Positions 1-40,786 of a stretch of 40,786 nt of DNA are shown here, in pieces. Origin of the DNA: a virus; the IMG/VR virus record IMGVR_UViG_3300045107_000561, positions 1 to 40,786 of that record; one strand, written 5' to 3'. The stretch's first letter is position 1; each line of letters starts with the position of its first letter. A program made the position numbers and the translations under genes. The notes under the pieces are model-generated. The model did not search any database and was not told the origin of the DNA. It saw only the letters and a list, made by a program, of their open reading frames with translations.

Positions 1-6
1 ACAGCT

Positions 7-62
7 TGTGCGCGCAAACACGATAACTGAGGGGAAACTTTCACGATAATCGCCAGAGTCGG
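7..62. repeat. Left transposable-phage end (terminal inverted repeat)
   Basis: Positions 18-62 match, inverted, positions 40653-40697. The two 45-bp blocks align without gaps, with 31 of 45 positions identical counted by hand. Identity is concentrated in an outer box (CGATAACT) and an inner box (CACGATAAT followed by CAGAGTCGG). The CGATA cores of the two boxes lie 23 bp apart in the same orientation, as expected for two transposase binding sites. A TGT at 7-9 is the best candidate for the terminus, by analogy with TG...CA ends of Mu-type elements. The last late gene stops only 13 bp inside the repeat. Confidence 0.85.
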
Positions 63-74
63 CTTTCTACTGAA

Positions 75-566
75 TCAACGCGCAATGAGCAGCTTGAGGG
101 CTTGATTATCCGCAGTAATCGAACCGGCGGTGCGATTGATTGCCCTCACTGTCACCGTATCGGCCGCAGTCAGCGAAGCCCTGAATTCGATCCCCGCGTC
201 GTTTCCATCCGCCGGGGAGACAAAAACCCCGTTGGCGGTCGTCGCACCGGCAACGGTGGTGGTTTGAGTAGCCGATGCTCCCCCGGCAATCGCCCCGAAA
301 CTGAGCGTTACAGCTTTCACAACCCGTTTCAGTACCCACGCCGACCCGACGCGCTGCCATTCTTCCATCGGGTCCGGATCGGTCAGCACGATAATTTCCC
401 CTGCAATCGGGTCGCGAGGCTTCCAGATCGAGCCAAAGCGGGTGATGACCTTGCCTTCGTAGCCTGTCCACGGTGAGACACAGGCCGTCCCTCCGATAAA
501 CACCTGGTCGGAAGCCAGTCCCGAAATCCCCGAGGGATCGTTGACGATTGCGCGCGCTGTTCTCAT
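75..566 (-). CDS. Small virion/tail-tip associated protein
   Basis: 163 aa; last gene of the late operon. Its ATG overlaps the stop of the upstream tail-hub gene (ATGA), so translation is coupled. The N-terminal half is unremarkable. The C-terminal 75 residues form a Ser/Thr/Ala-rich beta-type module (GAIAGGASATQTTTVAGA, later SLTAADTVTVRAINRTAG) of a kind I recognise from small phage structural proteins that carry a jelly-roll-like surface domain. It is probably a tail-tip or decoration component. The exact role is unknown. It ends just short of the left terminal repeat, and no terminator is visible after it. Confidence 0.7.
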   Translation of the reverse strand: MRTARAIVNDPSGISGLASDQVFIGGTACVSPWTGYEGKVITRFGSIWKPRDPIAGEIIVLTDPDPMEEWQRVGSAWVLKRVVKAVTLSFGAIAGGASATQTTTVAGATTANGVFVSPADGNDAGIEFRASLTAADTVTVRAINRTAGSITADNQALKLLIAR

Positions 567-3016
567 CGGTACACCTTCAATTTCTGGAATTGATGAGACG
601 TAAGTCCTTCCCGGACTGCCTCAATTTCAAAAGTCAGCCAGTCGGCCAGATAGCCGTGGTCGTCCATTTGGTCAGCGTCGTGGTAGACGTATTCGGTTCC
701 TGTGATGCCCGACTCCGTATCGAGGAGTTCGTCAAACTCCCCATAGATCCGGACCGTGTAGGTCGTCCCCGCCTCTGCCTCGGTCGTCGGATCGTCCTGC
801 CACCGGAAGTCAGCTTGGCTCAACCGGTTTCGTTCCGACCATTCAATCCGGACGTACGTCTCACCGGCAAAGTGCCCTCTGTATTCGCCCTGAATCGTGA
901 CTCCGGACGGAGGCAAAGGACGCTCAGCGCGTCGGTTGAAGGTGAGCGAATCGGTTGGCGCGCCAATCTCCGGCAGCAGGTCGCTCGGGGTAAACGTACG
1001 GAAGCGGGCCTCAACGGTTTCTCCGGCGGTCCACCAACCGGGAGTTGAGTAATCGCCGTAACTGAGAAACCAGACCACAGAGGCCGCCGGGTGCGCGCGT
1101 GGGGTCGTATCGAGCAGACCGTGACGGACACCGTCGAGAACGAAGTTCGGGCCGTCGGCGGTAATCGTTTCGAAAACGATCAACTCACTGCCGGCGGCGC
1201 TCACGACCAGGGCGAGATTCTGGCCACCTCGCAATTGCGCTTCGGACTGATTCACCAGCGCGGCCAGCGTGGAGTTCCCGGCAACCACCCACACGCCATC
1301 CTGGTCGGGCGCTTCGTACCCGCTGACGGCATTGACCAGATAACTGGCTGGCACGAACCGGCGGTTCTCATCGCACTCCTCAAATTCCCCACTACCTTCC
1401 CGCGCATCGAGGCGGTATCCGGTGTGCAACGGATTCGGGCGACCACAGAACACGGCTAACCGGGGCAGGGCGTCCCCAAAAAGAAAGAAAGGAGATTCTT
1501 CGAGCCGATAAGCCGTGGGCACGACCGCGTCGTAATCGACCGGCTGCCACCCGTTCGCCGGCGGCGAGAACAGAGATTCGCCGATTGAAAACCGGTCTTG
1601 AATCGCTTTGATTTGGACCACCCCGTCTTGCAGCGTACCAGGGTCGATGTCGATGACCCGATACACGACATCGGACTCCAGCCCACCGAAGTTCCAGCGC
1701 AGACGGAAGGGGGTTCCCGGCCGAAACCGTGCCGCATACCGATTGGCCTCCAGCGTGACTCGTTTCAAAGCGCTTCCGAGAATCAACTGGTCGCGCTGCG
1801 CGAACCGAGCCGCCAATTTTGCACGGCGGACATACGGATAGCTGACGTCACGGAAGGTCTGCCGCCCCTGCAAGGCGGTCGTCGCGAGATCGTGGTAAGT
1901 CGCGGGCCGTTCAACGTAGTCCGCGCCCCGGTCCCGGAACGTCACGTTCACGGACGAGATCAGATTGCCCAGTCCATCCGCCACCGATTCGATGAGCCGA
2001 CAGTTGCTTTTGTTCAGGACCGGCAGGCTTTCGGGATCGTAATCATCCCGAATCAATTTGGGCGTCCATTGCCCATCCACTGGATCACGGTAATAGACGG
2101 CATCAATATGCCGGCAAATCTCCTTGATCCATTCATCCCCGTCGATGCTGTCCGTCTGAATCCAGGACAAGCCACAACCTTCATCCTTGAGCGTCTGGGC
2201 ACATGCAAGGAAGGCGCTGAGCTTGGGCGCGTCAAAAGGATCGTCCGCCGGGATGCCCATCCCCCAGAGTGGATTGGTATGAATGAGCCAGATCGCCGCC
2301 ATCGGGTTGATGTCGTGCTCGCCGGGGGCATCGGGGTCTTCGATGAAGGTCAAACCGTCCCACTCTGGCCCAAGCTCGGGCAATCCTTGAAGCAGGACTT
2401 CCTTCGGACGGGGATACGGAGATTCGCCAAAATAGCCATTCCAGCGGTACGCGCCGCCCTGTGTTGCCGGACCGTAGAAAATCAGATACGCCAAATGGCG
2501 GTACGCAGGCGACCACCCGCCATTCTGCGCGGCCAAGTAGCTATCCGCGGTTGTGTTCCCCGTCGTCCCGCTTCCGGCATAGAACTTCAGCTTGTGGACG
2601 ACACCACCTCCGGAGTTCCCGAAAAGCTGAGATTTGTCGATGAACAGTTCGCCGCCGTCATTCAACTCACCACGCCAAATCCACTTTGACTCTTGCCGAA
2701 ATCCGAGGATTTTTACTTGAAAGCCCCAGCCCCAGCACAGCGAGAGCATCTCCCCCATGAAGTAGTACCAGCCGACCGTCGCATTCGAACAGCCCGCTCG
2801 TTTCTTCTTCGCGCGTGACAGTGCATCTCCCCACCACGTCGTCTTCGTGGCCGTCATCAAATCCGTTCCGAAAACGACATTGATCGCGACCTTCTCGCTG
2901 ACCACGGGGGCATCTACTTTGTCGGCATTGGGACCTTTCGGCTTCGGCTGCAACAGGAATTGCAACGCCGTCAACGCCACCATGATTACGATGAGAACCC
3001 AGATCGGAATCGGCAC
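563..3016 (-). CDS. Tail tip/central hub protein (gpJ-like)
   Basis: 817 aa. A hydrophobic N-terminus (residues about 4-22) is followed by a KPKGP stretch, a long mixed alpha/beta body and a C-terminal fibronectin-III-like region (about residues 695-817, with TTYTVRIYGEFDELLD and FEIEAVREG). Size, the hydrophobic start and position directly after the BR0599/DUF2163 protein are those of the central hub or attachment protein in siphovirus-type transposable phages and gene transfer agents. It should sit at the tip of the tail, contact the host surface and help channel DNA. A GGAGGG ribosome site precedes the ATG. The assignment rests on context and architecture more than on a diagnostic motif. 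Confidence 0.75.
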   Translation of the reverse strand: MPIPIWVLIVIMVALTALQFLLQPKPKGPNADKVDAPVVSEKVAINVVFGTDLMTATKTTWWGDALSRAKKKRAGCSNATVGWYYFMGEMLSLCWGWGFQVKILGFRQESKWIWRGELNDGGELFIDKSQLFGNSGGGVVHKLKFYAGSGTTGNTTADSYLAAQNGGWSPAYRHLAYLIFYGPATQGGAYRWNGYFGESPYPRPKEVLLQGLPELGPEWDGLTFIEDPDAPGEHDINPMAAIWLIHTNPLWGMGIPADDPFDAPKLSAFLACAQTLKDEGCGLSWIQTDSIDGDEWIKEICRHIDAVYYRDPVDGQWTPKLIRDDYDPESLPVLNKSNCRLIESVADGLGNLISSVNVTFRDRGADYVERPATYHDLATTALQGRQTFRDVSYPYVRRAKLAARFAQRDQLILGSALKRVTLEANRYAARFRPGTPFRLRWNFGGLESDVVYRVIDIDPGTLQDGVVQIKAIQDRFSIGESLFSPPANGWQPVDYDAVVPTAYRLEESPFFLFGDALPRLAVFCGRPNPLHTGYRLDAREGSGEFEECDENRRFVPASYLVNAVSGYEAPDQDGVWVVAGNSTLAALVNQSEAQLRGGQNLALVVSAAGSELIVFETITADGPNFVLDGVRHGLLDTTPRAHPAASVVWFLSYGDYSTPGWWTAGETVEARFRTFTPSDLLPEIGAPTDSLTFNRRAERPLPPSGVTIQGEYRGHFAGETYVRIEWSERNRLSQADFRWQDDPTTEAEAGTTYTVRIYGEFDELLDTESGITGTEYVYHDADQMDDHGYLADWLTFEIEAVREGLTSHQFQKLKVYR

Positions 3017-3025
3017 GAGACCCTC

Positions 3026-3853
3026 CTACACCACCGGCGCGCGGCCGCTGTAAATGTCCTTGCGCGGGACGTGAGGAAATCCCACAAACGCCGCGCCGTC
3101 GTCCGTCGCCGCGCCAAATTTCGTCCGGCAGGTTTCAGGAGCGCCGTCACAACCGGGATAGGCGGTAACGGACTGCCCTACCGACAAGCCCAGAATCGGT
3201 GAGCGTAACGTCAGCCGTCCCAACGTCGCGTCGTACGCGGTGATCGTCCTCGCCGAACCTCCGACCTCGACCCGACCCGCCGGAAAGTAGGATGCGTCGA
3301 ACCCAATCCATGCATCGGCGGTAATTTGGGTTCCAGACACCGCCGTCAACACCCCGACTTCCGCGTAATCGACTTTGTTGGTCGGGCACGGAAACAGGTA
3401 GACCGCCGCCTGGCATCGCGACCCATGCAATTGGGAGCAGCACCGCTGGCGTAGACGTCCCCCGTAGACATCACAGGTCAGCTTGTAGATTTTGTCTTCA
3501 CCGTCGTAGTGCGCGCTCCGGACGTGCCAACTCCCGACCAGCTCGAAGTCGTCCAGACTGTCTCGTTGCGCTCTCCAAATCCTGACCCCGACGAATACCT
3601 CCGGGTCGCCGATCTCGAAGATGTGCGGCAGCGGATGGGTTTCCGGCAGTTCGACCGTCATCTGCTGATCGGAAGCGTCCGAGCGGATTTCCTCGCCTTC
3701 GCGTTGAATCGCGAGTGGGCTGAAGTCGTTGCTTAAAAAATTGATGGTCAAATTGCCGGAAGCATGCCGCCACACCTGACTTCCCGCGGTGAATTCGTAC
3801 AGTTCGACCGGCTTCGCGGCGGATTCACTGGCGTCAAAAATCTCAAAGCTCAT
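3026..3853 (-). CDS. Tail assembly protein, phage BR0599/DUF2163 family
   Basis: 275 aa from the ATG at 3853. I chose this start over an ATG 21 nt upstream because it overlaps the previous stop (ATGA) and has AAGGAG 8 nt upstream. The family signature is clear: a Cys cluster in the middle (QRCCSQLHGSRCQ), a C-terminal CDGAPETCRTKFG and the ending FVGFPHVPRKD. In transposable siphoviruses and gene transfer agents this protein belongs to the tail-tip complex between the distal tail protein and the hub. The paired cysteines suggest a metal site or disulfides. Family membership is secure; biochemical role is inferred from position. Confidence 0.85.
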   Translation of the reverse strand: MSFEIFDASESAAKPVELYEFTAGSQVWRHASGNLTINFLSNDFSPLAIQREGEEIRSDASDQQMTVELPETHPLPHIFEIGDPEVFVGVRIWRAQRDSLDDFELVGSWHVRSAHYDGEDKIYKLTCDVYGGRLRQRCCSQLHGSRCQAAVYLFPCPTNKVDYAEVGVLTAVSGTQITADAWIGFDASYFPAGRVEVGGSARTITAYDATLGRLTLRSPILGLSVGQSVTAYPGCDGAPETCRTKFGAATDDGAAFVGFPHVPRKDIYSGRAPVV

Positions 3854-4485
3854 TGCCCAATCTCCTTGAGCCAAGCATCAGCCGCATCGAGGAAACCGCA
3901 CGATTCACGGAAATACTGAGGCAGTCGGGACAGTCGCTCCGAATCGGCGGAATCTTCCCAGTCGAAGTGCAAATACCCGACCACCGGAACAATGCTCACC
4001 TTCAGCCCGGTCTGGAGCGCCCGCAGCCAGAACCAGCTTCCGAGCCGGCACGGAACGTCCTCCCGGAAAACGACCCCAGTTACCGCGCGCATTCTTTCGA
4101 GCGCGGACGCCCGAGCCACAAAATTCCACGGGTACGAAGTTTTCTTGAGGAGCGCCTCCGGATCGGCGCTGGGCCGGATGAGGGGACTCTGCCCGGCTCG
4201 ACACAGGAAGACGGCATCGAACGCGACCAGATCGACCTTGGGGTCGGCAAAAGGTTCGAGCAGAAGTTTTGCGTTGCCCCCGACCACGATGTCATCGTCA
4301 TCGGCGAATCGGATGAACTCCGCGCCGGCTTTCACGGCGGATTCGAGGAGACGGTTGCGTGTCCACCCGGCGCCACGCCGCTCGTTGTCGTTGCGGGTCA
4401 GCGTCTCCCATTCGTAGGCCGACTCAAACGCCCTGCGTAACGTGTCTCGTCCCGTGGTCGGGATCAGGCAAAAATTCGTCTTCAT
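3850..4485 (-). CDS. Glycosyltransferase-like protein (GT-A fold) inside the tail operon
   Basis: 211 aa from the ATG at 4485, which overlaps the upstream stop (TGATG) and has a GGGGGAAG ribosome site; an upstream ATG at 4512 is less likely. The N-terminus LIPTTGRDTLRRAF, the segment ARNRLLESAVKAGAEFI-type (here RNRLLESAVKAG, residues 44-54) and FADDDDIV (residues 60-67) match the nucleotide-sugar region and DxD metal site of family-2-like GT-A enzymes. It is short, so it may be a minimal catalytic domain. Sitting between two tail genes with overlapping starts and stops, it is co-translated with them. It could glycosylate a tail protein or alter a host surface sugar; the target is unknown. 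Confidence 0.7.
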   Translation of the reverse strand: MKTNFCLIPTTGRDTLRRAFESAYEWETLTRNDNERRGAGWTRNRLLESAVKAGAEFIRFADDDDIVVGGNAKLLLEPFADPKVDLVAFDAVFLCRAGQSPLIRPSADPEALLKKTSYPWNFVARASALERMRAVTGVVFREDVPCRLGSWFWLRALQTGLKVSIVPVVGYLHFDWEDSADSERLSRLPQYFRESCGFLDAADAWLKEIGQ

Positions 4486-5963
4486 CAACTTCCCCCGTAA
4501 AGAAAAACCCACGAGTAATCCGGACTGGAAACAGTCTGGGTACTCCCGTCCACATCGAAGACATTCACCAGCGTGTACTGGTAGGTGTTCCCGAAGGCGA
4601 CTCCCGAATCGGTGTAATCCGCCCCAGTCGGATTGTCCGTCACGGTGTCGAGCAACACGCCATCCCGGTAGATGCGTGTCCCGATATAGGTCACTCCGGT
4701 CGGCAATCCGGAAAGCGCATTGCTGGCGAACTCAAGGTTCAACGGCACGCTGTAGGAAGCACCGCTGAACCACGTTGGAGCCGGCAGGTTGAGACTCGGA
4801 AAAATATCCACGAAGGTCGTGGCGAACTTGACGTGGCGTGAACTGACCCAATCGAGTTCCATCCGGTCCGTGGCAAAACGTACCGGGTATAGAAATCCGG
4901 CCGTGTGGAGGTTGGAATCGACCTCGATGCCGAGCGCGGACGACAGCGTGCATCGCTCGGTATCCCCCGAGGCCGAGTCGAACGCGATGCGGCGAGGCAG
5001 GAACGTCCCGTCCTTCAGCCTGAACGCCATATCCCGACGATTCGAAGCGTCGGCGTAGTAATCGCCGAACCCGAACTTTTTGAAATCGAAAAACGTGTCC
5101 GCGTCGCCAATCGGCAACACCGGGGCAAAGTCGTTTTCCCAAGAGAACAACCAGAACGGCAGACGCTGCCCCGATCGCGAACTGATCCAGTCGAGCAACT
5201 GACCGATGCTCTCGCGTCCGTGGGCAGTCCAGGCGAACACCCGTTCGACGCGACTGGCCTGTTCAGGCGATGTCTGGAATTTTAGTCCGGTCCTCGGGTC
5301 GAATATGACCCGCCGGTCCGCCACCGAGATCGACAACTCGTCGGCTGTGTTCGCGGGGCGCAACAGTACCGGCAGATCGCGGTACTCCTCGGTGGTGAAT
5401 ACGCCGAAACGGCGCACGGACCGTTCCGTCCCCAAAAGTTCGAAAGAGGGCGAAACAGCCCGCATATCCTTCTTCTTGAAGACGCCGGACAGTTTCTCCT
5501 GAAGGTAACCGCTCCGGACCGGCACGATCACATCGCCCGGACGCCAGGAATTCGCCGTGGCCGAGATGGCGACCGCCGAGTCCGACACGAACAGCAGGTC
5601 CACCAACTCCCAGAGACCTGAATTCCGCCAGATCATCGCCCCGCCATCGTTGTCGAAATCCCGCCATCGGAAGTCCCCGTTCAGTACCGTCTGGCCGACT
5701 TCCACGGATTCGCCGATCCGGACGGCATCGGTCCAGATGGGAACATCCCAGACTTCTCCCTGAGCGCCGAAAAGCATGGCGTCGGCCCGTCGGCGTTCAT
5801 CGGCGGACGCCAGCAGGCATTGGTAATCAAGCGACCGGCGTGGGTTGTCGAGAAGCTCTGCTCGCTGCTCCGTCCCGTCGTCCGACACGATGACGCGCGT
5901 ATTGAATTCGAGGGCTTCCCGGACCGAACGTTTCCAGTTATGAGCGAACGACCACACTGGCAT
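4485..5963 (-). CDS. Distal tail / tail assembly protein
   Basis: 492 aa. The opening MPVWSFAHNWKRSVREALEF, followed by an EQR...PRRSLDY segment, is typical of the tail protein found between the tape measure and the BR0599 protein in transposable siphoviruses. The C-terminal 90 residues (IYRDGVLLDTVTDNP, then YQYTLVNVFDVDG) look like a fibronectin-III-type domain that could bind surface sugars or other tail proteins. It is placed directly after the tape measure gene, where the distal tail protein normally lies. It probably nucleates the tail tip. Family assignment is by N-terminal pattern and gene order. Confidence 0.7.
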   Translation of the reverse strand: MPVWSFAHNWKRSVREALEFNTRVIVSDDGTEQRAELLDNPRRSLDYQCLLASADERRRADAMLFGAQGEVWDVPIWTDAVRIGESVEVGQTVLNGDFRWRDFDNDGGAMIWRNSGLWELVDLLFVSDSAVAISATANSWRPGDVIVPVRSGYLQEKLSGVFKKKDMRAVSPSFELLGTERSVRRFGVFTTEEYRDLPVLLRPANTADELSISVADRRVIFDPRTGLKFQTSPEQASRVERVFAWTAHGRESIGQLLDWISSRSGQRLPFWLFSWENDFAPVLPIGDADTFFDFKKFGFGDYYADASNRRDMAFRLKDGTFLPRRIAFDSASGDTERCTLSSALGIEVDSNLHTAGFLYPVRFATDRMELDWVSSRHVKFATTFVDIFPSLNLPAPTWFSGASYSVPLNLEFASNALSGLPTGVTYIGTRIYRDGVLLDTVTDNPTGADYTDSGVAFGNTYQYTLVNVFDVDGSTQTVSSPDYSWVFLYGGS

Positions 5964-5964
5964 G

Positions 5965-8900
5965 TCAGCCTCCCAGTGTGGCTTTGCGGACCGTATTCGG
6001 AGCGCCGGTCACGACGTTGATGATCGCGTCCTTGACCGGACGGGACTTCATCAGACGGGCCAGCGTTTTCGGCTCGAACAGAGTCGCGATGAGGAATTCA
6101 TTTGTTGCGGCGGCGGCGCCGGCCATTCCCATTCCGGCCAGCCCTTGCGGCACGCGAAGCCCGCTATCGTTCATGCCGCGCGGCGTGGCCCGACGCAGCA
6201 GATCCTGCATCGAGGGAAAAATGTACCCATCGCTGCCCGGAACGAAAATTTCAGGCCGCCGCTCACCGACAACGACGGCTTCTCCTTTCGATACGTTTCC
6301 GCCGAATTCCTTGAGCGGAAGCCCAAGAGAACCCAATCCTTTTCCTCCAAGCGAGCCAGCCCCTCCACCTCCCATGAACCCCATGGCCAGCCCGACCAAT
6401 TTCTGAACCAGCCACAAGGCGAGCAGTTTCGAGATCATCTGGGAAATCCCACCCAAGACACTTGAAACGAATCCCATGAAAACTTGCCCGGCCGATTGAG
6501 AACCGGACATAATTCCTTGGAACAGCCCTTCAAACGCTTGAACGCCCCGCTGTTGCACATCCTGCTGGAGAGACGAAACGCTAAACCGCAAGTCGTCGAT
6601 GTTGCGCTGAGTACCCTCCACTGCTCGACGGTTGGAGGCATTGTTCAGGCCGGGATTTGTGGCGATCAGTTGGCGCATCGCGGCAAGCTCACGCTCGATT
6701 GCGTCAGCGGCCCCCTCGCGCATGGCTTTCTTCCTGGCCTCAACCTCGTATTGCGAAATCGCCAGGCGAAGCGCTTCACGGTCCAGATTTTCTTCGTCCT
6801 GTTTGAGCCGGTTCTGGATCTCCGCAATCGCCGCCATCCGCTGGTCAAGCTCAACTTGAGCCAACTTCACGGCCCGCGTTTGTTGGATCGTGTTGAGCTT
6901 TGCGCGTTCAGCCGCGTCCAGCGCTTCGACCGCAGCTTGCGCCGCACTTGGATCTTCGCCGTCAACACCCGCCGAGACCTGACCGGACAGCCCCTTCCGA
7001 ATCTTTTCCAATTCGGCGTCGGCCTGCTTGTTGATAGACATTCGCCGATTCGCGAAGTCATCTCCGGTCAACTCAAGGTACTGTCGCTGAAGTTCCTCAA
7101 TTTCCTCTTGCTCCTGACGCAGTCCCTCATTGATCTTGCGCTGACTTTCCTCGTTGACATCCGCGCGTTTCTGTTTCGCACGCTCGATTTCCTTTTCGAG
7201 TCCCTTGATCCGGTTCGCCGATTCCGTCATCTGCGAAGTCAGCTCACGAAGAGCGTCAATCTGTTTCTTGGAATCTTCTTTTCCCTTGGCCGGGGCGGCT
7301 TCAAGTTGAGCCTTCGCCTTTTCAAGTTCCTCGAACTTATCCCTTTCGAGGGACAGCGTTTCGTCCAGTTTGGCAATCTCAACGGCCGCGGACGCATCCC
7401 GCAAATTCGCGATCTGCTGATAGTAGGTGGTCGCGGAAATGAGTCGCGCGTTGTATGACGCCTCGACTCCCCGTTGCTCTCGCTCCAAGGCATCAAGAGC
7501 ATCCCGAGCGGCATCGTCAGCATTCTGCTTCAGGCGGGCAAACTCGGCCTCATTGATCTGTTTCAGCAGTTGGGCTGACTGAAGCAGTTGAGTAATGAAG
7601 GTCTCGCTTCCACCGCCGCCACCACCACCGCCCCCAGATGGTTGCTTTTGGGGGTCTTTCACCCCCGGTTTTTGATTTTGACTGAGTCCGGAAATAAAGC
7701 CTGCCGCGCTCTGTCCTCCATGGCCTGGCTTCATTTCCAATGGTCTTTGACCAGGTGAGGGTTGCCCCTTCGATTCACCCGCAAGCAGATTGAACTTTTC
7801 GAGTTTGGGGATGGCAATGCCCAGCCACCCGATGACCCGATTGATGTTCTCGATGATCAGGTTGGCCGCATCGATGACCCGATTGGCCATGAACATCGCG
7901 GCGGTGGCCACGATGTTCTTCACGTTTTGCCAGGCCCCGGCCAAATCGCCGTTCAGCAGATTCACGACCAGCATGAACGCGTTGCTGATGAGGCGTACGG
8001 CGAATGCGACGTACTCAGCAGCGTTGGACAACACAAACTGGATGAACTTACCGGCCTGCGCGACCACGGGTTTCAGCAACGAGTCCCAATAGGCGACGAT
8101 CAGCCGGAGCGCATAAATGATCTTCTCGCTGTTGGCGTTCCAAAACCCGGTGATCTCCGTCAGGGCGATGTCGATATATCCCTTCGCCTGATTCATCACT
8201 GCCACGATGACATCGCGCACCCCGGCGAAATTGGTCTTGATCGCCAGATACCACGCGCCCGCGACAACGATGAATTCCGCGAGAATGACCGCGAGTCCGG
8301 CAATGACAAGCCCGACGATTTTGATGGTTGCCCCGGCCGCCACCAGCGCCCCGATACTCGTGACCAGGCCTCCCAGCGCCGTGATGATTGCCCCGAAGAC
8401 CACGACCACCGGGCCAATCGCCGCCAGAATCCCGCTGATGACGACGATGACCGCCTTGATCTGTGGATCGGCGGCCACAAACCAATCGGCAATTCGCTGA
8501 AGTATCGGCATGACCGTACCAGTCAGGAACGTCAGCACTGGTTGCAGCACCGGCGCGAGTCCCTGGCCGATTTTGATGAAGACAACCTCAATGCCATTGG
8601 CGAGCGTTTGGAATTGCGCCATGACTCCGGAACCGAGAACTTTTGCCACGGTGCTCGTTGCGCCGCCGGCGTTCTGCATGGTTCCGGTCATTTCCCGAAG
8701 GGACGCACTGCCTTTGCTCAGTAACGTGACCATCCCGTTTCCGGCTTCCTGACCGAAAATTTTCATCACGTCGGCGGTTGTCGCGCCGGATTGTTCGAGC
8801 TGAAGAATGATTTGATTCAACGGGAGTAATTTCCCGGACGAATCATTGGCCGTGATTCCCAGCCTCTGAATCGTTTTTTCGGCTTCCTTGCTCGGGTCAA

Positions 8901-10149
8901 TCAGGGCGGCCAGCGATCCGCGAAGAACCGTCCCCGCAGTCTCGCCTTTGATACCGGAATTACCGAGGATGACGGCGGCGGCGGCCATTTCTTCGAGGCT
9001 TTGACCGGCTGTCTTTGCCAACGGTCCGGCATACTTGAAGGTATAGCCGAGCTGCTCAACGCTGATTGAGGATGAGTCGGCCGCTTTCACCAGGATGTCC
9101 GCGATTTTGCCGACATCCTTGGCCTCGTACCCGAACTGGTTCATCGTGTCGGTCGCGATTTCAGCGGCCCGACCCATTTCCAGTTCGCCGGCCACAGCCA
9201 GGTTGAGAACATCCGGCAAGGCTTGCAGCACCTGCTTCACGTTCAAGCCGGCGGCGGCCAGGTCGGTCTGGCCCTCGGCAACTTCCTTTGCTCCGAATTT
9301 TGACTTCGACCCGAGTTCGAGGGCCTGAGCTTCAAGCGCCTTCATCTCCTGACGAGTCGCCCCGGACTTCGCCCGGACCTTCAGCATTGCCGCCTCGAAC
9401 TCGGATGAGAATTTACCCGCGGCCGCGCTGAGGCCGACAATCGGGACAGTAAGAAACGCCGCTACCATCGTCCCGGCGTTCTCCAGTGCGCGTCCCACCG
9501 ACTCGATCCCCTGACCGACATCCTGAAGATTGACCTGGCCGGCGGCGTTCGAGGCATCCACGAAAGCGGCCTGCTCGTTCCGCAGCACTTCCACCAGCTT
9601 CTGCTGCTGCGCCGCGAGCGAACCGGCCTGCTTCTCGGCGTCCGCCATGGCCTTCGACTGCTCGACCAGCGCTTTTTCGGTCCGTTCGATTTCCTCCTTC
9701 AACGTGGCGGCTTCCTGCCGCAACTTGTCGTACGCCTCGCCTCTCGGGGTGTCCTTCAGCTTGTCGATGACACCGGTCTGAGCGGTACGAAGCCGTTCAA
9801 GCGCCTGCTGAAGCTCCTGTGATTTTTGCGAGTTGGCTGCGTATTCGGCCTCTGCCTTATTCAGTTGGCTCGCGACCTCGCGTACCGCCTCCATCAGACG
9901 TTCGTACTTCAGAGCCGTGGTCGCTGACGTGTCCCCCGCCGCGCGAACGCCCTGATTGACCGCCTGAAACGCGCCGACCAACGTCCCGGCCACCGCCCGC
10001 AGTCGTTCGAAATCTCCTCTCAACTCGCGAGAATCTTCCGCCGACCCGGACAGCCCTTTTTGCACCGCCGTCAGTTGCGACGATGCCGTCTGGATGCCCT
10101 GGGTCAGGACGGAGATGAGAAGTTCGAATTTCTGCTGCTCGGTCGCCAT
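5965..10149 (-). CDS. Tail tape measure protein
   Basis: 1394 aa, the largest gene. Residues 30-200 are coiled coil. Residues about 248-450 match the phage minor-tail/tape-measure core (FSSEFEAAMLKVRAKSG, SKFGAKEVAEG, LKNTA-like LAKTAGQSLEEMAAA). Hydrophobic helices occupy about 520-650 (AVIVVISGILAAIGPVVVVF). A glycine run lies near residue 850, more coiled coil runs to about 1200, and a Gly-rich hydrophobic end follows. The protein sets tail length and is ejected with the DNA. With about 0.15 nm of tail per residue it predicts a tail near 200 nm, an inference from the usual relation. It lies downstream of the chaperone and fibre genes. Confidence 0.95.
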   Translation of the reverse strand: MATEQQKFELLISVLTQGIQTASSQLTAVQKGLSGSAEDSRELRGDFERLRAVAGTLVGAFQAVNQGVRAAGDTSATTALKYERLMEAVREVASQLNKAEAEYAANSQKSQELQQALERLRTAQTGVIDKLKDTPRGEAYDKLRQEAATLKEEIERTEKALVEQSKAMADAEKQAGSLAAQQQKLVEVLRNEQAAFVDASNAAGQVNLQDVGQGIESVGRALENAGTMVAAFLTVPIVGLSAAAGKFSSEFEAAMLKVRAKSGATRQEMKALEAQALELGSKSKFGAKEVAEGQTDLAAAGLNVKQVLQALPDVLNLAVAGELEMGRAAEIATDTMNQFGYEAKDVGKIADILVKAADSSSISVEQLGYTFKYAGPLAKTAGQSLEEMAAAAVILGNSGIKGETAGTVLRGSLAALIDPSKEAEKTIQRLGITANDSSGKLLPLNQIILQLEQSGATTADVMKIFGQEAGNGMVTLLSKGSASLREMTGTMQNAGGATSTVAKVLGSGVMAQFQTLANGIEVVFIKIGQGLAPVLQPVLTFLTGTVMPILQRIADWFVAADPQIKAVIVVISGILAAIGPVVVVFGAIITALGGLVTSIGALVAAGATIKIVGLVIAGLAVILAEFIVVAGAWYLAIKTNFAGVRDVIVAVMNQAKGYIDIALTEITGFWNANSEKIIYALRLIVAYWDSLLKPVVAQAGKFIQFVLSNAAEYVAFAVRLISNAFMLVVNLLNGDLAGAWQNVKNIVATAAMFMANRVIDAANLIIENINRVIGWLGIAIPKLEKFNLLAGESKGQPSPGQRPLEMKPGHGGQSAAGFISGLSQNQKPGVKDPQKQPSGGGGGGGGGSETFITQLLQSAQLLKQINEAEFARLKQNADDAARDALDALEREQRGVEASYNARLISATTYYQQIANLRDASAAVEIAKLDETLSLERDKFEELEKAKAQLEAAPAKGKEDSKKQIDALRELTSQMTESANRIKGLEKEIERAKQKRADVNEESQRKINEGLRQEQEEIEELQRQYLELTGDDFANRRMSINKQADAELEKIRKGLSGQVSAGVDGEDPSAAQAAVEALDAAERAKLNTIQQTRAVKLAQVELDQRMAAIAEIQNRLKQDEENLDREALRLAISQYEVEARKKAMREGAADAIERELAAMRQLIATNPGLNNASNRRAVEGTQRNIDDLRFSVSSLQQDVQQRGVQAFEGLFQGIMSGSQSAGQVFMGFVSSVLGGISQMISKLLALWLVQKLVGLAMGFMGGGGAGSLGGKGLGSLGLPLKEFGGNVSKGEAVVVGERRPEIFVPGSDGYIFPSMQDLLRRATPRGMNDSGLRVPQGLAGMGMAGAAAATNEFLIATLFEPKTLARLMKSRPVKDAIINVVTGAPNTVRKATLGG

Positions 10150-10154
10150 CGGAA

Positions 10155-10382
10155 TTACTCGCTATCCAGTGTCGGCGTACTCGGCCCGACGACGAGTTGC
10201 GATTCCCCTCCGACCGGGACGGTCGGGGGAATCGGCTGTGAAGGGGTGACCTGTGACGCCTCCAGAAACTTCTGCGCGCGGACCCGTTCACCCTCGATAA
10301 AGAGGCGTTCGGCGAGACTGCGCCGACCTTCGGAAGCCAGTTCGACCAGTGCGAAAAACGCATCGGGAGCAACCGGAATCAT
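10155..10382 (-). CDS. Small tail-operon protein, unknown
   Basis: 75 aa. Its ATG overlaps the stop of the gene before it (ATGA), and its stop lies 5 bp before the tape measure start, which argues that it is real. The N-terminal half is helical (FFALVELASEGRRSLAERLF), while the C-terminal half is rich in Pro, Val, Thr and Ser (TPSQPIPPTVPVGG). I recognise no family. Its place directly before the tape measure suggests a role in tail assembly. Confidence 0.55.
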   Translation of the reverse strand: MIPVAPDAFFALVELASEGRRSLAERLFIEGERVRAQKFLEASQVTPSQPIPPTVPVGGESQLVVGPSTPTLDSE

Positions 10383-10663
10383 CGCGCCCTCCGTTCCGAA
10401 TTGCGGATTTTGAGACTCGGGACGATTGCCGCCTCAAGCTGGGGCGCAATCTGCGCGTAGGTCTCGGCCACTGCTCGGAATTCCTGGGCGGTCAGCCCGG
10501 CGTGTCCAGTGCCGGCGATCTGCTCGTCCGTCAGATTGGCGAGGATTTGGAGCTTCGACTCGGCAAAAAAGAACGCCTGCGCTCGCAAAAGCGCGTCAAC
10601 GAAATCCGCCGCAACGGCCCGCGCTTCCGTCAGGTGGTCAGAGATTTGTGCGTTTGTGGGCAT
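10379..10663 (-). CDS. Small helical tail-operon protein, unknown
   Basis: 94 aa from the ATG at 10663, which has AGGAGGAGG about 8 nt upstream; the longer reading from 10693 begins upstream of this strong ribosome site and is rejected. The protein looks all-helical (ISDHLTEARAVAADFVDALL, then LTAQEFRAVAETYAQIA). It overlaps the next gene by ATGA. No family recognised. It sits between the fibre gene and the tape measure gene and may be an assembly factor. Confidence 0.6.
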   Translation of the reverse strand: MPTNAQISDHLTEARAVAADFVDALLRAQAFFFAESKLQILANLTDEQIAGTGHAGLTAQEFRAVAETYAQIAPQLEAAIVPSLKIRNSERRAR

Positions 10664-10676
10664 AGGTGTCCTCCTC

Positions 10677-12440
10677 CTATTGTGCAAATCCAAAATTTAT
10701 TGCGAGCGTCCGGAGCGAGTTGGCGAGTGCCTGCGTAGTAGCCGCGTCGGTCGCAGCCGCCGGGAGTGTTTGGCGGGCAGCGGGATTGGCCCCTAATACG
10801 GCGAATAGCGGCTGTGTCCCGTCCGTACCCCAACGGAAACACGACCTGCGCCGATTCGTGGCCGCGGCGTCCCCGACGAATGCATGCCCCTCGGCGCGGG
10901 CCGTTGCGTCCGTTGAGTCAACCCAGGCGTATTCGGTCCCGCCCATTACTCGCTCCTGAACCGACGTGATTGACGTAATCCAGCTACGAGCAATTTTCCC
11001 GGTTTGGGCCGATAGATCCCCGGTCCCAAACGTTGTGCCACTGTTTGAGAACACGAATACAGCGGTATGATTCAGCACGATTCCGCTATTGTTGCGACCG
11101 CCGAAAACGTACTGCTCCGTCCCGGCTGCGCCACTAGAAAGACCAATGACAATATTCCCTCTTCCGTTCGCCGAGCTGTACGGGCCAATAACAATATGTT
11201 CTCCAGTTCCAAAACCATTTATTGAAATTCCGTGGCCCACGCACACTGACGCGCCACCGGACGCCCCGATTGAGACTGAGTGCCCGATGGCTGTACTGAC
11301 GAGCGCTGAGGCGTGAATTGTCGCGTTGTACCCAACTGCGACCGCGTAGTTGTTTTGGGGGGTGCCCGTGCCCACCCAGACCCCTTTGTCGGCGTCAACC
11401 GTAAGACGCCCGAGCTTGATTGCGTCAGCCCCGGCCATCAGCCCCGCGTTGCCGCCGCCAGCGGCGGGAATCGTGAACCCGGTTCCCAGCGAGTTGGTCA
11501 CAACATAGTTCGACGCCGACGGCGTCCCGGTGAGATTCGCGGCAATCGTCACCGCGCCGGTCTGGCCGTTGACACTGACGACTGGGGCGGCCGGATACGG
11601 CCACAGCAGCCAAGAGGAGAGTTGGGTCGGGTCATCGGCGATCAGGATATAGACCGCGCCGGCGTCCAAGCGAGTGCAGAAATCTCCCCGCTGTCCGACC
11701 AACGCGAGCATCGCCGCCTGGTTGGCCACCGTTCCCAGCCATTCTGAAATTGCGATTGCGGGTATCTGGCTCGCGAGAATCTTGCCCCCTCCGTCCAAAT
11801 CCGCTTTCAAGTCGAGCGCGATGGACAAACCGGTCACATCTGAGATTGCGTGGGTGTGGGCCGCCGGCGCGAACGTTGACGGTTTTCCGGTGACGCCCGT
11901 CCACGGGACGGACGCGGCGGCGGTCACGACACCGTCTTCGTCCGGGTCGTACACCGATTTCTGCATGTCGCCACTGCCCAACCCACCCACGGCGCTGGCA
12001 ACACCGGTCAGTGGATTGACGACGATGGTCGTTCCATCAACCTTGATGTGCCCAAGAACCGAAGTACTGGCGATGACCGCGGCGTGGGTATTGACGAGGT
12101 TCTGGCACAGGGTCGCCGTCCCGGTCGTGTTCGGCTCGGCGGTCAGGCCCAGGCAAGTGGACAGTTCGATGGGGGTGTCGCCGGCGGGCAGTTCGAAAAG
12201 GCGCGTCCAGCCGTCCGGGAAAGTGACCTGCCATTTGCAGGACTCAATGGAAAGCGAAGTGGGGAACAGATCCACTTCAAAATTGCCGGTCAGATCGGTT
12301 TCGGCTTCCACGGTGGATTCCAGATATTGCGCGGCGGCGTCGTACGCCCCTTTGCGCTTCAGGTTGAACAGGAGCTTCGCGCCGGCAACCGGAACTCCGC
12401 CGCCCGTCCGAATCGTGCCGATAACTTGCCGCGTGGCCAT
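10677..12440 (-). CDS. Tail fibre / receptor-binding protein with YadA-like head repeats
   Basis: 587 aa, with GGAG before the ATG. The N-terminal 80 residues look like a beta-sandwich attachment domain (IGTIRTGGGVPVAGAKLLF). A fibre signature follows (FAPAAHTHAISDVTGL, about residue 190) and then LDLKADLDGGGKI. Residues about 355-440 are trimeric-adhesin head repeats spaced 14-16 residues apart (NNYAVAVGYNATIHASALVS, STAIGHSVSIGA, GEHIVIGPYSSANGRGNIVIG). The C-terminus (LPAAATDAATTQALANSLRT) is a common ending of phage fibre and coat-associated proteins. It is most likely a trimeric surface fibre for host recognition. Its place between the tail chaperones and the tape measure is unusual. Confidence 0.75.
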   Translation of the reverse strand: MATRQVIGTIRTGGGVPVAGAKLLFNLKRKGAYDAAAQYLESTVEAETDLTGNFEVDLFPTSLSIESCKWQVTFPDGWTRLFELPAGDTPIELSTCLGLTAEPNTTGTATLCQNLVNTHAAVIASTSVLGHIKVDGTTIVVNPLTGVASAVGGLGSGDMQKSVYDPDEDGVVTAAASVPWTGVTGKPSTFAPAAHTHAISDVTGLSIALDLKADLDGGGKILASQIPAIAISEWLGTVANQAAMLALVGQRGDFCTRLDAGAVYILIADDPTQLSSWLLWPYPAAPVVSVNGQTGAVTIAANLTGTPSASNYVVTNSLGTGFTIPAAGGGNAGLMAGADAIKLGRLTVDADKGVWVGTGTPQNNYAVAVGYNATIHASALVSTAIGHSVSIGASGGASVCVGHGISINGFGTGEHIVIGPYSSANGRGNIVIGLSSGAAGTEQYVFGGRNNSGIVLNHTAVFVFSNSGTTFGTGDLSAQTGKIARSWITSITSVQERVMGGTEYAWVDSTDATARAEGHAFVGDAAATNRRRSCFRWGTDGTQPLFAVLGANPAARQTLPAAATDAATTQALANSLRTLAINFGFAQ

Positions 12441-12494
12441 TTCGAACTCCTCGAAAAAAAACGGGCGCGACGACCGCGCCCCGAAGCGAGTGAA

Positions 12495-13087
12495 TCAATC
12501 CCGCAATTCTTCGAGCGCTTCCTCGATCACCTCGCTCGTGCCCTGCGCGCCGAGCATCACCGCCTGGATCATCCAGGCCTGCATCCGTTTGTCTCTCCGG
12601 ATCGCGGCGGCGCTGAACACTCGAATCTGCCGGAGCGTGTAGTGATGGATGTCCGTCAATTCGTGGTTGTGGTCCATCAGGAGGGTGATTGCGTCGGACC
12701 AGCCCCAATCCCCGGTAAAGAGAACGTCACCCCCAGGTCCTCGAACATCTTCGGGAGGTCCTGGAGCAAAAAATCCTTGTTCACCTCCCAGATTTCCCGG
12801 ATGAGGGTGATCTCGTCCCTCGCTCTCAATGTGGGGGCCGCGCTCCCGACCGACATCAGGAACAGCAAGTCCTTGATCTCGGGATTCATGGCAATCCCCA
12901 GAATCAGCGCTTCCTTGCTGGCGGTGAAATTGACCGATTTGCGGACCGCCAGATTGATCAGATTGAAATAGTCCGTCAGGGACAGCTCCGAAATGGTGAA
13001 GGTTTGGCCGGCGATGACGACATCCTTCTTGATGGGAAAGATGTCGTCCTCGATGGCGCGTCCGATGACCGTTGATTCGTCCTGCAT
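12495..13087 (-). CDS. Tail assembly chaperone GT (predicted -1 frameshift product)
   Basis: Predicted 197-aa fusion. The first 107 residues are those of the 136-aa chaperone. A -1 slip on T TTT TTG (12773-12767) then continues for 90 codons to the stop at 12495. The -1 frame is open from the slip site through to the internal ATG at 12677 and reads as sensible protein (FTGDWGWSDAITLLMDHNHE). An ATG-initiated 60-aa protein would miss this conserved-looking stretch. Long-tailed phages commonly make a G and a GT chaperone this way, and these bind the tape measure during tail assembly. The position just upstream of the fibre and tape measure fits. Confidence 0.75.
12677..13087 (-). CDS. Tail assembly chaperone G
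   Basis: 136 aa; the zero-frame product of the chaperone pair. It has the usual features: short and soluble, with DVVIAGQTFTISELSLTDYF near the N-terminus (a pattern seen in tail chaperones of tube-forming phages) and a Gly/Pro/Ser-rich tail after the slip site. It is preceded by the tail tube gene and followed by fibre and tape measure genes, the normal order for this function. It is expected to coat the tape measure protein until tube polymerisation. It is not a virion component in known cases. Confidence 0.75.
   Translation of the reverse strand: MQDESTVIGRAIEDDIFPIKKDVVIAGQTFTISELSLTDYFNLINLAVRKSVNFTASKEALILGIAMNPEIKDLLFLMSVGSAAPTLRARDEITLIREIWEVNKDFLLQDLPKMFEDLGVTFSLPGIGAGPTQSPS
12767..12773 (-). 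promoter_or_regulatory. Predicted -1 ribosomal slippery site, T TTT TTG
   Basis: On the minus strand the heptamer reads T-TTT-TTG with the zero frame GAT TTT TTG, so both tRNAs can re-pair after a one-base slip back. P2 uses the same heptamer for its E/E' tail chaperone pair. The -1 frame then stays open for 90 codons. Confidence 0.75.
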
Positions 13088-13128
13088 GGTTGTGTCTCCC
13101 CTTCAGTGTGGCCTGATACCGCTCAAAT

Positions 13129-13893
13129 TCATTGGTAGCGGATCTTCATGTAAGGACCGCTTTCCAGCTCGGCGGCGCGTTCGAGGTCTTCCAGGAGCAT
13201 GCCCTTGGTTTTGAAGCTGACCTTATCGCCAAGCAGAGTGAATTCGCTCGGACGCTGGAGTTTCACCCGGTAGATGTCCACCGTGCAGGGCTTGCGCTGG
13301 TTGGCAAGGTTGATCAAGTCGCCGACGATGTAGATTTCCGGGGATTCCTCCGCCATCAGGGTGATGATCTTCTCGGCGCCGTAGCTGTACGCACACTTGA
13401 TGGGCTGCGTCAGTCCCGTCACCGAAAGGATTTCCATCGTTCCATTTTTGGCGTTGCGGATTTTGAAGTGCGTCCCTTCGGTCAAATCCGTGGGCGTCGG
13501 TGTCGCTGAGTCCTTCGCGGCGAAACTTGTCACGTTCCCGCGGCGGAGCTTCAGGATATCGCCGGCAACGAGTCCGGTCGGCAGGGTGTCCGGCGAACCG
13601 GTCGTGAACGATCCGGAAGAAATGTCAATGACATCCCCGCCGTAGAGGAACGCGAGGGTCGCCGCCTCCATCTGGTCGACCTCGAGCTCAACGGAGTTTT
13701 TCTCCGCCGTCTTATAGTAGTTGTCCATCCGGTTGTCCCCGGACGTGCTTTCCATGTGTTCTTCGAACGTCTCTTCCGACATCATTTTCAGATTCGGAGC
13801 GTTGCCGAAGAACTTCATCGGCTTCATCGCGAAGGGATCGGGGCGCGGGAAATAGAGAAGTTCGCCTCGGAAGTGACCGTATCGTTTCGCCAT
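13129..13893 (-). CDS. Major tail tube protein
   Basis: 254 aa. It is placed directly before the tail chaperones, as expected. The sequence has an alternating beta pattern (KNSVELEVDQMEAATLAFLYGGD, then FKIRNAKNGTMEILSVTG and VDIYRVKLQRPSEFTLLGDKVSFKTKG) typical of tube proteins that form stacked hexamers. The central part resembles the single tube domain of siphovirus tails. The stop is followed by 41 bp before the chaperone gene. No sheath gene is present, so this is the tube of a non-contractile tail. Confidence 0.8.
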   Translation of the reverse strand: MAKRYGHFRGELLYFPRPDPFAMKPMKFFGNAPNLKMMSEETFEEHMESTSGDNRMDNYYKTAEKNSVELEVDQMEAATLAFLYGGDVIDISSGSFTTGSPDTLPTGLVAGDILKLRRGNVTSFAAKDSATPTPTDLTEGTHFKIRNAKNGTMEILSVTGLTQPIKCAYSYGAEKIITLMAEESPEIYIVGDLINLANQRKPCTVDIYRVKLQRPSEFTLLGDKVSFKTKGMLLEDLERAAELESGPYMKIRYQ

Positions 13894-13910
13894 GGCGTTT
13901 TGCCTTTCGT

Positions 13911-14399
13911 TTAATCAAGATCAAGTTCGAGTCCGACGACCAGCAACCCCTTGCTGAAGTGAACGACCACCCCGGCCGGGTCGTACTGGTCGGTTTCAAA
14001 CGTGATGCCGCGGTGCTCGGCTACCACTTCCGGGATTCCCAGGTCCGGGGTCTTCAACAGCAGGTTCTTGATCGCCTCGCGTTCCGCCGCGAATTGGTCC
14101 TCGCTGTTGTCGTCTTCCGTCCCCGCGTACCACTCCATCCATCCTTCGACCCGGTACATCAGGTCGCCTTCCTGCCGGTCCGGAATCGCGAGTCCGCTAT
14201 CCGTGTCCAGGTCATCCTTGACCTGGGTGATGCACCAGGCATGGACGCGGTCTTCGTCATCCTGCGACCGCAGCAGGTCAATCCATTTCCGCTCGTGTCC
14301 CGGCAACCACCGATGCGAGACCACCGCTCGCGGAGCAACCCGGCGAATCAGCTTGGCTACTGCTTTCCGGATTTTTCGGTCCCGTGAGTCCTGACTCAT
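13911..14399 (-). CDS. Tail terminator-like protein
   Basis: 162 aa. The ATG overlaps the stop of the gene before it (ATGA). The N-terminus is basic and helical (RDRKIRKAVAKLIRRVAPRAV). A central part, with DLMYRVEGWMEWYAG and NLLLKTPDLG, shows the alpha/beta alternation seen in tail terminator proteins. The acidic C-terminus ends VVGLELDLD. It lies between the head-tail connector genes and the tube gene, where the terminator that caps the tube is normally found. Assignment rests mainly on gene order. Confidence 0.55.
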   Translation of the reverse strand: MSQDSRDRKIRKAVAKLIRRVAPRAVVSHRWLPGHERKWIDLLRSQDDEDRVHAWCITQVKDDLDTDSGLAIPDRQEGDLMYRVEGWMEWYAGTEDDNSEDQFAAEREAIKNLLLKTPDLGIPEVVAEHRGITFETDQYDPAGVVVHFSKGLLVVGLELDLD

Positions 14400-14806
14400 A
14401 ACGCTCTGCCGACCTTCTCAAGAATGGGGCGTACCCGATTCAGGATCGGCTCAACGATGGGCCGATTCAGTCCCGCCGGATCATCGAGGTAGGCGGCGTA
14501 GTAGGCCATTCGCAACCGCCCGCTCATCCCGCCGGCGTCAATCGCGCCGCGCATCGAGGCGGCCAGATTCCCGTAGTCCGTCGCCGGCGACTCGCCTTTG
14601 GCAGACGCCCGGTGAATCCGCGCCCGTGTCCGTCGCTGTCCTCGACGACGACCGCCGCCGCGTCGATACTCTCGCCCGGTCCGCTCGCCGGTCAGCAATT
14701 GCTTCCCGGTCGCCTCCGCCGTCAATACCGCTTCTCGGACGGCAGCCGTTACCGCCACCTTCGTCGCCTCGATGCGGTTGATGATCCGGGCGAGTTCCAT
14801 GCTCAT
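14396..14806 (-). CDS. Tail completion / neck protein (HK97 gp10-like)
   Basis: 136 aa, overlapping both neighbours by ATGA. An N-terminal helix (RIINRIEATKVAVTAAVREAV) precedes a very Arg/Gly-rich loop (YRRGGGRRRGQRRTRARIHRAS). A conserved-looking end follows, with YYAAYLDDPAGLNRPIVEPIL, close to the 'RPF(L)RPAL' ending of the gp10-like neck family. These proteins join the tail to the head connector. The basic loop might contact DNA in the channel. Moderately sure. Confidence 0.6.
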   Translation of the reverse strand: MSMELARIINRIEATKVAVTAAVREAVLTAEATGKQLLTGERTGREYRRGGGRRRGQRRTRARIHRASAKGESPATDYGNLAASMRGAIDAGGMSGRLRMAYYAAYLDDPAGLNRPIVEPILNRVRPILEKVGRAL

Positions 14807-15048
14807 TCGGCTTCGGCCTTTTTACCGGCGCCAACCTTCAATGGCTTCACCGGTTCTTCCTTGGGCGTTTCTTCGACGATGGCCGGTTCGACCTTCGGGG
14901 TCTGTACCTCGATGACCGCAGCCGGAGTCGCCGGCGACTCGGACGGGGTGTCCTCGACCGCCGTGAAACGCGGGTCACTGGCAGCTTTTTCGGCGGCTCG
15001 TCCGGACATCGTGAACACTTCGCCAAACTCGTTTTTGAACTTCTTCAT
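14803..15048 (-). CDS. Small acidic head-tail region protein, unknown
   Basis: 81 aa from the ATG at 15048, chosen because it overlaps the previous stop (ATGA); the longer reading begins inside the upstream gene. The N-terminus MKKFKNEFGEVFTMSGRAAE is the only ordered-looking part. The rest is rich in Pro, Glu, Val and Lys and probably disordered. Short genes with this look are common between connector genes in transposable phages. No function can be assigned. Confidence 0.6.
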   Translation of the reverse strand: MKKFKNEFGEVFTMSGRAAEKAASDPRFTAVEDTPSESPATPAAVIEVQTPKVEPAIVEETPKEEPVKPLKVGAGKKAEAE

Positions 15049-15392
15049 GTCGTCCCTCGCGTCTGTTGAAATCTGATCTTCACCCGCCACAGCCTGGCAT
15101 CGTTGGCGGGTTCGATGCGTTCTTCGAAAACCCACGTTTTGCCGTCGAACCTGATATGGCTGGCCTGTTTCAGGATCGCGTCCGTCAGGTCGCCTTGTTC
15201 CGTGACGAACAGGGTCCGGACTCCCGGCTCCTTGTCTTCCAGCACGAAAGACGCCCCATCGGTCACCGTCAGCAAGTCTTCGAAACCAAGCGTCGGGTCG
15301 TAGCGCTGGAACACGATGACCGACTGGGCCTCGCCGCCGACTTTCTCCCGGACCTTCCGCAGCGCTTTGTCGATGCCCGACGCGAATCCCAT
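15045..15392 (-). CDS. Head-tail connector region protein, unknown
   Basis: 115 aa from the ATG at 15392 (MGFASGIDKALRKV), with GAGG about 8 nt upstream; an ATG at 15437 is possible but lies in a stretch that looks non-coding. The protein has an N-terminal helix and a beta-rich rest (VIVFQRYDPTLGFEDLLTVT, then SHIRFDGKTWVFEERIEPAN). Position suggests a head-closure or stopper protein. I cannot name a family. Confidence 0.6.
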   Translation of the reverse strand: MGFASGIDKALRKVREKVGGEAQSVIVFQRYDPTLGFEDLLTVTDGASFVLEDKEPGVRTLFVTEQGDLTDAILKQASHIRFDGKTWVFEERIEPANDARLWRVKIRFQQTRGTT

Positions 15393-15516
15393 CGCCGTTG
15401 CCTCGTTCGTTTCAGGAAAGGGGTGATTCGGAAGCACCGGTCACCCCTCCCCCTCTCGTGGGCGGGGAGCGCTCGATCCGGACCAAGTCCGCTTCTGCCT
15501 CCCCTCAAGGATGCCT
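15393..15516. other. 124-bp gap with inverted repeat, no gene
   Basis: The gap between two connector genes contains GGGGTGA (15419-15425) and TCACCCC (15442-15448), which can pair, followed by CCCCTCTCGTGGGCGGGG. There is no T run in the direction of transcription, so it is not a good intrinsic terminator. It may be an RNA fold or processing site. The alternative longer reading of the downstream gene covers its left third. Confidence 0.35.
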
Positions 15517-16098
15517 TCAAAAACCCGTCCATTCGGGCAGCACCATTTCGGCGTAGCCGACCGGGCTGTTTGTCGGGTCGTAGACCTGACGACCCACCCA
15601 CGCGGCGCTGGCCTGCCGATACTGCTCAATCAATGCCAGCAACCCCTTGTGTTGCTGACTCAAGTCCACCGTCAATTCTCCGACCTTCACGTCGAAGTCC
15701 TGCGCCACCCTCGCGAGCAATACCTTCAGGGCCTCGACCGCCGCGCCGTAGACGTTGTGAACCAATCCCGTGGCGAAAACGGCCTCGTGGTCCGTCGCGA
15801 ACTCCCACTGCCCCAGCCAGAGGTCTGATGTGCTGGGGGTGATTGCCGCGTAGTCCTCGTCCTTGAACGTGACACCCGACTCCCACACCCCGCACCGCGC
15901 CCGCCATTTCCTGCGCCGGTCTGAGGAATCGCCGGCCTGTCGTTCGAGGACTACCTCGATGGGCGCTTGCGTCACCGTTGCCCGCGTGTCGTCCAGGAAA
16001 TCCTGAAGCTGCAATTCGCTGAATTCGACACCATCGGGATCGTTCAACAACTGCCTGAGCTTCGCTCGGAGATCGCTGGTTGAAGCGCGTACCGGCAT
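15517..16098 (-). CDS. Head-tail adaptor protein
   Basis: 193 aa. The N-terminus (LRAKLRQLLNDPDGVEFSELQLQDFLDDTR) matches the opening of head-tail adaptor proteins that bind under the portal (gp6/gp15-like), which typically start with a helix and a 'fseeeL..yL' pattern. A Trp-rich middle (CGVWESG, LWLGQWEF) and a long C-terminal helix follow. It lies between the decoration-like protein and the connector genes. Reasonably confident of the general role, less of the family. Confidence 0.6.
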   Translation of the reverse strand: MPVRASTSDLRAKLRQLLNDPDGVEFSELQLQDFLDDTRATVTQAPIEVVLERQAGDSSDRRRKWRARCGVWESGVTFKDEDYAAITPSTSDLWLGQWEFATDHEAVFATGLVHNVYGAAVEALKVLLARVAQDFDVKVGELTVDLSQQHKGLLALIEQYRQASAAWVGRQVYDPTNSPVGYAEMVLPEWTGF

Positions 16099-16110
16099 CG
16101 GCTTTCTCCC

Positions 16111-16479
16111 TTACGGACGGCCCGGAACGATCTCGGCCGCGTAGGTCACCGTCGCGTCCGTCCCGCTGATGGTGGACAATGCGAGCCGGAGATAGCGCTT
16201 GGAGGTTTCGACACTCAAAAACTCCACGCCTTTTTTCGCCGTCGTCGTCAGCGCCAGGGTGAGTTCGCGCGAGACCGGCTCGAAGGTATTGCCGTCGTCC
16301 GATCCCTGAACCACCCACTTCGCGGTCCCGGTCGAGGCGCTCACGGAGGCCGCGCTGTAGCGCAACCGAACCTGAAATCCACGCCGGGGCGTTCCCGTCT
16401 TGAGGTCGAGGTTGCTGCCATTCAGCGTCGCGGTGCGCGTCACCGCTTCTTGCAAAATTGAGAGGGCGTCAGCCGGCAT
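16111..16479 (-). CDS. Capsid decoration / cement candidate
   Basis: 122 aa, nearly all beta by pattern (RGFQVRLRYSAASVSASTG, AKWVVQGSDDGNTF, KRYLRLALSTISGTD). A sequence of alternating strands with SDDGNTF and a YLRLAL strand resembles small beta-sandwich decoration proteins. It follows the capsid and Acb2-like genes, the usual place for capsid-stabilising proteins. Not identifiable to a named family by eye. Confidence 0.5.
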   Translation of the reverse strand: MPADALSILQEAVTRTATLNGSNLDLKTGTPRRGFQVRLRYSAASVSASTGTAKWVVQGSDDGNTFEPVSRELTLALTTTAKKGVEFLSVETSKRYLRLALSTISGTDATVTYAAEIVPGRP

Positions 16480-16523
16480 GGGCGTGTTCCTTTCGGTTGA
16501 GGTCGGCCCGAAGGCCGACCCGA

Positions 16524-16730
16524 TTATTCGAGAGCGATTGCCGCGTTGGCGGTCATAACGGCTTCCCGCACCTTGCGGACCGCGGCGGTCTTGTCCGCCG
16601 AATCCGGGCAGTTGTCGTTGATCGCGTGGGCGAAGGCCTTGGCGGCTTCGCGGAGCTTCCCGTACCGCTCGGGCTGATCGCCCTTCGGCGGGTGGTAGGT
16701 GAAAAATCGGTCGAGTTCTTCGGTTTTCAT
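16524..16730 (-). CDS. acb2: Acb2-like anti-CBASS protein (cyclic nucleotide sponge)
   Basis: 68 aa from the ATG at 16730, with GGGAG upstream; the longer reading runs into the capsid gene. The sequence carries the whole pattern I know for Acb2/Tad1-domain proteins: FFTYHPPKGDQPERYGKLRE at residues 9-28, then PDSADKTAAVRKVREAVM and ANAAIA to the end. Acb2 forms a small hexamer that binds cyclic di- and trinucleotides and so blocks CBASS effectors. Known acb2 genes of B3-like Pseudomonas transposable phages sit next to the capsid gene, as here (46 bp after it). Expression is therefore late. Binding specificity of this version is not known. Confidence 0.85.
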   Translation of the reverse strand: MKTEELDRFFTYHPPKGDQPERYGKLREAAKAFAHAINDNCPDSADKTAAVRKVREAVMTANAAIALE

Positions 16731-16776
16731 GGTGTCTCCCGTTTCGCTGGTTTGCCTTGATTGGATTGGTCGCGCC

Positions 16777-17775
16777 TTATGCGAGGCGAACCCCGTGCAG
16801 TCGGGCCATGCAGCAGTTCGTCGCGGGATACAAACCGCCCACCCAATCGACGTTGGTCCGGTAGACGTGCCCACCCTCAAGCAGACCCAAGTCCTTGCCC
16901 ATCATCGGTTCGTACTGCCAGCCGCCGAGGTATTCCTCGCCGTACCGCACCGCGTAGATGCTGGTATGGGTGCTGTTGCCGGGGTCCGTACCGTCCGCCG
17001 CCTCGGTGATGGGGATGATCTTGGTCGCCTGGTCGGCCTTGTAGCCGATGTCTCGAATGACGGCGTTCTTGTAACGGGTGATGGACCGGTCAAGCTGGTC
17101 CTGTCCCTGAGAAAATCCACCGTTCCCGGCAAACTCCTTCGCCGCCGAATCCCACCGCCGCTGCATCGTGTCGTTGAGGTAGATCACCACACCCGTCCCA
17201 TCCGGCGAGGAAACGGACCAGAGCAACTGGTCGATCAGTTCCAGGAACTGCGCGAATGTCTTCGCCGTACGGTTGGCGAGCCTCAGATCGACCGCCCCGC
17301 CGGCGATCTTGTTCTCGGACCGGACGCCATACTTCTTACCGTCGTCGATTCGGGCCTTGAGGCCCACCAGCGAATCGACATTGCCGTCAACGTGGTTGTT
17401 GTTGATGAACTTGTCGTTCATGTCGTAGGCGACCGACTTGAGGTACGCCGACAACTGCACCGCGCGCGGATCAGCAATCTGGTTTTCGTCCTCGACGAGC
17501 GCCTTGTCCACGTCGATATTGTTGCGAATCAGGTACGCACTTTCCTGAAAGGGCGTCGGCGTTCCGCTGGTGGTCGGGCCGGGCGTGTTGAGCTTCACCC
17601 AGTCCACGGTCGGCAGATTGCCCTCGAACCGCGTCCCGTTCGCGATGAGGGTCTTCTTGTTCTTGAACGGGATGTCCTGCATGACCGACCCGTTCTCAAT
17701 CAGCGAAAAAACAATCGCCTGAATGAGCGGGTCGTTGGACATCAGCAGGTATTGCGTGAGCGTCAAAGCGGCCAT
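16777..17775 (-). CDS. Major capsid protein
   Basis: 332 aa from the ATG at 17775. AGGAG lies 9 nt upstream of this start, whereas the ATG at 17784 touches the ribosome site and is rejected. The N-terminal region (LTLTQYLLMSNDPLIQAIV) and the later segments (VVIYLNDTMQRRWDSAAKEF; SIYAVRYGEEYLGGWQYEP) match the capsid proteins found after a scaffold gene in transposable siphoviruses, of presumed HK97 fold. The gene follows the scaffold gene and precedes connector genes. There is no N-terminal protease-cleaved delta domain, consistent with a separate scaffold. Confidence 0.85.
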   Translation of the reverse strand: MAALTLTQYLLMSNDPLIQAIVFSLIENGSVMQDIPFKNKKTLIANGTRFEGNLPTVDWVKLNTPGPTTSGTPTPFQESAYLIRNNIDVDKALVEDENQIADPRAVQLSAYLKSVAYDMNDKFINNNHVDGNVDSLVGLKARIDDGKKYGVRSENKIAGGAVDLRLANRTAKTFAQFLELIDQLLWSVSSPDGTGVVIYLNDTMQRRWDSAAKEFAGNGGFSQGQDQLDRSITRYKNAVIRDIGYKADQATKIIPITEAADGTDPGNSTHTSIYAVRYGEEYLGGWQYEPMMGKDLGLLEGGHVYRTNVDWVGGLYPATNCCMARLHGVRLA

Positions 17776-17814
17776 GGCGGGCATCTCCTGTGGTGAGTGT
17801 CAGAGCCTTTCGGC

Positions 17815-18372
17815 TTACTTCCCGAACACCCCCGACAGCCGGGTCGGGTTCTTCGGGTCGAACTTCTTTTCCTTGTCCTTGTCGTCTTCCTTGCGGGCCG
17901 GATTTCCCGCCGGCGTCGTTACGCCAGCCGGCTTCAACATCGGGTACTGCTGGAGCAACGCCTGCAATCCCGCCTCGATGCCGTCGTCCTTCACGGTGTC
18001 CGGCAAGAGTTTCACCGCCAGTTCCGGGACAATCCCCAGCTTGCTCGCCGCCACGGCGACCTTCCCGGCGCGCGCTTCGGCCTGAGCCTCGCGAAGCTGT
18101 TTTTGCAGCCGTTCCGTTTCGCCCAGCTTCGCGTCTTCCTCTTCCTTCTGCTTCTTTTCGAACTCGGCAATCCGTTTCTGGGCCGCTTCGAGCTGTTTCT
18201 TCACGTCGTCATTTCCCCCGTCCGTCGCCGGTTGCGTTGGGGCAGCCGGCGCGGCTGGAGGAGTCGCCGCGCTCGCGGGCGCGGGAGACGGTGCCGCCGG
18301 AGGTGCGGACGGCTCCTGCGAAGGTGAGGGTTGCCCGTTGGTGGGCGTCGGATTGGCCGTTGGCGTGGACAT
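17815..18372 (-). CDS. Capsid scaffolding protein
   Basis: 185 aa. The first 50 residues are Pro/Ala/Ser/Thr-rich and disordered. Residues about 53-100 are a charged coiled coil (VKKQLEAAQKRIAEFEKKQK, ERLQKQLREAQAEARAGK). A short Leu-rich segment (LGIVPELAVKLLPDTV) and a lysine-rich tail follow. This is the classic layout of phage scaffold proteins, and the major capsid gene comes next. It is the first gene of the second late operon, downstream of the 9-bp repeat array at 18452-18478 and a leader hairpin. Confidence 0.85.
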   Translation of the reverse strand: MSTPTANPTPTNGQPSPSQEPSAPPAAPSPAPASAATPPAAPAAPTQPATDGGNDDVKKQLEAAQKRIAEFEKKQKEEEDAKLGETERLQKQLREAQAEARAGKVAVAASKLGIVPELAVKLLPDTVKDDGIEAGLQALLQQYPMLKPAGVTTPAGNPARKEDDKDKEKKFDPKNPTRLSGVFGK

Positions 18373-18375
18373 GGT

Positions 18376-18409
18376 GTGTCGTCTCCCCGAAAAATGTCTG
18401 GGGCGACAC
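18376..18409 (-). other. Leader hairpin before the scaffold gene
   Basis: In the minus-strand transcript GTGTCGCCCC can pair with GGGG...CGACAC, with a three-base bulge and an 11-base loop, ending a few bases before the scaffold ribosome site. It may tune translation or protect the 5' end of the abundant capsid message. Function is inferred only. Confidence 0.4.
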
Positions 18410-18451
18410 TACCGAGGGGGGTGCGAGCGCAACACGTCAAAACCCACGAAA

Positions 18452-18478
18452 CGCACAAACTGCACGATCTGCACGATC
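18452..18478. promoter_or_regulatory. Late-promoter repeat array A (three 9-bp units)
   Basis: Units CGCACAAAC, TGCACGATC, TGCACGATC lie head to tail without gaps. The 18-bp core CTGCACGATCTGCACGAT (18460-18477) is identical to 25265-25282. Its near edge lies 88 bp from the scaffold ATG, against 84 bp in the other array. On the minus strand both arrays continue into GTGCGTTT then G(T/C)GGGT. This looks like an activator binding array of a late promoter, with 9-bp periodicity close to one helical turn. Confidence 0.65.
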
Positions 18479-18482
18479 ACGC

Positions 18483-18520
18483 AAAAACGAAACCGCCCGC
18501 CGGATTCCTCCAGCGGGCGG
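18483..18520 (-). terminator. Intrinsic terminator of the first late operon
   Basis: On the minus strand CCGCCCGC (18520-18513) pairs with GCGGGCGG (18500-18493) around a 12-base loop and is followed by TTTCGTTTTT. It lies just downstream of the small gene that ends at 18547 and just upstream of the repeat array that begins the second late operon. Confidence 0.75.
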
Positions 18521-18546
18521 TCAAAATGGGTGTCCTGTCTCTATTG

Positions 18547-18744
18547 TCAGGATCGTCGCGGGGAGACTGGCTTGGCGAGCAGATCAGCTAAAACTTCTTC
18601 GTAGGTCATCCCGGCCAAACGTTCGAGTTCAGATTTTACGCCAGGCGAAACGGAAGGATTTTCACCGACTTCGGCACGCTCATCCAGACGGTAGCTGCCA
18701 TCAGGCTGCACGGAATTCAATGGGTCAAAACGGTTTTCGCTCAT
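18547..18744 (-). CDS. Small protein downstream of MuF-JAB, immunity or accessory candidate
   Basis: 65 aa; the ATG overlaps the last 20 bp of the MuF gene. It is acidic with a helical C-terminal half (VKSELERLAGMTYEEVLADLLAK). A terminator follows, so it is the last gene of the first late operon. MuF proteins with polymorphic C-terminal domains are often followed by a small immunity gene. This is a possible parallel, but it could equally be a small head assembly factor. No family recognised. Confidence 0.55.
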   Translation of the reverse strand: MSENRFDPLNSVQPDGSYRLDERAEVGENPSVSPGVKSELERLAGMTYEEVLADLLAKPVSPRRS

Positions 18745-20299
18745 AATAAAATTTCGGCCCCCCCTTTTTCATATCGAGGTGTTTTTTAAAATCCGTCCAT
18801 ATCTGATGCATGCTCCGTCCCTGTGCTACTTTCAGCAGGGTGATCAAGTGGCCACCATAATCTTCGGCGATCCAGTTCCAAGTATCTTCACCCGGCTCAA
18901 CGCTCATAGTGTAGCGTACTGGTTCACCGTCCTCAATCGCCACCACAACCATCTCTTTGACTTCGTGTTTGATGGCAAAGGAGAAATCATCCAATGAAAA
19001 ACTGCCTCCCGTTTCAGGATGATTATGGACGACGGATCGTTGGCGAAAAATGCTTTCTTCTTCCTTTGCTATATGTATTGAAAACTCATTGCCCCGTTTC
19101 CGACCGACCAACGCCCCACTCTCATCAATAGCAGCAACAACTTCCTGATCCAGTTCGAGGATATTCGACTCGAAAACCTCCCTGGGCGTTCTGAATGTCT
19201 GCTTTCCGCCTCGCAGATAGAATCGAGCCTTCTCGTCCCCGAGAATATCCGTCAACGCCCTCGGGCCGACCTGCGGACCATAACCCTTGCCATTGTCCCG
19301 GTAGCCGACGAACTGATCGAAATCAGTTATTTCCCCGTCACGATACGCCTGTAACGCCGCGGGACCGAGAATAACGGTCTGCTGTTCCTCGGTCAGCTTG
19401 GTGAATCGATTGTCCAGAGAAATTACCGCAGGAATATTTTTGGGATCATCTTCAAGGATGGGGATCGGCACGCACCGGCAGTTCGGATGCGCTCGCTGCG
19501 GCTCCTGAATCTCGAACACCTTCCCGTCGAGCGCCCAGCAGGCCGGACAGGTGCGACTGGTCCCCGCCGCTACCCAACGCCACATCTTCACGCCCATGGA
19601 ACGATAGCCTTCAAGGGACGCCTCGCGCGCGCTCATCATTACGGACGAGTGGGCGGCCAGCTCGATACGCCGGGCGATGGCCGGGTCGGCCAGCCGGTTG
19701 CGTTCGTTGCCGTCCACCTTCGCCCTGATGCGGGTCACGATCCGGCGCGGCGGCTCACCGAGGGCGAGGCCCTCCTCGATGGCGGACTGCACATCCCGGT
19801 CAGCCTGTAGCTTCAGGTCGCCGGCCAGCCGACGAAAAGAGGATTCGAGCGGAGAACCGTCACCGGTCAGCCCCACAAACGCCTGGAGTTGGTCATCCGC
19901 GAAACGTCCGGTGGTCAGACTGAACGTGGAGGCCCGGTTGCCGAGGGGCGTGACGAGCTTCGCCGCACGGAGGCTTTCGCGGACGTAGGTTCCGGCCTTC
20001 TTCACGACTTCCAGTTGACGGGCTTGAGTCTGATCTGCGGCTTCGAGGGCGAGTGTCGTAATCGTCTCCGCCAGGTCCGCTTTGAACCTAGTCAGCCGCT
20101 GGATCTCATCGTTCCACGAAATCCGAGGGTCCTGGCCGCCGGCGACCGCGTCCGCCACACGATTGGCGAGTTCGTTGAGCCGTTCCGTCAACGTCTCCCA
20201 GGCTGAGTGGTACGCCTCAAGAAGTCGCATCCGCTCGCGCTCGCGGCCCTTGAGCAGGTCGCGCTGGAAATCGCGTGCAGTGGAGAACAGGTCGGACAC
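18725..20299 (-). CDS. MuF-like minor head protein with C-terminal JAB-like domain
   Basis: 524 aa. Residues about 160-280 are the phage Mu protein F-like (minor head) domain: SREASLEGYRS-type helix (AREASLEGYRSMGVKMWRW), then CPACWALDG and the HPNCRC signature (residues 251-276). Residues about 290-524 are an extra domain with RSVVHNHPETGG...SLDD at 421-438, that is H425-x-H427-x7-S435-x2-D438, the JAMM/JAB metal motif, near a GALVG turn as in RadC-type JABs. The catalytic Glu normally found upstream is not clear. The DNA for this domain is more AT-rich than the N-terminal half, suggesting an exchanged module. The N-terminal part serves head assembly after the portal. Confidence 0.8.
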   Translation of the reverse strand: MSDLFSTARDFQRDLLKGRERERMRLLEAYHSAWETLTERLNELANRVADAVAGGQDPRISWNDEIQRLTRFKADLAETITTLALEAADQTQARQLEVVKKAGTYVRESLRAAKLVTPLGNRASTFSLTTGRFADDQLQAFVGLTGDGSPLESSFRRLAGDLKLQADRDVQSAIEEGLALGEPPRRIVTRIRAKVDGNERNRLADPAIARRIELAAHSSVMMSAREASLEGYRSMGVKMWRWVAAGTSRTCPACWALDGKVFEIQEPQRAHPNCRCVPIPILEDDPKNIPAVISLDNRFTKLTEEQQTVILGPAALQAYRDGEITDFDQFVGYRDNGKGYGPQVGPRALTDILGDEKARFYLRGGKQTFRTPREVFESNILELDQEVVAAIDESGALVGRKRGNEFSIHIAKEEESIFRQRSVVHNHPETGGSFSLDDFSFAIKHEVKEMVVVAIEDGEPVRYTMSVEPGEDTWNWIAEDYGGHLITLLKVAQGRSMHQIWTDFKKHLDMKKGGPKFYYERKPF

Positions 20300-20391
20300 G
20301 TTTATTTGCCCTGAGACGCGCCGGACGACACGTTGGGCGTTCCGCGCGTAAAAATAATTTGAGAACGATTTAGGCGCGATTGCCGGGTGGT

Positions 20392-20607
20392 TCAGAACCG
20401 ATCCACGAGCCAGTCGAGGCTGCGCTGGATCAGTACCGCGACCGGAACGTCGCCGATCATCCGCTCCGCGTGTGATTTCGCGATTCGGAGACGGTCGTTC
20501 TCCTCACGGAGTCGTTCGTTCTCATCTCGCAACCCTTGGTTTTGGTCTCGGAGTTCAGCGAGATGTCTTTTTTGCACCTCAATCAAGTCGTCGCGTTCGT
20601 CGTTCAT
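20392..20607 (-). CDS. Small coiled-coil protein after the portal
   Basis: 71 aa, joined to the portal gene by an ATGA overlap. Residues 5-48 form an almost perfect charged heptad coiled coil (LRDQNQGLRDENERLREEN). A hydrophobic, non-charged end (VPVAVLIQRSLDWLVDRF) follows. It may be a small assembly factor binding portal or MuF protein. No family recognised; the overlap and the lack of rare features support that it is expressed. Confidence 0.6.
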   Translation of the reverse strand: MNDERDDLIEVQKRHLAELRDQNQGLRDENERLREENDRLRIAKSHAERMIGDVPVAVLIQRSLDWLVDRF

Positions 20608-21941
20608 TGGAAATTCGCATTCTGCGCGAGCGTCTCCCGCGCGGCCGCGTCTTCAAGCGCTTTCTTTTCTTCTTCCTTCACCGGGTCGTAGCCAAGTTCC
20701 GAAAGCAGTGTCGCCCGTGAGACGCCGAGATTTGCCTTGATGGTCGCCGCCGACATCTGCTCGGCGACATTGCGCGGGACGATCTCGCCCCAGTGCAATT
20801 CCACTTTCGCGCCGGTGATACCGCCGATTTCGAGCAGGCCGTCCACCAGATGCCTGACCAGTCTTCCGTAAGTCCGGCGCTTCCGCTCGGTGCGACGAAT
20901 CACCGGGCCGTACAGAATCTGAAGCGCGACACCGGAAAGCTGGCCGACGTTCTCCAACTTGCCCGTGACGATCTCCGGGATCTCCGTCAGTGCGAACAGT
21001 TCCTCGCGCAGCTTCGCCCGCCGCTCCTCGCCGTAGCGCAGTCCTTCGGCGTTCGTTTCGAGGTTTTCGATTTCGCCGTCACCGACGAAAGCGACCCCTC
21101 CGATCCCGATTTTCAGATCCTGCACGGCCATTTTCTTCGCAATCGTTTTCGGCCAGGCGTGGATGCGCGTCGCCCTCACCAGCATGCTGTCCAGCCGGTG
21201 GAGCGCCTTGATCAGCTTCAGGACTTGCGGGCTGAGGTCCGCTCGGCCGTAGAAGGCATTTGGCATGATCAGGTTCTGGGCCTGCATCACCGGACAGAAC
21301 GAATAGTTCCAGGTCAACGGATCGCCTTCCTCAACGCGTTTGCCTTTCGGGTCGATCCCAACCCGTTGAATCGACCACCCGCCACCGTCCAGCCGTTCGT
21401 ATCGCTCCTGAACGATTTTCACATCTCCGGCGGCCACAGTTTCAAGCTCGAAGGTGTGAGCGTAGGCCCTTGGCTTCGAGAAATCCTCCGCCGGGAATTC
21501 AGCGGCCCAGTTGAGAGGGTCGCCAACCTGCACCCGAGGCTTTCCGTCCTCCAGCACGATGCGCGCCCAGGCGTGGCCGAACACCCCGCCGTTTACCGCC
21601 AACTGAAACAAATCGACCCCTCGCTGCTCCTCCGGCCAGACCTCGGCCAGGAACGCATCCGCCCGCGCGTTGCCCGTGGAGATTTTCAGGTCGTCGCCGA
21701 ACAGGTATTCAGCGCCCTTGTCCACGATCAACTCGGCGAAGCCCGCCTGGACGTTGTCGTCAGGCTCGTCCTTTTTGATCTTGAGCGGCGGTGGAAGTTC
21801 ACCATTGTACGCACGCCAGGCTTCGCGTCCCTCAATCGAACGACGGGACTCCTCGAAGGTGCCGCCCCAAAACGTCGAGCCGGTGAGGTTCGAGGGCTGC
21901 CACATTGACCGGATCGACTGAAACCATTCCGTCAGGCCCAT
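20604..21941 (-). CDS. Portal protein (SPP1 gp6-like)
   Basis: 445 aa. It lies between large terminase and MuF genes, the standard portal position. Characteristic segments are the WRAYNGELPPPL opening, FAELIVDKGAEYLFGDDLKI (clamp region), and LREELFALTEIPEIVTGKLENVGQLSGVALQILYGPVI in the stem/crown part (the 'G.(L).SG.AL' pattern of SPP1 gp6-type portals). The dodecameric ring forms the DNA entry channel and nucleates the head. It overlaps the terminase gene by 10 bp. The alternative HK97-type family fits less well. Confidence 0.9.
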   Translation of the reverse strand: MGLTEWFQSIRSMWQPSNLTGSTFWGGTFEESRRSIEGREAWRAYNGELPPPLKIKKDEPDDNVQAGFAELIVDKGAEYLFGDDLKISTGNARADAFLAEVWPEEQRGVDLFQLAVNGGVFGHAWARIVLEDGKPRVQVGDPLNWAAEFPAEDFSKPRAYAHTFELETVAAGDVKIVQERYERLDGGGWSIQRVGIDPKGKRVEEGDPLTWNYSFCPVMQAQNLIMPNAFYGRADLSPQVLKLIKALHRLDSMLVRATRIHAWPKTIAKKMAVQDLKIGIGGVAFVGDGEIENLETNAEGLRYGEERRAKLREELFALTEIPEIVTGKLENVGQLSGVALQILYGPVIRRTERKRRTYGRLVRHLVDGLLEIGGITGAKVELHWGEIVPRNVAEQMSAATIKANLGVSRATLLSELGYDPVKEEEKKALEDAAARETLAQNANFQ

Positions 21942-23386
21942 TGCCCATCCCCCTTTGAATACAGATCCTCGCCGTGTTCCACATTGCCCAGCCAGACCAC
22001 CGACAGCGATTGCACTGCCAACGATACGGCGTCAACGAAGTCGTCGTGCTTTGCTTTCGGGAACGCGCAGACCTCGGACAGGAACTCATCCAGGAACGGA
22101 TTCCGGACAACCGCGACCTTGCCGCTTTCGGCCCGCGTCGCCCAGGGCAACGCCCGTGACCGCTTGTCCTTGTCCACGCGCACCCCTTTGAAACCGATGC
22201 CCACCAGTTCGGGTTTTCGAAGGAGTTGCTGCACGGCGGCCAGTCCGTGCAGAGCCTCTTCAATGCAATGGAGGGACTGCCGCTCCAACAACATCGTTTC
22301 CCGGATGCGCTTCTCGATGTCCGGCCATTCCTTCCGCGCCCGCCAGTAGTCCCGGATGTACAGCGTCCCATCGTCGCCGACCGCGCAGGCCGCCGACGCG
22401 GTGAAGTCCGCCGTCTGCTTCGTCGAAGTAGCCAGATCGTACCCGCGCACCCACCGCAGATTGGCCGGCACATCCGCCGGGTCGAGAATCCGGAACCATT
22501 CTTTCTGAAACAGACCACCCGAACGAGAAACCGGCTGCCCTTGATACAACGCCGAAAACGCATATTCGCCCTGCCGCTTTTTGATGCGCTCCAACGCCTT
22601 CTCGTCGTACCGCTGGGGACATAACGCCTCCCCCGGTCTGCGCCCAAGTGGGTCATCTTCTTCGGCCAAGGCTGGGAGATTGATGACGGTCCATTTCTCG
22701 CCGTCTTCATGGGTCATCTCCGAAATGAGGCGCCCTGTCAGATCATCCTCATGCCAACGAGTGTGGATGACCACAACCGCCCCGCCCGGCTCAAGCCGCG
22801 TGTACACGTCCTCGTTGAACCATTCCCCAACCGTGTCGCGTGTGACTTGGGAATCAGCCGTTTTTCTTCCCTTGTATGGATCGTCGATGATGATCAGGTC
22901 CGCGCCCGTCCCCGTGACACCCGCTCCCACGCCCGCCGCCCGGATTCCGCCTTCGGCCTTCGTTTCCCATTCCTCGACCGCCTTGCGTTCGGCGTTCATC
23001 GCGACTCTGGGCTTGACGATCCGCTTGATTTTTCTTGAAAACTTGTTGGCCAGAAACTGCGAATACGACCCGATAATGATTCGAGTCGCGGGGTCCTTTT
23101 CGAGTCGCCAGGCTGCGTATCGCACCGTCACCAATTCGGATTTACCATGGCGTGGTGGAACGGAAAGGATAAGGCGCTTGATTTTGCCGGTGGTTACGTC
23201 GTCCAGAGCCTTGCAGATATAGGCGAGATGCTTGAACCGCCAGTTGTATGCGGGCGTGACTTCCTCCAACCAGTCCGGACTGAATTTTTTGACGGTCGCG
23301 CCCAGCGAAATGCCGAATTGCGCGCACACCCGTTCGCGCGTCGCCTTGAGTCGCTCAAGTGGGTCGGAATTCGTTCTTTTCGCCAT
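21932..23386 (-). CDS. Large terminase subunit
   Basis: 484 aa. ATPase domain: Walker A SVPPRHGKSE at residues 75-84, Walker B LIIIDDP at 164-170, and coupling segment VVVIHTRWHEDDLTGR. Nuclease domain: GYDLATSTKQTADFTA (Asp317) and AKHDDFVDAVS (residues 446-455) supply metal-binding aspartates. The protein packages DNA into proheads and cuts it. In Mu-type phages packaging starts from the integrated end and takes host flanking DNA, which suits the host-like DNA beyond the right end here. Overlaps the small subunit gene by 32 bp. Confidence 0.95.
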   Translation of the reverse strand: MAKRTNSDPLERLKATRERVCAQFGISLGATVKKFSPDWLEEVTPAYNWRFKHLAYICKALDDVTTGKIKRLILSVPPRHGKSELVTVRYAAWRLEKDPATRIIIGSYSQFLANKFSRKIKRIVKPRVAMNAERKAVEEWETKAEGGIRAAGVGAGVTGTGADLIIIDDPYKGRKTADSQVTRDTVGEWFNEDVYTRLEPGGAVVVIHTRWHEDDLTGRLISEMTHEDGEKWTVINLPALAEEDDPLGRRPGEALCPQRYDEKALERIKKRQGEYAFSALYQGQPVSRSGGLFQKEWFRILDPADVPANLRWVRGYDLATSTKQTADFTASAACAVGDDGTLYIRDYWRARKEWPDIEKRIRETMLLERQSLHCIEEALHGLAAVQQLLRKPELVGIGFKGVRVDKDKRSRALPWATRAESGKVAVVRNPFLDEFLSEVCAFPKAKHDDFVDAVSLAVQSLSVVWLGNVEHGEDLYSKGDGQWA

Positions 23387-23912
23387 AGAGCTTCCTGGCC
23401 CCGTCGATCACGTCGTCATACACATTGTTAAGTTCACGGACGAGACGCTTGCCGCGTTCGCCCGGCAGCGATCCGGCGATTCCCATCAATCGGTCCATCA
23501 TCGTGCAGAACGCCTCGAAGTTATCCTTGCCCGCGTCCAGCCTCGCCAGCGCGTCCGTCGTCAACTGGCAATAGGCCCGGTGCTGCCAAATCAGGTCCGT
23601 GTCCGTTGAACCATGCGCGTCGATGGCATCCTTGATGACGCCCCGGACTTCCTCGACTTCGAGCAGCAGCTTCTCCGCGCTCGACGTGCCGGCGACCTTC
23701 GAGGCCGCGAGCAGCTTTCGCTCCAGCGCCGACTTCCAGCCGTACTTGTCCGGCCAGCCCTCTCGCGTCCCGCGCGTAACGAGGTTGTCCTTCGACCAGC
23801 CGGAATAGACGCGCCGCATCTCCGTCTCGATCCGGTCGTAATGCTGACCGTTGAAGCGCAGATACAGCTCGAAGCACATCTCCACGGCTGCATGGTCGTA
23901 TTTTCGCGGCAT
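23355..23912 (-). CDS. Small terminase subunit-like protein
   Basis: 185 aa. The first 60 residues form a helix-turn-helix-like region (YDHAAVEMCFELYLRFNGQH, IETEMRRVYSGWSKDNLVTR). A long helical middle and an acidic C-terminal part follow (ELNNVYDDVIDGARKLYGEK). Directly upstream of the large terminase and overlapping it, it should recognise packaging DNA, in Mu-type phages near one transposon end. Family not named with certainty, but context and the N-terminal DNA-binding pattern agree. Confidence 0.75.
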   Translation of the reverse strand: MPRKYDHAAVEMCFELYLRFNGQHYDRIETEMRRVYSGWSKDNLVTRGTREGWPDKYGWKSALERKLLAASKVAGTSSAEKLLLEVEEVRGVIKDAIDAHGSTDTDLIWQHRAYCQLTTDALARLDAGKDNFEAFCTMMDRLMGIAGSLPGERGKRLVRELNNVYDDVIDGARKLYGEKNEFRPT

Positions 23913-23916
23913 GGGT

Positions 23917-24162
23917 TTACCCAGACGACGTGTCTTCTCCGCGTCGCGAACGACGCCACGCCCGACGCAGTATCCAGATGGTGCTGATCGCCGCGCCGAT
24001 GAACGTCAGCAAAGACGCCCCAAGTCGGAACGCGGCGCTCAGGTGATCGATCAACGCCCAGTCCAGAGCGAATACCGTTCCGAACGCAAACCAGCCGGTT
24101 GCCATGAGTTTCACTTCCGGAACCATATCCCGCTCAAGGAGCGCGGCGATAAAGGGTTTCAT
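23917..24162 (-). CDS. Two-TM membrane protein, holin candidate
   Basis: 81 aa from the ATG at 24162, which lies just after the endolysin stop (TGAAATG). Two predicted membrane helices (about residues 17-37 and 46-65) and a basic tail (RRAWRRSRRG) are the layout of class II holins. It follows the endolysin gene directly. The three-TM protein upstream is the rival holin candidate; the two could act as holin and antiholin. Confidence 0.65.
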   Translation of the reverse strand: MKPFIAALLERDMVPEVKLMATGWFAFGTVFALDWALIDHLSAAFRLGASLLTFIGAAISTIWILRRAWRRSRRGEDTSSG

Positions 24163-24163
24163 T

Positions 24164-24808
24164 TCAGGTCTCCACCGGCGTGAACGCCACAATCCGGAAC
24201 GCCGAAAATGGTGAAATCACTCGTTGTCGTCGATAGACGCCGTTACCGTTCGACTGACTGCCACGCACACCGCTCGACGTGTTGGCCTCAATGGTCGAGC
24301 CGGACCGCCTCTCCCATGCGGTGACATATCCGACGTGGCCGCCGCGTTCACGCACCCAGACGACGATGTCGCCCGGCTTGGGTTTGTATCGTCCCAGCAG
24401 CACGTCTTGAGCCGACTGCGAATTCGGACGAATCCACGACCGTGCCCAGGCGGTCCGCAGTCGGGGCGACCTGACCCTGCCCTGGTCGTTACACCAGGAG
24501 ATGAAACTGGAACAGTAGTTCGACCCGACCGGCACGCCGCAGAACCGATTCCAGGTGTCGATCTCCGGTCCGCGATTGCGTTGCCGCTCAACCGTCCCGA
24601 CGTATCCGGCCGCGACCGTCAGATGGCGCGGCGCTCCGGCTTTGACCGCCCGCGGCTTGGGGGCCGGAACGACCGCCGGAGGGCAGTCGCACGGACACGG
24701 ATTGGCCTGGGCCGCGTCAACGACCAGCGGCAAAGCCACCGTGAATGACCACAGCAAGAGCAAGAAAAAACACTGATACCGCAACAGGGTTTTCTGAAAT
24801 TTTTTCAT
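24164..24808 (-). CDS. Secreted CHAP-domain endolysin
   Basis: 214 aa from the ATG at 24808. Residues 1-34 are a signal peptide or signal-anchor (MKKFQKTLLRYQCFFLLLLW, then a hydrophobic run to VVDAA). A Pro/Cys-rich linker follows (NPCPCDCPPAVVPAPKP). The catalytic part has C99 in NYCSSFISW, the KPGDIVVW strand, H158 in GGHVGYVTAW and ANTSS after it, a CHAP-type cysteine peptidase/amidase that cuts peptidoglycan. The export signal means the holin may only need to depolarise the membrane. The first 92 bp overlap the upstream membrane-protein gene in another frame. Confidence 0.85.
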   Translation of the reverse strand: MKKFQKTLLRYQCFFLLLLWSFTVALPLVVDAAQANPCPCDCPPAVVPAPKPRAVKAGAPRHLTVAAGYVGTVERQRNRGPEIDTWNRFCGVPVGSNYCSSFISWCNDQGRVRSPRLRTAWARSWIRPNSQSAQDVLLGRYKPKPGDIVVWVRERGGHVGYVTAWERRSGSTIEANTSSGVRGSQSNGNGVYRRQRVISPFSAFRIVAFTPVET

Positions 24809-25181
24809 ACAGGTCCCACTCCGGAGCGCACACATAGTCGTAGAGCTGAAGGATGGTCAGAGCCAGACCAACCCCGGCCAACATGAACGCGAACGCCGAA
24901 ATCTCGATGAAGGACGTGAGCGTGTACGCCACGCTCGCCGCGCCAAGCAGGTCGAGCAACACGGTAAACAACACGCGCCGCCGCCGCCGAGCAGCTTTCG
25001 CCAGGACCGGCGTCGCCGATTCATTCGGGTTGGGGAACTGCTCGCGCAGTTCGGAAATCAGTTCGGAAACATTGGCGACCGTTTCAGCCGTCGCGCTCAC
25101 CGCCGGAACGGCGGCTTTGATTGCGGAGACCGCTTGTTCGAGTTGCGTGATTCGCTCGACGAGTGAAAGCTGATTTCCCAT
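24717..25181 (-). CDS. Three-TM membrane protein, holin-like, first gene of the late operon
   Basis: 154 aa. Residues 1-45 form an amphipathic coiled coil (LVERITQLEQAVSAIKAAV). A basic stretch (KAARRRRR) precedes three predicted membrane helices (about 70-90, 94-114 and 131-151). Its 3' end is nested in the signal-peptide region of the endolysin gene. Being first in the late operon and beside the endolysin, it is a likely holin or holin regulator. The long cytoplasmic coil is unusual for a holin. The upstream region carries repeat array B. Confidence 0.7.
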   Translation of the reverse strand: MGNQLSLVERITQLEQAVSAIKAAVPAVSATAETVANVSELISELREQFPNPNESATPVLAKAARRRRRVLFTVLLDLLGAASVAYTLTSFIEISAFAFMLAGVGLALTILQLYDYVCAPEWDLYEKISENPVAVSVFFLALAVVIHGGFAAGR

Positions 25182-25247
25182 GCTGTTGCCTCCCGTACTT
25201 GACGAGCGGTGTTATGATGGGACTCGCGAAACAACTCACCCGCAAAA

Positions 25248-25283
25248 CGCACGATTTGCACAACCTGCACGATCTGCACGATG
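25248..25283. promoter_or_regulatory. Late-promoter repeat array B (four 9-bp units)
   Basis: Units CGCACGATT, TGCACAACC, TGCACGATC, TGCACGATG are contiguous. The array shares an identical 18-bp core with array A at 18460-18477, has one more unit, and lies 67 bp from the start of the first late gene. On its other side, about 40 bp away, is the plus-strand helix-turn-helix gene. On the minus strand a CATAAC-like -10 lies near 25212-25217. Confidence 0.65.
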
Positions 25284-25323
25284 GACACATTCCAGGCAAA
25301 CCGCTCCCGACGCTCACGCCGCC

Positions 25324-25587
25324 ATGCAGCAACTGAGACTGCCACTCCAGATTGAGCCGTTGATGAGTCTGGCCGAGATTGAGCGCCTGCTTGTGAAAAC
25401 CCGCGCCATCTCACCGGTCCCGTGTCGGCACACCCTGATCGCCTATTGCGAGGACGGCACGCTCGATGGTCGGCAACTCGGCCGCAAGCGGACCTGGTAC
25501 GTCACGGAAAAAAGTGTCGTGAGTTGGCTGGTCTATCTCCAGACCGGGAAATGGCCCGAAGGCATCAAGCTGATCACCGCCGCCTGA
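25324..25587 (+). CDS. Small helix-turn-helix regulator, late-activator candidate
   Basis: 87 aa from the ATG at 25324. The middle has the excisionase/MerR-type helix-turn-helix pattern: MSLAEIERLLVKT..., then a 'CEDGTLDGRQLGRKRTWYVTEKSVVSWL' core with the typical GRQLGRKR wing and a following helix. It is alone on the plus strand between the cargo and the late genes, is followed by its own terminator, and faces the late operon across array B. By position it would take the place of Mu C or Mor. No similarity to those proteins is visible. Function is inferred. Confidence 0.7.
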   Translation: MQQLRLPLQIEPLMSLAEIERLLVKTRAISPVPCRHTLIAYCEDGTLDGRQLGRKRTWYVTEKSVVSWLVYLQTGKWPEGIKLITAA

Positions 25588-25593
25588 AGCACT

Positions 25594-25627
25594 GAAGCCC
25601 GCCAACTTGGCGGGCTTCGTCGTTTTT
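25594..25627 (+). terminator. Intrinsic terminator after the helix-turn-helix gene
   Basis: GAAGCCCGCC pairs with GGCGGGCTTC across a five-base loop, followed by GTCGTTTTT. The stem is the same as in the terminator at 40556-40586. Confidence 0.85.
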
Positions 25628-25657
25628 AGGAAATCCTGGAGTCGGATTTCCGGGGCT

Positions 25658-26194
25658 TCACTTTTTGCTTTCATCTACTGGCGGTTTTTCCTTGGGTGTT
25701 TCTTCCTGAACGGCTTTTTTCTCAAGATGGTCGAACCAGTCCTTAAGATTCAAACGGACGTGATACCAACAGGACAAGACGAGGAACAGCGTCCCAAACC
25801 CCAAACTGATTCCACCGAAAGCGAACCATCTCACTTTCCAGAGGCCAAACGTGATCTGGTAAATCGAAGTGAACAGACTTGAAAAAATTGTCCAGACCAA
25901 GAGGCTTCCCAGTCTGGCCAACGGACCATAGTAGCTGACGTTGAAGTGAAGCCTGACTGACTTCACATGCGCGATGTAATCCTTATCCTCAAAAATGGCC
26001 TTCAGCTCCCGCAGGAGAAGGGTTTGAGTTGAAAGGATGAACCCAGCGATTGTCAAAAACCCGGAAAACAAAGGAGTTTGAAGTTTTTCAGAATAGAGTG
26101 CGCTTACATGAACCCCCAGAAACGCCTCCATTGCCCAAAGGCCCACAAAGGCAAGGAAGACGGTCAATACCCACATTGCCCCGGTGCGTTTCAT
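25658..26194 (-). CDS. Four-TM membrane protein of a cargo pair
   Basis: 178 aa. Four predicted membrane helices (about residues 6-28, 42-62, 90-113, 124-145) lie with a charged loop between helices 2 and 3 (LRELKAIFEDKDYIAHVKS) and a highly charged cytoplasmic tail (EKKAVQEETPKEKPP). It follows the 303-aa soluble protein by 14 bp on the same strand, so the two are probably co-expressed. The DNA is more AT-rich than the flanking phage genes. Position beside the repressor is that of lysogen-expressed exclusion genes. The architecture is similar to RexB of lambda and KwaA of Kiwa, but I see no sequence proof of homology. Confidence 0.75.
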   Translation of the reverse strand: MKRTGAMWVLTVFLAFVGLWAMEAFLGVHVSALYSEKLQTPLFSGFLTIAGFILSTQTLLLRELKAIFEDKDYIAHVKSVRLHFNVSYYGPLARLGSLLVWTIFSSLFTSIYQITFGLWKVRWFAFGGISLGFGTLFLVLSCWYHVRLNLKDWFDHLEKKAVQEETPKEKPPVDESKK

Positions 26195-26208
26195 AATCTT
26201 TGTGGAGT

Positions 26209-27120
26209 TCAGGCCTTTAAAGGCATGGTCAAAAGGGATTTGACTTCGGGTTGCTCGGCAATGGCATGGAGTTCGGTAATAACGGAGGAGGTCTGAACGG
26301 AATTGACCAGATCTGCTGTGTCGATTCGAATCCCTCGAAGGAGCCTGTCGTAATCGTACTCCTTGAAGGTTTGCTTGTCATTCACCAACTTATACTCGGC
26401 CTCGATCCCGTTTTCATCCCACCCACTGACTTTGGCCGATTTCAATTTTCCACCCCACAATAGCCCCGTGATGCCACCGATGATGTCGTTCATTAAGCCG
26501 TGCTTTTGAAATGTGATCTGGTGCTTGATGGACTTGGACTGGCCCTCCAGGCGTCGGAAGTCATTTTCCCGAATATCGAACTGGGTTGCCTCGGTGAACT
26601 CGAAGTTCCGGATATGGGTCATTGCACGAACATAAGTCTCGAAATCCGCTGGCCGAAGTAAAACCTGACACTTCAGCGGCTGAAAATCCGCCTTCACCTG
26701 TTTGAGTTTCAAATCCGGATTTTCTTCAAGGATTTTGTCAATCGCGGCTGCCTTGCACTTCCGCCATCGTTGCGCCAAGAACATCTCGAAGCGGCCCAGG
26801 GAAGCCGACCCTTGATAATGCTGGTACAGCCCGCGTCCATAACTCGGGTTGAAAATGAAAAAGTTCAAGTCTGCCGGCTGGGTACCTTCTTCGAGGTCTT
26901 CGGATGTAATGACGAACCCCCCATCGCTGCGACGACACTTCAGTTCGCTCTGGGCATCCTTGAATGAAATAAGGACACCCCTCCACCACTCACCATTTTG
27001 AGTAATGGCGATGGTTTTTCCATCAAATTCATCACCGGTCACCTCTTCCAAACGGCTGAGAAAATCAAGAATCGGGACACTTCCAGAATCAAGGGCGAAT
27101 CCAATCACTCTTGCTTTCAT
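26209..27120 (-). CDS. Soluble protein of the cargo pair, unknown
   Basis: 303 aa, no signal peptide or membrane helix. It has an N-terminal alpha/beta part (GKTIAITQNGEWWRGVLISFKD), a middle with the motif-like FFIFNPSYGRGLYQHYQGSASLGRFEMFL (residues about 86-114), then a helical and beta C-terminal half (RPADFETYVRAMTHIRNFEF; GGITGLLWGG). I cannot assign a family by eye. Because it is paired with a four-TM protein beside a prophage repressor, the closest known arrangements are lambda RexA-RexB and Kiwa KwaB-KwaA: a cytosolic sensor and a membrane partner. This is inference from architecture. Confidence 0.7.
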   Translation of the reverse strand: MKARVIGFALDSGSVPILDFLSRLEEVTGDEFDGKTIAITQNGEWWRGVLISFKDAQSELKCRRSDGGFVITSEDLEEGTQPADLNFFIFNPSYGRGLYQHYQGSASLGRFEMFLAQRWRKCKAAAIDKILEENPDLKLKQVKADFQPLKCQVLLRPADFETYVRAMTHIRNFEFTEATQFDIRENDFRRLEGQSKSIKHQITFQKHGLMNDIIGGITGLLWGGKLKSAKVSGWDENGIEAEYKLVNDKQTFKEYDYDRLLRGIRIDTADLVNSVQTSSVITELHAIAEQPEVKSLLTMPLKA

Positions 27121-27219
27121 TTAATCGTCTCTATGGCGTCAGGATAATTTAAAGCCGGGGCGTGCTTCGTTGTTTTCACGGAAGGCATTAGGAATCCACC
27201 AGTTCATCGGCGGCCTTGC

Positions 27220-28137
27220 TTACCGAATTACTTCGCAAGAAACGATTTCGAAGCGTGCGGTATCAGCTTCCTTGTGCAGGAAACCGTCATTGATTTCAAT
27301 CGTACGCTTTTCGCCCGGTTTGATGACTTTCTGCACGGTTTTATCGCCGACCGAATCTACCCCACCCTTGTCAACAACTTTGTTCGTTTCCGAAAAATAA
27401 ATGGTGCGGTACTTGATATTCCCAAGCGGCAACCTGCCGGTATTCCGAAAAGTGACCCTCCACATCGCAACTGAACCAAATCCGCCTTTGCTCCAATCCG
27501 CTTTCACGACTTGCAATTTTTGAGTGGGGTGTTCCGCCGCCATCTGTTCAAGGTCTTGTTGAACTTTTCTTTCAGTGGCGAGATCATTCTCAATCTTGGC
27601 TTTGAGCGACTGAGCCTTTTTGAATTCGGGGGCTGACGCCGGGATTGCCCCGATGTACCGAAACGCCTCGGGCCGGTTTGTCCTTTGAAGTTCAAAGGCT
27701 TTTTGAAATTTTTGGGCAGCCGGCATTTCATCAAAGGCTTTTTGTTCCACGGCTTTCAGGCGGGCTTCTTCTTCCTTCTTGGCTTTTTCAATCGCCGCAG
27801 CTTTTTCTCCAGCCTTTGCTCTCTCCCTTTCCTGAATCTGCGCCAGGATGAAGATGAGAGTAGGGAAGCCAATGACGATTCCAATTAAAACCCCAAGCAG
27901 GATTCTGTTTTGGCGTTTGTTGGATTTAATAGCGGCAGGGCTGAGCGTGATCTGGTTGATCGGGGAGTGAAACAGAGGGGCGAACTGCTGGACCTCACGG
28001 AGTTCAACCCAGGGGTGCCCTTGCACGCAAACCTTGGTATTCGGGAAGGCGCGTCTTTCGCGAATCATCCGTACCAACTCAACCCCACTGACCACGATAA
28101 CCCGCCCGTCAACAAGCTGAACCTGCCATTGATCCAT
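27220..28137 (-). CDS. GYF-like / single-TM / coiled-coil membrane protein (cargo)
   Basis: 305 aa. Residues 1-56 resemble a GYF_2-type domain (WQVQLVDGRVIVVSGVELVRM, then HPWVELREV). A membrane helix lies at about 79-99. Residues 101-140 are a charged coiled coil. The C-terminal 90 residues are beta-rich (MWRVTFRNTGRLPLGNIKYR) and resemble the FxLYD-like immunoglobulin-fold domains found on membrane proteins. A good ribosome site (GGAGG) precedes the ATG. It is the first gene after the two palindromes downstream of the repressor and is AT-rich. It might act at the cell surface, for instance in superinfection exclusion. Function unknown. Confidence 0.65.
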   Translation of the reverse strand: MDQWQVQLVDGRVIVVSGVELVRMIRERRAFPNTKVCVQGHPWVELREVQQFAPLFHSPINQITLSPAAIKSNKRQNRILLGVLIGIVIGFPTLIFILAQIQERERAKAGEKAAAIEKAKKEEEARLKAVEQKAFDEMPAAQKFQKAFELQRTNRPEAFRYIGAIPASAPEFKKAQSLKAKIENDLATERKVQQDLEQMAAEHPTQKLQVVKADWSKGGFGSVAMWRVTFRNTGRLPLGNIKYRTIYFSETNKVVDKGGVDSVGDKTVQKVIKPGEKRTIEINDGFLHKEADTARFEIVSCEVIR

Positions 28138-28158
28138 AACGCCTCCAAAAGAGGTTTC

Positions 28159-28176
28159 GACTCCGCAGGCGGAGTC
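28159..28176. promoter_or_regulatory. 18-bp palindrome upstream of the cargo genes
   Basis: GACTCCGC-AG-GCGGAGTC, perfect 8-bp arms, 22 bp upstream of the cargo start codon. A TTGACT hexamer overlaps the left arm on the minus strand. It is almost identical to the second palindrome at 28214-28231. A protein binding site is more likely than a terminator, since no T run follows in either direction. Confidence 0.6.
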
Positions 28177-28213
28177 AACCTATAGTGAAAATAAAGGACT
28201 TATTAGCTTTCGC

Positions 28214-28231
28214 GACTCCGCGCGCGGAGTC
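28214..28231. promoter_or_regulatory. 18-bp palindrome after the repressor gene
   Basis: GACTCCGC-GC-GCGGAGTC, extendable by CG on each side, 55 bp centre to centre from the one at 28159-28176. It sits 6 bp beyond the repressor stop codon. The same core in two places suggests a common binding protein; alternatively the longer form could act as a weak terminator for the repressor message. Confidence 0.55.
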
Positions 28232-28237
28232 GAAAGG

Positions 28238-29122
28238 TCAAAAACGTCGATGCATTCCGACAACCAGCCCCTTTATCTCGACCCGTTCGGGTTCATAGGT
28301 TTGTTCGCCATATCGAGGGTTTGAGGATTCCAGAACAATTAGTCCCCTGCGTTTGAACCAACGCTTCATGGCCGCGCCGTCCCCATCAATTACCGCCACC
28401 ACCATCTTGCCTTCGGTGATGTCCAAGGTGTTGACGCAGACGATGATATCACCATCAAAAATCCCGTCACCATTCATGCTGTCCCCATCAACAATCAGAG
28501 CAAAAACCTTCTTGCCCCACGTTTTGACGTAGTCGCCGGGCACATGGACCCACTCCTCACTGTCCGGATTTATGAAAAGCGGCTTACCGGCTGCAATCTT
28601 TCCCCACACAGGTATCGCGACAAACTCTTCGTCAAAATCAATAAACCTGAAACCAATGCTTGGACCGGGCTGGTCTGTGTAAATCCCTCGTTTGATCAAA
28701 CCATCGGTCACTAAATCCGCCGCAAAATCTTCTAATGGTTTCCCGACCTTTTCAGCTTCACGCCGTATCTTGTCGATAACACGCGAATGAAGGTCAGCAA
28801 TAAGTGTGTTCTCTGGTGGTGTGTCAGGTGGGATGATTTTAGCGTAGGGAACCAGCCTCGCAATATCTTTGTCCAGAGTTTCCTCTTTTTTTTCTTCTTC
28901 CTCTTTTTGGACAAACATTTGCCCTTCACCAGTCAGTAGCCAATGTAAGGAGACGCCTGAAAGATGGCTGATTCGAAGAAGAGTGTCTTTTTTTGGTATT
29001 GACTCATTAGCCCAAGCTCCCACTGATGCAGGCGTGAGATTTAAAGTACGAGCAACAGCAGAAGCATTTGGGGCATTTAGTGCCGCCATACATCTTTCCA
29101 GAAAGTTTGATGGAGTTGCCAA
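28238..29122 (-). CDS. CI/LexA-type phage repressor (S24 self-cleaving)
   Basis: 294 aa, starting with TTG (29122) after AAGGA. The N-terminal helix-turn-helix (residues 5-62, ASAVARTLNLTPASVGAWAN) binds operators. A long linker carries a Glu/Lys run. The C-terminal S24 domain (about 160-294) has a cleavage site Ala178-Gly179 in IPVWGKIAAGKPLF, catalytic Ser215 in VDGDSMNGDG and Lys253 in AAMKRWFK. It should be inactivated by RecA-stimulated self-cleavage after DNA damage. Mu c protein lacks this domain. It is transcribed divergently from the early operon. Confidence 0.9.
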   Translation of the reverse strand: MATPSNFLERCMAALNAPNASAVARTLNLTPASVGAWANESIPKKDTLLRISHLSGVSLHWLLTGEGQMFVQKEEEEKKEETLDKDIARLVPYAKIIPPDTPPENTLIADLHSRVIDKIRREAEKVGKPLEDFAADLVTDGLIKRGIYTDQPGPSIGFRFIDFDEEFVAIPVWGKIAAGKPLFINPDSEEWVHVPGDYVKTWGKKVFALIVDGDSMNGDGIFDGDIIVCVNTLDITEGKMVVAVIDGDGAAMKRWFKRRGLIVLESSNPRYGEQTYEPERVEIKGLVVGMHRRF

Positions 29123-29194
29123 AATTTTCCTTGACCTCTTAAGGAGACACCATTATCTTAACGTTATCAGCTTAACGCGAAGGCCAAAAATACC
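29123..29194. promoter_or_regulatory. Divergent operator region between repressor and early operon
   Basis: A 72-bp gap with CTTAACG repeated directly (in TATCTTAACG and CAGCTTAACG) and the small palindrome TAACGTTA. Such repeats are expected operators for the repressor and the Ner-like protein. No protein-coding signal. Confidence 0.65.
29131..29159 (+). promoter_or_regulatory. Early promoter candidate
   Basis: TTGACC (29131-29136), 17 bp, TATCTT (29154-29159), 36 bp ahead of the Ner-like start. Spacing and hexamers fit a sigma-70-type promoter reading into the early operon. The -10 overlaps the first CTTAACG repeat, so a bound repressor would block it. Confidence 0.65.
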
Positions 29195-29395
29195 ATGACA
29201 AACGTCCGAATCAAAAAACTGCAACTTGAAACCGGCTTCACCAATCGGCGACTAGCCGCTCAATTTGAAGTGACCGAGGTCAGCGTCTCGCGGGCTGTGA
29301 ACAATCACCAGGACCTCAAAAGCCTGCGGAAGAGGATTTTCGAGTTCCTCCTGGAACAACCGAAGATCGAAGCAGAAGACCCCGTTGCTGCCTGA
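29195..29395 (+). CDS. Ner/Cro-like DNA-binding protein
   Basis: 66 aa. The helix-turn-helix pattern is plain: RIKKLQLETGFTNRRLAAQF then VTEVSVSRAVNNHQ. It is the first gene of the early operon, divergent from the repressor. In Mu the Ner protein holds down both promoters during lytic growth and in lambda Cro does so; this protein is placed for the same job. The weak AAGG ribosome site lies 11 bp upstream. Family within the HTH class not fixed. Confidence 0.75.
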   Translation: MTNVRIKKLQLETGFTNRRLAAQFEVTEVSVSRAVNNHQDLKSLRKRIFEFLLEQPKIEAEDPVAA

Positions 29396-29417
29396 TTGAG
29401 AAGGCGAAAGGTGTTCG

Positions 29418-29624
29418 ATGAACTACACCCAGATCGAAGCCCAACTCCTGGACGACTGCGTTGACGCCTCCAACCGTTTACGGGAAGCCTGGAATAGCGT
29501 GCCGTACGAGAACTTGGCGGCAACCCATCCCGAGCGTTACCGCGCCGTCGTCACCGCCCACAACGAATACGCCGCCTGCGTTCAGCGACTGAACGACTAC
29601 TACGCCCAGCGCAAGGCCGCCTGA
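29418..29624 (+). CDS. Small early protein, unknown
   Basis: 68 aa, with GAAAGGTG before the ATG. All-helical and Tyr/Asn/Ala-rich (LDDCVDASNRLREAWNSVPY; YAACVQRLNDYYAQRKAA). It is the second gene of the early operon. Small unknown genes at this place are usual in transposable phages. No function can be suggested. Confidence 0.6.
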   Translation: MNYTQIEAQLLDDCVDASNRLREAWNSVPYENLAATHPERYRAVVTAHNEYAACVQRLNDYYAQRKAA

Positions 29625-29732
29625 CCCCTCACCCCGGACCCTTTCACACCGAATCCGCAAAGCGGGCAACTGCCCGGTCGGGATTCGTGTTGCCTGAAAA
29701 CGGTCACAACCGAAGGCCGAAAGGATTTTTTG

Positions 29733-30431
29733 ATGACCTTCCTCGAAACCTTCGCCCTTTTCCTGCGCGAACTCGCGGACGCGCTCGACCCCCAACCCCC
29801 AGTCCCAACTTTAGGAGTCAATCACATGGAACTCATCAAGGCGGATTCGCCTGATCGTCTCTATTCGTTCAAGATCAACACCCTCGACAGCGAGGGCAAC
29901 TTCGCCGGCGCGCGCGGTCTTCAGGACGGCGAACGCTTCGAACTGATCGCCACCGACCCCGAATTCGCGGAAGTTTTTCCGACCGACGACGCGCTCGTGT
30001 TTCGGGTCAAGATCGGCATTCCGTACCCGGATGGAACGGTCCGCCCTGGCTATCTCCGGGGAATCCTCTATGGGCGGGATGGAAGCATTCTCGCTTCCGG
30101 CAACACCGCTCCGGCGGGCATCGTTCCCGGCGACCCGGTCGGCGTGGCCGCCATCACTTTCGCCTATACCGAAATCGCCGAGCCGGTCCCGGTTCCCGAA
30201 CCCACACCTTCCGCTCCCGATACCCCGCCGGTTGCCGAACCCGAGCCGGACGCCGCGCCGGTTGAAGTCGCCCCCGACACCCTCGAATTCCCCGAAACCC
30301 ATGCCACGGTCGAACCGGCCCCGCCTGTTGAGACCGCGCCCGTCGATTCGCCGTCTCCGGTCGAAACCTCGGTGGATATTCCCGCGCCGGACAGCCCCGC
30401 GCCGGACACCTCCACGGTTCACTTCGAGTAA
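29733..30431 (+). CDS. Acidic protein with Pro/Glu-rich tail
   Basis: 232 aa from the ATG at 29733 (AAAGGA 7 nt upstream). A second start at 29826 (GGAG 8 nt upstream, MELIKADSP) would give 201 aa, and both may be used. Residues about 33-150 are a compact beta-rich domain (YSFKINTLDSEGNFAGARG; VFRVKIGIPYPDG). The remaining 80 residues are low-complexity, dominated by Pro, Glu, Ala and Val (PVPEPTPSAPDTPPVAEPEP). The acid charge is high. No family recognised; an inhibitor or adaptor is possible. Confidence 0.6.
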   Translation: MTFLETFALFLRELADALDPQPPVPTLGVNHMELIKADSPDRLYSFKINTLDSEGNFAGARGLQDGERFELIATDPEFAEVFPTDDALVFRVKIGIPYPDGTVRPGYLRGILYGRDGSILASGNTAPAGIVPGDPVGVAAITFAYTEIAEPVPVPEPTPSAPDTPPVAEPEPDAAPVEVAPDTLEFPETHATVEPAPPVETAPVDSPSPVETSVDIPAPDSPAPDTSTVHFE

Positions 30432-30493
30432 TTCCTTCAACCCCGGTGGGGCGTGGTTTCGACCGCGCCTCGCCAACCTCGGGAGACTTAACG

Positions 30494-30715
30494 ATGAGCA
30501 ACCTCCTTTTCATCCGAATCTGTCCGGTTTGCGATTCGAATCTCGCCACGCGGTTCGATGAATGCCCGCAATGCGTTTCGGACTCGATGACCCGCACCCT
30601 CGAAGACCTTTCAAAAGAGGCGGGTACCGGACCGCGACGGACCACTCCACGCCGCAAAGCTATCCGCACCACCACCGCTGCGAACTGCGAAACGTTCCCG
30701 CAGAACGCCGCCTGA
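30494..30715 (+). CDS. Small zinc-ribbon protein
   Basis: 73 aa from the ATG at 30494, chosen for its GGGAG site; a longer reading from 30446 lacks one. Two CxxC knuckles (CPVC at residues 10-13 and CPQC at 24-27) form a single zinc ribbon. The C-terminal half is Thr/Arg-rich and basic. It may bind nucleic acid. Part of the early operon. Confidence 0.65.
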   Translation: MSNLLFIRICPVCDSNLATRFDECPQCVSDSMTRTLEDLSKEAGTGPRRTTPRRKAIRTTTAANCETFPQNAA

Positions 30716-30751
30716 ACTTTTTTCCCAGGTAAGTAACCAGGAGGACCCCAA

Positions 30752-31015
30752 ATGCCATTCACGATTCTGCTTGCCGTCCATGAAAAAGATTCGGACGCCC
30801 AGCCGTGCAGCCTGATTTTCGAAACTTCTGATTTGAGGACTGAGGCTCAGTCAATCGATTTTGCTCTTCGGACTGGCGATCAACTGATCTCAAATTTTGA
30901 AGCCTTCACCAATTCCGAAGCCACCCAGGAGCTTGTCGAAGCCTGTTTCTCTCTTGCAGAGGCCCTCGCCAAATTTGGCCCGGCCGTTGCACCGTTGACA
31001 GGATGTGCGGCGTGA
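30752..31015 (+). CDS. Small early protein, unknown
   Basis: 87 aa, with AGGAGG before the ATG. It looks alpha/beta (TILLAVHEKDSD, LIFETSDLRTEAQS) with an Ala/Glu-rich helix at the end. It overlaps the next gene by GTGA. Its base composition is more AT-rich than the adjacent genes. No family recognised. Confidence 0.6.
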   Translation: MPFTILLAVHEKDSDAQPCSLIFETSDLRTEAQSIDFALRTGDQLISNFEAFTNSEATQELVEACFSLAEALAKFGPAVAPLTGCAA

Positions 31016-31524
31016 AAAAAGCCACTCCCGGATACCGCTTCCTGCACGCCAGCCTTCGGAGCAAATCGGCTCGTGCCGCGCTTCGTTCGCCGATGACCCG
31101 GCTCGCCGAAATGCTCGACGTGTCTACCAGCTACGTCGAGAAGTGGCTGCGCCCCGCGCCGACCGCCGACCGCCCCGGAGCGAGCGGCTACCGCAACCCG
31201 GTGGACTTCACCGACGCCATTTTCGATTTCTGGCTGCTCTATTGCCCCGTCTTCGCCGAACTGTTCGTGCGTCGGTATCAGCGCAAGCTGGTCGCCCACA
31301 AGGATCGCCAGCGTCAAGCCTTCGCTCCAACTCGCCGCGAGATCGAGACGAAGATCAGCGACTTCTTCCGCGAACAGGCAGACGTTTTCAGCGCGCTCTC
31401 CCGTCAGGCTTCCTCCGAGGAATTGTTCCAGGAATGGCTCGAAGCCCAGCACAAATTCGAGGATCTGCTTGCCTCCCTCGAAGCCTCTGAAGACCGCCGT
31501 CCCGCCCTCAAGGCGGTTTCCTGA
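31012..31524 (+). CDS. Early DNA-binding protein with helix-turn-helix
   Basis: 170 aa from the GTG at 31012. AGGA lies 8 nt upstream and the start overlaps the previous stop (GTGA), while the ATG at 31003 has no ribosome site. Residues about 27-50 give a helix-turn-helix (MTRLAEMLDVSTSYVEKWLR). The rest is long helices rich in Arg and Glu. Likely a DNA-binding regulator or replication accessory protein. No named family. Confidence 0.6.
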   Translation: MKKATPGYRFLHASLRSKSARAALRSPMTRLAEMLDVSTSYVEKWLRPAPTADRPGASGYRNPVDFTDAIFDFWLLYCPVFAELFVRRYQRKLVAHKDRQRQAFAPTRREIETKISDFFREQADVFSALSRQASSEELFQEWLEAQHKFEDLLASLEASEDRRPALKAVS

Positions 31525-31539
31525 GAAAGGACGTGCCCG

Positions 31540-31758
31540 ATGCCCTTGGTGTCGCCTGAACTCGAAGCGCGCTTCAAGAACGCTCACGAAGCACGCCAGA
31601 CCATCTCCCGGCTGATTGAGCAATCGGCCCACGATTGTGCCGTCCTCATTCGCGACGGCTACAGCATCTGGGTCGTCGAACTGGAACTGCAAAAGCTGGC
31701 GCGTGACATCAAGAGTTGCCGCGCCCTCTACACCAACGAAGGGAGCGCCGAAGAATGA
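31540..31758 (+). CDS. Small helical early protein, unknown
   Basis: 72 aa, GAAAGGA before the ATG. Two long helices (EARFKNAHEARQTISRLIEQ; VVELELQKLARDIKSC) suggest a helical hairpin or dimer. It overlaps the GemA-like gene by ATGA, so the two are translated together. Confidence 0.6.
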   Translation: MPLVSPELEARFKNAHEARQTISRLIEQSAHDCAVLIRDGYSIWVVELELQKLARDIKSCRALYTNEGSAEE

Positions 31759-32240
31759 AACTGGTACAACCCCGCAAGGGCCAGAAAATCACCGATTCCC
31801 AGCGTCGCGCCATCTTCGGATTGGCGAAACGCAATGGCCTCGACGACGAAACGATTCGTTCAGCGGTCGAAGCCGTTACGGGTCGAACCGTGGATTTCCA
31901 GCACACGGGCATCTCCGATCTGTCGTTCAGTGAAGCCAACGGCGTAATGGTGAAACTCGGTGGCGTGCCGTTCGCGTCGCGTGAACTGCATCGCCAACGC
32001 GCAAAGGCCGAAATCAAGCGCGCCGTCCGAAAGGGCGGAAATCCGGACATCAAATCGCAATTGGACTTGATTGCTGAACTGGCCAGCCAGCGCGAGCAGA
32101 TGCGCGGCAAACCCGAAGCGTTGAAGGCGTTCTGCAAGCGGTGCATCAAGAAGGACGCCCCGACCACCACCACCGAGGCCACGATCATCATTGAGGCCCT
32201 GAAGGCGATGAATCGCCGGGAAGGATTGTGGGCGGCATGA
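31755..32240 (+). CDS. GemA-like regulator (Mu gp16 family)
   Basis: 161 aa from the ATG at 31755 (ATGA overlap). Residues 11-70 carry the family pattern: KITDSQRRAIFGLAKRNGLD, then AVTGRTVDFQHTGISDLSFSEAN. In Mu, GemA/Mor-region proteins of this family modulate host gene expression and DNA supercoiling during early growth. The gene lies in the early block upstream of the transposase here, rather than after gam as in Mu. The C-terminal half is helical and basic. Family assignment is by N-terminal pattern. Confidence 0.75.
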   Translation: MKLVQPRKGQKITDSQRRAIFGLAKRNGLDDETIRSAVEAVTGRTVDFQHTGISDLSFSEANGVMVKLGGVPFASRELHRQRAKAEIKRAVRKGGNPDIKSQLDLIAELASQREQMRGKPEALKAFCKRCIKKDAPTTTTEATIIIEALKAMNRREGLWAA

Positions 32241-32668
32241 CGACACCGGGCCTGTTTGATACGCCACAGGAAAGAGCGCAACGGCTCATCAACGAGACCG
32301 CGCAATTTCTTCCCCTGATCGGCACGCTCCGCCTGATTGCCGATGACTTGTCACGCGCCTTGGGCGAGCGGCCGCTTCCGCTCGAAGTCCTCCGGGAGCG
32401 GTACGGGATGGACGAAAGAACCGTCAAGGCGTCAGTGCAGGAGTTGCGGGATGTGTTCCTGCTGCCCATCGGGAGCCGTCGCCACACGCCCGCCGGTTAC
32501 TTCTGGATGCACACCCTCGAAGAGTTCCAGGACTGGCATCAGCAGTATCTCAGCCAGGCGCGGACAACCTTCGCGACCGCCTACAAGCTGGCGCGGCGTC
32601 ACTGGCCGAACTACGCCGGGCAACTCGCTCTGGATTTCTCGCTGGAGGTGCAATCCGATGCCTCCTAA
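32237..32668 (+). CDS. Winged-helix early protein
   Basis: 143 aa from the ATG at 32237, which overlaps the GemA-like stop (ATGA) and has GAAGGA upstream. The centre is a winged helix (LPLEVLRERYGMDERTVKAS, then the wing IGSRRHTPAGYFWM). A Trp/Gln-rich helix follows. It is likely a DNA-binding accessory or replication protein. No named family. Confidence 0.6.
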   Translation: MTTPGLFDTPQERAQRLINETAQFLPLIGTLRLIADDLSRALGERPLPLEVLRERYGMDERTVKASVQELRDVFLLPIGSRRHTPAGYFWMHTLEEFQDWHQQYLSQARTTFATAYKLARRHWPNYAGQLALDFSLEVQSDAS

Positions 32669-32978
32669 GACCCGCTCCATCGCCCCGCGCGAGAAGTACG
32701 TCATTGCCGCCGTCCTCGACGTGTTTCGTGTCCTGGAAGTGCTCGACGATCTCACCAGCGCCGGCACCCGCGCAACCTTCACAGAGATCGTTCAGGCCAC
32801 GGGTTTCGCCGAAAATTTCACCTTCCGCGCGCTTCGCACCCTCGAAGCCGCCGGTTACGCGGTGCAGGACCGGCGGATGTGGCGAATGAGTGCCCGCGCC
32901 GCGCGCTTCAGTGATCGCATTTTCTCGGTGCTGGATTCACAACCCCGCACCAAAACAACCACCATCATCGACATTTAG
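32658..32978 (+). CDS. Small winged-helix protein (IclR N-terminal-like)
   Basis: 106 aa from the ATG at 32658, which overlaps the previous gene by 11 bp. The middle (YVIAAVLDVFRVLEVLDDL; TFTEIVQATGFAENFTFRAL; TLEAAGYAVQ) has the pattern of an IclR- or MarR-type winged helix without an effector domain. It is the second winged-helix protein in a row. Likely a DNA-binding regulator. Confidence 0.65.
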   Translation: MPPKTRSIAPREKYVIAAVLDVFRVLEVLDDLTSAGTRATFTEIVQATGFAENFTFRALRTLEAAGYAVQDRRMWRMSARAARFSDRIFSVLDSQPRTKTTTIIDI

Positions 32979-32987
32979 GAGGACGAA

Positions 32988-33860
32988 ATGGCACGCCCCA
33001 AAAACAACGCGCTGACGCTCGTCAATGAAGAAAAGGAAAAAAGCGCGGCCCTGATTGAAACTCATCTTTCAGCGTCTATTGCCAACCAGGAGACACAACG
33101 CGCGGCTGAACGTATCGGCGTACTGAAGGGAATCAATGCTGTTCAGCGGATGTTCGCTGCCGTGATTGACAGCCAGAAGTTGCGGGCCATCCAGTTGTTC
33201 TGCTCGGACCGCAGGAATTTGGACGCTTATGGCTGCACCTCGGTCGATCAGTTTCTGGATACCCACGGCCCTGAAATCGGAATTACCCGGCATGAGTATT
33301 GGAATCGAATCAAGCTGCTCGAATCCGAATCCGATCAGTTGTACGACGCACTGAACGTGCTGGGCGTGCCGATGAACGCACGGAAGCTGCTCACCGGTTC
33401 CGTCTCACTCTCGCCCGATGGCGATGCGTTCGTCATCGGCGACAAGACGATCCCCCTCGAAGACAAAGCCGAACTGCTCGCGACGATTTCGGCGCTCCAC
33501 CGGGAACGGGTCAAGGACAAGCAGACCATCGAGACCGGGAAGGAGCAGGTCAAGAATCTGCGCCAGCGCATCGACGAGCTTGAGGAAAAGGGCACGCCCG
33601 GTCGCAACAAGGTGCAACGCACCGAACTCGAAATGGCCGCCATCGCGCTCGCCACGGTCATCACCGATTTCAATCGTGCCTATGACGATGCCCCGGTGAA
33701 AGACCGGCGCCGTGTCTGGACCCATCACGGTGGGACACTGGAGCACCTGCTCAAAGCAGCCATCAGCCGTCTGCCTCAGACGGTCGACACCGGCGTCTTT
33801 GAAGGAGTGGCGGTGAACCCGGATGCCCTCGATGACGACGATGATTTGGAACGGGGTTGA
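32988..33860 (+). CDS. Protein upstream of transposase, coiled coil, unknown
   Basis: 290 aa, AGGAGG before the ATG. The first 130 residues are helical (GVLKGINAVQRMFAAVIDSQ; then GITRHEYWNRIKLLESES). A beta stretch (AFVIGDKTIPLEDKAEL) leads to a coiled coil at about 165-205 (DKQTIETGKEQVKNLRQRID). The C-terminus is acidic (ALDDDDDLERG). The gene lies directly before the transposase in the same operon. A role in transposition or replication is possible by position only. Confidence 0.65.
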   Translation: MARPKNNALTLVNEEKEKSAALIETHLSASIANQETQRAAERIGVLKGINAVQRMFAAVIDSQKLRAIQLFCSDRRNLDAYGCTSVDQFLDTHGPEIGITRHEYWNRIKLLESESDQLYDALNVLGVPMNARKLLTGSVSLSPDGDAFVIGDKTIPLEDKAELLATISALHRERVKDKQTIETGKEQVKNLRQRIDELEEKGTPGRNKVQRTELEMAAIALATVITDFNRAYDDAPVKDRRRVWTHHGGTLEHLLKAAISRLPQTVDTGVFEGVAVNPDALDDDDDLERG

Positions 33861-33914
33861 ATCCCGCTGTTCTGACGCCGGGAGACGCGACCTTCAACCA
33901 GCAGGTGAACCCCA

Positions 33915-35720
33915 ATGAACGCAATCGCTTTTTTTCCAAATCGTCGGGATGACAATCAGGAAGACGACCGGCAATCGCGGTCAACGTCGCGAGTCCGACT
34001 GGGTGAACTGTCCCAGCGGGAAATTCGTGACGCGATGGCCGGTCGGGTGGGCGAGGACGCCGCCAGTGAAGCCGCGAGACTGGCGGCTCACTACGGCGTC
34101 AGCGTTTCGCGGATTTACGCGGTCTCGCGCGAGGTCCGTGCGCAGCGGAAACCTCGCGCCGACAAGGGCAAGCGTCAGGCCGATTTGTTCGGTGATGCCG
34201 GATTGCTCTACGCGGCCCAGTTGGTGGCCCAGCGCCACTTCAAGCCTGAATTGGCGTTGCAACAGGCTCGTCTGAACGGTTTCGAAATTTCAATTTCAGA
34301 CGCCACCTTTCTGCGGTTGCTTCGAGACCACGGCCTTGACCGCGGGGCCGCGCGGCGGAATCTCACGCCGTTTCGTCGCTGGGAAGCGAAAGCGCCCGGC
34401 GAAGTGTTCCAGATTGACGCTTCGGGAGTGAAAGACCGGTCGGGAATGTACTCCTGGTTCCTCGACATTCGGTCGCGCCGGATCATTAAACTCGAAGACT
34501 CCCGCAACCACCCCAACGACAACCCGGAACACCAGAGGATCTGGAAACTGACGATGAAGGACGATTTCTCGCGTCGTCAGTTCACCCGGTTTTACGCCAT
34601 CCGCGCCCTGACCTCGATGGAGATGATCGAGTTTCTTCTCGCTGGATTTCGCGAAATGGGCGTCCCTCGGATGTTGTACTCGGACCGGGACAACACGATT
34701 TACAGCGAGCGCACGCAGGCCGCCGGCGAGTTGCTCAACCAGTTGTTTGCCGATTCCGGTGGATTCCGTTTGGAACGTCACACGGCGCACAACGCAAAGG
34801 CGACCGGCAAGGTCGAGAGTTCGCACAAATGGGTTGAGGAATTCGAACGTCTCATAGCACACAAGCTGACCACGACGCCCAAGTCGGCGCCGCAGCCGAC
34901 CATCGAGGAACTGAACAAGTTCGCGGCGTGGATGTGCGAGCGTTACAACACGCGCGTCCACCGGACAACGGGGATGACTCCGATGGAGCGGTGGCACTCG
35001 GTGATGCACACGATGCGGATACCGCCGGACAAGACGCTGGACGCGATCTTCCGTGCGGATCGGTTCACCAAGCCGATCAATCCGGACTGTGCCATCGAGC
35101 ATGCCGGCGCCCGGTGGCAACTGCCCCGGAAGCGTCCGTTTACCGACTGGGCGACCCTGGGCGTCAAGATCGACGTGCTTTTCCCGGTGGAACTCGACTG
35201 GTTCCTGGTCTTCAGCCCAGACAAAACCGAACGGTTTCAGGTGCTGAAGACTGAGCAGGTCGCCGACGCGGCCGGACAGTTCAAGGCCCCGGAGGAAACC
35301 GTCCGCCAAAAGAGTCTGAAACGAATCGAGGCAGCCTCGAAGGAACGCAAGGCAAAGATGAAGGAGACCGGCGCAACCGAGTTGACGCTCGGTTTCGACG
35401 GCGACGTTCAGGCCCCGGTGGCCGCCAAAACCCCTCGATTCCCCAAGCCCAAGCTCGAAACCGATCCCGCGCTTCTGTCGGCTCTGACGGCTGGCGCGTC
35501 GGATGTCGTTTACGGCGGTCGCCGTCTGGCCACGGCGGTCGAGGCCGCCCTGTGGCTGGTCGAGGAAGGCCACGTCGAAGCCCCCATCTCACCCGAACTC
35601 AAAGCGTGGGTGACGCGGCTGCTCCAGGGCCGCGACCACATCACCACGCAGGAACTGCTCGAAAAACTCGAAGCCCGCGAGAACAGCCCGCTGCGGGCGG
35701 TTGGAGGGAACAATGGCTGA
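33915..35720 (+). CDS. DDE transposase (MuA/TnsB/Tn552-like)
   Basis: 601 aa. N-terminal HTH at about 50-76 (AARLAAHYGVSVSRIYAVSR) and a second DNA-binding part at 105-140. Retroviral-integrase-type core with Asp168 (EVFQIDAS), Asp257 (MLYSDRDN) and Glu301 (ATGKVESSHK), the DDE triad. A Mu-type C-terminal beta region follows (IEHAGARWQL at about 390) and an Ala/Leu-rich tail. It cuts and joins the phage ends at 18-62 and 40653-40697 and drives replicative transposition. Overlaps the ATPase gene by 8 bp. Layout is nearer to Tn552/BcepMu-type enzymes than to Mu A. Confidence 0.95.
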   Translation: MNAIAFFPNRRDDNQEDDRQSRSTSRVRLGELSQREIRDAMAGRVGEDAASEAARLAAHYGVSVSRIYAVSREVRAQRKPRADKGKRQADLFGDAGLLYAAQLVAQRHFKPELALQQARLNGFEISISDATFLRLLRDHGLDRGAARRNLTPFRRWEAKAPGEVFQIDASGVKDRSGMYSWFLDIRSRRIIKLEDSRNHPNDNPEHQRIWKLTMKDDFSRRQFTRFYAIRALTSMEMIEFLLAGFREMGVPRMLYSDRDNTIYSERTQAAGELLNQLFADSGGFRLERHTAHNAKATGKVESSHKWVEEFERLIAHKLTTTPKSAPQPTIEELNKFAAWMCERYNTRVHRTTGMTPMERWHSVMHTMRIPPDKTLDAIFRADRFTKPINPDCAIEHAGARWQLPRKRPFTDWATLGVKIDVLFPVELDWFLVFSPDKTERFQVLKTEQVADAAGQFKAPEETVRQKSLKRIEAASKERKAKMKETGATELTLGFDGDVQAPVAAKTPRFPKPKLETDPALLSALTAGASDVVYGGRRLATAVEAALWLVEEGHVEAPISPELKAWVTRLLQGRDHITTQELLEKLEARENSPLRAVGGNNG

Positions 35721-36840
35721 AGCTGCTCTCAAGAGCGCGGCGCCCACGGTGGACGCCCAAAAAATTGCCCGCCTCCTGACGCGAGAGCATCAGGGGCGGG
35801 GAGTGAATATCTCCGAAATTTGTCGTCGATTGGGAGGCCCGGCTGAAGGTGCCTCCCGATCAACGGTCCACGCGCTGATGAATGGAACGGCCTCTCCCAA
35901 GGTCGTCGCCAAACTTTCAACCCGCATCCTCGCCACGTTTCAGGGTGGCGAGAGCAAGGAGACTGAATCCATGCCTGCAAATCGTAGCGTCCTCTCACCC
36001 GAGGCGCAAATCCACTTCGGCCTGTCCGGCGACCCGTTCCGCCCGCAGGTGCGGATTGAACCCTACACCAACAAGGCGCTCGACCAGGTCTACAAGCGCG
36101 CGCTGAATGCCCTCCGGTATCAGGGGTTCGTCTCGATCCTGGGCGACCCCGGAAGCGGCAAATCGACGCTCCGGCGCCGGTTGATGGCCGAATCCGCCGC
36201 GTCCAACGGGAAGCTCAGGCTGCTCTGGCCTGAGTTCATCGACCCGACGAAGGTCACCCCGACCTCAATTGTCACCTACGTCCTGTCCCAGTTGAATCAG
36301 GCTGTTCCGATGAACGCCATGGCGCGACAGGCCCGGCTCGTGCAGCACCTGGCCGACCTCGCCGGCGACGATGTGCGCGTCGCGCTCGCGTTCGACGATT
36401 GCCACACGCTGCCCGACCACACCCTGTCCGCTCTCAAGCGGATTTGGGAATGGGAATCCGGATCGTATTCGGGCCTGCTCGGTCTGCTGCTTCTCGGCCA
36501 GCCGCATTTTAAGCACCGGCTGGAACGGGTGAACTTCCGCGAAATCGCCTCGCGCCTCGATGTCGTGGACATGCCCGAGTTTCGGTCCAAAGCCGGGCGG
36601 GCGACCCCGGCGGCGTGGGAATACGTCACCTACCGCCTTGGCCTGGTCGGCGGCTCCGCCGAGGCTCTCTTCGAGCGTGACGCGGTGGACGAACTGGCCA
36701 AGGCCAATCCGACGCCTCTCTCCCTGGGGAATGCCTGCAACGCCGCGTTGAACCGGGCGTTCCTCGCTCAGGAAAAGAAGGTCACCCGGCTGATTGCCGG
36801 AGCCAAGGACGAGCCGACCGCGATCAGACTGGCCGGCTGA
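35713..36840 (+). CDS. MuB/TnsC-like AAA ATPase, transposition target selector
   Basis: 375 aa from the ATG at 35713, which has GGAGGG upstream and overlaps the transposase stop. N-terminal Cro-type HTH (residues 15-75, GVNISEICRRLGG; STVHALMNGTASP). The AAA part opens FGLSGDPFRPQ; Walker A GDPGSGKST (144-152), Walker B VALAFDD (223-229), then LLLLGQPHFKHRL and EIASRLDVVDMPE. MuB and TniB/TnsC-type ATPases bind target DNA and activate the transposase; the HTH-AAA order is that of MuB. Shared operon with the transposase supports the role. Confidence 0.9.
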   Translation: MAEAALKSAAPTVDAQKIARLLTREHQGRGVNISEICRRLGGPAEGASRSTVHALMNGTASPKVVAKLSTRILATFQGGESKETESMPANRSVLSPEAQIHFGLSGDPFRPQVRIEPYTNKALDQVYKRALNALRYQGFVSILGDPGSGKSTLRRRLMAESAASNGKLRLLWPEFIDPTKVTPTSIVTYVLSQLNQAVPMNAMARQARLVQHLADLAGDDVRVALAFDDCHTLPDHTLSALKRIWEWESGSYSGLLGLLLLGQPHFKHRLERVNFREIASRLDVVDMPEFRSKAGRATPAAWEYVTYRLGLVGGSAEALFERDAVDELAKANPTPLSLGNACNAALNRAFLAQEKKVTRLIAGAKDEPTAIRLAG

Positions 36841-36855
36841 GAACAAAGGTGCGCG

Positions 36856-37152
36856 ATGTCGAAGACGACTTTTCGAGATATGGGTCTCCAGTGCTGCGAG
36901 TGCAAAGCGGATTTCGTCTGGTTGGCGCGAGATCAGGCGTTCTACGCCGAGAAAGGACTCACCAACCAGCCGAAGCGGTGTAAGCCGTGCCGTGACCTGA
37001 AGAACGCTCGCCACCAACGTGGCGGGCGTGTCGTCACCGTGGCGATCTGCGAGGAATGCGGCGAGTCGTGTTCCGTGCCCTTCGAGCCGATTCACGGGAC
37101 CCCAATTTTTTGCCGTCGTTGCTTTGTGCAGCACGGCCTTCAAGGGAAGTGA
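36856..37152 (+). CDS. Double zinc-ribbon protein
   Basis: 98 aa. First ribbon: Cys13/16 (CCEC) and Cys42/45 (CKPC), with the FVWLARDQAFYAEKGLTN stretch between them, which is the 'probable zinc-ribbon' family pattern. Second ribbon: Cys65/68 (CEEC) and Cys86/89 (CRRC). The family is widespread in bacteria and phages with unknown role. Located directly after the transposition ATPase. Could bind DNA or RNA. Confidence 0.7.
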   Translation: MSKTTFRDMGLQCCECKADFVWLARDQAFYAEKGLTNQPKRCKPCRDLKNARHQRGGRVVTVAICEECGESCSVPFEPIHGTPIFCRRCFVQHGLQGK

Positions 37153-37188
37153 CCAGGAAGACTCTCAACCAAGAAGGAGTCGCAGACA

Positions 37189-37596
37189 ATGGCGAACAAA
37201 ACCGTCAACAAATCTCTTTTGAAATCGAATCTCGCCCGATGGGCCGAACTCGAAAACCAACGGCTCAAACTTGCCGCGAAGCTCGATCCCATCGTCAAGG
37301 AACAGAAAAGTCTCGAAAAGGAAATCGGCGCGCTGACCCTTCCCGTGACCAATCAGCCGCCGCTGATCAAGGACTTCGCCATCGAAACGGCGAATCTGAG
37401 CTTCGACACGCGCACCGAGCGCACCGTGGCGCCGCAGCAGTGGTTCGAGCGCCTCACGAAGAAAGACCGGGATGACGAACAGTTCTGGGGAACGATCAAG
37501 GTGCTGGTCGAAAAGGCCGACAAGTACCGTCCCGTCATCGTCACCGAACTGGCGTCTGTCGCGGTCACCTACAAGCCGAAACTCGAATTGAAGTGA
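37189..37596 (+). CDS. Coiled-coil early protein, unknown (Gam position)
   Basis: 135 aa, AAGGAG before the ATG. Residues 8-48 are a coiled coil (ARWAELENQRLKLAAKLDPI; EQKSLEKEIG). A beta part follows (TANLSFDTRTERTVAPQQWF; ELASVAVTYKPKLELK). It lies after the transposition ATPase, where Gam (host-nuclease inhibitor) is found in Mu-type phages, and an N-terminal coiled coil is a shared feature. The rest does not match Gam as I know it. Kept as unknown. Confidence 0.6.
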   Translation: MANKTVNKSLLKSNLARWAELENQRLKLAAKLDPIVKEQKSLEKEIGALTLPVTNQPPLIKDFAIETANLSFDTRTERTVAPQQWFERLTKKDRDDEQFWGTIKVLVEKADKYRPVIVTELASVAVTYKPKLELK

Positions 37597-37661
37597 TTGA
37601 GCGGGGGGCTGTGCGAGCAGCCTCCGGCTTGACCTTTGACATAAGGAAAGGGAGACGACCA

Positions 37662-38300
37662 ATGGCAACAAAAACGAAAATGACCGAGGCCGAAGCTGAA
37701 GCGTACAACGCGCTTCGCGACGCCTTCGTGAAAATCCTCAAAATCGACCTGGCCCTCTACGGGCACGGAAGACTCGGCGGACAGATGCGTCCGTTCGTCG
37801 AACTCGGCGTCACCGCCGACGACCTCGAAACGTGGGAGGAGTGGTACTACGCCAACGACTGGCGCGGGAAGAAGGGTGAAACTCCGACCATCAAGATCAT
37901 CACCGAAACCTATCGCCAGGCCTTCAGCCCCAAGGGCAAGTCCCCCCGGACACCTAAACCGGTCCCCGCCGCCCCGGCCCCGACCGATGCCGCGCCGGTG
38001 CTCCGGCTGCCGTCGCCGACCGAGATGTCGGTACTCGAACTCGAATATCTGGAATTTGTCGATGCCGCCGCCGAGAACATCCTGTCCTCGATGCCGGAGT
38101 TCGAAGTCCAAAACCGGATTGCCGCCGAGCGCTGGGAACTCCTCGAATCGTCCAATGCGGCGACCTATCGCCGCTGGGACGAGGATGTCCTCATCGCGCA
38201 TTGTCGTCGCCTCATCGCCCGCCGCCTGGCCGAGGGGCAGGTGGGGAGCTTCGAGGATTTCTGCCGCGAGCGCGGCTTCCTGACGAAGGAGGTGGCGTGA
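37662..38300 (+). CDS. Early protein, unknown
   Basis: 212 aa from the ATG at 37662 (GGGAG upstream); a longer reading starts in the preceding gene's stop. An N-terminal helical domain of about 85 residues (MTEAEAEAYNALRDAFVKIL, LGVTADDLETWEEWYYANDW) is linked by a Pro/Ala-rich segment to a C-terminal helical domain. It overlaps the next start (TGATG). The split into two small helical domains is the only clue. No family recognised. Confidence 0.6.
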   Translation: MATKTKMTEAEAEAYNALRDAFVKILKIDLALYGHGRLGGQMRPFVELGVTADDLETWEEWYYANDWRGKKGETPTIKIITETYRQAFSPKGKSPRTPKPVPAAPAPTDAAPVLRLPSPTEMSVLELEYLEFVDAAAENILSSMPEFEVQNRIAAERWELLESSNAATYRRWDEDVLIAHCRRLIARRLAEGQVGSFEDFCRERGFLTKEVA

Positions 38301-39217
38301 TGGGCGAGAACTCGAACATCGAATGGTGTCACCACACGTATAATTCCTGGATCGGCTGTTCAAAGGTCAGTCCTGGCTGCGCCAACTGCTACGCCGAAGC
38401 GGAAAATAATCGGCGGAAGTGGGCGACCGAAGGCTGGGGACCAGGCAAGCCTCGAAAACTCACGTCTGAGCGTAACCACTCTCAACCGTTCGCCTGGGAC
38501 CGGAAAGCGAAGATTTCTGGGAAACGGCAGCGCGTATTCTGTTCGTCCCTGGCCGATTGGCTCGATAACGAAGTGCCCATTCAGTGGCTGGTCGGTCTTT
38601 TGAAGACGATTCGACGCTGCCGTCACCTTGATTGGTTGATGCTGACCAAGCGGCCGCAAAACTTCCTGGACAGGATGGAAGCGGTGTTGCGCGAACCCAA
38701 AAATGATTTGCCGGATGGGTTGAGCGACTGGATCGAAAGCTGGTTAGCAGGCAAGTACCCTCAAAATGTCTGGATGGGTGTAAGCACCGAAGACCAGGAA
38801 CGCGCGGATGAACGTATCCCTATTCTTCTCTCGATCCCCGCGAAAATTCACTGGCTTTCAGTTGAGCCGCTTCTTGGTCCGATTGAACTGAACGTCTTCC
38901 TCAATCCACAGCCCTACATCTGTCCCAAACCAAACGGCGCTCGGATTGACTGGGTCGTTGTCGGTGGCGAATCCGGCCACAACGCCCGACCCATGTTGAC
39001 TGAATGGGCGAGATCACTCCGGGATCAATGCGTCCGGTACGAGACGCCCTTTTTCTTCAAGCAGTGGGGAGAATTCGCTATTACGGAACGTCGGGAACTC
39101 GGAGCATCTGTTTGCGGCCAACAGATGATTGGTGAAGTGATGGAGCGGGTCGGGAAAAAAACCGCAGGGCGTCTCCTCGATGGCGTCGAATACAGCCAGT
39201 TCCCGGAGGTGGCGTGA
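38300..39217 (+). CDS. DUF5131/phage Gp37-Gp68 family protein
   Basis: 305 aa from the ATG at 38300, which overlaps the previous stop (TGATG). The family marks are clear: IEWCHHTYNSWIGCSKVSPGC with Cys20, Cys27 and Cys30 (CxxxxxxCxxC, radical-SAM-like cluster), then LDWLMLTKRP, NVWMGVSTEDQERADERIPI, IHWLSVEPLLGPI, VVVGGESGHNARPM and FFFKQWGE. These are strand ends of a TIM-barrel. Members are common in phages; they resemble radical SAM enzymes but the reaction is unknown. Lies in a small end block with a papain-like protein and a methyltransferase. Confidence 0.85.
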   Translation: MGENSNIEWCHHTYNSWIGCSKVSPGCANCYAEAENNRRKWATEGWGPGKPRKLTSERNHSQPFAWDRKAKISGKRQRVFCSSLADWLDNEVPIQWLVGLLKTIRRCRHLDWLMLTKRPQNFLDRMEAVLREPKNDLPDGLSDWIESWLAGKYPQNVWMGVSTEDQERADERIPILLSIPAKIHWLSVEPLLGPIELNVFLNPQPYICPKPNGARIDWVVVGGESGHNARPMLTEWARSLRDQCVRYETPFFFKQWGEFAITERRELGASVCGQQMIGEVMERVGKKTAGRLLDGVEYSQFPEVA

Positions 39218-39615
39218 TGGTCCCAGTAAATCAATCGAAGTTGTACGCGACCGACGGCACCCACAATGGGAACTGTTTCGCCGCATGCCTCGCCTCGGTT
39301 CTTGAAGTACCGCTTTGGATGGTGCCGCCCTTCGATGAAATGTTTGCCCGAACAGGCGAGGACTACATGTTCCGGGTTGACGAGTGGCTGAAGCGGTTTT
39401 TTTGCCTTCGAAAAGTTCGGATGTCAGGCCACCACATTGATGAGCTTCCCGAGTTCTACATCGCCAACGGGAACTCATCGCGGGGCGTTCAACACAGCGT
39501 CATCTATTCCGGCGGAGCGCTCGTCCACGACCCTCACCCAAGCAAGGAAGGAATCAAGGGGGTACTTTGGACGTGGCACTTTGAACCGATCAAGCGAGAG
39601 GATGTGGCTCAATGA
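39217..39615 (+). CDS. Papain-like/C39-type peptidase-like protein
   Basis: 132 aa from the ATG at 39217 (TGATG overlap). NGNCFAACLASVLEVPLWMV (Cys20), then GVQHSVIYSGGALVHDPHPS (His93, Asp105) gives a Cys-His-Asp triad in the order of papain-like or C39-type peptidases. This short family occurs in many phages, often beside methyltransferases, without known function. It overlaps the methyltransferase start (ATGA). It might be a peptidase against host proteins or an inhibitor. Catalysis is inferred from the triad. Confidence 0.65.
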   Translation: MVPVNQSKLYATDGTHNGNCFAACLASVLEVPLWMVPPFDEMFARTGEDYMFRVDEWLKRFFCLRKVRMSGHHIDELPEFYIANGNSSRGVQHSVIYSGGALVHDPHPSKEGIKGVLWTWHFEPIKREDVAQ

Positions 39616-40357
39616 ATTTCGGGTCACTTTTCTCAGGGATTGGGGGGATTGATCTCGGGCTGGTACGGGCCGGGATGACGCCGATCTGGCAATGCGAGAT
39701 TGATCCCTTTTGCCGGGCTGTCCTGGCGTCGAATTTTCCCGGAGTCCGGTGCTATGACGATGTTCGAACCCTCGATTTCAAACGAATCACCCCCCCCACT
39801 TGCTGGCCGCCGGATTCCCCTGCCAGCCAGCCAGCGACGCCGGACATTTCAACGGACAGCGTCATGATTCTTGGCTCTGGGACTACGTTTGGAAGGCTTG
39901 TCGCGATCTACGACCATCAATCGCGCTTCTGGAGAACGTCCCAGGGCTGCTTACCGTTCAAGACGGAACAGCCTTTGGACGTGTCCTTTCCAGTCTGGCC
40001 GAAATCGGGTTCGATGCGGACTGGACGGTGCTACCAACGGTACTGGTCTCCGGTAGCCCCCACTACCGTCGAAGAGTATTCGTGCTGGCTTACCCCTCTG
40101 ACCTCCGATGCCAAGCGGGCGAAATTCTCAATTGGGCAGTTGATGAAGCACGAACTCAAAAACTTGCAACATCACCATGGACGGGGCGGATTGTTCGTTC
40201 AGATGGCGGGCGAATTTTCCGGGTACCCGACTTTGAATTTTGTCAGATGGCTGATGCGTTTCCCGAAGAACTGGATCCGCTGATGGCTTACGGCAACGCC
40301 GTCGTGCCCGATGCTGTTGAGTTGATTGGCCGCGCCGTGATGGAGGCGTTCGGATGA
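39612..40357 (+). pseudogene. DNA cytosine-5 methyltransferase, frame broken at an 8-C tract
   Basis: The reading frame begins at 39612 with motif I (NFGSLFSGIGGIDLGLVRAG). It shifts at the C8 run at 39790-39797, after KRITPP. The second frame supplies motif IV (LLAAGFPCQPAS), motif VI (LLENVPGLL), motif VIII (SGSPHYRRRVFVLA) and the GNAVVPDAVELIGR ending. Adding one C or removing two restores about 248 residues. This is short for the family, with a small target-recognition region. The phase break could be a sequencing or assembly error, phase variation in a homopolymer, or a true pseudogene. An active enzyme would methylate cytosines against host restriction. Confidence 0.85.
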
Positions 40358-40569
40358 AATCGTTTAGATATACCTTCTTGGGCGACCGGGCCACCCGGCC
40401 AGAGCTTCGGGGGATGCAGTGCGATCCGGTCCGGAATGCCCAAGGCAAGTGCATCGTCTCCGTCAAATTCGCGACGGCCGCCGTGGTCGATGCCCAAGGG
40501 AAGCTCTGGATCGTCCCTCGACGAAGGCTCAGATTGAACAACCCCACCAACGACAAAGCCCGCCAGTAA
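40354..40569 (+). CDS. Last early gene, unknown
   Basis: 71 aa; the ATG overlaps the methyltransferase stop (ATGA). Mostly beta (KCIVSVKFATAAVVDAQGKL) with a basic C-terminus (VPRRRLRLNNPTNDKARQ) that runs into the terminator stem. The overlap and the pattern of charged loops argue that it is expressed. No family recognised. Confidence 0.65.
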   Translation: MKSFRYTFLGDRATRPELRGMQCDPVRNAQGKCIVSVKFATAAVVDAQGKLWIVPRRRLRLNNPTNDKARQ

Positions 40570-40586
40570 CGGCGGGCTTCCATTTT
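40556..40586 (+). terminator. Intrinsic terminator of the early operon
   Basis: AAGCCCGCC and GGCGGGCTT pair across a six-base loop, followed by CCATTTTC. The 5' arm overlaps the last gene's end. Same stem sequence as the terminator at 25594. Confidence 0.8.
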
Positions 40587-40652
40587 CTCAGCGGGTCGGC
40601 AACACTTTGACGGAATCAAATTCTGTGGCGTCCTGTCCCTAATTCCGGGCTT

Positions 40653-40710
40653 CCGACTCTGCCAATTATCGTGTTTCGAACGGTTTAGTTATCGCGTCCC
40701 CCCCTAAACA
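40653..40710. repeat. Right transposable-phage end (terminal inverted repeat)
   Basis: Positions 40653-40697 are the inverted partner of 18-62, with the inner box CCGACTCTG...ATTATCGTG and the outer box AGTTATCGCG in the same spacing (23 bp between CGATA cores). A run of seven C follows (40698-40704), and then TAAACA, whose CA at 40709-40710 could be the terminus (TGT... read inward). The outer box lies 16 bp from that CA, against 14 bp at the left end. Confidence 0.8.
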
Positions 40711-40786
40711 GTACCTGGCCGCACTTCTCCGGCTGGTTGGGCATCTTGGACATCGGGACACAATTTCTCTCGACGTGTTTCATTCC
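40711..40786. other. Probable host flank beyond the right end
   Basis: 76 bp outside the right inverted repeat. No gene or phage-like signal was found. If 40710 is the right terminus this is host DNA. The 5 bp next to it (GTACC) do not match the 5 bp left of position 7 (CAGCT), so no target duplication is visible. Confidence 0.4.

Follow-up and report, generated by a model that had tools for sequence, protein, structure and literature searches.

In a Mu-like transposable phage, two tandem arrays of 9-bp direct repeats head the two late-type operons, and we propose, at slightly less than an even chance, that they are operators for a small winged HTH (wHTH) protein encoded beside one of them. 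The phage is contained in a virus record of 40,786 bases, which was analysed along its whole length and is called the window here. Its gene content includes a MuA-like transposase (33915-35720, plus strand) and a MuB-like protein (35701-36840, plus strand), which together span 33915-36840 and mark the phage as transposable and Mu-like. The host phylum is probably Acidobacteriota, and array letters of the same kind are dispersed in some chromosomes of that phylum.

Late operons and their repeat arrays

Both operons run leftward, and both are labelled late from their gene content. Late operon 1 comprises genes for lysis, TerS, TerL, portal and MuF. Its first gene, starting at 25181, encodes a small hydrophobic, holin-like protein without a family match (24717-25181). 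The operon further contains an endolysin-like gene (24164-24835) and the genes for the terminase large subunit (TerL; 21932-23386), an SPP1 Gp6-like portal (20604-21941) and a MuF-like head morphogenesis protein (18725-20299), all on the minus strand. Late operon 2 (scaffold, capsid, tail), on the same strand, starts at 18372 with the scaffold gene (17815-18372), part of which is 42% identical in the relative G546 described below, and includes the GP7-like major capsid gene (16777-17784). A terminator-like hairpin with a T-run on the minus strand (18483-18522; stem 18522-18491) ends operon 1 directly before the first array, as a preliminary description of this DNA had proposed. On the other side of operon 1 lies the rightward wHTH gene (25324-25587), directly followed by a plus-strand hairpin with a T-run (25593-25619), so that a single-gene transcript is likely. 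Elsewhere in the window a repressor is encoded at 28238-29122, and a DNA methyltransferase gene at 39612-40283 matches two separate profile regions with a gap between them and looks internally shortened.

Array A (18452-18478, minus strand) consists of three units in the leader of late operon 2, which read CGCACAAAC TGCACGATC TGCACGATC on the plus strand. Array B (25248-25283, minus strand) has four units, CGCACGATT TGCACAACC TGCACGATC TGCACGATG on the plus strand, and separates late operon 1 from the wHTH gene. One extra, weaker unit adjoins each array at its low-coordinate side (18443-18451, CCCACGAAA; 25239-25247, CCCGCAAAA). The 18-mer common to both, CTGCACGATCTGCACGAT, occurs exactly twice in the window. 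The copy at 18460 is 88 bp away from the start codon at 18372, and the copy at 25265 is 84 bp away from the one at 25181; when up to three mismatches are allowed there are three matches, all inside the arrays, against 0.04 expected from dinucleotide shuffles. On the late (minus) strand, both arrays continue into GTGCGTTT and GGGT. The positions, units, distances and minus-strand continuation given in the preliminary description were all reproduced.

The best period in both gaps is 9 (p<0.002 each, the score being reached in 0 of 500 shuffles), with self-matches of 21/27 around array A and 20/27 around array B. It had been argued that such units are in phase with the helix; this argument is loose, since 9 bp is less than the B-DNA turn of about 10.5 bp. 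The chance of two random intergenic positions landing in the two late-leader gaps of the window is about 0.006, a figure whose denominator counts several larger gaps that apparently hold ORFs and which rises to about 0.03, a rough upper-bound estimate, without them. A scan with the position weight matrix (PWM) of the array-B unit revealed no third array in the window, the next-best site scoring at shuffle level, and none at the Pp-like (tail) position. Similarly, no convincing shared -35/-10 was found in the four leaders, which have weak, post hoc similarities only.

Related phages and the adjacent wHTH gene

The closest relative in IMG/VR is IMGVR_UViG_3300037462_000738 (G546; loci L215 and L371), whose TerL is 56% and portal 47% identical to those of the window. 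This phage carries CGGATTTAA arrays in the same two gaps and in the same orientation, with a unit unrelated to that of the window. The first array (3302-3326) is located between MuF and scaffold, in a free gap of about 82 bp, and the second (10107-10131) separates operon 1 from a divergent homologue of the wHTH gene; both have period 9 (p<0.002) and self-matches of 19 and 21 (of 27). No dispersed family of the unit CGGATTTAA was detected in 119 Acidobacteriota genomes. Two 9-bp repeats in the early region of G546 and one in its endolysin gene were set aside because they lie inside ORFs. By sequence comparison, G546 is an independent test of array placement, and no other evidence speaks as strongly for a role at the late operons; G546 also bears out the earlier statement that arrays head both. 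Exact matches to the 18-mer in viral and genome collections proved to be coding coincidences in unrelated taxa.

Acidobacteriota prophages were found via a two-row transposase profile, and in every one examined a small wHTH gene occupies the equivalent site or lies close to it. Relatives keep the protein singled out in the preliminary description beside array B. The gap of array B (B gap) was compared in ten genomes: the window, G546, G695, G703, G789, G790, G794, G795, G822 and G826. In G794 it holds a clear 9-bp array, TTCACGATT TCCACTATT TTAACGATT, which ends at the wHTH start codon (self-match 18/27), and in G795 a weak period of 9 (16/27; p=0.008 for period 9, 0.19 over all periods). In both genomes the array directly precedes the wHTH start codon, which would fit autoregulation. 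No comparable array family was seen in about 400 kb of each of the two host chromosomes, a sample which a rare family would escape; at least these phages, therefore, do not seem to have picked up a common host repeat. The prophage remnant in G822 (TerL 54% identical) has a B-gap array of the window's GCAC family in the same orientation (22/27). The B gaps of G695 and G703 contain 12-bp arrays of ATCGAAAAGTTT type, and those of G826 and of the rearranged G789 contain no 9-bp array. Array A has a counterpart in G546 only, and no arrays were found upstream of scaffold in 12 phages whose capsid proteins are 47-56% identical.

Several of these gaps have features of their own. The 12-bp arrays (L376/L377 in G695, L378/L379 in G703), with 3-4 units each, immediately precede the first leftward gene and follow a terminator-like hairpin. 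In G790, late operon 1 and the wHTH gene flank a tRNA-Met gene (L388:12243-12317, late strand), and in the G826 gap (L390) a hairpin with a T-run (AGAACCACCTCGCGTTAGCGGGTGGGTTCTTTATTTT) is repeated in about three tandem copies. G789 (L387) has three wHTH paralogues in one direction (2464-2739, 4978-5301 and 5364-5645 on the reversed strand).

The window's wHTH protein, the candidate array binder, has 87 aa, and relatives conserve it at a syntenic position. An alignment of eleven homologues centres on a P-x-P-S/C-R-x-T...G core, and 6 of the 11 match HTH_17 (best E 6.9e-6), the window protein's own match being weak (E 0.012). Its AlphaFold (AF2) model, built from a two-sequence alignment, is a winged HTH with a mean pLDDT of 79. 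The best PDB fold matches of this model are BldC (6ama) and the Pukovnik Xis (4j2n), at non-significant E values of 0.34-0.61, and a profile-sequence search of PDB with the protein returned nothing relevant; the modelled likeness to BldC and Xis is consequently a lead, not proof. The HTH_17 group includes BldC, Xis and RdfS, of which RdfS and Xis assemble into filaments on DNA and make only loose demands on its sequence (PMC11963761). A binder like these proteins would allow a constant period with changing letters.

Dispersed host arrays and the competing explanations

The pattern GCACRANNYGCACRANNYGCAC has 79 matches in the Acidobacteriota genome G818 and 102 in G835, and the reversed-pattern control has 0. 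Five other genomes have 2-11 matches (11 in G825, 6 in G822, 6 in G805), with few or none elsewhere, and most members of this Acidobacteriota order lack the arrays. Host units include TGCACGATT, TGCACGAAA, TGCACAAAA, CGCACAAAA and TGCACGATC, and a PWM of the host unit gives the two arrays of the window 35.4 and 30.3 bits, whereas shuffles reach 9.9 at most. Both sets share the unit TGCACGATY, the period of 9 and the left-to-right order of unit types, in which CGCAC units precede TGCACGAT units. Judged by these letters, the window arrays are members of, or drawn from, the dispersed Acidobacteriota family. The idea of an element peculiar to the phage was thus not upheld. The outcome that the preliminary description had named as refuting, a common host dispersed repeat, holds in part: near-identical arrays are scattered in some Acidobacteriota chromosomes.

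In host DNA, the arrays have no evident link to promoters. Among 38 intergenic contexts, defined by ORF calls only and with a few overlapping loci, 20 are co-directional, 9 divergent and 9 convergent, which is the random expectation and suggests that host arrays are not promoter-bound. Since the family is dispersed without orientation preference, such arrays need not be phage operators. Unlike those of the window, host arrays often come with flanking repeat parts. Polar, 9-bp-phased arrays (...CGCACAAAACGTATCAAACCGCACAAAATGTATCAAAGTGCACGATTTGCACGAT...) are present in intergenic DNA of G818, G835, G825, G822, G805 and G687 (e.g., L418, L455-L474), often with a hairpin-like repeat, GTCAGAACCGGGAGCGATAGCGACCGGGTTC, behind them. 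No publication on dispersed 9-bp GCAC arrays of Acidobacteriota was found. Verrucomicrobiota and Planctomycetota were also considered as host phyla and were rejected, since neither a dispersed family nor a close transposase turned up there.

The arrays could then be ordinary dispersed repeats of the host lineage, lodged in two of the rare non-coding gaps that a compact phage genome offers and without a role in late transcription, and we regard this as a serious possibility, though one with the chances somewhat against it. The abundance of the pattern in G818 and G835, the recognition of the window arrays by the host PWM and the random gene context of host arrays all speak for it. So does G822, whose genome has few such arrays and yet has one in the B gap of its prophage remnant, and so does the other repeated hairpin in the B gap of G826. 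However, passive lodging does not readily account for arrays in both late-leader gaps, in the same orientation, in the window as well as in G546, nor for the B-gap array of G794, whose host shows no such family in 400 kb. By a rough count, arrays per non-coding base are also more frequent in the window than in the densest host sampled. A different possibility is that the arrays are late-promoter elements bound by another protein of phage or host, such as a Mor/C analogue or a nucleoid protein of the host, in the manner of C at Plys and PI of Mu. In terms of Mu gene order, the two operon breaks with arrays correspond to the positions of these C-dependent promoters. C activates the lys, I, P and mom promoters of Mu from a site just upstream of -35 (PMC4461284). 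We nevertheless consider another binder improbable: the search for a Mor/C-type activator (PF08765) in the window and G546 gave a best score of 11.8 bits, inside the transposase gene, against a cut-off of 24.9; the Pp-like position bears no array; and a plausible binder is encoded directly beside array B. Less probable still, and very unlikely, is a non-transcriptional role as a leader element in RNA, a packaging site or an enhancer of transposition. The arrays would be inside transcribed leaders if transcription starts upstream of them, and array B adjoins the operon with the terminase genes, but the window has no Rfam match anywhere, and no tRNA either, and the two copies stand where operons begin, distant from the genome ends and with no transposase gene adjoining.

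On balance, we favour the reading of the arrays as operators over the passive lodging of a host repeat. It is supported by the 9-bp period, kept at these positions while the letters change, by the wHTH gene kept beside array B, and by the lack, in the window and in G546 alike, of a Mor/C-type activator that scores above the cut-off. It is weakened by the poor fold matches (best E 0.34), by the restriction of array A counterparts to G546, and by the several B gaps that have 12-bp arrays, a tRNA or no array instead of a 9-bp array. If the arrays are operators, the wHTH protein would bind them head to tail, each 9-bp unit taking one protomer in the manner of BldC, and would thereby control both late operons, as an activator, the role given to it in the preliminary description, or equally as a repressor; at array B, it would also control its own gene. 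The array letters would have been taken over from the host family or would be common to it. We infer each of these steps: the binding, the control of transcription, and the take-over or sharing of letters. The more general statement that Mu-like phages of Acidobacteriota switch their late genes by a small wHTH protein on 9-bp arrays, with letters common to host repeats, appears rather unlikely as it stands.

The consequences differ between the readings. As operators, the arrays would be a late-gene control element which replaces the Mu C system and brings a BldC-like direct-repeat mode into phages. Its simple rule, a constant period with a changing sequence, could be checked across many prophages. 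As host repeats, they would indicate that a large and apparently undescribed family of dispersed 9-bp arrays of Acidobacteriota also reaches phage genomes. Should both be true, phage late control would be linked to a host repeat family. Under either reading, the 9-bp arrays scattered in some host genomes merit explanation.

Comparison with known regulatory systems

No description of such 9-bp arrays at late operons was found in the literature searched, which left out most subscription papers. The late region of Mu is comparable in that, in a transposable phage, a repeated regulatory sequence heads the lysis-terminase-portal and scaffold-capsid operons, and common sites are present at the heads of the lysis and scaffold operons of the window. 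In contrast to the single C site of Mu, the window has direct-repeat arrays, and counterparts of Pp and Pmom were not found. As the defining Mor/C protein was sought and not found, the system of the window is not a member of the Mu C system.

The filament-forming wHTH proteins of the excisionase/RDF type (lambda Xis, Pukovnik Xis, RdfS) resemble the window's system in the small HTH_17-type protein; they multimerise on DNA, and some of them also regulate transcription. However, the window arrays are at operon heads and not at an att site, and no tyrosine recombinase is annotated. A transposable phage needs no excisionase for a tyrosine recombinase.

The closest parallel is provided by regulators of the BldC family. 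Streptomyces BldC forms head-to-tail multimers in which each protomer occupies one 9-bp direct repeat, and this solved structure is a precedent for the cooperative binding of a small protein to 9-bp direct repeats that the preliminary description had suggested (PMC5859096). The window protein cannot be assigned to the BldC family with confidence. It is phage-encoded and would act at late operons, its likeness in sequence and fold is weak, and the window units differ from AATTXXXX(C). Like the BldC system, on the other hand, the window combines a small protein, predicted to be a single-domain wHTH, with extended operators, here putative, of tandem 9-bp direct repeats in variable number, and such repeats are present as candidate sites in arrays A and B and in relatives. 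By this analogy, the mode of action would be BldC-like.
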